Notes: generated by a model not told the origin, from the sequence alone. Positions 1 through 64,000 are shown, numbered from the stretch's first letter. The stretch: 64,000 nt of DNA from Sediminibacterium sp. FEMGT703S (GCA_002786355.1 PGCO01000001.1:310001-374000); one strand, 5' to 3'. A program made the numbers and translations.

Positions 1-1398
1 TCCCAAATCGTTCACGGTTAAATCGGTGGGTTGTCCATTGCCTACTACATATGCGATGGTGGGTATTTCCTTTCTGGTTAACTTATCAATTGCTGTTGCA
101 AATTTATTTTCGAGCAAGGCTTCTGCTGCATTTCGGGTAGCTTCAACGTCCTCTTGTGGTTCTTCGGAGAGTACATTAAATTGCTTATATATTTTTCTAC
201 TACTTCTTAAATCTACTGCAACGGGCGGCTGATTTTTTTGATAGTATACCATTGCACTTGGTACAATCAATTGATTCAATGTGGCTTCACCCGATTCTTG
301 CGCTGTATTAGATTGTTCAAAAACCACTCCCATTTTTTGTAAACTATCATACAAAATGGCTTTGGCTGTATCACTTTGTATTCCATCTCCGGGATGCTTA
401 AAAACCACCCTAATTTGGTTATTGGCATAGTTATTAAAAGAGGCCAATACGTCCGCGGTGGCCATGCTCAACTTTTTATAATCTGCTGGCAAACTACCAG
501 TTAAAAAAACTTCTACAGTTATAGTAGAATCAATATTGGATAATAATTGAACGGTTGATTTACTTAGGGTAAATCGCTTGTCTTCCGTTAAGTCTAATCG
601 ATTACTGATCATTGACCCTGCTACTGAAATGCTTATCAATAGGGCAACTGCAGCCAATAACTTGGTTGATTTTTTAGTAGTAGAGGCTAAACGCAATTGA
701 GTAATATATAAGAAGAATCCAATTACTGCAATAAAATAAATGATATCAGCCGCTGCCAATACTCCTCTACTAATATTTGCTGCATGCAGTTGAATCCCCA
801 ATAACTCAATATAATAATCTGCTCCTCCATTCAATATAGGAAGTTTAGCAACTGCACTAAATCCTGCAAACAAAGCAAAAGAAATCAATGCTCCAATACC
901 GAATGCAGCAATTGTATTATTCGTTACACTACTTGCATAAATTCCTATTGTAGCATATACTCCAGCTAATAAAAACAAACTAATATAACTCCCTATAGTG
1001 GCGCCCACATCAATTCCTCCAGTAATACTTAGTGCCTGCATGGAAACCGCGTAAACCACTGTTGGAACCAATGCAATCAATACAATCAATAGCACGCCCA
1101 AATATTTGCCTACAATAATTTGTCTTAAGGTAAGCGGTAAGGTTTGTAATAATTCATAAGTACCTGTTCTAATTTCATCCGAAATACTTCGCATGGTAAT
1201 AGCAGGAATCAAAAACAATAATAACCAAGGCATTAATTGGAAAAATGGCGCTAAACTAGCATAGCCAAAATTGAGTAAACTGGTATCTGGAAAAACAAAA
1301 AACAATAGCCCAGTCACCCCTAAAAATATTCCTAGTACAAGGTATCCAGTTACCGAAGCAAAAAATTGTTGCCACTCTTTTTTACAGATCATCCACAT
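1..1398 (-). CDS. Fused GldF-GldG-type ABC transporter protein (ABC-2 permease followed by GldG/ABC_transp_aux-like domain), partial, runs off window start
   Basis: Manual minus-strand translation from ATG at 1398: MWMICKKEWQQFFASVTGYLVLGIFLGVTGLLFF...TGTYELLQTLPLTLRQIIVGKYLG... then without a stop ...SISVAGSMISNRLDLTEDKRFTLSKSTVQLLSNIDSTITVEVFLTGSLPADYKKL... Open to position 1; absent from ORF track because no stop lies in the window. Confidence 0.85.
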   Translation of the reverse strand, partial: MWMICKKEWQQFFASVTGYLVLGIFLGVTGLLFFVFPDTSLLNFGYASLAPFFQLMPWLLLFLIPAITMRSISDEIRTGTYELLQTLPLTLRQIIVGKYLGVLLIVLIALVPTVVYAVSMQALSITGGIDVGATIGSYISLFLLAGVYATIGIYASSVTNNTIAAFGIGALISFALFAGFSAVAKLPILNGGADYYIELLGIQLHAANISRGVLAAADIIYFIAVIGFFLYITQLRLASTTKKSTKLLAAVALLISISVAGSMISNRLDLTEDKRFTLSKSTVQLLSNIDSTITVEVFLTGSLPADYKKLSMATADVLASFNNYANNQIRVVFKHPGDGIQSDTAKAILYDSLQKMGVVFEQSNTAQESGEATLNQLIVPSAMVYYQKNQPPVAVDLRSSRKIYKQFNVLSEEPQEDVEATRNAAEALLENKFATAIDKLTRKEIPTIAYVVGNGQPTDLTVNDLG

Positions 1399-1423
1399 GG
1401 CTCAAAACTAAAGTTTTTATACG

Positions 1424-1450
1424 CAAAAACCCCGACGAATCGGGGTTTTA
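1424..1450 (-). terminator. Rho-independent terminator downstream of the iscA-like gene
   Basis: Hairpin aaaaccccga-cgaa-tcggggtttt; T-run on the minus strand. Confidence 0.7.
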
Positions 1451-1500
1451 CTATCAAGATTTGATTTTTTTAACACTGCGGGTACGCTAATCTAGCACTG

Positions 1501-1857
1501 CTAAACCGCAAAACTTTCTCCACATCCACAACTTCTGCTGGCATTTGGGTTATCAAAATAAAAACCCTTCCCATTTAAGCCATCAGAAAAATCTAACTCT
1601 GTATTTACAAGGTATAAAAAGCTTTTCAGGTCGGTAACTACTTTTACGCCATTATCTTCAAATACTTGGTCCATCGGCTTTATTTCGTTGTCGAAGTCTA
1701 GCTTGTAGCTCAACCCAGAACAACCTCCGCCAACCACGCCTACTCGTAAAAAATAGCTTTCGTCTCCTGTAACACCAGCTTCTTCCATAAGCTGCAATAC
1801 TTTCGCTTTGGCTTTATCGCTTACGTAAATACTATTTTCTGTTGCTGTTTCGCTCAT
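1501..1857 (-). CDS. HesB/IscA/ErpA-type iron-sulfur cluster assembly protein
   Basis: A-type carrier with conserved cysteines (GGGCSGLSYKL ... SRSCGCGESF); next to iscU/iscS. Confidence 0.9.
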   Translation of the reverse strand: MSETATENSIYVSDKAKAKVLQLMEEAGVTGDESYFLRVGVVGGGCSGLSYKLDFDNEIKPMDQVFEDNGVKVVTDLKSFLYLVNTELDFSDGLNGKGFYFDNPNASRSCGCGESFAV

Positions 1858-1875
1858 ACGCTTTGTATTGATGTA

Positions 1876-2292
1876 TTAGTGAATTCTTTCTTCGAACACT
1901 AACTCTTCTAAACCATTTTTCTTTCTGTAATCGTTAATTGCGCTTTTAATAGCATCTTCTGCCAATACAGAGCAATGGATTTTTACTGGAGGAAGGTTCA
2001 ATTCTTCTACTAACTCCATGTTATCGATAGCTACAGCCTGGTCTAGGGTTTTACCTTTTAACCATTCTGTTGCCAATGAAGAAGAAGCAATAGCAGATCC
2101 ACATCCAAATGTTTTGAATTTAGCATCGGTAATTACACCGGTAGTATTGTCTACTTCAATTTGTAAACGCATCACGTCTCCACACTCAGGAGCACCTACT
2201 AAACCTGTGCCTACATTGGTTTTAGATTTGTCAAGCGTTCCTACGTTCTTAGGATTGCTGTAGTGATCAATTACTTTTTCTGAATATGCCAT
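1876..2292 (-). CDS. iscU: Iron-sulfur cluster scaffold IscU
   Basis: MAYSEKVIDHYSNPKNVG, GAPECGDVMRLQI, TFGCGSAIASSS, PVKIHCSVLAEDAI motifs. Confidence 0.95.
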   Translation of the reverse strand: MAYSEKVIDHYSNPKNVGTLDKSKTNVGTGLVGAPECGDVMRLQIEVDNTTGVITDAKFKTFGCGSAIASSSLATEWLKGKTLDQAVAIDNMELVEELNLPPVKIHCSVLAEDAIKSAINDYRKKNGLEELVFEERIH

Positions 2293-2353
2293 GGTATATA
2301 TATTTATGTTTAATTAAAAAATATTTGTTTTTTCTGCGGGATTAAAGCCACTA

Positions 2354-3571
2354 CTAGTGGTGTGCCCACTCAATTTTGTCCATATCAACTCCTTCCTTAA
2401 ACATTTCCCATAATGGGCTCATATCTCTCAATTTCAATACTGTTTCGCTTACAGATTTAATGGTATAATCTATTTGCTCTTCAGTAGTAAATCTACCTAA
2501 TCCAAAACGCAATGAACTATGCGCTAAGTCATCTCCTAATCCTAATGCTTTTAATACATAGCTTGGCTCTAATGAAGCAGAAGTACAAGCAGATCCAGAC
2601 GACAATGCAATATTCTTATTGAAGCCCATCAACAAACCTTCTCCCTCTACATATTTGAAAGAAATATTGGCAACATGTGGCAAACGATGTTCTCTATTTC
2701 CGTTCACATATGCTTCTTCTAATTGAACCAATGCAGACTCTAATTTGTCACGCAATTTGCTTAGGCGAGCAGCATCATCAGCCATTTCTAATCTAGCTAA
2801 TTCGCAAGCTTTACCAAATCCAACGATGCCTGGTACATTCAAAGTTCCACTTCTCATACCACGCTCGTGTCCACCACCATCCATTTGGGCAGTTACTTTA
2901 ACTCTTGGGTTTTTGCGACGAACATATAAAGCACCAATCCCTTTAGGACCATACATTTTGTGTGCAGTAAAAGCCATGATATCAATACCATCTGCATTTA
3001 CATCTACGGGTATTTTACCTACTGCCTGAACGCCATCGGTGAAAAACAATACGCCATGCTTTTTAGCAAGCGCACTGATTTCTTTCACTGGTTGTACTAC
3101 CCCAATTTCATTGTTGGCATACATGATTGCAATTAAAATAGTAGTTGGCTTGATTGCAGCTTCTAATTCTTTTAAATCAATTAATCCATCAGCCTGAACT
3201 TCTAAATAAGTTACTTCTGCACCTGCGCGCTCCAGATGCTTGCAAGTATCTAATACCGCTTTGTGCTCGGTTGTAACAGTAATGATATGATTTCCTTTTG
3301 AAGCGTACATTTCGAACACTCCTTTAATAGCTAAGTTGTCTCCTTCTGTAGCCCCTGAAGTAAATATAATTTCCTTAGGATCGGCGCCAATTAATTTGGC
3401 AACTTGCTCACGGGCATAATCTACCGCTTCTTCCGCTTCCCATCCAAAAGGGTGGTTACGACTTGCAGCGTTTCCAAAATGCTCTGTAAAATACGGTATC
3501 ATTGCTTCTAATACCCTTGGATCCATTGGGGTAGTAGCGTTGTTATCTAAATAAACTGGTAACTTCAACAT
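2354..3571 (-). CDS. iscS: Cysteine desulfurase IscS
   Basis: [63 protein letters not shown]. Confidence 0.95.
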
Positions 3572-3598
3572 ATTGCTTGCTAGTTTTTTCTAATAACA

Positions 3599-3606
3599 CA
3601 AAAGTA
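3599..3606 (-). promoter_or_regulatory. Bacteroidota -7 box (TAnnTTTG) upstream of iscS
   Basis: Minus strand TACTTTTG about 28 nt upstream of the iscS ATG; no clear -33 TTTG seen. Confidence 0.45.
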
Positions 3607-3693
3607 TAACAATAGGTTCTATAATTTTGGGATGCATTGTTACTCAAAGGTTGTTTTTCCTCAAATCGTAAGGACATATATAAAATATTTTAA

Positions 3694-4095
3694 ATGAATA
3701 AGATTGAGCATATTGGTATTGCAGTAAAAGATTTGGCCACCAGCATCCCATTATTCGAAAAATTATTGAATAGTGCCTGTTATAAAACAGAAGAAGTAGC
3801 TTCCGAAAAAGTGATGACCGCTTTTTTTAAAACGGGTGAATCAAAAATAGAATTGGTTGCTTCTACCGATCCAGAAGGGGTTATTGCCAAGTATATTGAC
3901 AAAAAGGGGGAAGGGATGCACCATATAGCTTTTGATGTAACCGATATTCATGCGGAAATGAAGCGTCTGGTATCCGAGGGTTTTACGCTTTTAAACGAGA
4001 CTCCTAAAAAAGGAGCTGATAATAAATTGGTCTGTTTTTTACACCCGAAGGGAACCAATGGGGTCTTAATTGAATTGTGCCAAGAGATTAATTAA
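3694..4095 (+). CDS. mce: Methylmalonyl-CoA epimerase
   Basis: Glyoxalase/VOC fold: MNKIEHIGIAVKDL...GEGMHHIAFDVTDI...PKGTNGVLIELCQ. Confidence 0.92.
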   Translation: MNKIEHIGIAVKDLATSIPLFEKLLNSACYKTEEVASEKVMTAFFKTGESKIELVASTDPEGVIAKYIDKKGEGMHHIAFDVTDIHAEMKRLVSEGFTLLNETPKKGADNKLVCFLHPKGTNGVLIELCQEIN

Positions 4096-4799
4096 AGCCC
4101 CAACTTTTCAATCGCAACTTGTGCGGCAATTTGACTGGCGTCTTTTTTGTTACCCGCTTTTCCTTGTGCAAAAACGGCGCCATCCAATACGGCATTCATG
4201 GTAAATATTCTTCGATTGCCCTCAAGCTTTTCATCCGCCATTTCAAAAGTAATGGTCTTTCCATTTTTATTAGCCCAGCCAATTAATTTATTCTTGAGAT
4301 TGATATCAATCAACTCTAAGTCTTCCATGAATAAATGCGGAATCACTATTTGCTTTAGAATCCAATTTTGTGTTTTAACATAGCCTTTGTCTAGGTAAAC
4401 CGCTCCTATCAAGGCTTCTAGGGTATTACCAAAAATATGGCTAGCTTTTAAAGCGCTATCAAACTTGTTATAAAAAGTCAATTTACGCAAACCCATTTTT
4501 AAGGCAATATCGTTTAGCTGCTGACGATTGACCATCTTAGATCGCATCTCTGTCAAAAATCCCTCTCCCTTGTATGGGTATAATTTAAATAAATAATCTG
4601 CCACTACTGCGCTCAAAATAGCATCCCCCAGAAACTCTAAGCGTTCATTATTTTCATCTGGGGTTTCTTTAACCGAACGATGACTTAATGCACTGCGATA
4701 AAGTTGCAGATTGCCAGGCTGTATACCTAACATATCATTGATCTGCGTCTCAAAAGATGAGGCAGCTTTTGGTTTAAATAACTTTATTAAAAATTGCAC
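4092..4799 (-). CDS. rnc: Ribonuclease III
   Basis: NERLEFLGDAILSAVVADYLF signature, GNTLEALIGAVYLDKGY, C-terminal dsRBD (KKDASQIAAQVAIEKL). Confidence 0.93.
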   Translation of the reverse strand: MQFLIKLFKPKAASSFETQINDMLGIQPGNLQLYRSALSHRSVKETPDENNERLEFLGDAILSAVVADYLFKLYPYKGEGFLTEMRSKMVNRQQLNDIALKMGLRKLTFYNKFDSALKASHIFGNTLEALIGAVYLDKGYVKTQNWILKQIVIPHLFMEDLELIDINLKNKLIGWANKNGKTITFEMADEKLEGNRRIFTMNAVLDGAVFAQGKAGNKKDASQIAAQVAIEKLGL

Positions 4800-4803
4800 T
4801 TTA

Positions 4804-6057
4804 TTATGCTACGTATTTTTTTACGATAACGCATGCGTTGTGGCCACCAAAACCAAATGTGTTACTCAATGCGGCACGTACGGTTCTTTGTTGTGCTTTA
4901 TTGAAGGTAAAATTCAATTTAGGGTCCAGTTCAGGATCATCTGTAAAGTGATTGATAGTAGGGGGAACAATATCATGAATCACACTCTGGATGCATGCGA
5001 TGGCTTCTATTACACCCGCTGCACCTAAGCAATGGCCTGTCATAGATTTTGTTGCACTGATATTTAGATTATATGCATGGCTTCCAAATACTTCTGTAAT
5101 GGCTTTAGCTTCTGCGCCATCACCTAATGGAGTAGAAGTTCCATGAGTGTTGATATAATCAATTTCATCAGGTTGCATACCAGCATCTTTAAGGGCTGCT
5201 ATCATTACGTTTCTTGCACCCAATCCTTCTGGATGTGGAGCAGTTAAGTGATAAGCATCAGCAGTTGCACCGCCTCCTGCAATTTCACAGTAAATTTTAG
5301 CCCCTCTTTTGATGGCATGCTCATATTCTTCTAATACCAAACAACCTGCGGCTTCACCCATCACAAATCCATCTCTGTCTTTGTCATATGGTCTACTTGC
5401 TGTTGCAGGATCATCGTTTCTTTCGCTCATGGCTTTCATGGCATTGAAACCACCTACACCTGCTTCACTAATAACGGCTTCAGATCCACCACTAATAATG
5501 ATATCAGCTTTACCGAGTCTGATGGTATCTACAGCAGCGATAATGCCATTTGTGCTAGACGCACAGGCACTTACAACTGCGAAGTTTGGACCGCGGAATC
5601 CATGACGCATCGAAATTTGTCCGGCCGCAATATCCAAAATCATTTTAGGAATAAAGAAAGGATTGAACCTTGGCGTACCGTCTCCAGTAGCAAAATTCTG
5701 TACTTCTTCTTGGAAAGTTCTTAGACCACCAATTCCGCTAGCAAATATGACTCCCACTCTATCTACATCAATATTTTCTTTATTGATTTGAGCGTCTTGT
5801 ACGGCCATATCACTTGCAAAAAGCGCTAGTTGTGCAAAGCGATCAAGTTTTCTAGCTTCTTTCTTCTCCATGAAACTGGTAGGATCAAACCCCTTTACCT
5901 CACAGGCAAAACGGGTCTTAAACTTAGTTGCATCAAATAAAGTAATTGGAGCAGCACCGGGTATTCCATTAATTAATCCATGCCAATAATCTTCTAGATT
6001 ATTACCTATTGGAGTGATCGTACCTATACCAGTAACAACTACGCGCTTTAATTGCAT
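4804..6057 (-). CDS. fabF: 3-oxoacyl-ACP synthase II
   Basis: KRVVVTGIGTITPIGN, VSACASSTNGI, NTHGTSTPLGD, ATKSMTGHCLGAAG. Confidence 0.96.
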   Translation of the reverse strand: MQLKRVVVTGIGTITPIGNNLEDYWHGLINGIPGAAPITLFDATKFKTRFACEVKGFDPTSFMEKKEARKLDRFAQLALFASDMAVQDAQINKENIDVDRVGVIFASGIGGLRTFQEEVQNFATGDGTPRFNPFFIPKMILDIAAGQISMRHGFRGPNFAVVSACASSTNGIIAAVDTIRLGKADIIISGGSEAVISEAGVGGFNAMKAMSERNDDPATASRPYDKDRDGFVMGEAAGCLVLEEYEHAIKRGAKIYCEIAGGGATADAYHLTAPHPEGLGARNVMIAALKDAGMQPDEIDYINTHGTSTPLGDGAEAKAITEVFGSHAYNLNISATKSMTGHCLGAAGVIEAIACIQSVIHDIVPPTINHFTDDPELDPKLNFTFNKAQQRTVRAALSNTFGFGGHNACVIVKKYVA

Positions 6058-6078
6058 ACAACAAACCAGTTTATGTTA

Positions 6079-6117
6079 TAATCCGCCTTTCATGGTAAAA
6101 CCTTAAAAGGCGGATTA
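6079..6117 (-). other. Intercistronic hairpin between acpP and fabF
   Basis: Perfect 12-bp inverted repeat taatccgccttt (6079-6090) / aaaggcggatta (6106-6117). Confidence 0.65.
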
Positions 6118-6144
6118 AAATTATTCCTTACTAAATAGATATTC

Positions 6145-6381
6145 TTACTTAGCGTGCTCTTCTAAATAAGCAACTGCCTGACCTACAGTGGTAATGGTTT
6201 CAGCCTGCTCATCAGGAATAGAGATGTTGAATTCTTTTTCGAATTCCATAATTAATTCAACGGTATCCAAAGAATCTGCACCTAGATCGTTGGTAAAAGA
6301 AGCTTCGTTAGTTACTTCTGCTTCGTCTACGCCCAATTTGTCTACGATGATTTTCTTTACTCTTGTTGCGATGTCTGACAT
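6145..6381 (-). CDS. acpP: Acyl carrier protein
   Basis: 78 aa, [19 protein letters not shown] phosphopantetheine site. Confidence 0.97.
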
Positions 6382-6405
6382 TGTTAAAGTTTTTGTTTAC
6401 TGCGG

Positions 6406-6413
6406 CAAAAATA
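6406..6413 (-). promoter_or_regulatory. Bacteroidota -7 box (TAnnTTTG) upstream of acpP
   Basis: Minus strand TATTTTTG about 25 nt upstream of the acpP ATG. Confidence 0.45.
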
Positions 6414-6438
6414 TACATTTTATGGTTATATTAGTATT

Positions 6439-6867
6439 ATGGCATTAAAAATGATTCAACATGGCTCTACTGAATACGAACAAATGGTAGCATTAAGGCA
6501 CCAATTGTTGCGAAAACCATTAGGGTTGCAGTTTACCCAAGAAGAATTAGCCAAGGAAAAGGAAAATATTCTGCTCGCTTATACCGACGACGATACCATG
6601 GAAGCTTGCAGCATGCTTGTAAAAATTTCACCCGACACCGTCAGGCTTAGGCAGTTAGCGGTTCTGTCTGGTTTGCAGGGAAAAGGAATTGGAAGAGCCA
6701 TGGTGCAGTTTGCCGAAAATTTAGCAAGAGACAATCGTTATCACAAAATCATCATGCACGCCCGCCAAGACTCCATCCATTTTTTTGAGAAATTGGGATA
6801 TCAAGTAGAGAGTGACCCCTTTATTGAACTAACCATTCCGCATGTGGTTATGGGCAAGGAACTATAA
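6439..6867 (+). CDS. GNAT family N-acetyltransferase
   Basis: VRLRQLAVLSGLQGKGIGRAMVQFAE acetyl-CoA-binding motif. Confidence 0.85.
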   Translation: MALKMIQHGSTEYEQMVALRHQLLRKPLGLQFTQEELAKEKENILLAYTDDDTMEACSMLVKISPDTVRLRQLAVLSGLQGKGIGRAMVQFAENLARDNRYHKIIMHARQDSIHFFEKLGYQVESDPFIELTIPHVVMGKEL

Positions 6868-6902
6868 AATAGTTTAGGGGTGGGATTATAGCCGCCGAAA
6901 AA

Positions 6903-7379
6903 TCATTTCTTGATTCCTTTCTTCAAAGCCGCTCTTAATTCATGACGAAATTCATCGCCCATTTCGTCTTTAGGAACCATGAAAAAAGACTTGGAACTAA
7001 AATACAAATGAAAAAAATGCGGGCTTTCAAAGTAATGGCTAAACTGCATCCAATCCCAATGAATATATCCTTTTTCATTTTCTAGCGTAATGCCATTGTC
7101 TTTAAAAGCAATGGTAAACTGGTCTTTAAAAGTATCAATTGCCTTTTTATAAATAGAATTTGGTAAGATGTACCAAAAACTTGCCATCATCATTACCCAA
7201 ATAAATGATCCTAATAAAAAAGGTTCGGGTCTAATTTTCTTAGTATAAAATAAGATAGCTGCTACAATGGCAAATACATTTACGAGTACTACCAATACTT
7301 TTACTTCGGGCCTTTGCACAAAATGATACCTTAACCCTTGTATTACTTTCTTTTTGTCGTAGCTAAAAGCGTGTTGCAT
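6903..7379 (-). CDS. YcxB-like membrane protein
   Basis: Two N-terminal TM helices followed by FKDNGITLENEKGYIHWDWMQFSHYFES...FFMVPKDEM, typical of the YcxB-like family. Confidence 0.7.
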   Translation of the reverse strand: MQHAFSYDKKKVIQGLRYHFVQRPEVKVLVVLVNVFAIVAAILFYTKKIRPEPFLLGSFIWVMMMASFWYILPNSIYKKAIDTFKDQFTIAFKDNGITLENEKGYIHWDWMQFSHYFESPHFFHLYFSSKSFFMVPKDEMGDEFRHELRAALKKGIKK

Positions 7380-7419
7380 GACGCAAAATTAGCTATTTTT
7401 AGAGACTAACTATTCAACT

Positions 7420-8754
7420 ATGCAATTGAGCAAGCCCAAACTCAGCTTCATGCAAATCATTAACATGAATGTGGGTTTCTTTGGAATTCAATACAGCTTT
7501 GGGTTACAGCAAAGTGCGGTGAATCCCATTTATGATTTTTTAGGTGCCAAGCCCGACGAAATCCCTTTACTTAATCTTGCAGGACCAATGACCGGCTTAT
7601 TAATTCAACCCATCATTGGGGTATTGAGCGACCGCACTTGGCATCCGCGTTTTGGAAGAAGAAAACCTTATTTTTTTATAGGCGCTTTATTTTGTAGCCT
7701 CTGTTTATTCTTATACCCATTTAGCACCACCCTTTGGATGGCTGCGGGTTTGCTCTGGGTTTTAGATGCTGCCAACAATACGGCGATGGAGCCCTATCGC
7801 GCATTTATTGTGGATAAACTTCCCCCGCCACAATTAGCAACAGGCTTTCTAACGCAAAGCTTTTTTACCGGATTAGGGATCACCTTCGCTAATATTTCGT
7901 TGTTCATTTTTCAAAAATATATTCCTGGTCAGCATGGTGCCATTCCTTACTGGGTTTTTGGTTCTTTCTTTTTAGGATCTATCTGTTCGATTAGTTCAGT
8001 AATGTGGAGTATTTCTAAAACACCAGAGATTCCACCCACCCCTGAAGAATTAGCCGCTTTACGTGCGCAGAAAAAAGGAATACTTCAACCCTTCATAGAA
8101 ATAGGAGAAGCCATTGTGCATATGCCTACTGTTATGTGGAAGTTGGCATTGGTCTACTTATTTCAATGGTATGCTTTGTTTTGCTATTGGCAAAATGCCT
8201 CTAAAAGTATTGCACAGTCGGTTTGGAAAACCAGTCCTACTGAAAATAAAACCTTGTACGAAGAAGCTGTGGGTTGGGCTGGCTTAGTAAATGCCTGGTA
8301 CAGTGTGGTTACTTTTTTATCGGCTTTTGGATTGGTTTGGATGGCTAAGAAGTTTTCTCCTAAGAAAGTACATATTGTTTGTTTGTTAATGGCAGGTATT
8401 GCTTTGTTGGCATTTCCACAAATTGAAAACAAGTATTTGCTTTTTGTTCCTATGGCAGGATTTGGTATTGCTTGGGCGAGCATGATGGGCATTCCTTACT
8501 TAATGGTGGTGAATGATATTCCTAAAGAAAAATATGGGGTCTACATGGGTATTATTAATATGATGATTGTAATTCCAATGATTTTACAGTCTACTACTTT
8601 TGGTTGGGTACTCAATAATTTTTTAGGAAATAATTCAGGACATGCGATTTCATTTGCAGGCGTTTTATTGCTATTGGCCTGTGCGGCAACTTTTTTAATT
8701 AAAGACGTAAAACCAGAAGAAGAAATTCAAGCGGTGGCTATTGGAGGACATTAA
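7420..8754 (+). CDS. MFS/GPH (SLC45/SUC-like) sugar transporter, probably sucrose/alpha-glucoside
   Basis: NMNVGFFGIQYSFGLQQ...LAGPMTGLLIQPIIGVLSDRTWHPRFGRRKPYFFIGA; 12-TM-like profile; adjacent to fructokinase-like and amylosucrase genes. Confidence 0.85.
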   Translation: MQLSKPKLSFMQIINMNVGFFGIQYSFGLQQSAVNPIYDFLGAKPDEIPLLNLAGPMTGLLIQPIIGVLSDRTWHPRFGRRKPYFFIGALFCSLCLFLYPFSTTLWMAAGLLWVLDAANNTAMEPYRAFIVDKLPPPQLATGFLTQSFFTGLGITFANISLFIFQKYIPGQHGAIPYWVFGSFFLGSICSISSVMWSISKTPEIPPTPEELAALRAQKKGILQPFIEIGEAIVHMPTVMWKLALVYLFQWYALFCYWQNASKSIAQSVWKTSPTENKTLYEEAVGWAGLVNAWYSVVTFLSAFGLVWMAKKFSPKKVHIVCLLMAGIALLAFPQIENKYLLFVPMAGFGIAWASMMGIPYLMVVNDIPKEKYGVYMGIINMMIVIPMILQSTTFGWVLNNFLGNNSGHAISFAGVLLLLACAATFLIKDVKPEEEIQAVAIGGH

Positions 8755-8805
8755 TGGTATTCAACTGATTTTATTTTCTTATTTATATAAACGAAATTTT
8801 TTTCA

Positions 8806-9756
8806 ATGAAAATTCTCTGTATCGGCGAAGCCTTGATTGATATGATATGTACCGATAAAGGCATGTCTTTATGGGAGGGTTCTAATTTCTTAAAAAAGAC
8901 AGGTGGTGCCCCTACAAATGTAGCAGCAGCCATTGCTGCTTTAGGCGGAGAGGTAGACTTAGCGGCTAAAGTGGGCAAAGATCCTTTTGGCAAACAACTC
9001 ATTCAAACCATGGAATCTTTTGGTGTAGGTACCCAAGCCATGTTAGAAGACCAACATCATTTTACCACATTTGCGTTTGTTTCTTTAATGCATGATGGCG
9101 AAAGAGATTTTGTATTTAATCGAGGCGCAGATGGCCAACTATCCATTGATGATGTAGACGCCATCAATTTAAATAATGTGGGGATTATTCATTTTGGATC
9201 AGCCACTGGTTTTTTACCAGGTCCTCTACAGGCGGCCTATTTACATCTCTTGCAAAAAGCGCTGCATCATAAAATTTATATCAGCTTTGATCCCAACTAT
9301 CGGCATTTATTATTCCCCAATAACACCGACGCTTTTGTTAATCAGAGCTGGCATTTCTTGCGCCATTGTAATTTTTTTAAAGTAAGTGACGAAGAAGCCA
9401 TGTTGCTCACCAATACTGCTTCACTGGAAGACGCTACCGCTGTTTTATTAAAAGAAACTACTGGAGTCTTTACTATCACATTAGGAAAAGATGGCACTTT
9501 ATTGGGATTAAATGGTCAACAATATATTATTGAATCAATACCAATTAAACCTGTAGACACTACGGGTGCGGGAGATGCTTTTGTTGGTGCAGTTTTGTAC
9601 CAATTAAGTCATTTAGAACAATCAGCTATTCAAACACTTTCATTAGATGATTGGAATAAAATAATTTTGAACGCAAATAAAGCGGGCGCCAGAACCTGTG
9701 AATATATGGGTGCAATGGAAGCTTTCAAATTTTTAAACAATCAAATTTTCAAGTAA
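8806..9756 (+). CDS. PfkB-family carbohydrate kinase (fructokinase-like)
   Basis: KTGGAPTNVAAAIAALGG and DTTGAGDAFVGAVLYQL motifs. Confidence 0.88.
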   Translation: MKILCIGEALIDMICTDKGMSLWEGSNFLKKTGGAPTNVAAAIAALGGEVDLAAKVGKDPFGKQLIQTMESFGVGTQAMLEDQHHFTTFAFVSLMHDGERDFVFNRGADGQLSIDDVDAINLNNVGIIHFGSATGFLPGPLQAAYLHLLQKALHHKIYISFDPNYRHLLFPNNTDAFVNQSWHFLRHCNFFKVSDEEAMLLTNTASLEDATAVLLKETTGVFTITLGKDGTLLGLNGQQYIIESIPIKPVDTTGAGDAFVGAVLYQLSHLEQSAIQTLSLDDWNKIILNANKAGARTCEYMGAMEAFKFLNNQIFK

Positions 9757-9768
9757 ACCATTTTAAAC

Positions 9769-11715
9769 GTGTATCAGTATTTGCTTCATCAAAAAATCAA
9801 ACAAATTTGCAACAAACAGTTACTAGATATTGCTGGGGTAGACCATGCATTCTATATTCGACTAGTTGCCAATGCCAATACTTTACAAGATTTATATAAT
9901 GCTATTTACGGCAATCAAAAAAATGCAGTGCAAGATTTTGAAGCCCTTTTGGTTTTACTCATTGAATCATACAAAGTTCGCAAGCCCGCATTTAAAAAAA
10001 GAGACCAAATAAAAGAACAAGAAGTAGCTTGGTTTACTAGTAATCAAATTACTGGCATGAGTTTGTATGTAGATCGGTTTGCGGGCAGCTTAAAAAACAT
10101 GCCAAATCAATTACCTTATTTGAAAGAATTAGGTATCAATTTTTTACACTTAATGCCACTATTTCAAAGCCCTGAAGGAGAAAGTGATGGAGGCTATGCT
10201 GTTTCTGATTTTAGAAAAATTGATCCTCGTTTTGGCACACTCAACGAGTTTAAAATATTACAAGAAAAAATGCAGGCTGCCGGCATGTACCTGATGATTG
10301 ATATTGTGTTAAATCATACATCGCATCATCATGAATGGGCACTAAAAGCGAAAGCAGGTGAGAAAGAATTTCAAGACTATTATTATATGTATGATAGTAG
10401 AGAAATTCCCGATCAATTTGATGCTTCAATGCCAGAAATTTTTCCTGAATCTTCTCCGGGTAGTTTTTCTTATGTGCCTGAATGCAACAAATGGGCAATG
10501 ACGGTTTTTCATCATTATCAGTGGGATTTGAACTATACCAACCCTGCTGTTTTCAATGCCATGCTCTCCAATATTTTCTTCTACGCTAATTTGGGGGTTG
10601 ATATTTTACGCATTGATGCTCCAGCATTTATTTGGAAGCAATTGAGAACTACATGTCAAAATTTGCCAGAAGCACATACGTTGTTGCGTTTAATTAAACA
10701 GTGTGTGCATATTGCTACTCCAGGTATGGCTTTATTGGGTGAAGCCATTGTTGCACCTAAAGAAATCATGAAATATTTTGGCACCGATGCATTCACTGCT
10801 AAAGAATGTGATGTTGCCTACAATGCCACTCAAATGGCTTTGCAATGGGACGCTTTGGCTACTGGAGATACCCGTGTAATGCTAGCTGCGCAACACGAAC
10901 TTTTACAAAAACCATTTGGCACTACTTGGATAACTTACACGCGTTGTCATGATGATATTGGTTTAGGGTATGATGATAGCATGATTGCAGCAGCTGGATT
11001 TAATGCATACGAACACAGAAAATTTTTAAAAGAATATTATTCTGGTAGTTTTCATAACTCTCCTGCTACTGGGGCTTTATTTTCGGTAAACCCTAAAACA
11101 CAAGATGCACGCATCAGCGGCAGCTTGGCTTCCCTTTGTGGACTAGAAAAAGCGATTGAGCAAAATAATCCTATGGCCATTGATACTGCAATTGCAAAAA
11201 TTATTTTAATGCAAGCGCAATCAATGTTTTTAGGGGGGATCCCCATGTTATTTTATGGAGATGAAGTTGGCTATACAAATGATTACAGTTATTTAGGAGA
11301 TCCAGGTAAAAGTTACGATAACCGTTGGATGCATCGTCCTATCATTGATTGGGACAAGATCGCATTGGTAAATGAAGAGGGCACAATTGAAAACCGAATT
11401 TATAGTGCAACGAAACAATTGATTCAACTTAGAAAATCATTGGCTGTTTTTTCTGACAGCAAAAATCTAATATGGTTAAGTCCTCACAATATTCATGTAG
11501 CAGGTTTTATCAGAACCAATGAAAATAAGCAATTGTACTGCCTATTTAATTTTAATCATAAAGTTTCTTATATAACCTGGTATTTGTTTAAAGAACATGG
11601 ATTTAAACCAAGCTATTTAAAAGATCATTGGTCTGGTAAAAAACACAAAGTAGGGTCCGATCACGAATACCTCGTAATGGAACCCTACCAGTTTGCTGTA
11701 TTTGAAATAGTTTGA
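9769..11715 (+). CDS. Amylosucrase-like GH13 enzyme
   Basis: GTG start 12 nt after the kinase stop; LMPLFQSPEGESDGGYAVSDFRKIDPRFG, MIDIVLNHTSHHHEWA, FHHYQWDLNYTNP, GVDILRIDAPAFIWKQL, TYTRCHDDIG. Confidence 0.88.
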   Translation: MYQYLLHQKIKQICNKQLLDIAGVDHAFYIRLVANANTLQDLYNAIYGNQKNAVQDFEALLVLLIESYKVRKPAFKKRDQIKEQEVAWFTSNQITGMSLYVDRFAGSLKNMPNQLPYLKELGINFLHLMPLFQSPEGESDGGYAVSDFRKIDPRFGTLNEFKILQEKMQAAGMYLMIDIVLNHTSHHHEWALKAKAGEKEFQDYYYMYDSREIPDQFDASMPEIFPESSPGSFSYVPECNKWAMTVFHHYQWDLNYTNPAVFNAMLSNIFFYANLGVDILRIDAPAFIWKQLRTTCQNLPEAHTLLRLIKQCVHIATPGMALLGEAIVAPKEIMKYFGTDAFTAKECDVAYNATQMALQWDALATGDTRVMLAAQHELLQKPFGTTWITYTRCHDDIGLGYDDSMIAAAGFNAYEHRKFLKEYYSGSFHNSPATGALFSVNPKTQDARISGSLASLCGLEKAIEQNNPMAIDTAIAKIILMQAQSMFLGGIPMLFYGDEVGYTNDYSYLGDPGKSYDNRWMHRPIIDWDKIALVNEEGTIENRIYSATKQLIQLRKSLAVFSDSKNLIWLSPHNIHVAGFIRTNENKQLYCLFNFNHKVSYITWYLFKEHGFKPSYLKDHWSGKKHKVGSDHEYLVMEPYQFAVFEIV

Positions 11716-11720
11716 TTTAT

Positions 11721-13265
11721 TTAATTGGCTCCGTCGCTTTGAGCTCTGTTGATGGCAAAATTGCCGACTTTAACTCCTTGTGCCAAGCCAACTTCACAAT
11801 CGGATCTGTAATGAATGGCCCCATATATTCTAGACTCTGATGCTTCTTTAGCCATTCCATTATATGCAGCAGCTCTCGCTGGCACAATATGGCCAAGGAT
11901 GGTAGCAGCTGCGCCGCTAAATGTAGAATGTCCAGATGTATATGCTGGAAAATTAGGTAAACCAGTTTGTGTTTTAATGGATGGATCTACCTGTGTTGGT
12001 CTTGGATTAAAATAAAAAGTTTTTGTATCCCAGCATGTGATGGCTGCATCCATTCCCGCCATATTTAAAAGCGCTAAATTCCTTGCCCATCTCACTTCAC
12101 TAAAACGTAGTTTTACAAAATCATCAGCAGCAATAGCATTCCAATGACCTGGCGGGGTATAAGTGCCAACACCATCTGCCCAAAAATGAACAATCGCAAT
12201 TTGTTGTCTCGTTGCATTTTTAGCATAATATCTTACTTCTTCTAACTCCTCTTTAAACTTTTGTGATTTAACTGATGGTGGCGCAATAGGTCTTATTGCT
12301 ATGGTAGTTAATGAATCAAATAAGAATGGTTTCACTTTACCAAAAAATGGCAACATGGGAGGACGTTTTGGAAGCTCTTGACTGATCCATGGTATTTCTC
12401 CCGTTGCAGCAGTTTGTGTTTCTAATTCCGCCCATTGTGCAGGTGTGCCAATTGCTCTAGACATATTATCGGTTGCAGCTCTTGCTATGACTTTTGCAGC
12501 AACTTGTCTAGCTATTTGAACACCCGCTTCAATATCAGATCTGGTGTTCATGCCCGCCATAATTCTTGAAAGCATATGCTCATCTGCTTTTTGTTGTATA
12601 TAAGCAATATCTGCTGGGAATAATAGCTTGAGCATTTCTACACTTACTGCTGCAACTACAGCATCTTCACTAGGATAAGAAGGCAAATTAGTAGCAGGCA
12701 CTAATGGTTTTATATTGGTATCCACCGTATGAGGTGCCGCTCGATTATAGAGTCTTTTATAATAGAACGCTGCAACTAATGCATCATATTGAGCAACACT
12801 AACATAAGCATAAGCTCTTGCCGCATAAGGTGGATTGGCAAAAGGAAATTCTGGATAGCCAAACGGATTGGCTGCAGAAGGTACTGGATATGTACCATCA
12901 GGATTATTAACTGGAGGCAAATTTCTTTTTGCCACTAATTCACGTAAGATTTCGTTCCACCTTAACACAGCGCCTGCACTCCAATACTGAATACTGGCTC
13001 TTTGTTCGGCAGTAAGTGTTGCTTGAAATCCTTTTATTTCTGTAAGTTCTCTATTATAAACAGCTATACTAGTTGATGTTGGGGCAGCCAAAGGAAATTC
13101 GTTAGCAGCATTTAAAACCACTGGCTTCCAGTCGCCTGCATTGGCATCTATATTGGTTGGATTCAAGGGTTCATACATGGTATGCCTTTCTTCAATCGTT
13201 CGTTTGCATCCAACCACAACCGATGCAAAAAACAGGATAAACAAAAGGATATTATTATTTTTCAT
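11721..13265 (-). CDS. PAP2 / vanadium-dependent haloperoxidase-like lipoprotein
   Basis: Lipobox-like SVVVGC; KTFYFNPRP (KX6RP), YTSGHSTFSGAAA, SRIYGAIHYRSD (RX5HX3D). Confidence 0.85.
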   Translation of the reverse strand: MKNNNILLFILFFASVVVGCKRTIEERHTMYEPLNPTNIDANAGDWKPVVLNAANEFPLAAPTSTSIAVYNRELTEIKGFQATLTAEQRASIQYWSAGAVLRWNEILRELVAKRNLPPVNNPDGTYPVPSAANPFGYPEFPFANPPYAARAYAYVSVAQYDALVAAFYYKRLYNRAAPHTVDTNIKPLVPATNLPSYPSEDAVVAAVSVEMLKLLFPADIAYIQQKADEHMLSRIMAGMNTRSDIEAGVQIARQVAAKVIARAATDNMSRAIGTPAQWAELETQTAATGEIPWISQELPKRPPMLPFFGKVKPFLFDSLTTIAIRPIAPPSVKSQKFKEELEEVRYYAKNATRQQIAIVHFWADGVGTYTPPGHWNAIAADDFVKLRFSEVRWARNLALLNMAGMDAAITCWDTKTFYFNPRPTQVDPSIKTQTGLPNFPAYTSGHSTFSGAAATILGHIVPARAAAYNGMAKEASESRIYGAIHYRSDCEVGLAQGVKVGNFAINRAQSDGAN

Positions 13266-14214
13266 CTGAATCAGTTTTGTTGTTAGAAGATCTGGTGAAG
13301 TCTAAAATATAAAAGACACCAGCGTTGATGGAAGTGGCTTGACCCATATTTCTTCCTGCTACTGTATACATAGCATTACCAACTGCCGACAAACCTTCTA
13401 CCTTTCCAAAATTGTACTTGAAACCCAACCCAATTCTAGTGGCATTCATTTGATTGCTTAAAAAGGGCATATTATTTCTAGAGATATCAAAACCGCCATT
13501 TGTCTGCATAATGTCTACAATGGCTTCGGCATAACCTTTTCCACTTCTGTATCCAGTACGAAAATTAAAATTGGCCATATTGGGCATTTCTACCTGATCG
13601 GTATAATGCATCCTTGTTGTGTAATAGGCAGTTCGATCTATAGTAACATTACTACGAGAAAAAAATGCTGCAGATGCTGTGGTGAAAAAATTACCCAATT
13701 GATAATCAGCCATCAATCTTGCCATTACATTTTTAGATCCCAGACCAATGGAAAGTGGCAAATAATCCTTCACATAATTGGTTAGTGGCATTGAATAAGA
13801 CCCTAATGCATACACAGCAAAATCTGCTTTTCCAATGGTTGTTTCAATGGGCATCCATTTTAAAGTAAGGGTTAAATCTTGTATTCCTTGACGATTTATT
13901 AGTGTACCTGCAGATGCAGAATTAGAGATATATGGCACAGAAAACAACAAATTCAAATTGTCTTTAATGCCATAGTTCCCCATAATACCAATCATTTGAG
14001 AACTTACTGTTCCTAAATTTTGATTGTCGCGTTTTAGCGTTCCTTCCCAATAATTTTTCCAAGAACTATTCCCATACATAAAACCTGTACAGAAATTATT
14101 CTTAGCCATCATCAACGCATCCATATCTGTTTGTGCGTGCAAATAAATAGTCATTACTACAAAAGCAGTAGACATGGCAATCCTCTTTAAGGCTTGCCCA
14201 AATATATTTTTCAT
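13255..14214 (-). CDS. Outer-membrane beta-barrel (transporter-like) protein
   Basis: Signal peptide; alternating amphipathic strands, MMAKNNFCTGFMYGNSSWKNYWEGTLKRDNQNLG...; 11-nt overlap with the downstream PAP2 gene. Confidence 0.6.
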   Translation of the reverse strand: MKNIFGQALKRIAMSTAFVVMTIYLHAQTDMDALMMAKNNFCTGFMYGNSSWKNYWEGTLKRDNQNLGTVSSQMIGIMGNYGIKDNLNLLFSVPYISNSASAGTLINRQGIQDLTLTLKWMPIETTIGKADFAVYALGSYSMPLTNYVKDYLPLSIGLGSKNVMARLMADYQLGNFFTTASAAFFSRSNVTIDRTAYYTTRMHYTDQVEMPNMANFNFRTGYRSGKGYAEAIVDIMQTNGGFDISRNNMPFLSNQMNATRIGLGFKYNFGKVEGLSAVGNAMYTVAGRNMGQATSINAGVFYILDFTRSSNNKTDSDEK

Positions 14215-14248
14215 GAATGATTTCTGTTAAGAAATAAATAAATGATAG

Positions 14249-15577
14249 TTACTTTTTCATCTTCAGTTTGGTCGCAATATGCTTACCAACTTTTTGTCCT
14301 ATATCAGTACTGATGATACAAGAATTGTGAAAATGTAATCCACCGTAAAATCTGGCCCAATTGTTTTCGTCAGCTGCGTGCCTGAAAGATTTGAAACTTC
14401 TATTGGCAATACCAAATTCTAATTCTGTTGAATCTGTATAAGCGAAATTGTCTCCATATACACTTGTCAATGCTTCTGCTGCTGCAGAAGAAATAGTTGA
14501 ATGTCCGCAAGTATATTCTGGAAATGCAGGTGTTTGCAAATAGGGTCTCCAGTTGATATCAATGTATTGATTAATCACTGTTTCCGGACGCACTGTATTG
14601 TATTTAAACTTAACATACCAGCATTGAATAAATGCATCAAATAAAGCAATTGCTGTTTTAGTGGTTGCGTAAATGGTTTCTGCGTAGTCACTATTAGCTT
14701 GCTTTGCTGCAATACCCACTACGCTCATCCAATGTCCTGGAGGAGAAAACTTTTTACTTCCAAACATTACATGCCCCGTAACATTCATCTTAAATGGATT
14801 ATCATCCCAAAATTCAGCTATATGTTTTTGTTCAGGGGTTAAACTATCAATTGCATTTTTGATGGCAATTACTTCTTGATAATATTTACTGTTCTTATCC
14901 TTTATATTAAATGCAGGTGGTGGCGCGGGTTCATATATACTAGCGCTATCAATTACCATAGTTCTTATTTCCATCCAATGTGGTTCTGCTGCAGAAGCGT
15001 ACATTGGTGGGGTGGGAACCCATCTTCCTGGCTCTTTAGTGACAGTGTATTTTTCGGCCCCTCTGGTTTCTAAATAATTGTCTTTTTTGCTCCACCTGAT
15101 GATGGCTGCACTTACACTATCCGCAAGCAATTTAGAAGCTTTTTCCACCTTTGACGGAAGACCTTGTTTTCTAGCCAACTCCATAATACTGTCTGTATAA
15201 ACTTGCATGCTTCCCTCTGGAAAGGTTACTGACTCTCCTACTTTAGCATAAGCCAATAATGCAGCTAATTTCCAATCGGTATCAGGTGAAGAAGCAGGTA
15301 GTTTTAGTTCGGGCAGCCCGTTCAATTGTCCGCCTAAAGAATGGTATTGGCTAGCATTACTTGCCGCCATTACTTCATAAGCTGCAATTGCCGCATACGC
15401 ATAATTTCGAGATGCTACCATGGGTGGAAAATTATTTCCCATAACCACTGTATTCAACTCATGAACGGTTTTGCTAAATAAGATTGGATTGTGCAAAAAG
15501 TTTTTATACTCAGTATTGTTATTGCATGAAATCAAGGCTATAATAAATAAGCCAAGCACCGCCAAGCGCTTTAACAT
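14249..15577 (-). CDS. PAP2 / vanadium-dependent haloperoxidase-like lipoprotein
   Basis: Lipobox ALISC; KFKYNTVRP, EYTCGHSTISSAAA, ARFYGGLHFHNS. Confidence 0.85.
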   Translation of the reverse strand: MLKRLAVLGLFIIALISCNNNTEYKNFLHNPILFSKTVHELNTVVMGNNFPPMVASRNYAYAAIAAYEVMAASNASQYHSLGGQLNGLPELKLPASSPDTDWKLAALLAYAKVGESVTFPEGSMQVYTDSIMELARKQGLPSKVEKASKLLADSVSAAIIRWSKKDNYLETRGAEKYTVTKEPGRWVPTPPMYASAAEPHWMEIRTMVIDSASIYEPAPPPAFNIKDKNSKYYQEVIAIKNAIDSLTPEQKHIAEFWDDNPFKMNVTGHVMFGSKKFSPPGHWMSVVGIAAKQANSDYAETIYATTKTAIALFDAFIQCWYVKFKYNTVRPETVINQYIDINWRPYLQTPAFPEYTCGHSTISSAAAEALTSVYGDNFAYTDSTELEFGIANRSFKSFRHAADENNWARFYGGLHFHNSCIISTDIGQKVGKHIATKLKMKK

Positions 15578-15624
15578 AGAAAAATAATTAAAAGTAAATA
15601 AAAGGAATGCTTAATATGCCAGCA

Positions 15625-16179
15625 TTAGGCTTGTGGCGGACGCTCTAAAAATGATGTATAATCAGCTAAATCAAGCATTGGGCTACTCAATTGAAAGGCT
15701 TTAGGAATGTCTCCATCACGAAACTGCCAGGTAAAGCAATGGTCACCTGTAAAGTCGGACAATGAGAACTTAAGTTGTGTATGCTGATTGTTAGATTGTT
15801 CGTTATTCGTATTGTTGTTAAAATTAGCCGCTAAGCTTAAGAACTGATCTCTTGCATTACGAATGCTAATCTTGTCTATATTCGGTAAACAGTATAATTC
15901 TAATGAATCCTTAAAAAATCGACGCTTTACAAAATGATAAGTCACCCCATTAATGTCAATATCACCTGTTGTACTTTCAAATACTTCAGAGTTAGGGCCA
16001 TAAGGTGTACTAGCAGCAATTTTGATATGGATTAAGTTGGCTTCGTCGTACTGATCCTGAAAAAGACTGGTTTGGAAATCTTGATCTGATTGGATTTCTA
16101 AATAACTGAGCAACAGATTATATCCACCCCAGCTAAAGAGCAGCAAACACAAGGATAATATGGTAAATCCCTTCTTCAA
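15625..16179 (-). CDS. Hypothetical protein with N-terminal signal/TM
   Basis: 184-aa ORF, hydrophobic N-terminus, no recognised family. Confidence 0.6.
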   Translation of the reverse strand: MKKGFTILSLCLLLFSWGGYNLLLSYLEIQSDQDFQTSLFQDQYDEANLIHIKIAASTPYGPNSEVFESTTGDIDINGVTYHFVKRRFFKDSLELYCLPNIDKISIRNARDQFLSLAANFNNNTNNEQSNNQHTQLKFSLSDFTGDHCFTWQFRDGDIPKAFQLSSPMLDLADYTSFLERPPQA

Positions 16180-16220
16180 CGCAATAAAAATAGTTTTAAT
16201 TTTTTACATTCAAAATATTT

Positions 16221-16228
16221 TATTTTTG
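16221..16228 (+). promoter_or_regulatory. Bacteroidota -7 box (TAnnTTTG) upstream of the 16261 gene
   Basis: TATTTTTG 33 nt upstream of ATG at 16261; no clear -33 element. Confidence 0.4.
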
Positions 16229-16260
16229 TTTCTAATCGTACCAAATTCAAAAAAAAGGTT

Positions 16261-17187
16261 ATGAAAAAAGTTTTATATATACTTGTTCCAATATTGTTTT
16301 TTGTAATCATCTCTTATTTACTCCCTACCCAAAAACCTACCACTGAAACAATATCGGTTTCAATGCCGGTAGATGCAATAACTCGGGTAGTGACTAGTCA
16401 GAAAGATTGGGCTAAATGGTTCCCAGGAACTAAAGTGAATGACAGTGTATATACCTATTACGAATCGCCTATCACTATTCATAAGGTTTTGATGAATGGC
16501 TTTAAAGGAACCATGATTAATAAGGGTGTTGAAGTAGACCTTGACTTTTCTTTTGTTGCCGATCATAACGCCAAAACCAGTTTTACTTTAAACACTGTAA
16601 TGAAGATTACTTACAATCCTTTGTTGCGTTTTAAACAGTTTCTTTCTTTAAATTCTGTTGAAAATGATTGCAAAAGATTATTATATCAAATGCAAGATTA
16701 TTTTTCGGATGTTGAAAAAGTGTACGGCTTCCCGATTGAAATGCAAAAAGTTCCCAACTCATCGTATGTTTCAGCCAAACAAACCTATGATCATGAACCA
16801 ACTACTGATGAAATTTATGCATTGATAGATGAAGCGAATGAATTTATTGATGGTGTAGAAGTGAAAATTGTAAACTACCCCATTTTAAATGTATTTAAAG
16901 AAGATTCTACTTCTTACACTGCTATGGTTGCCGTTGCTACAGAAAGAGATATTCCTTCGAGTGGAAAATTTATGCTCAAGAATATGATGCTGGGAAATAT
17001 TGTGGTTTGTGAAGTAACCGGTGATAAAAACGTTATTAAACAGTGTAATGAAGCAGTAAAAAATTATGTTCAAGACCATCGTAAAACCAGCCCTGCTATT
17101 TCTTTTGAAAGATTAATTACCAATAGAAGAACCGTTCAGGATAGTACTAAATGGAGAACTACCATTAATTACCCTGTATTTCAATAA
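16261..17187 (+). CDS. SRPBCC/GyrI-like domain protein with N-terminal TM
   Basis: VSMPVDAITRVVTSQKDWAKWFPG-like SRPBCC start and C-terminal effector-binding (GyrI)-like repeat. Confidence 0.55.
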   Translation: MKKVLYILVPILFFVIISYLLPTQKPTTETISVSMPVDAITRVVTSQKDWAKWFPGTKVNDSVYTYYESPITIHKVLMNGFKGTMINKGVEVDLDFSFVADHNAKTSFTLNTVMKITYNPLLRFKQFLSLNSVENDCKRLLYQMQDYFSDVEKVYGFPIEMQKVPNSSYVSAKQTYDHEPTTDEIYALIDEANEFIDGVEVKIVNYPILNVFKEDSTSYTAMVAVATERDIPSSGKFMLKNMMLGNIVVCEVTGDKNVIKQCNEAVKNYVQDHRKTSPAISFERLITNRRTVQDSTKWRTTINYPVFQ

Positions 17188-17221
17188 TTGAATACAATTC
17201 ATTTTAGAAGACTAATTAGTT

Positions 17222-20200
17222 TTACTTAGTCTTAAGCACTTGAAGGGCTCCGTTGTTTTTAGCTAAAATCCAACAAGTGCTATTGCCTATTTTGATAGGT
17301 GCAGCTTTGCGCACTTCACCTTCTACCAATAACTGCTCAATTAAATGAGCCTGTGATTGCCCGTTTGCAGACCATTGGAGCATTGTTCCAAAATCTGCAT
17401 CTTGTTTACCAATCTCTATATTATTGTAGCCAAAATTGCCTAATAATAGATAACTATTTACTTTTTGATCTTGAGGCTTAAAGGGAATCACAGCTCTATA
17501 ATTGGTTAATTGCGCATTAGCAGGCATTGTAACAGCTTCAAACCCTGATTTACCTTTATTCAATAAAACCATATTAGCAAATTGTGTGGCTTTAAATTGA
17601 ATGGATTTATTCAATTTTTCTTTATCAAATAATTGGTCCAATGTGGCTTTTGCAAAATCTGCTGCATAAAGAAATTTCTTTTTTAGTATCGGTAAAGATT
17701 TTTCTAACTGAACTTTACTAGCAAATGGAATTTCCTTTCCATTCAAATAATAAGTAATAATCTGTTCCGCTCTTCCATTATTATCAAAATCATTTAGATA
17801 CATAGTAACTGGCTCAGCTTCATTTGCCTTTAATCGACTGTTTAATCCAAAATTTCCTGCAATAATATCTTGACTTCCATCTCCATTAATATCTGTAATA
17901 GTAAGTGATTGCCACCAACCGTTTTGATTTAAAATTGTCTGTTTAGTATAAGTTAGGTCTTTCTTAAAATACGCATCAATTGTTCCCCAAGCACTGCTTA
18001 ATAAGAGGTCATTTTTTCCATCTTTATTTAAATCTACAAAATGGGCATCTGTTACCATACCAGGATTCATCAGCGCTTTCGAATAGTTACTTGTTACATC
18101 GCTAAATTTCCCTTTGCCATCATTTTGCAATAAATAACTTCTTGGAACTATGCCGTGTTTCCATGGTTCTACTCTTCCTGCAATAAATAAATCAATATGT
18201 CCATCTCCATTAATATCATCTGCTATAATCTTACTTTGTGTGGCATATACGGCTGTAAATGCATCCGATTTTTTAGCCAGATTCCCTTTACCATCATTTA
18301 AATATAATAAAGGCAATAGGTGCGGGTCTTCACCGTAATATTCATTTCCCCCATTCGCAATCACTAAATCTTTTGCTCCATCTTTATTGACGTCTACCCA
18401 AATAGCGTCTGTATTCTCCCACATAGAATCTAACAATAATGCGGGCTGTGGTATAGGCTTAAATATTCCATTTTTATTTTGAACATACACCGCATTATGA
18501 AATGATTTTGAAGCGCCTACAAAAACATCTTCTAATCCATCTCCATTGATATCCGCAATAGCTAATGCTGGGCCTTCGGCCGAAACCATATATGGTATCA
18601 GTGGTTCTCTATCAAACTCGTTAAATGGATTTTCTTTATGCAAATAATTGAGATGTGTTGCAAGGGTAATATCCTCAAAATAAGAAGGAGCCTGCTTTTG
18701 TTGTTGAGTTGCATTTGTTTCAAAACGGTATTTAGGTAGCCCGCTTTGATAAATAATTTTTTGAGTGTTACCCGCTTTCAACTGAATACGTTGAAAACTT
18801 TGATCAGGCCAAATAAGTAAAACTGAATCTGGCTTTATTTGATTCAACCCAACCATTAAAGGAATTTGCATACTCGATAAAAAACCATGAACTGGAAATT
18901 GTTCTTGCGTATACACTTGGTCTTTTGCATAAACCAACAGCTTTGCTCCAACCGCAAAACGATTTTGTGGTGATCCTTCTAGAACGATTTTTGCATAATT
19001 ATTTGCAGTACTATCCTTATTGGTATTGTTCTGGTAAACCAGCACGGGATCATTAATATTATTTACTACAATATCTAAATCTCCATCGTTGTCTAAGTCT
19101 GCATATACTGCACCATTAGAAAAACTGTTTGGATTGTTTTCAATATGATCACTAATATTATTAAAACTGAATGCCCCTTTATTTAAGAAAAATTGATTCG
19201 GTATTTTAATTTCAGGAAACTGATTTATCAAGGTCAAGTCTTTGCTTTCTAAACTATTGTTTTTTAGTTTTTCCTGCAAAGCTTCACCAGAAACAAAATT
19301 GATATAATCAATATCGTTCATTCTTTTTGGTATACCGTTCGAAACAAATAAGTCTTTATTACCATCGTTATTAAAATCCATCCACAACGATGCCCAACTC
19401 CAATCGGTGGCATGAATACCTGCGTATTGCCCTACTTCACTAAAGCGATTATTGCCACGATTATATTGTAAATTATTTCTTGCATATTGATACGTATATC
19501 CAAATGCCAATTTATTCTGGAAAATATTATAATCGTCTTCAGACAACGACCTTCTGAGCATATAAGATTCATAGGGCAGCATGTCCATCGAAACAATTTC
19601 TGGGAGTCCATCATTATTTGCATCTGCGATATCTACCCCCATGGTAAATTGACTGGTATGCATGAGTTGTGTTCTTCCCTTCTCTTCAAACTGTCCTTTC
19701 TGATTATTGATATACAAATAATCATTTTCATGAAAATCATTTCCTACATAAATATCTGGCCATCCATCTAAATTGATGTCCGAAACTGCAACACCTAATC
19801 CATAGCCAATTTTAGACCCATTGATTCCAACCGTTTTGGTGATATCTGTAAATCTTCGGTTGATTTTTCCAGCTTTGCTCAGCTCGGTATCGTTGCGATA
19901 AAATTTTTGTCCTGCCAGTGAGTCAAATGTATTTTCGAAATTTTTTCTTGGGGCATAATTTCCATCATGATTCACAGAATGATTCAATAAAAATAAATCA
20001 AGATCTCCATCGCCATCATAATCTAAAAATGCAGCTTGTGTACTAAAGCCAGAAAAATCCAATCCGTATTGAGTAGCCTGATCTTCATAATGAGGTATTC
20101 CTTTTTCGTCAATTTTTGTACATACCAATAATTGATTTTTTCCCTTTAAAACTTTGTAATTGCCTACACGACAAATATAGATATCTAGCAAGCCATCATT

Positions 20201-20560
20201 GTTGATGTCAACAACCGAGACTCCAGTGCTCCATGCACTATCTGCTGGAATTCCCGCAAGTTTGGTTATATCTTCAAATTGCATTTCCCCTTTATTCAAA
20301 AAAAGGCGATTAGATTGCTGATTGGCTGCAAAAAATAAATCTACTTTCCCATCCTTGTTGAAGTCTCCCGCTCCTACTCCTGCACCATTGTAATAATACA
20401 TGTAAGAGAATAGATTAAAGTCGGTTGTTGGGATTAACGTATTGGTAAAATTTAATCCCGTTTTAGTTGATTCAATTGGCGTAAACAAACTGTCTTCCTG
20501 TTTACTTTTACAAGAAACCAGTACGACCAGCAATAAAATATAACAATTCAAATGCTTCAT
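17222..20560 (-). CDS. VCBS/FG-GAP repeat lipoprotein with ASPIC/UnbV domain
   Basis: Lipobox VLVSC; about a dozen DxNxDGxxD loops (DFNKDGKVDLFF, DINNDGLLDIYI, DYDGDGDLDLFL...); ASPIC-like SPQNRFAVGAKLLVY. Confidence 0.9.
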   Translation of the reverse strand: MKHLNCYILLLVVLVSCKSKQEDSLFTPIESTKTGLNFTNTLIPTTDFNLFSYMYYYNGAGVGAGDFNKDGKVDLFFAANQQSNRLFLNKGEMQFEDITKLAGIPADSAWSTGVSVVDINNDGLLDIYICRVGNYKVLKGKNQLLVCTKIDEKGIPHYEDQATQYGLDFSGFSTQAAFLDYDGDGDLDLFLLNHSVNHDGNYAPRKNFENTFDSLAGQKFYRNDTELSKAGKINRRFTDITKTVGINGSKIGYGLGVAVSDINLDGWPDIYVGNDFHENDYLYINNQKGQFEEKGRTQLMHTSQFTMGVDIADANNDGLPEIVSMDMLPYESYMLRRSLSEDDYNIFQNKLAFGYTYQYARNNLQYNRGNNRFSEVGQYAGIHATDWSWASLWMDFNNDGNKDLFVSNGIPKRMNDIDYINFVSGEALQEKLKNNSLESKDLTLINQFPEIKIPNQFFLNKGAFSFNNISDHIENNPNSFSNGAVYADLDNDGDLDIVVNNINDPVLVYQNNTNKDSTANNYAKIVLEGSPQNRFAVGAKLLVYAKDQVYTQEQFPVHGFLSSMQIPLMVGLNQIKPDSVLLIWPDQSFQRIQLKAGNTQKIIYQSGLPKYRFETNATQQQKQAPSYFEDITLATHLNYLHKENPFNEFDREPLIPYMVSAEGPALAIADINGDGLEDVFVGASKSFHNAVYVQNKNGIFKPIPQPALLLDSMWENTDAIWVDVNKDGAKDLVIANGGNEYYGEDPHLLPLLYLNDGKGNLAKKSDAFTAVYATQSKIIADDINGDGHIDLFIAGRVEPWKHGIVPRSYLLQNDGKGKFSDVTSNYSKALMNPGMVTDAHFVDLNKDGKNDLLLSSAWGTIDAYFKKDLTYTKQTILNQNGWWQSLTITDINGDGSQDIIAGNFGLNSRLKANEAEPVTMYLNDFDNNGRAEQIITYYLNGKEIPFASKVQLEKSLPILKKKFLYAADFAKATLDQLFDKEKLNKSIQFKATQFANMVLLNKGKSGFEAVTMPANAQLTNYRAVIPFKPQDQKVNSYLLLGNFGYNNIEIGKQDADFGTMLQWSANGQSQAHLIEQLLVEGEVRKAAPIKIGNSTCWILAKNNGALQVLKTK

Positions 20561-20565
20561 AGTCC

Positions 20566-23500
20566 CTATTTTTTTACTGCACCGGTTTTTCTAAAATATA
20601 CTGGATAATCATTATTCTGCAAGAACAAATAACCCAACTGATTATTGAAGCGCAATGGCAAAATCTGCTTGATTTGTCCATTAATACTTACACCAGATTG
20701 TTGCGGACTTGCAACTGAAAAACCACCCTTCCCGTTCCCTAACAAGAGGTTTCCATAAGAAGCATCAATGCTACAAAACTGTGGCAATAAATCAAAAAAG
20801 TTACCCGCTGCTAAAATATCTACATGACCATCCCCATTCATGTCTTCTACCACCATCGACTGAATACTGGATAACTGTAATTGATATGGAAGTGCTTGTA
20901 CCGTGAATCCTTTATTCGAATTATTCACCGCAATGATTGAAGCACCCGTATTCACTGAAAGAACCCTTGCATCCGATAGTGTATTTGGAAATAATTCTTG
21001 TATGGTTTTGGGTGCAAAATCTTGGTGCTTTAAATTTTCTTTTTTAAGCGCGGGTAATTGTTCAGTAATATCTTTCTTTAAAAAGACTGGCATGTCTTTT
21101 CCATTCAGCGTATGACTGAATATTTTTTCGATGCTTCCGTTTTTATCAAAATCTTTTAAAAATACTTTTACTGGTGCATCTTTACTTGCACGTAAATAAA
21201 AGTTCTCACCCAAATTGCCAAAGACTAAATCTTTGTCTCCATCTTTATCTATATCGGCAGCTACAACCGTTTGCCACCATCCTAATTGGTTTTCTAATCC
21301 GGATTTTTGTTCAATAAATTGTTTGCCATTAAAATGGTAAATATGCGGATACATCCACTCACCTGTTACTACCAACTCTGGTTGTTCATTTCCAATAACA
21401 TTTGCATAAACCGCTCCTGTAATCATACCAAGATTGCTTAAGAATGGAGCAACAGACGTACTAACTTCTTTAAAGATTCCATTCCCTTCGTTGTGGTATA
21501 AAAAACTCTTCGGTGCAATACCATATTGCTGTGGCTCACTTCTACTTCCGATAAAAATATCCATCTTTCCATCTGAGTCATAATCCAATGGAATTGCTAT
21601 GCCACAATTGGTGCGACTGATTAAAAAAGTGCCTGATTTTAACGCGAAACTACCCTTTCCACTATTGATATAAAGTTGATTCTGATATAAGTCTGAACTA
21701 GCTGGTGCAGTGTTTCCGCCCCCCCCTACAAATAAATCTTGGTCTCCGTCTTCATCTGCATCAAAGAAAAAAGCAGCAGTAACATCATTGAATTTAAACT
21801 TATTAAAATCATCAACTGTTTGAAGTTCGAATCCTGTTTTAGTTTGAAAATATAATTGGCTGGCCTGTCCATTGGCGCCTCCAATAAACAAGTCCTCTAA
21901 TCCATCCCCGTTTAAATCAGCAGCTGCAGCTTTAGGGCCCAGCTTACTCAACATGAATGGAATATTTCTTTCTATATAAAAATCTACTTGATCGTCTTCG
22001 GTATGTTTTACTAATTGTACAGCAGTTTGTTGGAATAAAGGAACTACTTGCTTTGATTCTTCAGGATGGAATGGCTTTGCTGTTTTTACATCATATACAA
22101 TTTTATGCAATTGATTAACACTTGGCTTTAATAGGGTAGTGGTAGATCTATTGGGCCAAATAATTTGCATAGAATCTGCTAGGCTTGTACCTAAACCAAT
22201 CGTTTGTTTGTATTCTACCGAACTTTGAAAACCCTTACTCGGTATTAATTCTCTGGTAATAATTTGGTTGCCCTGGTATACTTTAATAGTACTGCCAATT
22301 GCAAAGGGATTAGGGCTGTTGTAGGTTAAAGCAACTCCAATATAGTTGTCCTTATTTTGCTCGCGACTTTTATTCTTATAAATGGTTGCGGGTTGATTCA
22401 CGTTATTGATCACTAAATCTAAATCTCCATCATTGTCTAAATCTGCATATGCTGCTCCATTGGAAAAACTAGGCTTATCTAATCCCCAATTCGTGCTTTC
22501 ATTAGAGAATTTTAGATTGCCTCTATTCTTAAACATACTATTAGGAATGGGCACAGAAGGCATTTTATCAATCACATTATTAACTTGTTCCTTTTTGCCT
22601 TTTAATACCATTTGATTGACAACATCATTGGCAAAAAAATCTATAAAATCTTGATCTGTAACATCTCTATAAATACCATTACATACTAAAATATCTGCTA
22701 ACCCATCATTGTCAGCATCAAACATTAATGCTCCCCAACTCCAATCACTAGCTGCAACTCCACTATAAAAGGCGGTCTCTAAAAATTTTCCTTCCCCATT
22801 GTTTACCTGCAAGGCATTTTGAGTAAACTGATTAAAAAAATCTTGGTTTTTCTTCAGCATAAATACATCATACCCCTCAAACGAAGTATTGGTCTTAAGC
22901 CTGTAATCATCGCCAGGCAACATATCAGTAGTGAATATATCTGGTTTACCATCGTTGTTGATATCTTGTAAATCTGCTCCCATTGAGGAGAAACTAATAT
23001 GTTGCGTTCTACTAGAAAGTTCATCCTTGAATGTCCCATTTTTTTGATTGATGTATAAATAGTCTTTTTCAAAAAAATCATTAGAAACATATACATCAGG
23101 ATAGCCATCTAAATTGATATCCCCCACAGTAACTCCTAAACCAAAGCTGATAATACTTCCATAAATACCCGCTTCTTTGGTCACTTCAATATATTTACCA
23201 TTTTCATTTTTGTATAAATGGTCTCCGCCACCTTTTAAGAATTCTGCAAAAGGGGCTTGTGCATCAGGTATACTACGCATATTGGCGTAATTAAGCGTAT
23301 TCACTGGGATAGGGCTATTGTTTACTAAAAAACAATCTAGATCACCATCTAAATCATAATCAAAAAAGCTAGCCTGCGTTGAATAACCATCATTGTCTAA
23401 GCCATAACTCGCCGCTGATTCTGTGAATGTGTTGTTTTTATTATTGAGGTAGAGTTTGTTTTTTCGCTTCGCTTTTTGCAACATATTACCAGCATTGCAA

Positions 23501-23883
23501 ACATAAATATCCAACCATCCATCTGCATTAATGTCTACAAAAACAACACCAGTACTCCATTCTCCATCATATGTAATTCCTGCCTTTTGTGTAATGTCTT
23601 CAAATTCAAAATTGCCTTTGTTTAAATATAATTTGTTGGCAGTTTGATTTGCTGTAAAGAATACTTCAGGCAAGCCATCATTATTTAAATCCCCCGTAGC
23701 CACACCACCGCCGTTGTAAAAATTGCGATACTTAAATACATTAAATGCCTCAGACTCTATCAATGAGTTGGTAAACTGGATATTGGTGTTGACTTCCTCA
23801 AAAAGGGTATTCGCATTCTTGGTTTTACAAGATAATGCTAGGCAAATAATTAGCACGAAAACAAAATACTTAGACATACGCAT
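20566..23883 (-). CDS. VCBS/FG-GAP repeat lipoprotein with ASPIC/UnbV domain
   Basis: Lipobox LALSC; repeated DLNNDGLPEVFF/DINADGWLDIYV/DYDLDGDLDCFL; SPNPFAIGSTIKVYQG...MQIIWPN. Confidence 0.9.
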   Translation of the reverse strand: MRMSKYFVFVLIICLALSCKTKNANTLFEEVNTNIQFTNSLIESEAFNVFKYRNFYNGGGVATGDLNNDGLPEVFFTANQTANKLYLNKGNFEFEDITQKAGITYDGEWSTGVVFVDINADGWLDIYVCNAGNMLQKAKRKNKLYLNNKNNTFTESAASYGLDNDGYSTQASFFDYDLDGDLDCFLVNNSPIPVNTLNYANMRSIPDAQAPFAEFLKGGGDHLYKNENGKYIEVTKEAGIYGSIISFGLGVTVGDINLDGYPDVYVSNDFFEKDYLYINQKNGTFKDELSSRTQHISFSSMGADLQDINNDGKPDIFTTDMLPGDDYRLKTNTSFEGYDVFMLKKNQDFFNQFTQNALQVNNGEGKFLETAFYSGVAASDWSWGALMFDADNDGLADILVCNGIYRDVTDQDFIDFFANDVVNQMVLKGKKEQVNNVIDKMPSVPIPNSMFKNRGNLKFSNESTNWGLDKPSFSNGAAYADLDNDGDLDLVINNVNQPATIYKNKSREQNKDNYIGVALTYNSPNPFAIGSTIKVYQGNQIITRELIPSKGFQSSVEYKQTIGLGTSLADSMQIIWPNRSTTTLLKPSVNQLHKIVYDVKTAKPFHPEESKQVVPLFQQTAVQLVKHTEDDQVDFYIERNIPFMLSKLGPKAAAADLNGDGLEDLFIGGANGQASQLYFQTKTGFELQTVDDFNKFKFNDVTAAFFFDADEDGDQDLFVGGGGNTAPASSDLYQNQLYINSGKGSFALKSGTFLISRTNCGIAIPLDYDSDGKMDIFIGSRSEPQQYGIAPKSFLYHNEGNGIFKEVSTSVAPFLSNLGMITGAVYANVIGNEQPELVVTGEWMYPHIYHFNGKQFIEQKSGLENQLGWWQTVVAADIDKDGDKDLVFGNLGENFYLRASKDAPVKVFLKDFDKNGSIEKIFSHTLNGKDMPVFLKKDITEQLPALKKENLKHQDFAPKTIQELFPNTLSDARVLSVNTGASIIAVNNSNKGFTVQALPYQLQLSSIQSMVVEDMNGDGHVDILAAGNFFDLLPQFCSIDASYGNLLLGNGKGGFSVASPQQSGVSINGQIKQILPLRFNNQLGYLFLQNNDYPVYFRKTGAVKK

Positions 23884-23904
23884 TCGCTAAATTAAACAAA
23901 AAAA

Positions 23905-23939
23905 ATCCCCCCAAATTTCGTAAAGATTTTTGGAGGGAT
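23905..23939 (-). terminator. Terminator/attenuator-like hairpin between susD-like and VCBS genes
   Basis: Minus strand ATCCCTCCAAA...TTTGGGGGGAT followed by a T-run, 21 nt before the next ATG. Confidence 0.65.
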
Positions 23940-23961
23940 CAGTATCAAAAAACCGAAGATT

Positions 23962-25563
23962 TTAGTATCCGAAGTTTTGCTTTAAGTTAGGGTTAGAAGA
24001 CAATGGTATAGCAGGGATTGGATAAACCACTTTATACGCATCAGATGCATTTGGTCTTTCTTCAACAGGAGCATTGAATACACCAAAACGAATCATATCT
24101 GTTCTTCTGTGACCTTCTAAGTATAATTCACGACCTCTTTCAGCTAACAAAACTGGTAGAGTTACAGCAGAAAGAGCAGTTGCTCTACGCTTAGAACGTA
24201 AGTCGTTAACTATAGACAATGGAGTTTCACCGTTTGCACCAGTTGTACCACCTCTTAACAAAGCTTCAGCTTTCATTAAGCGAACATCAGAGAAACGGAA
24301 GAAAGGAAACTCATTCGCACTTCCCCAAGCACCATCATTAATAGTAGTTGGATCTAGAGGAAACTTATTCAAACGAATACCACTTGCTTCTCCGTTAAAG
24401 AAGATAGAAGCAGTACGAGTGAAAATCAATGGGTTACCAGAACGGTCTTTTAAGTCTACAATTGGATCACCAATTAATCCATTTCTTGGACCACGTGCTT
24501 GACCAACTAATAAACCAGCAGTTGCACCAGTAAACTCAGTGTGACCTCTTAAGGTATCGTTTCTACGAACGTCATTTCCTTCGAAGCTATCGTAGAACTG
24601 AGATAAGGTTACGAAACCATTCCAAGAAGAAGGAGTTTGGTTGTAGTGCCAGCTTTGAGAAGTCTGCCATCTTAAACCAGCACCGTTACCAGCTCTTGCA
24701 TCACCGCCCGCTTTACGAACGAAGATATTTTCTGAAGACGCGGTACCGTTGTCCCACTTAAAGTTATCCCAGTAGTAAGAATCAATTGACAAATTGGTAT
24801 TAGCTGCAATTAAATTACAGTATTCAATTACCTTATTCATATCTGCAGCAGCAAAAGTATAAGGACCAGCTGGTTTAGTTGGGTCTTGCTTATAAACAGC
24901 TTTGTTTAAATAAGCTTTCGCCAATAAAGCCCATGCAGCTTCTTTTGTAGCTTGTCCACGATTTGCACCGTTGTAAGCAGGAAGCGCAGGAACAGCAGCT
25001 TCTAATTCTGTGATAATTGCATCAATAGCAGCAGATCTTGTTAAAACATCAGGAACAACGTTAGCAGCAGCTGTTGCAGGTCTAGTTTGCACCTGACCAT
25101 AAATATCACATACTAAGAAACGGAAAAAAGAACGTAGGAACTGACCTTCTGCTTTTTCTAAACCAGTTTTGGTTTCTGCAGTTAGGGTTGTTTGGAACAA
25201 AGCTCCATTTAATCCATTCCAAGTATCGTTAATTTGGTTATGATCGGCAGCCCATGTATGTAGGTGTAAACGACGCCATGTACCAAAATCGTCCCAGTCG
25301 GTACCACGTGTTGGCCCCATGATTTCATCGGTGGAATGCTCTTGCAAACCAAACCAGTTACCCTGGCCACCGGTTAATTGGTTCAACTGCTCGTAAACAG
25401 CTGAGATAGAAGAAGCTGTAGGTACACCTCCCGCTTGAGTTGGAGCGATAGAGTTGGGTGCCTCCAACTTTGGATCAAGCTTGGAACAAGACGTGATCGT
25501 AAGTACACTTACCGCCGCAGCTGGTAAAATGTAACTTTTTAATAAATTTTTCATATTAATCAA
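23962..25563 (-). CDS. RagB/SusD family lipoprotein
   Basis: TITSCSKLDPKLEAPNS; NDLRSKRRA, LLAERGRELYLEGHRRTDMIRFG, YPIPAIPLSSNPNLKQNFGY C-terminus. Confidence 0.94.
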   Translation of the reverse strand: MINMKNLLKSYILPAAAVSVLTITSCSKLDPKLEAPNSIAPTQAGGVPTASSISAVYEQLNQLTGGQGNWFGLQEHSTDEIMGPTRGTDWDDFGTWRRLHLHTWAADHNQINDTWNGLNGALFQTTLTAETKTGLEKAEGQFLRSFFRFLVCDIYGQVQTRPATAAANVVPDVLTRSAAIDAIITELEAAVPALPAYNGANRGQATKEAAWALLAKAYLNKAVYKQDPTKPAGPYTFAAADMNKVIEYCNLIAANTNLSIDSYYWDNFKWDNGTASSENIFVRKAGGDARAGNGAGLRWQTSQSWHYNQTPSSWNGFVTLSQFYDSFEGNDVRRNDTLRGHTEFTGATAGLLVGQARGPRNGLIGDPIVDLKDRSGNPLIFTRTASIFFNGEASGIRLNKFPLDPTTINDGAWGSANEFPFFRFSDVRLMKAEALLRGGTTGANGETPLSIVNDLRSKRRATALSAVTLPVLLAERGRELYLEGHRRTDMIRFGVFNAPVEERPNASDAYKVVYPIPAIPLSSNPNLKQNFGY

Positions 25564-25580
25564 TGTTTTTTTGTTCGGAA

Positions 25581-28500
25581 TTAAAAACCAATATTAACAC
25601 CTAAGGTAACCACTGTTGGTCTTGGGAATTGAGTATAATCAAATCCACGAGAAGGGATACCGTTGATGTTCTTATCTACGTTAACTTCTGGATCTATACC
25701 AGAATATTTGCTAAACAATGCCAAGTTTTGACCAGATGCAAATACTGATAACGTTTTGATAGCCTTACCCTTGATATCGAAAGCATAGCTTAAGTTCAAG
25801 TTAGCCAAGCGAACAAAATCTCCTGACTCTAAGAACCTAGTTGATACAGAACCTGGGTTAAATGGATTCTCAGGACCTTTTCCAACTTCATTCGTTACGT
25901 TACGAGCATTACGCAAACTTCCTTTTAAGAACAACGCATTCGCTGTATTGTTGTAAACATAATGACCAGTAACGGCATTTAAGAAAACACTCAAATTCCA
26001 TCTTCCATAAGAGAAGTTGTTGGTTAAACCAGCAAACATTTTAGGCAATGCAGTACCAACCAATTGGTTAGCAGCACCTGCAGCATAACGTGCATTACCG
26101 TTACCATCAAATCCTTGGAAAACCGGCATTGACCAAGTAAAGATTGGAGAACCATTGGTTAAAGTTTGTGCAAATGCACCAGTTAAACCTTGACCACTTA
26201 CTGCACCAGTATTAACTGGAGAAGGAAGACCAGTTACATTGTTTTCTACTGTTGTTAAATTAGCACTTACGTCCCAATTAAACTTGTTACCCTGAATGAT
26301 TTTATAGTTTAAGCTAAATTCCCATCCCTTGTTGGTAACATTACCTGGTAAGTTAATCCACCAGTTTGACTGTGGAGCAAATCCACCTGGAGTTGGAGCA
26401 AGAAACAACATATTGGTACGCTTAGCATTATAGTAATCAACGGTACCAGACAAACGACCGTTCTTAGTAGTGAAGTCTACACCAAAACCTGTAGTAGTAA
26501 CTTCTTCCCATTGAAGGTTTGGATTACCTTGTTGAATCACACGGCTTCTAGGACCAGCAGGGGTATTATTACCTACATCAAAAGTTTCTTGAAGGTTTAA
26601 TGCGGCATAGTTGGCTAAATTATCTTGGCTACCCAATTTACCATAGTTGGCTCTTACGTTGAATTCACTGAATAATTTACCTAAGGTATTTTTAGCCCAA
26701 GACTCTTCCATTACTCTCCATTTAAATGCAAAGGCAGGGAAAGTTCCGTAACGGTTGTTAGAACCAAACTTAGAAGATCCGTCAGTTCTTACTGTTGCGG
26801 TGAAGAAATACTTGTCGTTGTAAGTATAGTTTACACGAGCGAATACAGACTGTAATTCATTTCTTCCAAAACCAGGAAGGAAATTTGCATAATTTCTAAA
26901 TTGATTGAAATTTCTAGCAAATACATCGGTAGGCGCAACTACAGGTGTATTTAAGCCCCAGCCAAAGCTACCAGTATAACGGTTCTGAACACTTTGATAA
27001 GAATAACCTGCAACCGCATTGATTGCATGCACATTATTAAAAGTTTTATCAAAAGTCAAGTATTGTTCAAACAAAGTGTTATTAACTTCTTGATTTTGTT
27101 TAGTACCACGTCCATTTCCTTGAATTTGGTTTTGATAATCTCTACCAAACACGTTATTGGTTCCACCGTAGGCATTCGTACCCAAGCGAGGATCTGCAAA
27201 GCCTAAACGCTCAGAAGTAGCATTATCCAATCCAAGAACTGCCCTGTAAGAGAGGCTAGAAGTGATTTGATAAGTTGCAGATAAATTGGTCAAGAGCCTG
27301 TTTGTAACTTCTCTGTCGTCAAAATAAGCCAACATTTGCACAGGATTACGCTGATCGCCTGGTTGGAAGAATGATCCGTCTCTATTGTATACTGGATTTG
27401 TTGGATTCAATTGTAGAGCAGCACCTAACAAAGACCCTTGGAAACCTGCATTGTTAGACAATGGAGGAAATTGACTCTTTGTACTAGAATAAGTAATATT
27501 CGCTTCTAACTTCAATTTATCATTGAATAATTTTTGTCCTAAGTTAGCACGGGCAGTCAAACGCTGTAAGCTACTATTTCTGATGATACCTTGTTGGTCA
27601 TCATAAGAAGCACTTAAACGCGCAGTAGTTCCTTTGTTGCTGTAAGCCCAGCTCAGGTTATAATTCTGAGAAATCGCTTGACGGAAAATTTGGTCTTGCC
27701 AATCGGTGTTTGCACCATTGTCAATACCTTTAACCGCTTCACCCGCAGCAATTGGATCTGCACCACCATCAATGTTCGCTTTTTTAGCAGCCAACAAAAA
27801 GTCTTGTGCATTCATCAAGTCATAACGACGAGCGGTATTTGCGATACTAGTATTAGCCCCAAAATTAAATACCCCGGCTTTTCCACCTCTACCTTGTTTG
27901 GTAGTGATTAAGATTACACCATTTGCACCTCTTGAACCATAAATGGCAGCAGCAGATGCGTCTTTTAATATGGTAATGCTTTCAATATCATTGGGGTTTA
28001 AGAAAACTAGCGGATTTCTTGGAGTAGTACCCCCTTCAACACCACTACGAGATTCCATTGCACTTCCTTGACCCAAAGGAACTCCATCAATTACATACAA
28101 TGGTTCTTGTGCACCACTGATTGATCCAGTACCTCTGATATTGATGGTTGCAGCAGCGCCTGGTTCACCAGTAGAAGGAGTAACCAACACACCTGGAGTA
28201 CGGCCTTGCAACAACTGATCTGGAGAAGCAATTTGACCTTTGTTAAAGTCTTTCTCCGTAACACGCGCAACAGATCCTGTTACGTCTTTTGATTTTCTAG
28301 CACCATAACCAATTACCACAACATCAGTCAACGCATCAGCGGTTGATGTTAATTTGGCATCGGCAGTGTTAGATGCAGAAACATTCACTTCTAGATTACC
28401 AAAACCAGCGAATGAAATCACTAAGGTTTTTGTTGAAGAAGGAACAGTTAATTTGTAGGAACCATCTGCACCCGTTTGGGTACCTGTTGAAGTTCCTTTA

Positions 28501-28649
28501 GCTACTACAGAAGCACCAGAAAGCGGTGATCCGTCTTTTGAGTCAGTTACCTTTCCGGTAACTGTTTTCGTTTGCGCATGCGAGAAGATGGCAAACAGAC
28601 AAGCGAAGGCTCCCATCAATATGGGCCTGGCAAGCAGTCTTAGATTCAT
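25581..28649 (-). CDS. SusC/RagA family TonB-linked outer-membrane protein
   Basis: CarboxypepD_reg-like N-terminus (TVTGKVTDSKDGSPLSGASVVAKGT), plug DVVVIGYGARKSKDVTGSV, SIEILKDASAAAIYGSRGANGVILITTKQG-like signature. Confidence 0.95.
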   Translation of the reverse strand: MNLRLLARPILMGAFACLFAIFSHAQTKTVTGKVTDSKDGSPLSGASVVAKGTSTGTQTGADGSYKLTVPSSTKTLVISFAGFGNLEVNVSASNTADAKLTSTADALTDVVVIGYGARKSKDVTGSVARVTEKDFNKGQIASPDQLLQGRTPGVLVTPSTGEPGAAATINIRGTGSISGAQEPLYVIDGVPLGQGSAMESRSGVEGGTTPRNPLVFLNPNDIESITILKDASAAAIYGSRGANGVILITTKQGRGGKAGVFNFGANTSIANTARRYDLMNAQDFLLAAKKANIDGGADPIAAGEAVKGIDNGANTDWQDQIFRQAISQNYNLSWAYSNKGTTARLSASYDDQQGIIRNSSLQRLTARANLGQKLFNDKLKLEANITYSSTKSQFPPLSNNAGFQGSLLGAALQLNPTNPVYNRDGSFFQPGDQRNPVQMLAYFDDREVTNRLLTNLSATYQITSSLSYRAVLGLDNATSERLGFADPRLGTNAYGGTNNVFGRDYQNQIQGNGRGTKQNQEVNNTLFEQYLTFDKTFNNVHAINAVAGYSYQSVQNRYTGSFGWGLNTPVVAPTDVFARNFNQFRNYANFLPGFGRNELQSVFARVNYTYNDKYFFTATVRTDGSSKFGSNNRYGTFPAFAFKWRVMEESWAKNTLGKLFSEFNVRANYGKLGSQDNLANYAALNLQETFDVGNNTPAGPRSRVIQQGNPNLQWEEVTTTGFGVDFTTKNGRLSGTVDYYNAKRTNMLFLAPTPGGFAPQSNWWINLPGNVTNKGWEFSLNYKIIQGNKFNWDVSANLTTVENNVTGLPSPVNTGAVSGQGLTGAFAQTLTNGSPIFTWSMPVFQGFDGNGNARYAAGAANQLVGTALPKMFAGLTNNFSYGRWNLSVFLNAVTGHYVYNNTANALFLKGSLRNARNVTNEVGKGPENPFNPGSVSTRFLESGDFVRLANLNLSYAFDIKGKAIKTLSVFASGQNLALFSKYSGIDPEVNVDKNINGIPSRGFDYTQFPRPTVVTLGVNIGF

Positions 28650-28950
28650 AAATGGCAGTTTACTGGTTATTAAGCGTGTACAAAATACACATTTTTGGCA
28701 TTAAATAAAATTTTTGTTAATTTTTAAGTGGAAATTAAGAAAAAATTATTCAACACCTATTATGAATGATTTGTACCTTTTTTAGGACCACTGCTCAATA
28801 TAAAACGTTGCATCAATTAACAAAGTTTTTAATAAGCTAGCGGCATCTAATAACGCAAATATGTAAATAAAAGTGTAAGTGTGTAGATTAAAAACAATAA
28901 AAAAAATAAATAACCTTATTAACGCAAATAACCGCATATATTAAACAAAA

Positions 28951-28984
28951 AAGCCGCAAATAATATTCCATTATTTGCGGCTTT
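28951..28984 (-). terminator. Rho-independent terminator downstream of the VPS10/BNR gene
   Basis: 13-14 bp perfect stem aagccgcaaataa/ttatttgcggctt with minus-strand T-run (ggcttttttg). Confidence 0.85.
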
Positions 28985-28999
28985 ATGAAAACTAATCAA

Positions 29000-31900
29000 C
29001 TATAGCAATTGCTTAAACCTAGTTTTAAATCCTTTCATTTCGGCTTCTAATACATTAATTCCTTTCTCTTGACCTTCAGATAATGGCTCTAGGGCTGTTA
29101 CTAAATCAAGATAAAAATCACTGATTTTTTTCCTGAATTTGGTTTCATCAAAAAAGATGGATTTTCTATTGAGCTCTAACAACTCTCTTTTGAATGAATC
29201 CATTGCTTTTATTTTTTGAGTAATCTCATCAGAGTTTGGCATTTTGTTCCAAGCGGCTAACTTAACATCAATAGTATCTACCATATCAGCTAATTGTTCT
29301 TGAAGTAAAAAGACACGCATACTTTGTTGGTGTAATTTCTGCAAAGCCATTTCACTCAAGCCAGCAGCAGGATTAGGCAATACTGTTAATATTTGCTCAC
29401 TACTATCCTTTCCCGCTTTTACAACAATGCGATATTTCCCTGCAGGAACTTTAGGTCCATAAAACCCTGCATATTGAATAGATGATTGTGCAACAAATCC
29501 ACCTTTTGCAACTCTTGGAGGATTTGAAGTAAGGGTCCAAAAAACTTTGTTTAACCCTTTTAATCCAGTACCATTTAAGTCTTTTATTTTTTGATTTGCG
29601 GCATTATAAATATCAATTTTAACAACATCATTGCTGCGCTCTTTTAAGTAATAATAGAATGTTGGTGCCAATGATTTACTAGCCCCAGCATAACCTACTA
29701 AATTGGACGCTGCCTGAGGGTATTGTGCGCCATATTCATACTTAAATGGCTGAATAGGGTAAAACAAAAATGGTTTACTCAAATCAGATTTAACCATTTC
29801 TCTTAATGGCTGAATATCATCAATAATATAAATTCCTCTTCCATGTGTTGCAATGATTAAATCATTGGTTGAAGGATGAATTTTAATATCTCTTACTAAA
29901 CTGTACCATGGTAAATTTTGATACTTACTACGCATCCAGGTTTTACCTGCGTTTAATGAAATAAAAAATCCTGATTCTGTTCCTAAAAAAAGCAATTCAG
30001 GTGTTTTAGGGTCTTCTCTAATAATATGCGCAAACCCTGTTAACTCCTCTGATTCGAATTTTGTGAAACTATTTCCTCCATCATTACTCACCAATGCATA
30101 CGTAGTGTTATCGCCATACATATGATGATCTAGCGTTACAAAAATTCTATTTGCATTATGGGAAGACAGTTCAATACTACTAATCCAAGCATTTGCTGGT
30201 ACACCTGCTTTTGCAAATGCGTTTGATTTATTCGTCCAAGTTTTTCCACCATTATTAGTAAACATTAGATTACCATCATCTGTACCTACCCAAATAATAT
30301 TCTCATTATTGGGATGTTGTACAATGGTGAAAATGGTACAATGATTTTCAGCACTGGTATTATCGCCTGTTACACTCTCGCTGGTTTCTGCCTTGTTTTG
30401 AATGCTTTTATTGTTGGTGGTTAAATCTGGAGATATTCTTTCCCAGTTTCTTCCATTGTCTCTAGACCTAAATAAATACTGCGCACCTACATACAAATTG
30501 CTTTGCGATTTACCAGTAGCAGACTTCGTGTTAGATTTAGCAGTAACAATCGGCGTATTCCAATTCCATCGATGATCATCTTCACCTGTTTGTTTCTTTG
30601 GCTTAATGCCAGCAGATAAACCGGTTCTTAAATTAATTCGATACATGTCGCCACCTTGCGATTCAGCATAAATTATTTTCTCATCAATCGCATCTGGCTG
30701 AACCCAAAAACCATCTCCACCACCAAGCGCTTTCCAATCGGTAGCTGCAACCCCACCTGGTGCAGTGTTTGGGGCCATCCAATTGTTATTATCTTGTAAT
30801 CCCCCATAAATATTATAGGGAGATTGATTATCTATACTTACATGGTAAAATTGGGGAACAGGCAAGTTGTTTAAGAACTGCCAAGTAACGCCTTTATTAT
30901 AACTTAAATAAACGCCACCATCGGTACCCAAAAACAACATATCGGTATTAGAAGGATTGATCCATAAAGCATGATGATCTGCGTGTGGAGCAACACCGCC
31001 AATTACAGTATTTGCAAATGTTGCGCCGCCATCATTGGAATAATTAAAATCGTAAGCAGGTCTGTAAACACGCTTAGGATCTTTTGGATCAACTACTAAA
31101 GTGCTAAAATAAAAAGGTCTAGCCGTTAAGCCTGTAGCAGAAGTGAGTTTTGTCCAAGTTTCACCCTCGTCATTGGATTGATATAAAGCAGATTCTTTGG
31201 CTTCAACCAATGCCAATACTTGTGAAGGTTTAGAAGGGTTAATGGTTACGACAATTCTACCCAAGTTACCTTCAGGTAAACCCTTAGTAAGTTTGTTCCA
31301 AGTTTTACCACCGTCTACTGATTTATAAAATGCAGAGCCTGATCCTCCAGAAACAAATGAAAATGCCTTTCTCCTAAATTCCCAAGTGGATGCAAATACA
31401 ATTTTAGGATTGGTAGGGTGTACAGCTATATCAGCACATCCAGTATTTTCATTGATGTATAAGATTTTCTCCCAAGTTTTTCCTGCATCGGTAGATTTAT
31501 ATAAACCACGATGCGTAGAGGATTTAAACAATGGACCAGGAGCTGCTACATAAACTACTTTTTTATCGGTAGGATCTATTGCGATTTTACTAATATGCTC
31601 GGTACTATCTAAGCCAAGCTTTTGCCAATTAGATCCACCATCAGTGGTTTTATACAAACCCGCACCAATAGAAACCGAATTACGCATATTGCTTTCGCCT
31701 GTTCCAGCATATACCACTCTTGCACTTCCTGGCTCTAAAGCCAAAGCACCAATTGATTGGTTATACTTGTCAAAAATCGGAGCGAATGATTGACCACCAT
31801 TTTGACTTTTCCAAATACCACCACCGGCAGTACCCACGTATAAATTTAATTGTGCATCTGCATAAGCACCTTCAATAGCTGTAATTCTTCCACTCATGGT

Positions 31901-32020
31901 AGAAGGGCCCAAAGCCCTTGCCCCCATTACTTGAAATTGAGCAGTATTAAAAGAAGGAACGTTTTGTGCATGCAATAACATGCCTATGCCCGAAATAAGG
32001 GCAACAAGAAGTACTCTCAT
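29000..32020 (-). CDS. VPS10/sortilin-type BNR (Asp-box) beta-propeller protein
   Basis: Signal peptide and about ten S-x-D-x-G-x-T-W type Asp-boxes (KSTDAGKTWEKI, KSVDGGKTWNKL, QSNDEGETWTKL, FTNNGGKTWTNK). Confidence 0.85.
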   Translation of the reverse strand: MRVLLVALISGIGMLLHAQNVPSFNTAQFQVMGARALGPSTMSGRITAIEGAYADAQLNLYVGTAGGGIWKSQNGGQSFAPIFDKYNQSIGALALEPGSARVVYAGTGESNMRNSVSIGAGLYKTTDGGSNWQKLGLDSTEHISKIAIDPTDKKVVYVAAPGPLFKSSTHRGLYKSTDAGKTWEKILYINENTGCADIAVHPTNPKIVFASTWEFRRKAFSFVSGGSGSAFYKSVDGGKTWNKLTKGLPEGNLGRIVVTINPSKPSQVLALVEAKESALYQSNDEGETWTKLTSATGLTARPFYFSTLVVDPKDPKRVYRPAYDFNYSNDGGATFANTVIGGVAPHADHHALWINPSNTDMLFLGTDGGVYLSYNKGVTWQFLNNLPVPQFYHVSIDNQSPYNIYGGLQDNNNWMAPNTAPGGVAATDWKALGGGDGFWVQPDAIDEKIIYAESQGGDMYRINLRTGLSAGIKPKKQTGEDDHRWNWNTPIVTAKSNTKSATGKSQSNLYVGAQYLFRSRDNGRNWERISPDLTTNNKSIQNKAETSESVTGDNTSAENHCTIFTIVQHPNNENIIWVGTDDGNLMFTNNGGKTWTNKSNAFAKAGVPANAWISSIELSSHNANRIFVTLDHHMYGDNTTYALVSNDGGNSFTKFESEELTGFAHIIREDPKTPELLFLGTESGFFISLNAGKTWMRSKYQNLPWYSLVRDIKIHPSTNDLIIATHGRGIYIIDDIQPLREMVKSDLSKPFLFYPIQPFKYEYGAQYPQAASNLVGYAGASKSLAPTFYYYLKERSNDVVKIDIYNAANQKIKDLNGTGLKGLNKVFWTLTSNPPRVAKGGFVAQSSIQYAGFYGPKVPAGKYRIVVKAGKDSSEQILTVLPNPAAGLSEMALQKLHQQSMRVFLLQEQLADMVDTIDVKLAAWNKMPNSDEITQKIKAMDSFKRELLELNRKSIFFDETKFRKKISDFYLDLVTALEPLSEGQEKGINVLEAEMKGFKTRFKQLL

Positions 32021-32030
32021 TTAGTTTGGT

Positions 32031-32732
32031 TTAGTTACCTGAAAAAATAGCTGCGTCAACAGTAGGATTGATTGTTACCTTTTTAGTAACCATCATCATC
32101 ATACCCATATCAGACTTGAAAGCCATTTTAATACCATTCTCTAATGTTTGGTAGTCTAGGTATTTTACAGCTTGTTTAATTTCTTGTCCTTGCTGCTTCA
32201 CAGTAGATTCTTCTTTGTAAATTAAACCAGTAGTAAGGTCAAAGAAGTATACTTTTTCGTTTCCGTTTTTACTTACCAATTTTAATTTATGATAAGATGT
32301 TCCTTCTTCTTCTTCTTTACCTAAATACTCTACAGTAGAACCTTTTTCTTTATAGTTTACAAACTCATCTTGAACATCTAATTCATCCAATTTAGTTTTA
32401 AGCTCATCTTCTGTAATGGCTTCTAAACTGGTTTTACCCATTAATGGATTTTGAGACCAACCTTTCGTAGGGGTTACGATATCAATAATTTTACTTCCTT
32501 GGAATTCTGCATCAACACGCATCCCTTTCATGTGAACGGCTTGCATGGTGAATGGGATAGCAATACCCTGGACTTCAATTTGGCCTTCTACTTTTAAAGA
32601 CTGTATTTTACTCCACTTGTCTGCACCGCCAATAGCAGTTACATACTTGTTAATTACTTCCTCTGCAGTTTGAGCCGAAAGGCTGATAACAGAAGCAACT
32701 AAAACAAAAATCGACAACAAAACCTTTTTCAT
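32031..32732 (-). CDS. Outer-membrane lipoprotein-sorting (LolA)-like secreted protein
   Basis: Signal peptide, AEEVINKYVTAIGGADKWSKIQSLKVEGQIEVQG..., typical of LolA-like superfamily proteins. Confidence 0.65.
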   Translation of the reverse strand: MKKVLLSIFVLVASVISLSAQTAEEVINKYVTAIGGADKWSKIQSLKVEGQIEVQGIAIPFTMQAVHMKGMRVDAEFQGSKIIDIVTPTKGWSQNPLMGKTSLEAITEDELKTKLDELDVQDEFVNYKEKGSTVEYLGKEEEEGTSYHKLKLVSKNGNEKVYFFDLTTGLIYKEESTVKQQGQEIKQAVKYLDYQTLENGIKMAFKSDMGMMMMVTKKVTINPTVDAAIFSGN

Positions 32733-32846
32733 AAAATGGTATTTAATTAATTTACTTATGAGTATATAATATTATGCCAATATTACATTCTGAATAGAGA
32801 TTATTGGTGTTTTATATGTTAACGGTAAATTAATTCGGTCAAACGG

Positions 32847-34592
32847 TTACAACTTACAAGACTTTTCTATTTCGATGGTTGCCGCAAAAACGCCCATTGC
32901 CGCAGCTTTCTGTAGATCTGCACAACCGCCTGTAGGTTGTTTTAAAATAACTTTTAAAATACCCCTGTTCAAGTATATATCGCCGTAATTAGGATCCATT
33001 TGAATGGCTTTATCATAATCTGTTATTGCAGCTACAAATTGCTTTAACTGCCCCCTTACAATGCCTCTGTTAAAATAAATATTTGGCATTGAGGGGTCTA
33101 ACTGAATTACTTTATTAAAATCAGCGAGTGCCCCTAAATAATCTTTGGCAGCATATTTAGCCAAGCCCCGATTATACCAGGCCCCTGCGTTAGTTGGTTT
33201 CAATCGAATGCATGAGTTATAATCGGCCAATGCCCCTTTCTTATCTCCTATAGCAGCCCTTACTACTCCACGATTAAAATAGATATCGCCATTATTGGGG
33301 TCTAATTTGATTGCGCTATTGTAATCTGCCAAAGCAGCATCAAAATCGCCAGACTTTTCATATTGAATTCCTCTGTTAAAATAAGCAGGGACATTTTTTT
33401 TATTGTATTCAATGGCATTTGAAAAATCTTCAATAGCCGCAGCTGTATCGGATAGTTCAAGTTGAATAAGCCCCCTATTCACATATAAGTCTGAATTTTT
33501 GGGTGCTAGTACCAAGGCTTTATCAAACTCATCTTTGGCTTCTTTTAACTTAGACAAACTACGTAATGCAACTCCTTTATTAAAATAGATATCTGCATTA
33601 GATTGATTGTATCCTAAAGCCAAATCTAAATCTGGGATAGCCCCTTTATAATCATTCAATTTAATTTTACTGAGTGCACGATTAAAAAAAACATTTTCTA
33701 CGGCTGAATCCAATGCTATTACACTATTGTAATCTGATATAGCCGCATTATGATTATTCAATGCCGCTTTTGAAATGGCTCTATTAAAATAAATATCTGC
33801 TGCAGGATCTAAATCTATGGCTTTATCAAAATCTAAAATGGCCCCTTTATGGTTATTCATTTTCGCTTTTACATACCCTCTATTAAACCATGCTTCTACA
33901 AAATCTGGCACCAATTTGAGGGCATTACTATAGTCGTTGATTGCCCCAACATAATCTTGTATATTGGTCTTTTCAATTGCTCTATTAAACCAAGCACTTT
34001 CATTTTTAGGATTATATACAATAGACTTATTATAATCTTTTAATGCACCATCAGCATCACTTAAAGCACTTTTTACCACTCCTCTGTTAAAATAAACATC
34101 GCCATAATTAGGTTTTAAAACCAGCGCCCGATTATAATCTTCTAAAGCACCTTGCAAATCTTTTAGCTTCTCTTTTTCGATACCTCGGTTAAAAAGCATA
34201 TTTGCCGTAGCAGGGCCAATTTCGATTGCACGACTATAATCTTCTACGGCTCCCTCTGCATCTCCTGATAAACTTTTAACGAATCCTCTATTAAAGAACA
34301 AATTAGGATCTGACTCATTAATTTCTAGCGCAAATCCAAGATCTTCAATAGCTCCTGCATAATTCTTTAATTCTCGTTTAGCAATAGACCTATTCAGGAA
34401 TAAATTAACGTCATCGGGAGTTAATTCAAGTGCTTGGGTAAAATCTTCAATGGCTCCCTTGTAATTTTTTGAAGTCATTCTTTGTAGGCCCCGCTTTACC
34501 AGCTGGTCTAAATTTTGTGCCTGTACGGCGGCGGAAAAACCAATCAACAATACAATAAGAAAACCTCTGATAACAGTACTGAATTTAATCAT
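32847..34592 (-). CDS. Secreted TPR-repeat protein (16 consecutive 34-aa repeats)
   Basis: Regular xxxYFNRGxxKxxLxDxxGAIxDYxxAIxLxPxN units over nearly the entire protein. Confidence 0.92.
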   Translation of the reverse strand: MIKFSTVIRGFLIVLLIGFSAAVQAQNLDQLVKRGLQRMTSKNYKGAIEDFTQALELTPDDVNLFLNRSIAKRELKNYAGAIEDLGFALEINESDPNLFFNRGFVKSLSGDAEGAVEDYSRAIEIGPATANMLFNRGIEKEKLKDLQGALEDYNRALVLKPNYGDVYFNRGVVKSALSDADGALKDYNKSIVYNPKNESAWFNRAIEKTNIQDYVGAINDYSNALKLVPDFVEAWFNRGYVKAKMNNHKGAILDFDKAIDLDPAADIYFNRAISKAALNNHNAAISDYNSVIALDSAVENVFFNRALSKIKLNDYKGAIPDLDLALGYNQSNADIYFNKGVALRSLSKLKEAKDEFDKALVLAPKNSDLYVNRGLIQLELSDTAAAIEDFSNAIEYNKKNVPAYFNRGIQYEKSGDFDAALADYNSAIKLDPNNGDIYFNRGVVRAAIGDKKGALADYNSCIRLKPTNAGAWYNRGLAKYAAKDYLGALADFNKVIQLDPSMPNIYFNRGIVRGQLKQFVAAITDYDKAIQMDPNYGDIYLNRGILKVILKQPTGGCADLQKAAAMGVFAATIEIEKSCKL

Positions 34593-34620
34593 AAAATCTT
34601 GCTAATTAGCTGCAAGTTAA

Positions 34621-35754
34621 TTACTCTGCTTCATTCTTCAGCATCATTAATAAGGTATAAGCCCCTTTTGTAACGTAATTGGCTTTGTCTAGAATGTCTT
34701 TTTCTGGCAATAAAATCTCGGTCATCCCGTTCTCGGTATCACCCAAACGAACTTCAGTCATGATAAATTGTTGTTTATCAATCGCTTTAAATACATACTG
34801 TTTGCCTTCAAATCGTACAATTCCATCAATTGGTAAAACATTGGCCTTCCTATTCCTGACTTTAATTTCTGCATTCATATAAGTGCCGGGAATCAAAAGC
34901 TTATCATAGGTTTCAAAATGACAATGGACATCGGTAAAGCCCTCTTGATTAATATCTTTCCCAATCAACAACACTTCACAATCATATTTTCTCTGAGGAT
35001 TATTATTGGTAAAAGCAACCAATCCCTGGCCAATAAACAGCTTATCTAAGTCTTTTTCAAAGATTTTAAGGGCCAAATGAATATCTGTAGGATTAACCAA
35101 CTCGAACATGATTTCTGTAGGGGAAATGTATTTCCCAATATTTACATTCACTTTTGTTACATAGCCATCTATGGGAGAATGAATATTCACGCTTTTGCTG
35201 ATATTGTTTTCATTTAAGGTGGATGGATTAATTCCCACTAACTGTAGTTTTTGTGCCAGTGCAGAAACCAATATTTTTTGTGTTTTATACTCAGACTCTG
35301 CTTGCTGCAACATTTTATCGCTACTCGCCTGACTGGCATTTAATTCCTTTTGGCGAATGAATTCTTTTTCGAACATGACTAGCTTTACTTTAGCTGTTAA
35401 GTAGTCTTGTTGCAATTGAATATACTGTTGATCTTCCATTACTGCCACAACTTCTCCTTTATTCACGTGCATACCAGGCAACAATTTGCTGGTTTTTAAA
35501 TACCCTCCTAGTGGAACACTAATAGAGACCATATTTTGAGGAGGCACATCAATTTTTCCATTCACTTTCATCAACGAAGAAATTTCCAGTTCCTGCATTT
35601 GACCAATGGCTAATGAAGCATTTTTTAATTGTTCATTGGATAATACCAATGTATCCGCAGTTGCTGTTGCCGCAACTGTCTCTTCCTTTTGATCCTTATT
35701 AGAACAGGCCATAACAAATAGGCCACTGAATAAAATATATAAATAGATTTTCAT
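34621..35754 (-). CDS. RND efflux periplasmic adaptor (CusB/CzcB-type) lipoprotein
   Basis: GGYLKTSKLLPGMHVNKGEVVAVMEDQQYIQLQQDYLTAK; IHSPIDGYVTKVNVNIGKYISP. Confidence 0.9.
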   Translation of the reverse strand: MKIYLYILFSGLFVMACSNKDQKEETVAATATADTLVLSNEQLKNASLAIGQMQELEISSLMKVNGKIDVPPQNMVSISVPLGGYLKTSKLLPGMHVNKGEVVAVMEDQQYIQLQQDYLTAKVKLVMFEKEFIRQKELNASQASSDKMLQQAESEYKTQKILVSALAQKLQLVGINPSTLNENNISKSVNIHSPIDGYVTKVNVNIGKYISPTEIMFELVNPTDIHLALKIFEKDLDKLFIGQGLVAFTNNNPQRKYDCEVLLIGKDINQEGFTDVHCHFETYDKLLIPGTYMNAEIKVRNRKANVLPIDGIVRFEGKQYVFKAIDKQQFIMTEVRLGDTENGMTEILLPEKDILDKANYVTKGAYTLLMMLKNEAE

Positions 35755-35759
35755 GATCT

Positions 35760-38700
35760 TTATTGTTGAATATAATAAGTTAATTGTATGATTGATTCAT
35801 TTAAACTTCTAACTGCTTCGGTATAGTCATTTCTAACACTGGTTGCCTGATTAATTAATTGTACCCATTCTAAATAATTGATTAATCCTGCAGACAATTG
35901 CTTATTAGCAGTTTCTGTAATTAATTGGGCATTTTTTAATCCGGTTTTTTCTAGATACTGAACAGTTGTTAAGTATTTAGAAAACTGTGTTATAGTAGTT
36001 TGATATTCCGTAGTTAGTTGTTGCCTTACTTGTTGGTATTTTGCTTCCGCTAATTTTTCACTTAAAGAGGCACTATTGATCCGGGCTTTTTGCGCTTTAG
36101 TAAATAAAGGTATCCCCATTCCAAATTGGACTGTACTGAATCTTTTACCACTGTAAAATACATCGTCGGCACCTATTCCTCGAATACTTCCATTTAAATA
36201 GCCCAATGATAAATCTGGTAAGAGTTTACTTTTTTCTAACTCTGTACTAGCCATTGCTAATGATTGTTGTTGTAGCATGCTTTGTAAAATAGGATGATTG
36301 CTCAACTGGGCAGTGTCTAATAAAGCAGTTGGTGACAATGGTCCCCTACTAGTTTCTGGGATATAAGCCATCTTTGTATTTAACAAGAGTTGAAACTGTA
36401 GTTGCATCATAGAGGCATCTTGCGATAATTGCTGCAATTGCATTTGTATTTGTCCTAACAATGTTTCAGCACTTGTTTTTTCTAGAATATTAGATTCACC
36501 CGTTTTCAAACGTAAAGCTGCTTTTTGATAAAATGCTGAATACAAACTATCAGAAAAAAGTAGTAATTCCTTTTTCTTCTGCAAATACACCATGGCATAA
36601 TATACTTGTTGAACTTGCTTTTTCAATATGGCTTCTTGAATGGCAATATTTAATACACTGTTTTTATATTCAGCTTGCAATAAATCGCGCTCTCTTTTAT
36701 ACACCGTTGGAAAAGCAATGGATTGGCTAATCCCTAATCGGGTATCTGTATAAATACTATTGATTTGTCCAACCTCACCTACAAATGCAGTTTTTGGTAG
36801 ATTCCCAGCAGTACCTATGAGTATTTGTTGGTATTCTGCTTTTAACTGTTCATTCTTCACCAACAAATTATTTTTTAAAGCAGAGTCAACAGCTGCTTTA
36901 ACAGAAATAGGATGGGCATTATTGTTTTGTGCAATAGCAACAGAACCCATGAGTAAAAAACCCAACAAAATTGTTACTCCTTTATTGAAGGGTAAACTTG
37001 CATTAAATCCTTTTTCGAACATTATATATAATACAGGCAATACAAATAAGGTGAGCAATGTTGCAATCATTAAGCCGCCAATTACCACGGTAGCTAAAGG
37101 TCTTTGCACTTCTGCACCAGCTCCAATACTCAATGCCATTGGAAGGAATCCTAGTGAAGCCACAAAAGCGGTCATTAAAACAGGACGCAATCTCAAGCTT
37201 GTTCCAGTAAGTACAATCGTTCTTAAATTATCCATCCCATCATTTTTAAGTCTGTTGAATTCTGCAATTAATACAATACCATTTAATACGGCTACGCCAA
37301 ACAAAGCAATAAAACCCACTCCCGCACTAATACTGAAAGGCATATCTCTTAATGCCAAGAAAAAGATTCCTCCAATAGCAGATAAAGGAATAGCCGAATA
37401 AATAAGCAACCCATGCTTAATTGAATTGAATGCGAAATAAAGTAATAAAAATATCAGCAATAAAGACACTGGAACAGCTATCATCAATCTTGCTTTTGCC
37501 GCATTTAAATTTTCAAATGCGCCTCCATAAGTAATATAATAGCCCACTGGAAACTTAACCTGTTTTTCTATTTTTTGCTGTAACTCTTTTACAATGGTTT
37601 CTACATCTCTACCCCTCACATTAAAACCAATTACAATTCTGCGTTTGGCATCTTCTCTTTGAATTTGATTAGGACCATCTTTAATTTCAATAGTTGCCAA
37701 TTGAGAAAGCGGTACTTGTACACCTGATGGAGTTGGGATCAATAGTTGCTGAATATCTTTAAGGTCCTTTTTCATTTCGCCTTTTATACGAACCACTAAA
37801 TCGAATCGCTTCTCGCCTTCAAAAAGCAACCCACTGCTTTGACCGGCAAATGCTGCATTCACCACTTTATTAATGTCTTGCACATTTAAATTGTATTGTG
37901 CAATAGTGTTTCGATTGTACTCAATTAAAATTTGTGGCATGCCCGTGACTGCTTCTACATAAATACTTTTAGCACCTTCTACCGTACCTGCAATTTTACC
38001 AATGGTAGCAGCATATGCAGCCAGTGTATCTAAATTTTCACCAAAAATTTTGCATACTACATCCTGTCTTGCACCAGTCATTAATTCATTAAATCTCATT
38101 TGTACAGGAAATTGAAATCCAGTGGTGATTCCTGGAACAGCAGCCATTGTTGCACCCATTTTTTCGGCCAACTCATTAAATGTTTTAGCAGATGTCCATT
38201 GCTCTTTGGGTTTTAATATCACCATCAAATCACTAGCTTCCATTGGCATTGGATCGGTGGGTACTTCTCCACTTCCTATTTTAGTTACAATCTTTTCAAT
38301 CTCTGGATATTGTTTGAGTAAAAGCGAAGCTGCTTTTTGGGTACTTTCTACCGTTGTATTCAAATTACTACCCGTTAAAACCCTTGTATCTATTGCAAAA
38401 TCTCCTTCTTCTAATGCGGGGATGAATTCTCCTCCTAACCTGCTCAAAATGAATAAAGCAACAATAAATAAACTAATTACAAAACCGAGCACCAATTTGG
38501 GGAAGTGCAAAATATATTCCAATGCCCTTTTATAACTACTCTCTAATTTAGCCATTACACGATCCGACCAAGTTGGCTGATGGCTTATTTTTTTACTTAA
38601 AAATACAGCACTCATCATAGGGATATAAGTGAGCGAAAGAATAAATGCACCCAATAATGCAAAAGCAACTGTTTGTGCCATTGGCTTAAACATTTTACCC

Positions 38701-40118
38701 TCAATCCCCTGCAAAGTAAAAATAGGCAAGTAAACAACCAATATGATGATTTGCCCAAATACTGCACTATTCATCATTTTGCTAGCAGAATGGTTGACTT
38801 CTTTATCCATTTGACCCTGCGATAGTTTATTTACTACGCTAAACTTCTTGCTATGACTTAACTGATGCATGACTGCTTCAACTATAATCACTGCCCCATC
38901 TACAATTAATCCAAAATCGAGCGCTCCTAAACTCATTAGGTTTCCACTTACGCCAAACAAATTCATCATTATTATGGCAAACAACATGGCCAATGGGATA
39001 ACAGAAGCTACTATTAATCCTGCTCTTAGATTTCCTAAAAAAACAACTAATACAAAAACAACAATCAATGCACCTTCCATTAAATTTTTCTCTACTGTGC
39101 CAATGGCATTGTTCACCATTTTGGTTCTATCTAAAAATGGCTCAATCACCACTCCTTTAGGCAACGACTTTTGTATTTGAACAATTCGTTCTTTTACCTG
39201 CCTAATTACATCATTGCTATTGGCGCCCTTTAGCATCATTACAACAGCACCAGCAACTTCGCCTTGATCATTATAAGTCATTGCACCATACCTTGTAGCA
39301 TGACCAATTTTAACTTCAGCCACATCCCTTATAAATAAAGGAGTTCCTCCAGAAGTTCTTTTTATTGCGATGTTTTTAATGTCGTCTATATTGCCTAATA
39401 ATCCTTCTGTTCGGATGAATAAAACAGTAGGTCCTTTTTCAATATACGCTCCGCCTGTATTTTGATTATTTGTTTCGAGTGCTGTAAAAACATCTCCAAT
39501 AGAGATATTATAACTTAATAATTTAGAGGGATCTACTTCAACAGAATACTGTTTAAGCTTTCCACCAAAACTACTTACTTCGGCAACCCCCTTCACACCC
39601 AATAACTGTCTTCGCACTATCCAATCTTGCATGGTTCTTAGCTCGGTTACATCATATTGATTTTCGTAACCTTTTTCAGGCCTTACAACATATTGGTATA
39701 TTTCGCCTAAACCAGTGGAAACAGGCCCTAATTGAGGCGTTCCAATCCCCGAAGGAATTTGTGATTGAACTTGTAACAGTCGTTCTGCTACTTGTTGTCT
39801 TGCCCAATAAATATCGGTTTCATCATCAAACACAATAGTAACCAACGACAATCCAAATCGGGAGAAGCTTCTTATTTCTAATAAACCAGAAATATTATTA
39901 TTCGCTTGCTCAATTGGAAAAGTTACCAAACGTTCAATATCTGTTGCGCCAAAGGAAGGCGCTATGGTAATCACTTGAACCTGGTTATTCGTGATATCCG
40001 GAACAGCATCTATTGGAAGCTTGGTTAAATTATATGTTCCATAACCTAATAGGGCAATTACAAATAGCCCAACAATGAGTTTATTCCTTACGGAAAACTC
40101 AATAATTTTTGTAAGCAT
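35760..40118 (-). CDS. CusA/CzcA heavy-metal RND pump fused to C-terminal TolC-like outer-membrane factor domain
   Basis: MLTKIIEFSVRNKLIVGLFVIALLGYGTYNLTKLPIDAVPDITNNQVQVIT; RND core to about aa 1035, then ISVKAAVDSALKNNLLVKNEQLKAEYQQILIG... coiled-coil OEP domain in the same frame. Confidence 0.92.
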   Translation of the reverse strand: MLTKIIEFSVRNKLIVGLFVIALLGYGTYNLTKLPIDAVPDITNNQVQVITIAPSFGATDIERLVTFPIEQANNNISGLLEIRSFSRFGLSLVTIVFDDETDIYWARQQVAERLLQVQSQIPSGIGTPQLGPVSTGLGEIYQYVVRPEKGYENQYDVTELRTMQDWIVRRQLLGVKGVAEVSSFGGKLKQYSVEVDPSKLLSYNISIGDVFTALETNNQNTGGAYIEKGPTVLFIRTEGLLGNIDDIKNIAIKRTSGGTPLFIRDVAEVKIGHATRYGAMTYNDQGEVAGAVVMMLKGANSNDVIRQVKERIVQIQKSLPKGVVIEPFLDRTKMVNNAIGTVEKNLMEGALIVVFVLVVFLGNLRAGLIVASVIPLAMLFAIIMMNLFGVSGNLMSLGALDFGLIVDGAVIIVEAVMHQLSHSKKFSVVNKLSQGQMDKEVNHSASKMMNSAVFGQIIILVVYLPIFTLQGIEGKMFKPMAQTVAFALLGAFILSLTYIPMMSAVFLSKKISHQPTWSDRVMAKLESSYKRALEYILHFPKLVLGFVISLFIVALFILSRLGGEFIPALEEGDFAIDTRVLTGSNLNTTVESTQKAASLLLKQYPEIEKIVTKIGSGEVPTDPMPMEASDLMVILKPKEQWTSAKTFNELAEKMGATMAAVPGITTGFQFPVQMRFNELMTGARQDVVCKIFGENLDTLAAYAATIGKIAGTVEGAKSIYVEAVTGMPQILIEYNRNTIAQYNLNVQDINKVVNAAFAGQSSGLLFEGEKRFDLVVRIKGEMKKDLKDIQQLLIPTPSGVQVPLSQLATIEIKDGPNQIQREDAKRRIVIGFNVRGRDVETIVKELQQKIEKQVKFPVGYYITYGGAFENLNAAKARLMIAVPVSLLLIFLLLYFAFNSIKHGLLIYSAIPLSAIGGIFFLALRDMPFSISAGVGFIALFGVAVLNGIVLIAEFNRLKNDGMDNLRTIVLTGTSLRLRPVLMTAFVASLGFLPMALSIGAGAEVQRPLATVVIGGLMIATLLTLFVLPVLYIMFEKGFNASLPFNKGVTILLGFLLMGSVAIAQNNNAHPISVKAAVDSALKNNLLVKNEQLKAEYQQILIGTAGNLPKTAFVGEVGQINSIYTDTRLGISQSIAFPTVYKRERDLLQAEYKNSVLNIAIQEAILKKQVQQVYYAMVYLQKKKELLLFSDSLYSAFYQKAALRLKTGESNILEKTSAETLLGQIQMQLQQLSQDASMMQLQFQLLLNTKMAYIPETSRGPLSPTALLDTAQLSNHPILQSMLQQQSLAMASTELEKSKLLPDLSLGYLNGSIRGIGADDVFYSGKRFSTVQFGMGIPLFTKAQKARINSASLSEKLAEAKYQQVRQQLTTEYQTTITQFSKYLTTVQYLEKTGLKNAQLITETANKQLSAGLINYLEWVQLINQATSVRNDYTEAVRSLNESIIQLTYYIQQ

Positions 40119-40187
40119 TTTTTTAGCATTAATATAAGTCGATTGGGACTGCAGGTTCTGCTAGACCCTAATTCTTAAGCGGAATAA

Positions 40188-40574
40188 CTAAGCCCTTTTA
40201 GGAGGTTGCCAAATATTAACCTGATAAGCAGAAAAAAGGAATGGAGTTGTTTGCTGGGACCAAACAATATTATTTGCATCTTCAGGATAATGAAGAACAA
40301 TCTGCGCATTTAATGGAACAAATGGAGTTGCAGAAGAAGCAAAAAATTCACCCGCTGTTTTAAAAGGCAGTTGCATATCCCTATCATAATCTTTGTCTTT
40401 TACATTTCCTTGCAGATAATGAATTTGAAAAAATTGTAAAGCGGATATGCTAGGGTCTTCTTGTTGGTGTTCTATAAAATGCTGAAATACTACAGGAATT
40501 TTCAATAATTCATGTGCTTCTGTAGTGGAACACAAGTATATTGATAAAAATAATATGGCTATTCTCTTTCTCAA
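40188..40574 (-). CDS. Small secreted hypothetical protein upstream of the RND locus
   Basis: 128-aa ORF with signal peptide; track start is a TTG codon (no ATG upstream in frame before a stop). Confidence 0.65.
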   Translation of the reverse strand: MRKRIAILFLSIYLCSTTEAHELLKIPVVFQHFIEHQQEDPSISALQFFQIHYLQGNVKDKDYDRDMQLPFKTAGEFFASSATPFVPLNAQIVLHYPEDANNIVWSQQTTPFLFSAYQVNIWQPPKRA

Positions 40575-40715
40575 GTACCTAAAGGTACAACAAATTTAAT
40601 AATCTGAATAAGCAGTAGACCGCATCAGCTGGCAATGTAAAGCCGACATATTTTTTGATAAATATGCTAATCCATTGCGGCACCGTTACGAATAGGCTTA
40701 CCCGCCCCTAAAAAT

Positions 40716-42044
40716 TTAATTCAGCTCCAATTGTACTATTGTATTTACTTGATCTTGTTTTATATTCTTTAAATAGAGGAACACACCTTCGTCAACTTGT
40801 TTGAAAGAAATATTCGTTTTCGTTGAAAATAAATTTGCCCATTTTACTTTGCCAGCTGTATAGGGAACAAAAATATAATCGGCATTTACTTGTTTAAGTA
40901 TATGTACAAATATACTTTTCTCTTTTGCAGTTACTACTCCCCATTCTTGGGTTGGAATAATATTCCCTCTGGTTCCTTGTATAGTAGCTGCATACAGTTT
41001 CATCCAGTTTCCCAACTGTTTTAACGTATCAATATTTTCAGTCTGAATTTTACCATTAGGCATTGGGCCTACATTCAATAAGAAATTAGTATTCAATGAA
41101 GCAGCTTTCACTAAATAATGTACTAAGTCATTAACAGACTTATGCGCATGATCTGTTATATTATAACCCCAGGAATTATTCATGGTCTCACAGGTTTCTA
41201 ATGGCAATTGATCGGAAGGTTTCTGAAAACTCAATCCAGTATGATTTTGACCAGGCAAATCCTTTTCGAACATCTGAAAGTCTTCTCCTGGCAATGGATC
41301 TAAGTGATGATTGTTTCCAATTAAACAGGCAGGTTGCAATTGATGAATTAATTCATAAATTTCGTTGTACTTCCAATTAATTCTTGAGCTTCTATCTAGT
41401 GAACCTTCTGGGTTGGTTTGATCCCAATGACCATCAAACCAAATAGACATAATTGTTCCATAATTGGTTAAAAGTTCAGTAAGCTGCGCTTTCATGAACT
41501 TCAAGTAAGAAGCATAGTCACCTCCTGTCTTTCTTCCAGTTCCTTGTCCTGTGCGTCCTGTTGAATAAGGGTAATCTTCTCTAAACCAATCTAATGTAGA
41601 ATAATATAACCCCAATTGCATTCCTTGTTTCTTACACTCTTCAGCCAATTGCTTTAACGCATCTTTCCCATAAGGGGTTTTGGTGATTTTCCAATCACTT
41701 TGTTGTGTATCCCAATTTGAAAAACCATCATGATGTCTGGTAATAAAAACAATATATTTCATACCAGCCGATTTTGCGGCAGCTACCCATTCTGCCGCAT
41801 TAAATTGTGAGGGATAAAATGTTTCTTTTAGCAGTACATAATCTTTTACTTTGATATTGCGATTCTGCATGACCCATTCTCCTGCTCCCAACATACTAGA
41901 CACCCCCCAATGAACAAATAGTCCAAAACGATTGTCTTCAAACTGTTTGCGTGCAAGTAAATTTTCTGTAGTAGGTTGATAGGGTTGACCAAGCATTTGA
42001 GTACTCAGTAATAAAAGAAAAAAGAAAATAAATATCCTATTCAT
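40716..42044 (-). CDS. Alpha-L-fucosidase (GH29)
   Basis: FGLFVHWGVSSMLGAGEWVMQ, FITRHHDGFSNWDT, IMSIWFDGHWDQ. Start set at MNRIFIFFFLLLL (signal peptide) rather than the track start at 42071. Confidence 0.92.
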   Translation of the reverse strand: MNRIFIFFFLLLLSTQMLGQPYQPTTENLLARKQFEDNRFGLFVHWGVSSMLGAGEWVMQNRNIKVKDYVLLKETFYPSQFNAAEWVAAAKSAGMKYIVFITRHHDGFSNWDTQQSDWKITKTPYGKDALKQLAEECKKQGMQLGLYYSTLDWFREDYPYSTGRTGQGTGRKTGGDYASYLKFMKAQLTELLTNYGTIMSIWFDGHWDQTNPEGSLDRSSRINWKYNEIYELIHQLQPACLIGNNHHLDPLPGEDFQMFEKDLPGQNHTGLSFQKPSDQLPLETCETMNNSWGYNITDHAHKSVNDLVHYLVKAASLNTNFLLNVGPMPNGKIQTENIDTLKQLGNWMKLYAATIQGTRGNIIPTQEWGVVTAKEKSIFVHILKQVNADYIFVPYTAGKVKWANLFSTKTNISFKQVDEGVFLYLKNIKQDQVNTIVQLELN

Positions 42045-43080
42045 AAAAAATATTTTTAAAATCCATTTCATACTCCGTTAACCGCTCTAATAAAACCGTT
42101 TGATTAATTGCCCTAACTAAATTATGATTACTATAAAGTATTTGGTAGTATTTATCGCTATTGAAATAATCCGTTAAAAAACGGATGGCTTGCATATAAA
42201 TCATGAACTGCCCAGCATAAAAAAAATGTTCTTTCTCAATAGGAGTTAATTCTCCACGCATTTCTTTTGAATATCCTTGAACAATTGCATGATAAAAGGA
42301 CGGACGTATATTGATCTTATTAATATCAGCTTCATTTTCAGAAACAGGACATAAATAAGTTCGCATCATATCTCCCACATCACTAAAAAAATATCCCGGC
42401 ATTAAAGTATCAAGATCAATTACACAAACAGCTTTGTTTGCTCCATCAAATAGCACATTACTAATTTTAGTATCATGGTGGATGACCCTTTTTTTAAAGG
42501 CAGCATTTTGGGTAATTTCTTCAAATTGCTTTACTAAAAAATCAAATTTATATAGTCGCGCAATCAGTGCTTTTTCTGCATGTACTCTCTCAGGATCACC
42601 ATTGTTGATAGCATCTAGAAATTGTTGATGCCTGTAACTTAAATCATGGAAATGGGGTATGGTGATCTTTAATTGGGACACATTAAAGTTTTTCAACTTA
42701 GCTGTAAACCGACCAAATTGTGTTGAAGCTTCTAATGCTTGATTAGCTGTTTCAACTACTTCTATCGTATGGGTTCCTTCAATAAAAGGGAATAGCCGAT
42801 AATACCCTTCTCCTGGCATATGAACCAGCTCAGTTCCACCCAAAGAAAGAATTGGAGCAGGAAATAAATAATCTGGATTATGCTTTTTTAGATATCCCGC
42901 AACTGCCGAAATATTATGATGTATATTTTCGGGGCTAGCAAAAACATGGTCATTAATTCGCTGGAAAATATAGTCTGCTGTTCCAGATTTTACTTTCCAA
43001 GTACTGTTGATAATTCCACTTGATATTTGTGTTAAATCTGCATTCGCATTTAATCCAAATGCACTTAAAACATTCATCAT
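42037..43080 (-). CDS. Phosphotransferase, N-acetylhexosamine 1-kinase (NahK)-like
   Basis: APH fold: TDYIFQRINDHVF-like N-lobe, VIHHDTKISNVLFDGANKAVCVIDLDTLMPGYFFSDVGDMMRT. Confidence 0.75.
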   Translation of the reverse strand: MMNVLSAFGLNANADLTQISSGIINSTWKVKSGTADYIFQRINDHVFASPENIHHNISAVAGYLKKHNPDYLFPAPILSLGGTELVHMPGEGYYRLFPFIEGTHTIEVVETANQALEASTQFGRFTAKLKNFNVSQLKITIPHFHDLSYRHQQFLDAINNGDPERVHAEKALIARLYKFDFLVKQFEEITQNAAFKKRVIHHDTKISNVLFDGANKAVCVIDLDTLMPGYFFSDVGDMMRTYLCPVSENEADINKINIRPSFYHAIVQGYSKEMRGELTPIEKEHFFYAGQFMIYMQAIRFLTDYFNSDKYYQILYSNHNLVRAINQTVLLERLTEYEMDFKNIFYE

Positions 43081-44432
43081 TAATATTGATCATTTAATGC
43101 AAACACTGGTTTGCGATACATCCATTGCCCACCGGTGAAATCTGGGAATTCAACGGTTTGATTCCCTAATTCAATCGACAGTTCACTCAGTGGTGTAATT
43201 GCACTCCAAGCTGCTGCATCATACACATCCATCGGTGTTGGAGTTTGATTTTTAATAGACTCTATAAAAGCATGAATCACAAAAAAGTCCATTCCGCCGT
43301 GCCCTGCCCCTGCTGTTTCTTTACTCCATCTTACCCATAATGGATGGTCATATTTATCAAACCATTCTTTCTGAGATTCCCACTGATGCGGTTTAGCTGA
43401 TTTACCTTCTATGTAAACAGATTTATTTAAATCCATCCAAATACCTTCAGTGCCCTGAACCCTAAATCCTAATGAATATGGCCTTGGCAAATTGGTGTCG
43501 TGTTGCAATAGAATAGTTTCCCCATTATTACAATCAATAGAAGTAGTTACCACATCCCCCAACTTAAATTTCACTTTTGCATTGGGGTGATTAGGGCCAC
43601 CTTTTTTCACAATATAATCGTTTAGACCTTTTGCCTTTGAAGAAAAAGAGCACAACGATAAAAACCGATTTCCTCTATTGATATTGATATAATGCGCAAT
43701 AGGACCAATGCCATGTGTTGGATATAAATCTCCGTCTCTATATACTGAATGTGTAGTTCTCCAAGCAGCTTCTGAAAATCCTTTTTCACCAAACTCAACC
43801 CCTCCACCGTATGGACGCACCCCATCATTAAACTTCACTTCTCTTAAATCGTGTTGGTATCCTCCTTGTAAATGAATGATTTCACCAAATAATCCCTGAC
43901 GCACCATATTTAATGCAGCCATCACGTCTCTTCGGTAACATACATTTTCGAGCATCATTACTTGCCCCTTATATTGTTCAGCAGCCTTTACTACATCCCA
44001 ATGGTCTTGGAGCGTTATTCCCAATATCACTTCAGTAGCAACATATTTGATTCCTGACTGCAAAGATTCAATGATCATTTCTTTATGGAGTTCCCAAGGA
44101 GTTGCAATGACGACTCCGTCGGGTTTTTCTTTTACAATCATTTCCTTCCAAGCCTGATTGTTTCCAGTGTAAATTTTGGGCATTTTTTTTCCAGCCTTGT
44201 CTATCATTGCTTTAGCAGTAGAAAGCATTTTATCATTGATATCGCAAATACCGGTTAAGTCTACATCGTCTCTACGTAATAGAAGATCTAAGTGGTTTTG
44301 ACCGCGAAGACCAGTACCAATAAGTACAATTTTTACTTTACTAGCATTGTTCTTTGCCATTAACATAGATGAAGACAGCATGAAGGCACCGGATGCCATT
44401 GCTGATTTTTGAATAAAATTCTTTCGATTCAT
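43080..44432 (-). CDS. Gfo/Idh/MocA-fold NAD-dependent glycosidase, GH109-like
   Basis: Tat-like leader (MNRKNFIQKSAMASGAFMLSSS), IGTGLRGQNHLDLLLRRDDVDLTGICD, MMLENVCYRRDVMAALNMVRQGLFGEIIHLQGGYQHDLR. Confidence 0.82.
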   Translation of the reverse strand: MNRKNFIQKSAMASGAFMLSSSMLMAKNNASKVKIVLIGTGLRGQNHLDLLLRRDDVDLTGICDINDKMLSTAKAMIDKAGKKMPKIYTGNNQAWKEMIVKEKPDGVVIATPWELHKEMIIESLQSGIKYVATEVILGITLQDHWDVVKAAEQYKGQVMMLENVCYRRDVMAALNMVRQGLFGEIIHLQGGYQHDLREVKFNDGVRPYGGGVEFGEKGFSEAAWRTTHSVYRDGDLYPTHGIGPIAHYININRGNRFLSLCSFSSKAKGLNDYIVKKGGPNHPNAKVKFKLGDVVTTSIDCNNGETILLQHDTNLPRPYSLGFRVQGTEGIWMDLNKSVYIEGKSAKPHQWESQKEWFDKYDHPLWVRWSKETAGAGHGGMDFFVIHAFIESIKNQTPTPMDVYDAAAWSAITPLSELSIELGNQTVEFPDFTGGQWMYRKPVFALNDQY

Positions 44433-44496
44433 AATGCCGCAATTTTGAGCATTTGAATGTACGTAGAATATACGAAAGCGCTATAGAGAATGATGA

Positions 44497-44931
44497 TTAT
44501 CTAGCCGTACTTTCCCACTCAGCGTAAGAATCACTGGTTTCATAAATCTTTAATTTTCTTAATCTGATTTCCGTTGGCAACTCAGCTAACAAAACATTTC
44601 TAATATAAAGCAATATATTTTCCGCTGTGGGTTCCATCTCCCAGATAATTAAATTTTCTGATGCAGCCGCATGTGGATGTTCTGCTAAAAAATCCTGAGA
44701 TAAAATTAATCGATGATCAAGTTCATCTACTATGATTCGATTCACTATTTTTTTGAGGTCTTTAAAGTCTATCACAAAACCCGGCTTTGGTAAATAAGCC
44801 ATATCATCTGCATCCGAACCAACTGTTACATGTAATACGTATGAATGACCATGTATATTTCTACAATGACCATTATAGCCATGAATGGCATGCGCTGTTT
44901 CGAATCTAAATATTTTAGTTACCTGAATCAT
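44497..44931 (-). CDS. queD: 6-carboxytetrahydropterin synthase family (QueD-like)
   Basis: RFETAHAIHGYNGHCRNIHGHSYVLHVTV, FVIDFKDLKKIVN, ELDHRLIL, PTAENI. Start at MIQVTKIFRF preferred over the 45021 track start. Confidence 0.88.
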   Translation of the reverse strand: MIQVTKIFRFETAHAIHGYNGHCRNIHGHSYVLHVTVGSDADDMAYLPKPGFVIDFKDLKKIVNRIIVDELDHRLILSQDFLAEHPHAAASENLIIWEMEPTAENILLYIRNVLLAELPTEIRLRKLKIYETSDSYAEWESTAR

Positions 44932-46240
44932 GGGGCAAAAATACATTATTATAGTAACTCCCAATTTCCCTTCCTTGTTTTTGGCCGTTTTCAACTGCTG
45001 CACGATAGTGTATTCCTCCATACATCCTACTCATACTTACCTCATTTGCAGCTGCTTCAATTGAGGGAAATGATCTTTTCATCCCAAGGTATTTCAACTC
45101 TGTCGTATCTGTAAATGGAGTATTGTTTCCAAAAACAGTTGATAGTACCGTTGCTGCGGCGGCGGATATTACACTATGCCCACTTGTATATTCAGGGAAC
45201 GGTGGTGTTTGCAAATAAGGATTCCATTCAGACGCTAAATACTCTCTAATAACAGTAACTGGTCTAACTGTTTTACTGGTAAATTTTTCTTCCCAAGTAG
45301 ATATAAATCCATCGAAAATAGCCATTGATGCTAGTGCAAAAGCCCTAGCTGTTTCTAACTCATCCTTTTTTGTTTGATTAGATAAAATAGCTATAATCCC
45401 CATCCAATGCCCTACAGGAGTTGTCTTTTTGGTGGCATAGGTTAAATGACCTTTATGTTCAGATACAAAGGGATTATCATCCCAGTATCGGGCAATCATT
45501 TTTTGTTCATCTGTTAATGCATTACTCATCGCAAAAAGCTCTTGCACTTCTTTATAATAAGGACTATTGGGCTGCATTGAAAAAGAGGGTGGGCGTGCTG
45601 GCTTAAATTGTGCTGCAGAATCTAAAAGCATCGGTTGAATATACCGCCAATTCGGCTCAATTGCTTCTTCATAATCAGGTGGGGTTTGTTGCCAAATTCC
45701 AGTTTCCTTTAGGACGCTAAATTTAGGCATCCCCCTAGTAATTTTATAGCCATCTTTTGAAGCACGTTCTAATATGGTAGCAGCCACTTTTTCTCCCCAA
45801 TTGATGGATGCTGTTTGAATAGCTGCATCTAAGTACGCATAGTTTTCTAGTAAAACAGCCCTGCTTTTCTTGATGCTGTCCTTTGAAAAAACCAAGGCTT
45901 CTGCTACTTTCATGAATGCAATACTTGCAGAAAAAGGGTAATCAATTTTGATATTTTTTTCTGATTGTGGCAAACTTGAAAAGCCTTTTAATTTAGGCAA
46001 GAAACTTTTGTAAGCGGGCTTCATCGGTCTGATTGCTTCATAAAAAGCCAAATTACTATACGCATACATTCTTCCTGCAACTGGTGGATTATTGATATCA
46101 TATACAATCACATCAGTTAATTGCTGAACACAATAATTTTGGAGTTCAGCTCCTGCATATTTTTTTATTGGTTTGCTTTTACAACCAATTATAATTAACG
46201 CAATCAGCAGTAGTTTTCCATATTTAAAAAATTGAATCAT
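44915..46240 (-). CDS. PAP2 / vanadium-dependent haloperoxidase-like lipoprotein
   Basis: MIQFFKYGKLLLIALIIIGCKSK lipobox; KFTSKTVRP, EYTSGHSVISAAAA, SRMYGGIHYRAA. Internal Met start preferred (4 nt after the VCBS stop). Confidence 0.85.
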   Translation of the reverse strand: MIQFFKYGKLLLIALIIIGCKSKPIKKYAGAELQNYCVQQLTDVIVYDINNPPVAGRMYAYSNLAFYEAIRPMKPAYKSFLPKLKGFSSLPQSEKNIKIDYPFSASIAFMKVAEALVFSKDSIKKSRAVLLENYAYLDAAIQTASINWGEKVAATILERASKDGYKITRGMPKFSVLKETGIWQQTPPDYEEAIEPNWRYIQPMLLDSAAQFKPARPPSFSMQPNSPYYKEVQELFAMSNALTDEQKMIARYWDDNPFVSEHKGHLTYATKKTTPVGHWMGIIAILSNQTKKDELETARAFALASMAIFDGFISTWEEKFTSKTVRPVTVIREYLASEWNPYLQTPPFPEYTSGHSVISAAAATVLSTVFGNNTPFTDTTELKYLGMKRSFPSIEAAANEVSMSRMYGGIHYRAAVENGQKQGREIGSYYNNVFLPHDSGN

Positions 46241-46244
46241 GCTA

Positions 46245-49200
46245 CTATCGTTTGATTGTTCTTGATTTTTTACTGCCAACAAAAATATCGATACTGGTTA
46301 TACCCGGATGAAGCATTGCATATCTTGTAGATTGTGATAAAAAGCCTTGACCATAGGGATACTCTTCTTTTCGCTTGGTACCATTGCTAAAAAATATAAT
46401 CGCGTGCGTTTCTTCATCTGCAATTTTAACTGGCACTGAATTACTATTTGCAATCTGAAATAATTTCAAAAAATCTCTATTTTGACCTGCAACTACTGCG
46501 GGTTGGCCATTTACAATTAATGAAGTTAATGACCTGCCACTTGCTGGAGTATAAAACCCACTTTGAGCAATTGACAATGAACTAAACTGTCCTTTCCCTT
46601 TATTCAACAGTACCAATCCATTTAGAGCATCTTGTCTTCCTAAATAAGGCGACATAGCATATTCATTACCAGTAAAAATCAGGTCAACTAAACCATCATT
46701 ATTAATATCCTTAGGTAATATTCCAAATATGGGCGCGAATTGGACAGTCGCTGGTAATTCATGTATTTCAAAATTAAAATTTCCTTTATTTTCTATCCAG
46801 CTCGATTTTAAATAATTTGCTTTTGCCGTATAAGCATCTTTCATTTGCTCTGGTGTAAATAATTGCCCTATATCCGTTTTTGCATAGCTCGCATAATTTG
46901 GAAATCTTTCTTTCATTATACTCATCTCGCGCAATAGTAAATCTCTCCCTGCTAAAGGAAATTCTTTTTTAATTCCACCCGTTTGATCTTGAATCCAATG
47001 ACTAAATATTACATCTAAGCTAAAATTATTGTCAAAGTCTTTTGCGTATACACTCAATGGTTCCTCATTAGAAGCATGCAAGAAAGAATTGGTTCCAAAA
47101 TTGCCTGCTACATAATCCATGTCTCCATCGTTATCTACATCGGTAGATACGATACTATTCCACCAACCTTTAAAACTGTCTAATGGGGTTTTAACTCTAG
47201 CCAACTTTGCTCCATCATTTTTGAATACATCAATACTCCCCCATTCTTTCGTAATCAATAAATCCATCTTTCCATCAGCATCTGCATCAGACCATACTGC
47301 GGCAGTTACCATTCCCATATTTAATAATTCTGGGGCTACTTTACTGGTTACGTCTGTAAATTGTACTTTGCCCTTTTGTGAATTATTTTGATAAATAAAA
47401 CTACTGGTGGGTATAGGATATCTACCGGGTATTACCCTGCCGCCTATAAATAAGTCAAGGTCTCCATCTAAATCATAATCTGCAGCAATAACAGCACTTT
47501 TAGTTACCCTATTATTGGTAAAATCAGCTACTAATTCCGAAAAATTTCCTTTTCCATCATTCAAATAAAAATGGTCGGTATATGCTTTTGTTTGTGGCTG
47601 ATTTTCTGCACCTCCAGACACAATAAATAAATCTAAATCGCCATCCTTATCTGCATCCAACAAAATAATCCCTGCATCGTCTTGTAATTGTGGGCTATTA
47701 TTTCCTGGTAAAAACTTGCGTACAAATTTTCCATTGGGTGCTTGAAAAAAGATAGATGCATGAAAAGGAGAACCTCCACCTGAAACAATATCATCTAATC
47801 CATCCCCATTTAAATCGCCTGTTGCTAATGATGGTCCATATTGGGTTAGCTTATGTAATAAAAGTCTTTGAATATCAAAATCAATAAAATCAACTTCTGA
47901 AAACCCATAAGTAATCCCTGCATTTTTTGTAATTTCTGTCATTAGCGACTGTATGCCAACAGGCGTTTGTAATCCCCCAAGAGCTAACCCATTTGAATAA
48001 CTAATCACTAATTGCTGATTAGCTTGAACATTTGTTTTGAGGGAAGTTTTTCCATCGGGCCAAACTACTCTAATTGAATCAACAGAAGTTTGCTTGCCAA
48101 TACCAAAATGAATGGCTTGTTCAACACTTGAAAGATACCCGCGATAGGGCGAATGCTCTATTACTTGGTGTATGCCATTCGTATAGATATGTACCCAAGC
48201 GCCTAAGGCCAATTTATTTTTAGCATCACCGCTTAATAATATCCGTAAATAGTTGTCGTGCTCTTTTTGCTGTTGTTGGGTATTTTCTAATAAAGTAGCT
48301 GGCATATTGGTATTATTGATTACCAAATCCAAATCGCCATCTTTATCTAAATCGGCATAAGCCACCCCCGCAGAAAAACTAGGACTATTGATTCCCCAGT
48401 CTTTTGATTGATCAATAAATCGTAAATCTCCATTGTTCTTGTATGCATAGTTGGTGACCTTAACTTCTGGTAACTGCCTAAGTACCTCTTCTAAAGGAGC
48501 ATTGGCAACTGCATTTTGTCGGTAAGCCATGAAGTCTTTATCGGACATATCTTTGGGCAAGCCATTGGTTACAAACAAGTCTCTAAACCCATCATTATCC
48601 ATATCCATTAAAAGTGGTGCCCAACTCCAATCTGTATGGGCCACTCCGCTGAAATAGGCTATTTCACTAAATGCAGGTCTACTGATAGAATCATAACCAT
48701 TAGGAAGGAAACCTTGGTTTAATTGGAGTGTATTGCGTGGATACTGATACATATATCCATATCGATCACTATTTTGAAATGTTTGATAACTAATATCGGA
48801 GTGCATCATTTTTTGCCGATAATTATCCGCAGGCATCATATCTGTTTCAATAATATCTGCTAATCCATCATTATTAATATCGGCAATATCATTGCCCATT
48901 GCATTCTTACTGGTATGCTTAAAGTAGCTCGCAGCTTGATCGGTAAATGTTCCATTTTTATTATTAATATAAAGCACATTATTAGATAGATAATCATTGC
49001 TCACATAAATGTCTTTGTATCCATCTTGGTTGATATCTGCAATGCTTATCCCCAGTCCATGGCCTTCTATCAAGATTCCTGCTTGTTGGGAAACATCTTT
49101 AAATACTGGATGTCCTAAAGCTGAATCAAAATTATTTTGTAATAGCTTATCTGTATTTGGCCAGCTTCCATCTTTTCTGATAGGCCTAAATTCATTGGGG

Positions 49201-49796
49201 TAAGTTCCATCTAAATCATTGATTAAAAGATACACATCTAAATCCTGATCATTATCGTAATCAAAGAAAGCAGCCATATGTGTATTAGAGGCATCGGCTA
49301 ATCCATATTCTGCAGCAAGATCTTTAAAAATTGGCGCACCCGTTTCTTTGCTTACTCCCTGATTAACGTAAAGTATATTTTTTCTTTTATTGCTGTCTGT
49401 CAATACGGCTGCACATACATAAATATCCAATAGTCCATCATTATTAATATCAATGATGCTTGCCCCTTTGCTCCATTTGCCATTTCCGTCAACGCCTGCT
49501 TTATCTGTAACATCTTCGAAAGTTAAATTTCCTTTATTTAAAAATAGCTTATTTGGAACCCGATTCCCTGTAAAATAGACATCAGGTAAACTATCGTTAT
49601 TGAAATCGCCAATACCTACACCGCCTCCATTATAAATGTATTCGTAGTTTAATACATTTAACTCTTCGTTTTCTACAATAGTATTGGAAAAAACTAATCC
49701 AGATTGTTCTGGTTTAATTTCTTTGAACAATGGGTTCTTTTGATTACAAGATGCAAAAGAGAATAATATAAAAAGAAAGAATATATATGCCTTCAT
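46245..49796 (-). CDS. VCBS/FG-GAP repeat lipoprotein with ASPIC/UnbV domain
   Basis: Lipobox SFASC; DFNNDSLPDVYF, DINNDGLLDIYV, DYDNDQDLDVYL...; ASPIC-like NKLALGAWVHIYTNG...IRVVWPDGK. Confidence 0.9.
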   Translation of the reverse strand: MKAYIFFLFILFSFASCNQKNPLFKEIKPEQSGLVFSNTIVENEELNVLNYEYIYNGGGVGIGDFNNDSLPDVYFTGNRVPNKLFLNKGNLTFEDVTDKAGVDGNGKWSKGASIIDINNDGLLDIYVCAAVLTDSNKRKNILYVNQGVSKETGAPIFKDLAAEYGLADASNTHMAAFFDYDNDQDLDVYLLINDLDGTYPNEFRPIRKDGSWPNTDKLLQNNFDSALGHPVFKDVSQQAGILIEGHGLGISIADINQDGYKDIYVSNDYLSNNVLYINNKNGTFTDQAASYFKHTSKNAMGNDIADINNDGLADIIETDMMPADNYRQKMMHSDISYQTFQNSDRYGYMYQYPRNTLQLNQGFLPNGYDSISRPAFSEIAYFSGVAHTDWSWAPLLMDMDNDGFRDLFVTNGLPKDMSDKDFMAYRQNAVANAPLEEVLRQLPEVKVTNYAYKNNGDLRFIDQSKDWGINSPSFSAGVAYADLDKDGDLDLVINNTNMPATLLENTQQQQKEHDNYLRILLSGDAKNKLALGAWVHIYTNGIHQVIEHSPYRGYLSSVEQAIHFGIGKQTSVDSIRVVWPDGKTSLKTNVQANQQLVISYSNGLALGGLQTPVGIQSLMTEITKNAGITYGFSEVDFIDFDIQRLLLHKLTQYGPSLATGDLNGDGLDDIVSGGGSPFHASIFFQAPNGKFVRKFLPGNNSPQLQDDAGIILLDADKDGDLDLFIVSGGAENQPQTKAYTDHFYLNDGKGNFSELVADFTNNRVTKSAVIAADYDLDGDLDLFIGGRVIPGRYPIPTSSFIYQNNSQKGKVQFTDVTSKVAPELLNMGMVTAAVWSDADADGKMDLLITKEWGSIDVFKNDGAKLARVKTPLDSFKGWWNSIVSTDVDNDGDMDYVAGNFGTNSFLHASNEEPLSVYAKDFDNNFSLDVIFSHWIQDQTGGIKKEFPLAGRDLLLREMSIMKERFPNYASYAKTDIGQLFTPEQMKDAYTAKANYLKSSWIENKGNFNFEIHELPATVQFAPIFGILPKDINNDGLVDLIFTGNEYAMSPYLGRQDALNGLVLLNKGKGQFSSLSIAQSGFYTPASGRSLTSLIVNGQPAVVAGQNRDFLKLFQIANSNSVPVKIADEETHAIIFFSNGTKRKEEYPYGQGFLSQSTRYAMLHPGITSIDIFVGSKKSRTIKR

Positions 49797-49936
49797 ATAT
49801 TGTTTTAATAGTTGTGCGCTTAAAGTACTAAATTTAATGATGTAGTTGAACCAAACCTATTTTTATCAGTTTTGATTAAAACAATGTTCAACCATTTAAT
49901 TTATATTTAATTCCGCTAATTTACCCCCCCTCTGTT

Positions 49937-51814
49937 ATGTTTAGTGCAAATAGAATTAAATACATTTATTTTATTGGTTTATTGATCATTTTTGCAGGAT
50001 GTTCAAATTTAATTGGATGGCAATTTGATATAACGATTTTAAAGAGCTTTTCGAGTGAGATGACTTCGATGAATCCACTCACGGCCACAACATTTATTGG
50101 CGCAGGCATTTGGCTATTGTATTTTAAAGAATCCAATTTAAATGCAAAGAAAATATCCTTCGGAATATTTGTTTTACTAATTGGATCCTTGCATATTCTA
50201 GCGAATCAATTTTCTCTCGATTTCTTAAGACTTGACCATTATCTTTTTAAAGAGAAAGTAGAATCTAGCTTAATCAATTCGCATTTGGCGCCCACTACAG
50301 CTGTATTATTTTTACTTTGTGGCACTATTATAATCAGTTCTAATACACAAAAGAAATGGTTACTAAATATTAGACAAGTACTTAGTATAATTGTTTTTGT
50401 TATTGCCTATAGCGCTATTTTAGGATATTTATATGGAAGAGATTCAGCGTATAGAGTAGAGGGAGTTTCAACGATTGCATTAAGTACTGCAATTTTATTT
50501 CTCCTTTTGAGCACAGCCTTATTCCTATGTAATATCACGTACGGATTACCTAAGCTTTTTGCTTCAATTTTAGATGGTAGTTCTTTATTAAGAAGGGTAT
50601 CTCTATTCATGCTAGTATTTCCGCCCTTCTTAGGATATTTAAGAACTTGGGGAGAAAAAGAAAGGCTATATAGCACTGAGTTTGGAATTGAACTACATAC
50701 TATTATTTTTACAATTGTTATATTTATTCTAGTTTATTTTTATGCAAATCTCCTTAACAAGAAACAAATTGCAAGCCTTTTACTTGAAACACAATTAGCT
50801 GAAAGTGAAAGCAAATTTAGACGCTTGGTTTCCTCGTTAAGAGAAGGTGTTGTAAGTATTGATAATAATGGAAAAGTTGTTTACTGCAATCCCAGCTATT
50901 GTCAAATATTAGGCTATACAGAAGCTGAATTAGTAGGCAGTAGCGTTATTGAAATGATTATTCCAATAGACAGGAGAGCTACTTTTTTAGACAGATTAAC
51001 GAATAGAAAACAGGCTAATCAAGAAGACTACCAAACAGAAGTAATTAGGAATGATGGCGAGAAAATAATTATAGATATAAAATCGAACGCGCTTTTTAAT
51101 GATCAAGGAACCAGTGATGCTTATGTTGTTAGTGTAACAGATATCACCGGTGAAATTAGAAAAATAGAAGACATTAAAGCATTCTCCTCTATTGCTGCTC
51201 ATGATTTGAATTCGCCCATTAATAAAATATTGACCGTAGTAGATTTAATTGACCCCAATAGCTTAAATGACGAAAACAAAGAGTTTTTACAGATGATTAG
51301 AACCACCATTCTAAGCATGAAAACACTTACCCAAGACTTGTTGGCATTTTCAAGATTAGGCATGCAAGCTTTAGAAAAAACAACAGTAAACATCAATGAC
51401 ATTGTTCAAGATATTTGCAAACAACAAATGCCATTAGACTTTAAAGGTCAATTAAAAATTCAAGACCTACCAGAAGCAAGAGTAAATGAAGCAGCAATTA
51501 AACAACTATTCAACAATCTTTTATCTAACGCATTTAAATACTCTTCAAAAAAATTGTTGCCAGAAATTGAAGTTGGTACATATAGAAAAGATGGACAACA
51601 ATATTACTTTGTAAAAGACAATGGAGTTGGCCTAAACGAAGAACAAATAAAAACACTATTTACACCATTTAAGCGTTACCACAGCAAATTTGAAGGCAAC
51701 GGACTAGGCTTAGCAATAGTGAAAAGAATTATTGATAAACACGGCGGAAGTATTTTTACTGAATCTGAGACTGACAAAGGGTTGACCTTGTATTTTAGTC
51801 TTTCACCTGCCTAA
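49937..51814 (+). CDS. Membrane PAS-domain sensor histidine kinase
   Basis: Multiple N-terminal TM helices, PAS (VSIDNNGKVVYCNPSYCQILGYTEAELVG), H-box SIAAHDLNSPINKIL, HATPase N and G boxes (LFNNLLSNAFKYS, VKDNGVGL, GNGLGLAIVKRIIDKHGG). Confidence 0.92.
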   Translation: MFSANRIKYIYFIGLLIIFAGCSNLIGWQFDITILKSFSSEMTSMNPLTATTFIGAGIWLLYFKESNLNAKKISFGIFVLLIGSLHILANQFSLDFLRLDHYLFKEKVESSLINSHLAPTTAVLFLLCGTIIISSNTQKKWLLNIRQVLSIIVFVIAYSAILGYLYGRDSAYRVEGVSTIALSTAILFLLLSTALFLCNITYGLPKLFASILDGSSLLRRVSLFMLVFPPFLGYLRTWGEKERLYSTEFGIELHTIIFTIVIFILVYFYANLLNKKQIASLLLETQLAESESKFRRLVSSLREGVVSIDNNGKVVYCNPSYCQILGYTEAELVGSSVIEMIIPIDRRATFLDRLTNRKQANQEDYQTEVIRNDGEKIIIDIKSNALFNDQGTSDAYVVSVTDITGEIRKIEDIKAFSSIAAHDLNSPINKILTVVDLIDPNSLNDENKEFLQMIRTTILSMKTLTQDLLAFSRLGMQALEKTTVNINDIVQDICKQQMPLDFKGQLKIQDLPEARVNEAAIKQLFNNLLSNAFKYSSKKLLPEIEVGTYRKDGQQYYFVKDNGVGLNEEQIKTLFTPFKRYHSKFEGNGLGLAIVKRIIDKHGGSIFTESETDKGLTLYFSLSPA

Positions 51815-51816
51815 TT

Positions 51817-52968
51817 TCAAATTACCCCCGTACCGTTTTGTATGGTTGCTATATAATAATCCAATGGTAATTGCATTGCCGCTTCATAGGCTGGCTTGAT
51901 ACTATTGATTAGAGAATCAATTTGACTTTCTTGCACTAAGTTGATTGTACAGCCTCCAAAACCACCACCCATCATTCTTGCCCCTACCACTTCTTTACGT
52001 GATCTTACAAAGTCTACCAGGTAATCTAATTCTTTACAACTTACTTGGTATTGCTTACTTAAACCATCATGGGTTTTAAACATACAACTACCAAGTGCTG
52101 TTATATTATCTTCTTGTAAAAATTTGCATGCTTGATTCAACCTTTCCATTTCATCTACCACAAATCTGCTCCGATTATATACAGTTTGGTTATTAGGCAA
52201 TACATATTGGTCTAGCATTTGTACAGTGGCATCTCTTAATGAAAACACTTCTGGATGAATTGTTTGAATCATTTCTACCGCCTGCATACACTCTAACCTT
52301 CTCGTATTGTATTCAGTAGATGCCAATGAATGTTTTACGTTGGTATTCAACAATAAAATCTTTATACCTTCTAATTTAAAGGGAACATATTCGTAGGCTA
52401 GTGATTGGCAATCTAATTTTATTACTTGATTGGCTTTTCCCATCATAGAGGCAAACTGATCCATGATACCGCACATGACTCCTGCATATTCATGTTCTGC
52501 TTTCTGGGCCATAGCAACCATGTCTACTCGCTCAATATTAGTCTGTAATAAATGATTCAATGCAAAAACAGTGGCACATTCTACTGCAGCGGAGGATGAA
52601 AGACCAGCGCCAATAGGAACATCACTTGTAAGTACTGCATTAAATCCTGGAAGCTGTATTGAGCGCTTTAAAAACTGAGCTGCGCCACCCAAAATATAGT
52701 TAGGCCAACTTATATCTCCAATAGGCTTTAGTTGGTCAACTGTTGTAGAAAATTGCTCATTTAAATCTAAGGCGGTTAAATGAATTTCACTATCGTCTCT
52801 TAAAGAAATGGCTATATAAGCTGCTTTATCTATGGCTGCTGGTAATACAAAACCATTATTGTAATCGGCATGTTCACCAATAATATTAACTCTTCCAGGA
52901 GATCGAACGATTATAGTAGGTTGATGATGGTATTTTTCAAAAAAATATTTTTCTAATTGCGTTTTCAT
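51817..52968 (-). CDS. galK: Galactokinase
   Basis: SPGRVNIIGEHADYNNGFVLPAAI, DVPIGAGLSSSAAVE, VGARMMGGGFGGCTI. Confidence 0.93.
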   Translation of the reverse strand: MKTQLEKYFFEKYHHQPTIIVRSPGRVNIIGEHADYNNGFVLPAAIDKAAYIAISLRDDSEIHLTALDLNEQFSTTVDQLKPIGDISWPNYILGGAAQFLKRSIQLPGFNAVLTSDVPIGAGLSSSAAVECATVFALNHLLQTNIERVDMVAMAQKAEHEYAGVMCGIMDQFASMMGKANQVIKLDCQSLAYEYVPFKLEGIKILLLNTNVKHSLASTEYNTRRLECMQAVEMIQTIHPEVFSLRDATVQMLDQYVLPNNQTVYNRSRFVVDEMERLNQACKFLQEDNITALGSCMFKTHDGLSKQYQVSCKELDYLVDFVRSRKEVVGARMMGGGFGGCTINLVQESQIDSLINSIKPAYEAAMQLPLDYYIATIQNGTGVI

Positions 52969-52971
52969 GGC

Positions 52972-54357
52972 TTATTTAATTTGAAATAATGGATTACTTG
53001 ATTTGATTCTCTCTTTATCCATTAAAGCTTCCAACAATTCAACTAAAGGTTGGTTTTGATCTGCAATATCAATGGTTTCACCTTTATCAACTGCTAAATT
53101 ATATAATTCAGTTCTTGTAGGTGTTGTTCCTTTATAATAGCGAATCGCTTTCCAATTATTTTGCAAAATAGCTTGCTTAAATCCACCTTCATAAAATTCC
53201 CAATATAAAGTATTATGTACTAATTGCTTTTTACCTTTTAACGCATTAACAAATGAAATGCCATCTGTTTCAGGTAATGCAGCAACACCAGCAATTTCGT
53301 TGAATGTAGGAAGTATATCCCAAAATGCGCCTGTATAATTATTGATTGACCCTGATTTTACTTTCCCTTTCCAACTAACAATAAAAGGAACCCTAATTCC
53401 ACCTTCATATAAATCTCTTTTTGCCCCCTTTAATCCTCCGCTACTATTAAAAAAATCAATATCTGCTTTTGTTCGTCCGCCTTCTTTATGCGTTCCATTA
53501 TCGCTAGTAAAAACAATAATGGTATTATCGTATAACTTTTGTGCCTTTAAATAAGCAATTAATTCTCCAATATATTGATCCATCTGAGAAACCATTGCTG
53601 CATAAGCAGCTTTAGGAAAAGCCTGTGATCCATAATGTTGTCCAGAAGGATGGGCATTTTCAGGCCCAAATTTACTTGCACCCTCTTCTGTTAAATAGGG
53701 AAGCATTGCATTTTTAGGTACTACTAATTCTGCATGTGGCAATGTATATGCTATGTATAAAAAAAAGGGATTGGATTGTTGCTCTTTTATAAATTTTTTC
53801 GCTTGATTTGTGAACCACTCGTTGCTATATTGATTTTCTGGAATTTTCACTTTGGTACTTTTCCCGTTCATGATTTGCCATGCAGAGTCTGGTTTTTGGT
53901 AGTGCCCTTCAACATGATGCAGCAATCCAGCAAAAAAATCCCAGCCCTTATTTTCAGGGGCTCCAGTAGTTCCAGCCAGCCCTAATCCCCACTTACCCAC
54001 TATTCCATTTTTATATCCTGCATGATGCAAATACTGTGGCAGTATACTATCCGATGCAGCTAATGGCACTTCTCCATTGCCTCTAATAGAAACATGACCT
54101 GTATGCAATCCAGTCATTAATGAGGCCCTAGATGGAGCACAAACAGTACTACCAGCATAAAACTGCGTGAACTTTGTTCCTGATTTTGCTAATCCATCTA
54201 TATTAGGTGTAATTATTTGAGTAGATCCATAGCAGCCTAAATCTCCATATCCCAAATCGTCTGCTAAAATAAAAATAATATTGGGCTTGCTTTTTTGTGC
54301 AACTACCTCAAACAAAGAAAAAATTAAAAAAAAAGAAAGCAATATTTTAGTAAACAT
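52972..54357 (-). CDS. Cysteine-type (S1 family) sulfatase, secreted
   Basis: Signal peptide; KPNIIFILADDLGYGDLGCYG, CAPSRASLMTG formylglycine motif, FTSDNGTHKEGG. Confidence 0.93.
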   Translation of the reverse strand: MFTKILLSFFLIFSLFEVVAQKSKPNIIFILADDLGYGDLGCYGSTQIITPNIDGLAKSGTKFTQFYAGSTVCAPSRASLMTGLHTGHVSIRGNGEVPLAASDSILPQYLHHAGYKNGIVGKWGLGLAGTTGAPENKGWDFFAGLLHHVEGHYQKPDSAWQIMNGKSTKVKIPENQYSNEWFTNQAKKFIKEQQSNPFFLYIAYTLPHAELVVPKNAMLPYLTEEGASKFGPENAHPSGQHYGSQAFPKAAYAAMVSQMDQYIGELIAYLKAQKLYDNTIIVFTSDNGTHKEGGRTKADIDFFNSSGGLKGAKRDLYEGGIRVPFIVSWKGKVKSGSINNYTGAFWDILPTFNEIAGVAALPETDGISFVNALKGKKQLVHNTLYWEFYEGGFKQAILQNNWKAIRYYKGTTPTRTELYNLAVDKGETIDIADQNQPLVELLEALMDKERIKSSNPLFQIK

Positions 54358-54375
54358 TATAACTAATTTAAAAAA

Positions 54376-55515
54376 CTATTTTGACTTTACAACATCACGC
54401 ACACATCTAAAGCCTGTATGCTCTAAGCCTGTATCAGGACTACTCTTCATTCTTCTTGCAACACGATACCCACTACAATAAGCATCATTACACAAAAAGC
54501 TTCCACCACGTAAAACTCTTTTTGGTGTATAAGGATCTTGTGGATCATAACTTTTATTGGGCCCTGAAGGATTAAAGCTGTTGGTATTAGCAAGGGTCTT
54601 ATAAAAATCATGATGGTACCAATCGCTACACCATTCCCATACATTTCCCGCCATATCAAATAATCCGTAATTATTACAAGAAAACATTTTTACAGGTGCG
54701 TATTTTAAAAAACCATCTTTCTGTTCATTGTAGTATGGGAAATTTCCTTCCCAACTATTTGTTTTAGGCTTGCCTTGATTAACGGGCTCGTTGCCCCATG
54801 GATAAATTTGATTGATGCGTCCACCCCTTGCTGCAAATTCCCACTCTGCTTCTGTTGGCAATCTTTTTCCAGCCCATTTACAATATGCCATTGCATCATC
54901 CCAGCTTACATGTACAACCGGATAATTTTCTTTCCCTTTTATAGAACTGCCTGGCCCTTGGGGATGTTTCCAATTAGCACCGTTTACCCAACTCCACCAT
55001 TGACTATAGTCATTTAAGTTAACTGGTCCATTGCTTTGCTTAAACACTAAAGAAGCAGCAACTAATAAACTATCTGCTGGTTTTGGTGTGCCAGGCGGAA
55101 CTGATTTTTTTAATTCGTCCCAATCAGGTTTACGTTCTGCTGTAGTGATATAACCAGTGGCAACCACAAATTTTTGAAATTGGGCATTTGTCACTTCAGT
55201 GATATCTATATAAAATGGAGCTATCGTTACTTTGTGTTTTGGGAATTCATCTTCTGCCGCTTGGTCATTGTCTCCTCCCATCTCAAAACTTCCCCCTGGA
55301 ATCAATACCATATTATCATAGGAACTGTCTCCACCAAAAGAAGTAGATGAATCAGTGTTGGTACCAAATCTTTGAGGCACTTGCATGCAAGCATGAGCAG
55401 TATCTTTTTGAGCTTCTACTTTCGTGTTATGATTACTGTTGTTACAGCTAAACAATAGCAAAATGCAAGAAATAGGTCGAGCTACTTTTTTAAAAATCAA
55501 TTTAATATTGTTCAA
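54376..55515 (-). CDS. Formylglycine-generating enzyme (SUMF1)-family lipoprotein
   Basis: Lipobox ILLLFSC; MVLIPGGSFEMGG, EVTNAQFQKFV, LPTEAEWEFAARGG, RVLRGGSFLCNDAYCSGYRVARR with both FGE-type cysteines (C-x4-C). Confidence 0.9.
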   Translation of the reverse strand: MNNIKLIFKKVARPISCILLLFSCNNSNHNTKVEAQKDTAHACMQVPQRFGTNTDSSTSFGGDSSYDNMVLIPGGSFEMGGDNDQAAEDEFPKHKVTIAPFYIDITEVTNAQFQKFVVATGYITTAERKPDWDELKKSVPPGTPKPADSLLVAASLVFKQSNGPVNLNDYSQWWSWVNGANWKHPQGPGSSIKGKENYPVVHVSWDDAMAYCKWAGKRLPTEAEWEFAARGGRINQIYPWGNEPVNQGKPKTNSWEGNFPYYNEQKDGFLKYAPVKMFSCNNYGLFDMAGNVWEWCSDWYHHDFYKTLANTNSFNPSGPNKSYDPQDPYTPKRVLRGGSFLCNDAYCSGYRVARRMKSSPDTGLEHTGFRCVRDVVKSK

Positions 55516-55546
55516 TCTGTTCTAGTTTGGTTTTCATTTCATTGAT

Positions 55547-56050
55547 TTAAAGTTCTAATTTCCAATTTAATAATAATTGATTTTCCTTAATCTTTATGAA
55601 TTTATTTTTTTCTAGCACTTTAAATGAAGCTAAATTGGTTTTCAGGGTAGAAGCAATAATAGATTTTACTGATGCTTGAGTCTTTGCCCATTCAATTATT
55701 CCTCCTACAATTTCTGTCATATAACCTTTTCCCTGATATTCTTCATAAGTACCGTATCCTATTTCAATTTCACCTAATTTATTTGGTTCGCCAACTATAC
55801 ATAAATCTCCCACCATCGAGTTTTCGGCAATTGAAATTGCGGTCCAAAGTGTGGAGAATAAATAATTTTTAGTTGTATCAGCAACATTGGGGAGAATAGT
55901 ATTTTCTAATGCCTCTTTTAGTTCGTCAGAAATAATTCTTGAATTTGGATTTAAATTGAATTCTTTTTCTAAAGTACCATCACACTTAACATACTTAACC
56001 AATTGATTGTATGTCAAGGGTATAATTATAAGTCTTTTGGTTTTAAGCAT
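55547..56050 (-). CDS. GNAT family N-acetyltransferase (RimJ/RimL-like)
   Basis: EIEIGYGTYEEYQGKGYMTEIVGGIIEWA, NLASFKVLEKNKF. Confidence 0.82.
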   Translation of the reverse strand: MLKTKRLIIIPLTYNQLVKYVKCDGTLEKEFNLNPNSRIISDELKEALENTILPNVADTTKNYLFSTLWTAISIAENSMVGDLCIVGEPNKLGEIEIGYGTYEEYQGKGYMTEIVGGIIEWAKTQASVKSIIASTLKTNLASFKVLEKNKFIKIKENQLLLNWKLEL

Positions 56051-56415
56051 ATATTTTTTTTGATCTATCCATTTACCACGCCAAAGTATAACTAGGCGTT
56101 TAATTATTCATGATTTTAAACAAAGGTAATTCGAAAAGAAATCTTTGGAATAGCATAAACATGTTAATTATTAGCTTTCAAATTCATAATGTAATTGAAC
56201 TATGCCAGTGTCAAAATAATTTGTTGATAATTGCGTAAAGGAAAAGCTTGACATAATTATTTCGCACCACAAAAATTTGAAAGCACTTAAATTTAGTTGA
56301 TTCTAGAGGAATAAGTTAGTTATAAAACATGAAAATAATTTTACTTATTCTAAACCGTTTTATTTATCTTCCTTACCATAACCCATGAGCCCTTAGCAAG
56401 CACAAACTCTTTAGT

Positions 56416-57420
56416 ATGAAAAAAGGTTTATTAATTTTTGCAATCCTGCCGCTGTTTTTGTTTGCTCAAAAAAAACTTCCTTTAATTCAAAGTATCACAA
56501 GCGACACTTTGTATGGAAAATACCAGCAGATTTCTTTCATCTATGATCGTTTTGACAGAGTAACAGATATCATAAAAACCAATTGCAAAACTACAAAGAC
56601 ATCCCCGAATGATGTTTTTCCATTAATTGACACTGTAACCATTCAACAATTCAACTATGTCGGAAAAAGCAAGAGTCCTATTTCAAGAAAGATTACCAAT
56701 TATGAATTTGACCCAGTAGATCAAGTATCATATTGGACTTTCATCCAAAAACAAGTTTTCATTTATAAAGAAGGCAAACATATACAAGATAGTATCACAA
56801 ATAAAGTAAACAGGTTGCGTTTGGAAGAGGATCATATTGACAACGATAAACCATATTATTGGAAAGGCAGGCTTGAATATTCAAATAAAGCATTGAAGTA
56901 TATATTAAATACCAATTATCTAACAAGACGAAAATATGATTATGCACAAGGGGAAACAACAGAATTGTTAATCAACAGCCAACAAAATATTGCAAAAGAA
57001 GCCGAAGAACCATTTATGAAAAGCCATAGCTCTTCAAATCCTCCTTATTTTACATATTCTAAATTTGATAAAGCAATCAATCCACTAGGTTATTTAAATA
57101 TATCTAGCATTTTTCCACATGAAAACATTTCTTTTTCCTATGATACAGATGGGCTTATTGGCATTGAAGATCAAGAAATATTTAATAATGATTATAGTGT
57201 TTTCAAATGGTACTATTTAAATCAAAACAATATTTTAACCTATACAATTACAAGAGGTGATACAGATTCCCCATTTAAAGACATTATACATCTTTCCTAT
57301 ACCTATAACCAATTTAATTTGCCCATTGAATGCATCGCACTTATTCACAAAGAGTTTACTAGAGATGGAAGAGCAGTTGGTAAATATGAAAAGCGTTTTA
57401 CATTCAGCTATAGAAATTAA
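56416..57420 (+). CDS. Secreted hypothetical protein
   Basis: Signal peptide MKKGLLIFAILPLFLFAQ; 334 aa; no recognised domain. Confidence 0.65.
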   Translation: MKKGLLIFAILPLFLFAQKKLPLIQSITSDTLYGKYQQISFIYDRFDRVTDIIKTNCKTTKTSPNDVFPLIDTVTIQQFNYVGKSKSPISRKITNYEFDPVDQVSYWTFIQKQVFIYKEGKHIQDSITNKVNRLRLEEDHIDNDKPYYWKGRLEYSNKALKYILNTNYLTRRKYDYAQGETTELLINSQQNIAKEAEEPFMKSHSSSNPPYFTYSKFDKAINPLGYLNISSIFPHENISFSYDTDGLIGIEDQEIFNNDYSVFKWYYLNQNNILTYTITRGDTDSPFKDIIHLSYTYNQFNLPIECIALIHKEFTRDGRAVGKYEKRFTFSYRN

Positions 57421-57443
57421 AAAATTATACTCTCCATACAACA

Positions 57444-58208
57444 ATGAAACTTAAAATTATTTTGATAGCAGTACTGTTAAAAACGACAGTACTTGGTTTT
57501 TCTCAAACGAACAATCTTGATAGTCTTTTAAATGCTTTCAAAAGTAAAGACTTTGATGAAGTAGTAATAAATGCTAAAACAGTCTTAGAGAGTAAACAGA
57601 AAGAAGTAATCCCAGCTTTGATTCAATTACTAGAAAGTACTGAATATGTAAAATTATACTATTCACCGTCACTTATGTATCCAGGTACCAAACGGTTCAT
57701 TTCGGAAAATGAAAAAATTATTCCCTATGAAATAGACTGGATTTCTATTAGAGCAGGTTGGTTACTAGAAGAGCTTACATTCAAAGATTTTGGATTTAGA
57801 TCCACTGCCATTGCTAATCCTACATTAGAAGAAATCAAACTAAATAATCGTATAGAAGCGAATGAAAGAATTTATACAGTAAATTGGCAAAATAGGCAAA
57901 CAGAAACACAAATTATTCAAAATAGAAAAGTACTTGCTGAAAAGGCAACTATTTGGTGGGAGCAAAATAAAGAAAGCTGGACAAGGGTTTCAGCACTTAA
58001 AACAGCTTTACAATCTAACAATGAGTTCTGCATCTCAAATGCACTCAGTTTTATGTCTGATTATGCAGGTTATAAAAAAAGTTGTGATAATTTTTATGAA
58101 TTATATAATAATGAACTTTGGCCTCATATTGTTTTACTAAAGCACTCTTTAATTAAGAGTATACTAGAAAAAGTAGAAGATTTTTTCTATTTACGTGGGC
58201 CACAATAA
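57444..58208 (+). CDS. Secreted hypothetical protein
   Basis: Signal peptide MKLKIILIAVLLKTTVLGFSQ; 254 aa; 23 nt after the previous ORF. Confidence 0.65.
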   Translation: MKLKIILIAVLLKTTVLGFSQTNNLDSLLNAFKSKDFDEVVINAKTVLESKQKEVIPALIQLLESTEYVKLYYSPSLMYPGTKRFISENEKIIPYEIDWISIRAGWLLEELTFKDFGFRSTAIANPTLEEIKLNNRIEANERIYTVNWQNRQTETQIIQNRKVLAEKATIWWEQNKESWTRVSALKTALQSNNEFCISNALSFMSDYAGYKKSCDNFYELYNNELWPHIVLLKHSLIKSILEKVEDFFYLRGPQ

Positions 58209-58229
58209 TATTAATTCATTGAATAAAAG

Positions 58230-59504
58230 ATGATGAAACAATATATAGTATTTATAGCATCCAGCTTATTGTTTTTAACTAAACCAGCAATATCAATTGG
58301 GCAATTAAGTGAAACCAATAAACTGCTTCATAAAGCTAGTTTTTTGAGAGGATCAAATAAAATTAGAAATCAAGAAGCACAGAATATATATAATCTGTTG
58401 ATGGCTAAAGAACCTACAAATGCAGTCATTTATGCGGAAAGTGGCTTCTTTAATCTTTCATATGCAGATAAGGAATTGGGAATGATTGATTTAAACGTTG
58501 CTATGTATTTGTTAGAGAATAAGCTATGCGCATGTGATTATGAGCATATTTATAATATAAAGAAAGAAGAGTTTTTTTGTTCCCTTGAATTACTTGAAAA
58601 AATTTATGAAGAAAAAAGGAGGGTGTTTTATGAAAAAAAACAATTTGATTCAACTGGGCATTATATCAAAAAGTTAGTTCGTCTTTATACAGATTCCAGT
58701 GGCACTAAACCTGACTATTCAAAGTTTAAAAACAACAATATTGTTATTAATAAACTAAATGGGCTATACACAGAAGAAGCTGAAAATTTTGGAGATTCCC
58801 AAAAATATCAAGATGCATTAAAGAGTTATCAAAAAATAATCTTTAACAACTTCTATAAAAGAACTAACACAGATTTGATAGATTTATATGCTATTGTTGG
58901 TGAATACGATAGTATTCTACAAATAATGAATCGGGAATTATTCGTCAAAAAAAATGCTGATACGCGCTTTGCAGGTGAATATCCCATTCTTGCAGTAAGA
59001 TATTTTTTCGATTATATTTCAGCATATATTGCTAAAAGAGATTTCGAACCTGCCTATAAGTTAATTACAAGCAATACCACTTTTTCTTTCATTCCAGATA
59101 CAAAAAGTGAAAAAGGCAATATACTATTAAAAGAATTTCCAATGTACATGAAAGGAGAGAGTAGTAATTTTTGTGAGAGAATTAATCAAGAAGAAGTAGA
59201 ATACAGTTATTTTTATTTTTATCACTGTTTATTGAATGATTTAAACAATAAGAATTATGAAAACGCACTACTTCATTTAAACAATTTTTATAAATTAATG
59301 GCGCCTCAATTTCTGAATCTAGCAAAAGGCTCTATTCGCTATCTCACTGGGGAGTCATATAAATCTGATTATATCATTTTTTCATTAAAAGGATATTTAC
59401 TATCAAAACTAAATAAGAAAACTGAAGCAAAGCTGGCTTACCAAGAAGCCCTCAAATTGAACCCCGCATGTAAAGAAGCTATGTTAGAATTAAAAGCTTT
59501 ATAA
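58230..59504 (+). CDS. Secreted TPR-like hypothetical protein
   Basis: Signal peptide; helical TPR-like segments, e.g. C-terminal LKGYLLSKLNKKTEAKLAYQEALKLNPACKEA. Confidence 0.65.
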   Translation: MMKQYIVFIASSLLFLTKPAISIGQLSETNKLLHKASFLRGSNKIRNQEAQNIYNLLMAKEPTNAVIYAESGFFNLSYADKELGMIDLNVAMYLLENKLCACDYEHIYNIKKEEFFCSLELLEKIYEEKRRVFYEKKQFDSTGHYIKKLVRLYTDSSGTKPDYSKFKNNNIVINKLNGLYTEEAENFGDSQKYQDALKSYQKIIFNNFYKRTNTDLIDLYAIVGEYDSILQIMNRELFVKKNADTRFAGEYPILAVRYFFDYISAYIAKRDFEPAYKLITSNTTFSFIPDTKSEKGNILLKEFPMYMKGESSNFCERINQEEVEYSYFYFYHCLLNDLNNKNYENALLHLNNFYKLMAPQFLNLAKGSIRYLTGESYKSDYIIFSLKGYLLSKLNKKTEAKLAYQEALKLNPACKEAMLELKAL

Positions 59505-59615
59505 TGTTCAATTAATCATACAGCATATTTGAAATCAAAAAGCACTTTTATATGTTTGAGAACATAGAACTGATCAGCTTTGGCATATATTTTGTAGTTA
59601 TTTAAAAAAAATCAT

Positions 59616-60215
59616 ATGCGAATACTTGTAATTTTAGTTCTACTTTTTTGTAGTGTTACTGTTAAAGCCCAACAAAAAAAACATATAGATACCGTAGTGA
59701 TAAGAGCTGACTCTACTTTCGAAAGTTTAATACATAGAAAGTTATACAATTATCGCAACCATGTAAAATACCATATAGAAGAAAGAGGAAGAATTCGTGA
59801 ACTAATCGTCTATTTAGCTTCCGTAGAAGATTTAGTAACTGGGCATAAACTTTATGGCATAAGAATAGATCAAAGAGGTAGCCGGAATCTTTTTACAGAT
59901 GCCCCTATGACCAATGTTGAGTATATTGATGAAGATGAAATAGACTCAGTAGTTGCCCATCTAAAAATGGTGAGAGATGAAATTAAGAAGAAAGACCCTA
60001 ATACTGAGCGATATACGGAATTTCGCTTTTTTACAAGATCTGGTTTTATGATTGAGTGCTACACTGGAGCCAGTCGTTGGCGCTGTTTAATTCATTATGA
60101 AATTGGAAAAATGGTCTATGATGTCTACATAAATAACAACAATAGATTAGATGAATTCATTGAAACACTTGAAGAAATTTCAAAAGAAATAACAACAATG
60201 AGAACAAGCAATTAA
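59616..60215 (+). CDS. Secreted hypothetical protein
   Basis: Signal peptide MRILVILVLLFCSVTVKAQ; 199 aa. Confidence 0.6.
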   Translation: MRILVILVLLFCSVTVKAQQKKHIDTVVIRADSTFESLIHRKLYNYRNHVKYHIEERGRIRELIVYLASVEDLVTGHKLYGIRIDQRGSRNLFTDAPMTNVEYIDEDEIDSVVAHLKMVRDEIKKKDPNTERYTEFRFFTRSGFMIECYTGASRWRCLIHYEIGKMVYDVYINNNNRLDEFIETLEEISKEITTMRTSN

Positions 60216-60259
60216 GAAGGCAAGTAAAGTGTACAGAACCTGTATTAATTGTATTGTGC

Positions 60260-61642
60260 TTACTTCCCAATACAAAACTTACTAAAAATATAATCCAACT
60301 GATCTTCGTGGGTGATGCTGCCTGTGATGGTCCCTAAATAATGTAAGCACTGACGAATATCTAATGCTAATAAATCGCCTGGTAGTCTATTATGTAATCC
60401 TTGTTCTACTTCTTCTAATGATTGCATTAATCCTACCAATGCTTCATAATGTCTAGCATTTGTAACAATGGTAGACTCCGTATTAATATTCCCGTGAATT
60501 GTATTATTTACTAAGGATTTTTTTAGCGCATCTATTTGTTCATTATTTTTTGCGGAGATAAACAAACTGTTTTTAAATGCAGCAAATTGTTTAACAGTTT
60601 CTGCATTTGCCAAGTCGGCTTTATTACCTACTAAAATATAATTGATCTGCTCTTGTTCAAATTCATTTACAATTTGCTGTAATTCTGCGGCACTAATATT
60701 TAAGAGATCATACAAATACACTACCACTTGTGCAGCGCGCATTTTTTCTTTGCTCTTACTTACACCAATCTGTTCAATTGCATCATCAGTGTGTTCGCGT
60801 ATGCCGGCAGTATCAATCAACCTAAATAATACCCCTTCAATATTTAATACTTCTTCAATCGTGTCACGCGTAGTACCTGCAATATCGCTTACTATGGCTC
60901 TATTTTCATTTAATAATGTATTGAGCAATGTAGACTTGCCCGCGTTGGGCTTGCCAATAATGGCAACTTGTACACCATTCTTGATAACGTTGCCTAATTT
61001 AAAAGAACCTATCAAAGCTGCAGTTGCTTCTTTTAGCTGGCTTATCAAATTTTTAAACTGTGTTCGGTCTGCAAACTCTACATCTTCCTGAGAAAAGTCT
61101 AACTCTAATTCTATTAATGCTGAAAAACTAATGAGGGCTTCCCGCAACTGTGTTAAGTCTGAAGAAAAACCTCCACGCATAGTATGCAAAGCTGCTTTCT
61201 TACTGGCTTCTGTATTGCTCGCAATCAAATCAGCAACTGCTTCTGCTTGGGCCAAATCCATTTTACCTTTTAAGAATGCGCGCTGTGTAAACTCACCTGG
61301 CTTGGCCATTCTTACCCCAAGTTTGGTAATGGCTTGTAAAATTTGTTCTTGTATATATGGTGAGCCATGACAGCTTATTTCTATCACATCTTCACCTGTA
61401 TAAGACTTAGGACCTCTGTATAAGGACAATACTACTTCGTCTAAAACCGTATCTCCATCTTTTAGCAACCCAACATGAATAGTATGAGAAGCTTGTGCTA
61501 ATAAGTCTTTCTTTGGAAATAGTTGATTGATTACTTCAAATGTTGCTGGACCACTTATTCTAATCACTGCTATAGCTCCTATTCCTGGTGCAGTTGCCAA
61601 TGCAACAATTGTATCATCCCAACCTTGAAGTGCCGTATTCAT
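60260..61642 (-). CDS. mnmE: tRNA modification GTPase MnmE
   Basis: TIVALATAPGIGAIAVIRISG, AIIGKPNAGKSTLLNTLL-type G1, DTAGIREHTDDAIEQIG, C-terminal FSKFCIGK. Confidence 0.96.
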   Translation of the reverse strand: MNTALQGWDDTIVALATAPGIGAIAVIRISGPATFEVINQLFPKKDLLAQASHTIHVGLLKDGDTVLDEVVLSLYRGPKSYTGEDVIEISCHGSPYIQEQILQAITKLGVRMAKPGEFTQRAFLKGKMDLAQAEAVADLIASNTEASKKAALHTMRGGFSSDLTQLREALISFSALIELELDFSQEDVEFADRTQFKNLISQLKEATAALIGSFKLGNVIKNGVQVAIIGKPNAGKSTLLNTLLNENRAIVSDIAGTTRDTIEEVLNIEGVLFRLIDTAGIREHTDDAIEQIGVSKSKEKMRAAQVVVYLYDLLNISAAELQQIVNEFEQEQINYILVGNKADLANAETVKQFAAFKNSLFISAKNNEQIDALKKSLVNNTIHGNINTESTIVTNARHYEALVGLMQSLEEVEQGLHNRLPGDLLALDIRQCLHYLGTITGSITHEDQLDYIFSKFCIGK

Positions 61643-61674
61643 AAAGTAAAGATAGACGGTTTTTTAGTTGCAGA

Positions 61675-62526
61675 TTACTCCTCTGCAACTAAAAAGGTAA
61701 TTGACTGCTTATGCCGATAAATCACTTTACTCCCGTTTTGCATGGCAGGTTTCCAATGTGGGCCTTTGGCAATCACTCTGACCGCTTCTGCCTTTGTACC
61801 ATAGCCTGGATCATTCTCAGCAACCACATCACTAATGGCGCCAGTTTTATCAACTAAAAACGAAACCACTACAGTATATTTTCCAGCAGGTGCTCCATTT
61901 GAAATTGGCATATCGCTGTTTAAATGTCTTTCTAAATAGTTTCTCCAACCGCTGAGACCTCCAGGAAATTCTGCTGGTATTTGTACATTGTAAAAGATTT
62001 CTATTTCGGTATCGTCTTTGGCAACCAATGACACACCAGCTACTGATTTTTCAATTGGTGGATTGATGACATCATTGCTATTACCGCCTTCTTGATTAAA
62101 ATTACTGATTTGAACATTCTCGAATTCATCAATTGGTTTTATTGATTCTTCAGGTATTACTTCTTCATTAGATACAATTTTGGGCGGAGTAACAGCAACA
62201 GTTTTTAATTTGATAGGCTCTTTGGAAATTGGCTTTTTTAATTCAATTTTTGGTTTATCCTCTTTAATTTTCTCTAAAGAGATATCTATCACATTCAATA
62301 CAGTTGGAGCAGATTTCTGGCTCTTTGCCATTAGCACTACTGTTACAAATAATGCAGCAACACTTAACGCACCTAGCATGGCTTTCTTGAGCCTTTCATT
62401 GTATGTTTTGCGCAAATCATATGCACCATACTGTTTGTTTTTCCCATCAAATAAAATATCGAGCCACTCGCTCTGAAGGATCTGATTTTTATCCATAGTA
62501 ATCTGTTTACTACTAGGATACATCAA
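61675..62526 (-). CDS. TonB-family energy transducer (copy 2)
   Basis: WLDILFDGKNKQYGAYDLRKTYNERLKKA N-terminus and C-terminal TonB fold GKYTVVVSFLVDKTGAISDVVAENDPGYGTKAEAVRV. Confidence 0.9.
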   Translation of the reverse strand: MMYPSSKQITMDKNQILQSEWLDILFDGKNKQYGAYDLRKTYNERLKKAMLGALSVAALFVTVVLMAKSQKSAPTVLNVIDISLEKIKEDKPKIELKKPISKEPIKLKTVAVTPPKIVSNEEVIPEESIKPIDEFENVQISNFNQEGGNSNDVINPPIEKSVAGVSLVAKDDTEIEIFYNVQIPAEFPGGLSGWRNYLERHLNSDMPISNGAPAGKYTVVVSFLVDKTGAISDVVAENDPGYGTKAEAVRVIAKGPHWKPAMQNGSKVIYRHKQSITFLVAEE

Positions 62527-62578
62527 TGCTGGTTTTCCATAAAAAACAAATAGTTCTTCAAAAAAAAGAAATAAAAAA

Positions 62579-62605
62579 AGCCCTGAATCTAAAAGACTCA
62601 GGGCT
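62579..62605 (-). terminator. Rho-independent terminator downstream of tonB copy 1
   Basis: agccctgaatct-aaa-agactcagggct stem (one wobble) with minus-strand T-run. Confidence 0.85.
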
Positions 62606-62626
62606 GTATAAAATTGTAGTGTTGAA

Positions 62627-63457
62627 TTATTCTTCAGATACCATGAAAGTTATACTCTGCTTGTGACGATAGATTACGTTTCTACCATTCTGTACAGCAG
62701 GCTTCCATTTTGGACCTCTTGTAATTACACGAACTGCTTCTGCTTTTGTACCATATCCTGGATCATTTTCAGCAACTACATCACTGATTGCTCCATCCTT
62801 AGCTACAATAAAAGATACTACAACTGTGTATTTTCCTGGAGGTGCACCATTTTCAACAGGTAAATCTCTGTTTAAGTTACGCTCCAAATATTTAGCCCAA
62901 GCTGGCAAACCTCCAGGGAATTCTGCTGGAATTTGTACCACGGTAAATATCTTGTCGTAATCTTCTTCTTTTTTAGGGGCTTCTACTACACCAGTACCAC
63001 TTTCAACTGGAGGAGCAACGATACCTTCGTCTTTTGCACCTTCCTGATTGATAGTACCAATCTTAGTGTCTTCCAATTTTTCTACCTCTTTAATTTCATC
63101 TTCTTCTTTCACTTCTTCATCCTTTACAATTTTAGGAGGAGTGAACTTAGTGATTTCCACTTTAGGAGGTTCTTGTTTTGGTGGTGGCGGTGGTGGCGGT
63201 GGCTCAGCCTTTTTTTCTTCCTGTTGCACGTTTTCCAGCGACACGTCTTGTACAATTAACTCTTTACTCTCTTTGCCGACAGTATTTGCAAGTATGTTAC
63301 CCAGCACAGCTAGTAAAAGAATGAGTACGGTCCCTACTAAAGCCTTGGTCATACGCTTGTTGTAAGTTTTGCGCAACTCATAAGCACCATACTCTTTATT
63401 TCTGCCATCAAAGATGATGTCGAGAATATCTGCTGATTGAATTTTATTTACGTCCAT
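62627..63457 (-). CDS. TonB-family energy transducer (copy 1, Pro-rich linker)
   Basis: LDIIFDGRNKEYGAYELRKTYNKRM, EPPPPPPPPKQEPPKVE linker, C-terminal TonB fold. Confidence 0.93.
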   Translation of the reverse strand: MDVNKIQSADILDIIFDGRNKEYGAYELRKTYNKRMTKALVGTVLILLLAVLGNILANTVGKESKELIVQDVSLENVQQEEKKAEPPPPPPPPKQEPPKVEITKFTPPKIVKDEEVKEEDEIKEVEKLEDTKIGTINQEGAKDEGIVAPPVESGTGVVEAPKKEEDYDKIFTVVQIPAEFPGGLPAWAKYLERNLNRDLPVENGAPPGKYTVVVSFIVAKDGAISDVVAENDPGYGTKAEAVRVITRGPKWKPAVQNGRNVIYRHKQSITFMVSEE

Positions 63458-63492
63458 TGTAAAAAATGTTATTTGTTAGTTGCTTGTTGATC

Positions 63493-64000
63493 CTAATTAG
63501 ATGCGCCAGCTCCTGCACTTCCGCTTGCATCAGATATTTTAACCAAAGCGGCTTCGCCCTCGGAAATATCAACTAATGCATACTTTTTAAGTATATTAAT
63601 AGCCATTTCATCTAATATATCCACTACATTCTTATAAGTACATTCAGCAGAAGGCTTAATAATTACCACCAAATCCTTTTCAGGAGTATTTCTCTTCTTG
63701 TCAATCAAAACAGTTCTGATTTCCTTGAAGTTTGATGATTTAAAATTAGACCCATCTACTGCCAATTGACCTTCATAATAAAAGACATTGTTGTCATTGC
63801 CCAAAAGCAGGGTAATTACACCTGATTCTTTAGCTTTATTCTGGTCTTCAGGCTTATCGGCATCTTTTGGTAAAATTAGCCTCATAGCCGTTGGCTGACT
63901 CATGGTTGTAGTGAATATGAAAAAGGTAATCAACAAGAACCCTAAGTCCACCATAGGTGTTAAGTCAACCCTAGTTGATAGTTTTTTCCCTTTCTTGACG
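63493..64000 (-). CDS. ExbD/TolR biopolymer transport protein, partial (5' end outside window)
   Basis: Upstream of the track ATG the frame stays open: VKKGKKLSTRVDLTP|MVDLGFLLITFFIFTTTMSQPTAMRLILPKD, the canonical ExbD N-terminus; true start is beyond 64000. Confidence 0.9.
   Translation of the reverse strand, partial: VKKGKKLSTRVDLTPMVDLGFLLITFFIFTTTMSQPTAMRLILPKDADKPEDQNKAKESGVITLLLGNDNNVFYYEGQLAVDGSNFKSSNFKEIRTVLIDKKRNTPEKDLVVIIKPSAECTYKNVVDILDEMAINILKKYALVDISEGEAALVKISDASGSAGAGASN

Follow-up and report, generated by a model that had tools for sequence, protein, structure and literature searches.

A conserved module of VCBS/ASPIC lipoproteins and vanadium iodoperoxidase-family proteins, usually located inside SusCD uptake loci

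Analysis of a 64,000-nucleotide stretch of Sediminibacterium sp. FEMGT703S DNA (hereafter, the window) revealed a conserved gene module in which VCBS lipoproteins with FG-GAP and UnbV_ASPIC domains are paired with a lipoprotein of the vanadium iodoperoxidase (VIPO) family, usually inside SusC/SusD (SusCD) uptake loci and often near glycosidase genes. Such a context suggests that nutrient uptake has an oxidative partner not yet described. The lipoproteins concerned are the following:

46245..49796 (-), VCBSa, 1183-aa CRTAC1-like lipoprotein with an FG-GAP/UnbV_ASPIC double beta-propeller (Pfam, AlphaFold2, lipobox FASC)
44915..46240 (-), VIPOa, 441-aa predicted vanadium iodoperoxidase-family lipoprotein (phmmer to 4cit, site residues, AlphaFold2/Foldseek)
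20566..23883 (-), VCBSb, 1105-aa FG-GAP/UnbV_ASPIC lipoprotein, encoded after SusCD (Pfam)
17222..20560 (-), VCBSc, 1112-aa FG-GAP/UnbV_ASPIC lipoprotein (Pfam)
14249..15577 (-), VIPOb, VIPO-family lipoprotein whose active-site Ser is replaced by Cys357 (phmmer to 4cit, residue map)
11721..13265 (-), PAP2c, 514-aa PAP2 lipoprotein with an acid-phosphatase-type H-x3-D motif (PAP2 5e-21)

An earlier note on this DNA had described a VCBS lipoprotein gene followed 4 nt later by a gene for a PAP2-like lipoprotein, as well as lipobox signal peptides in all six proteins, and both observations held. The stop codon of VCBSa and the start of VIPOa are separated by 4 nt (TAG-TAGC-ATG), once the VIPOa start is revised from the TTG at 46282 of the listed ORF (44915-46282) to the ATG at 46240, where the signal peptide begins. 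Lipobox-type N-termini are present in 6/6 proteins (FASC, IIGC, ALSC, LVSC, LISC, and VVGC), and the lipobox Cys20 is invariant in a 23-row VIPO alignment. The residues following the lipobox are Lys-rich, with an acidic fraction of 0.16-0.17 versus 0.32 for the SusD proteins of the same loci, and as such do not support surface export of these lipoproteins. A promoter and terminator scan yielded counts close to or under those of shuffled controls.

VIPOa is predicted to be a relative of the vanadium iodoperoxidases. In phmmer searches, the crystallized Zobellia galactanivorans enzyme 4cit was matched by VIPOa at 2.3e-115 over residues 17-432 and by VIPOb at 3.5e-112. The PDB entry describes this molecule as the 'first bacterial vanadium dependant iodoperoxidase'. 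The AlphaFold2 model of VIPOa (pLDDT 86.4) contains the helical-bundle fold of the vanadium haloperoxidases (VHPO), and its Foldseek comparison with 4usz gave an E-value of 1e-31 with TMq 0.86 and TMt 0.91, whereas acid phosphatases reached a query-normalized TM of only about 0.3. All seven vanadate-site residues are kept in VIPOa (K319, R326, S353, G354, H355, R405, and the axial H411). Across 163 VIPOs, no variation occurs at the Lys or at the first Arg and His, and the second Arg and the axial His are kept in every readable sequence. In VIPOb, C357 replaces the Ser, so that its set of vanadate residues is incomplete; the same substitution recurs in the VIPOb of congeners. The Pfam PAP2 domain scored above its cut-off in the ORFs at 44915 and 11721, while both PAP2 and VCPO_2nd remained below cut-off in VIPOb (14249).

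The PAP2 fold and its catalytic residues are common to haloperoxidases and phosphatases, and a structure of apo-vanadium chloroperoxidase contains a trapped phosphate (3bb0). The VIPO-family proteins and PAP2c might thus be phosphatases or phosphoester hydrolases acting on phosphorylated glycans, a reading further favored by the H-x3-D motif of PAP2c, which is that of acid phosphatases. Against it stand the proximity of VIPOa to the iodoperoxidase in both sequence and fold, a sequence search that returned no phosphatases, and the Asp partner of the phosphatase motif, which is replaced by Ala415 in VIPOa and Ser419 in VIPOb and occurs in only 9/163 VIPOs. We consider the phosphatase reading improbable, and place it last of the three functional alternatives weighed here, after iodine capture and, at their head, detoxification or antagonism. 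A generic lipid phosphatase was likewise rejected as the best label for the protein at 44915, on the same search and on a fold far nearer to VIPO. PAP2c carries Asp489 at the H-x3-D position and matches both 4cit (1e-17) and acid phosphatases; judged by its sequence, this longer protein looks more like an acid phosphatase than a VIPO. Hence, where the earlier note had counted three proteins of each family, the three VCBS proteins stand, but the PAP2-like proteins are not three equivalents: two belong to the VIPO family, and the one at 11721 is a longer protein with a phosphatase motif. As for the surface oxidative or phosphate-ester chemistry that had been suggested, sequence and model favor the oxidative option over the phosphate-ester one for the protein at 44915.

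All three VCBS proteins contain FG-GAP_3 and UnbV_ASPIC above the curated Pfam cut-offs, and in VCBSa these matches reach 6e-62 and 1e-20, respectively. The AlphaFold2 model of VCBSa (pLDDT 88.5) is a nearly all-beta, multi-propeller chain whose top PDB fold match, murine CRTAC1 (9etn; TMt 0.73), covers about half of it and is also its sole solved sequence relative. Nothing catalytic is apparent in VCBSa, from which we infer a binding or scaffold role.

The pairing of the two families extends well beyond the window. In 16 named genomes, an ASPIC gene occurs within 10 kb of 47 of the 60 VIPO genes, versus 1 of 75 genes for ordinary short PAP2 proteins (Fisher 4e-23, a value that overstates independence, as do the other p-values, since the samples are phylogenetically related). 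Among 101 genomes (this genome and its relatives), at least 63 of 106 VIPO places have an ASPIC domain within 12 kb, and at least 36 adjoin one. Throughout, genes in relatives were called as longest ORFs and labeled with home-made HMMs, by which short or frameshifted genes are missed. A further 80 named loci were retrieved and ranked by similarity to VIPOa: a VCBS gene is present within 10 kb in 53 of the 63 with full flanks, and directly upstream on the same strand in 51/76. A phylum-wide sample, for which every second match was taken, gave a similar picture, with VCBS in 45 of 60 VIPO loci, directly upstream in 34, and together with Sus genes in 29. The spacing is operon-like, with a median of 4 nt from the VCBS stop to the VIPO gene and 50 of 52 gaps at 60 nt or less. 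The association is scattered across the whole VIPO tree, comprising Bacteroidota and one Gemmatimonadota MAG, and about a quarter of VIPO loci have no VCBS gene.

Both families are multi-copy in Bacteroidota, and clustering could in principle reflect chance or plain abundance. The ordinary PAP2 genes of the same genomes serve as a control for this explanation, and their count of one against the 47 VIPO genes, together with the location of the only three UnbV_ASPIC genes of this 3.22-Mb Bacteroidota genome, all inside the window, led us to reject it as having a negligible probability. The remaining PAP2 places of the genome are short frames outside the window. Enrichment had been set beforehand as the point on which the earlier note's proposal of a functional module could fail; adjacency proved to lie far beyond abundance, and the module is further supported by its operon-like spacing and its spread over the VIPO family.

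The two partners also co-vary. VIPO distances correlate with those of the adjacent VCBS at r=0.84 (highest of 2000 permutations, 0.21), a mirror-tree value inflated by shared species phylogeny. Loci with two VCBS copies offer a fair internal control within the operon, and in these (n=21), VIPO correlates at 0.78 with the adjacent copy and at 0.51 with the second. Long VHPO-similar frames (L111-L115) were considered as VCBS-VHPO fusions and rejected, as they form a separate DUF6851 class, mostly with T9SS sorting domains.

The surroundings of the two window blocks comprise the following genes:

44497..44964 (-), 6-pyruvoyl-tetrahydropterin synthase (PTPS)/QueD-like protein (PTPS 3.6e-29)
43080..44432 (-), GH109-type Gfo/Idh glycosidase (Glyco_hydro_109_C 7e-92), syntenic in two relatives (G011, G017)
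42037..43080 (-), APH-family sugar kinase (APH 3e-21)
40716..42071 (-), alpha-L-fucosidase, GH29 (Alpha_L_fucos 6e-95)
25581..28649 (-), SusC-type TonB-dependent transporter (Plug, CarbopepD_reg_2, TonB_dep_Rec)
23962..25563 (-), SusD-type lipoprotein (SusD_RagB 5e-20)
16261..17187 (+), GyrI-like protein with an N-terminal hydrophobic segment (PF06445 2e-4)
15625..16179 (-), 184-aa small conserved protein before VIPOb, no Pfam match (position kept in the genus)
13255..14214 (-), conserved protein encoded between the VIPOb and PAP2c genes, of a predicted outer-membrane type and without a Pfam match (position kept)

SusC and SusD lie immediately upstream of VCBSb and VCBSc, an order shared with congeners, and are not beside VCBSa-VIPOa in the window. 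Downstream of VIPOa, the PTPS/QueD-like, GH109, sugar kinase, and GH29 fucosidase genes follow without large gaps; the start of the PTPS/QueD-like gene overlaps the end of VIPOa, an order repeated in G011 and G017, and gene context suggests an N-acetylhexosamine kinase-like specificity for the sugar kinase (42037..43080). Upstream of the pair are sulfatase, FGE-like, and galactokinase genes. In one congener (G010) and two named loci (L119 and L127), the two blocks are united in a single locus that holds SusC/SusD-VCBSb/VCBSc, the GyrI-like gene, VIPOa-VCBSa, GH65, the gene for the small protein, and VIPOb; a further genome (G059) has the same arrangement from VCBSb through PAP2c on a contig that begins within the locus. 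In other relatives, SusC-SusD directly precedes VCBSa-VIPOa, after which come GMC oxidoreductases with GH30 and GH3, or GH20. Viewed from the ASPIC side, 20 loci sampled in VIPO-carrying genomes contain Sus genes in 19 cases and VIPO in 10. The earlier note had missed SusC and SusD (25581-28649 and 23962-25563) as parts of the same system, along with the glycosidase surroundings and the matching context of the Zobellia enzyme.

The genes most frequently located within 4 kb of VIPO on the same strand encode GH65, GyrI-like proteins, trehalase, sodium:solute symporters (SSF), GH30, and PfkB, a preference not seen for genes more than 7 kb away. GH65 is absent anywhere in the present genome, which led us to reject the possibility that it had moved elsewhere. 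A single dedicated substrate was also rejected, as the neighbors span GH29/GH109/sulfatase, GH3/GH30/GMC, GH20, GH125, GH65, and GH37; given this variety, no single substrate or glycan is indicated. No H2O2 source was consistently linked to the module, GMC oxidoreductases being present in only 5 of the 80 named loci.

The crystallized Zobellia enzyme, Zg-VIPO1, has a matching context. One genome of our Flavobacteriaceae sample encodes a protein with 99% identity to it, and the gene is fourth in a VCBS-VCBS-VCBS-VIPO1-GyrI-like run whose gaps are about 10 nt at most (locus L259). The 20 kb read around it contained no SusCD. VCBS is directly upstream of VIPO in 18 of 20 Flavobacteriaceae loci. 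That an enzyme named as an iodoperoxidase (4cit/4usz) is encoded in a VCBS-VIPO module bears on an alternative in which VIPO serves halide capture, converting extracellular iodide to HOI or I2 for easier entry or binding, while the VCBS and SusCD proteins would acquire iodine or organo-iodine. H2O2-dependent iodine uptake, which we counted in its favor, reportedly occurs in a marine Flavobacteriaceae strain. However, freshwater and soil genera commonly carry the module, and halide capture leaves the glycosidase and trehalase neighbors unexplained; we regard it as rather unlikely.

Alternatively, VIPO might be protective or antagonistic, removing H2O2 or producing hypohalite against competitors, the host oxidative burst, or quorum signals, and merely be co-regulated with surface-polymer uptake. 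In support of this notion, a separate VIPO of Zobellia, vIPO3, shows induction on the alga Ascophyllum, and algal degradation includes oxidative-stress responses (PMC9296495). In locus L215, the same run also contains an AhpC/TSA-family gene and a weak Cu2-monooxygenase match, which was counted for this alternative. Nevertheless, neither the near-fixed position of VIPO behind VCBS nor its stronger co-variation with the adjacent VCBS copy is explained by protection or antagonism, which we judge unlikely, albeit the foremost of the alternatives.

The reading that we prefer, and consider an even call, is that of an envelope module in which VCBS would provide binding or a scaffold and VIPO would oxidize halide near the captured substrate. 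In its genes, the module consists of between one and three VCBS/ASPIC lipoproteins of the double beta-propeller kind followed by a translationally close VIPO, usually within a SusC/SusD locus. In the window it persists as two blocks: one is SusC-SusD-VCBSb-VCBSc, near which lie VIPOb and PAP2c, and the other is VCBSa-VIPOa, behind which come glycan-degrading genes. Both lipoproteins would have their anchor in the outer membrane, close to the SusCD transporter, where the VCBS propellers may bind the incoming substrate or act as a scaffold for it and VIPO would oxidize a halide, probably iodide, with vanadate and H2O2. The reactive species could then modify the captured substrate, or VIPO could clear peroxide made during substrate use. 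A more specific version, which we hold to be doubtful, would unite SusC, SusD, VCBS, and VIPO in one outer-membrane complex, with hypohalite produced at the transporter mouth modifying the substrate before import; this would then be what bacterial iodoperoxidases, the Zobellia enzyme among them, do physiologically.

Taken singly, vanadium iodoperoxidases, ASPIC/FG-GAP proteins, and SusCD loci are already known, and among open-licence PMC papers we found none joining VCBS/ASPIC with haloperoxidases or SusD. VIPOa resembles Zobellia galactanivorans VIPO1 (4cit, 4usz) in family, fold, vanadate residues (K/R/S/G/H/R/H), the Ala at the phosphatase-Asp position, and a gene located behind VCBS lipoprotein genes (three in Zobellia), but the two come from different lineages (42% identity in the fold alignment), and the 20 kb read around VIPO1 holds no SusCD. 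The VCBS proteins share the FG-GAP repeats and ASPIC domain of CRTAC1, while the bacterial proteins are about 1100-1200 aa long, with a second propeller half, and are lipoproteins in SusCD operons. Similar to SusC/SusD polysaccharide utilization loci, the present loci place surface-type lipoproteins after SusC-SusD with glycosidases nearby; however, these accessory lipoproteins belong to the VCBS/ASPIC and haloperoxidase families rather than to the SusE/SusF-type binding proteins, and the VCBS-VIPO pair is also found without SusCD. PAP2c has the K-x6-RP, SGH, and R-x5-H-x3-D motifs of class A acid phosphatases and matches PhoC/PhoN, yet it is about twice as long, is a lipoprotein, and has a VHPO-like N-terminal half, to which its 4cit match belongs.

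For bacterial vanadium iodoperoxidases, the VCBS/SusCD context offers a physiological setting that can be tested in manipulable organisms such as Zobellia, Dyadobacter, and Spirosoma. It also provides a functional handle on the UnbV_ASPIC/VCBS lipoproteins, nearly all of which adjoin SusCD in the sampled VIPO-carrying genomes. If the oxidative reading is true, uptake would include halogen chemistry so far uncounted in aquatic carbon and iodine cycling. Lastly, the GyrI-like product of the window is a remote homolog of the gene family that follows VIPO in Flavobacteriaceae (hhalign probability, 94.5%).

Residue comparison of VIPOb, a vanadium iodoperoxidase-family (VIPO) lipoprotein (14249-15577, minus strand), revealed that the SGH motif of its vanadate site carries a cysteine in place of the serine, a replacement that is shared by the orthologues of congeners and was found in only 4 of the 163 VIPOs of the wider sequence set. 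This Ser-to-Cys replacement may confer an altered chemistry. PAP2c, a PAP2 lipoprotein (11721-13265, minus strand), displays the acid-phosphatase H-x3-D motif despite its homology to vanadium haloperoxidases (VHPOs), and is a possible intermediate between VHPO and phosphatase. MFS, PfkB and GH13 genes (7420-11715) adjoin PAP2c.

Several congeners possess a GH65 gene at the spot matching 16179-16261 of the window (e.g. 11625-13655 of the compared locus L081), while a genome-wide search found GH65 neither there nor elsewhere in the genome. Elsewhere in the window, a single 1452-aa frame (35760-40118) encodes an AcrB/CusA-type RND pump fused to an outer-membrane efflux (OEP) domain.

In L215, a fucose/GH125 locus from another genome, an AhpC/TSA-family gene and a gene whose product weakly matches Cu2-monooxygenase (4024-5923) are inserted between SusD and the pair of VCBS (FG-GAP/UnbV_ASPIC lipoprotein) and VIPO genes; genes of similar length precede VCBS in L225 and L230. 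In another lineage of the phylum (L239, L243, L246 and L247), the VCBS-VIPO pair lacks an adjacent SusD, and LptG-like and PaaA-like genes adjoin it in L246. An HD + PycTM (Pycsar effector-like) protein recurs close to Flavobacteriaceae VIPO operons (e.g. L148:16809-18083), of which it is probably a fixed neighbour.

Relatives also encode another class of large VHPO-related proteins, most with T9SS sorting tails; MopE-type Cu-binding motifs were identified in three (L113-L115).

Large VHPO-related proteins of the second class
L112:6204-10118
L113:2214-5162
L114:6536-9436
L115:6964-9660
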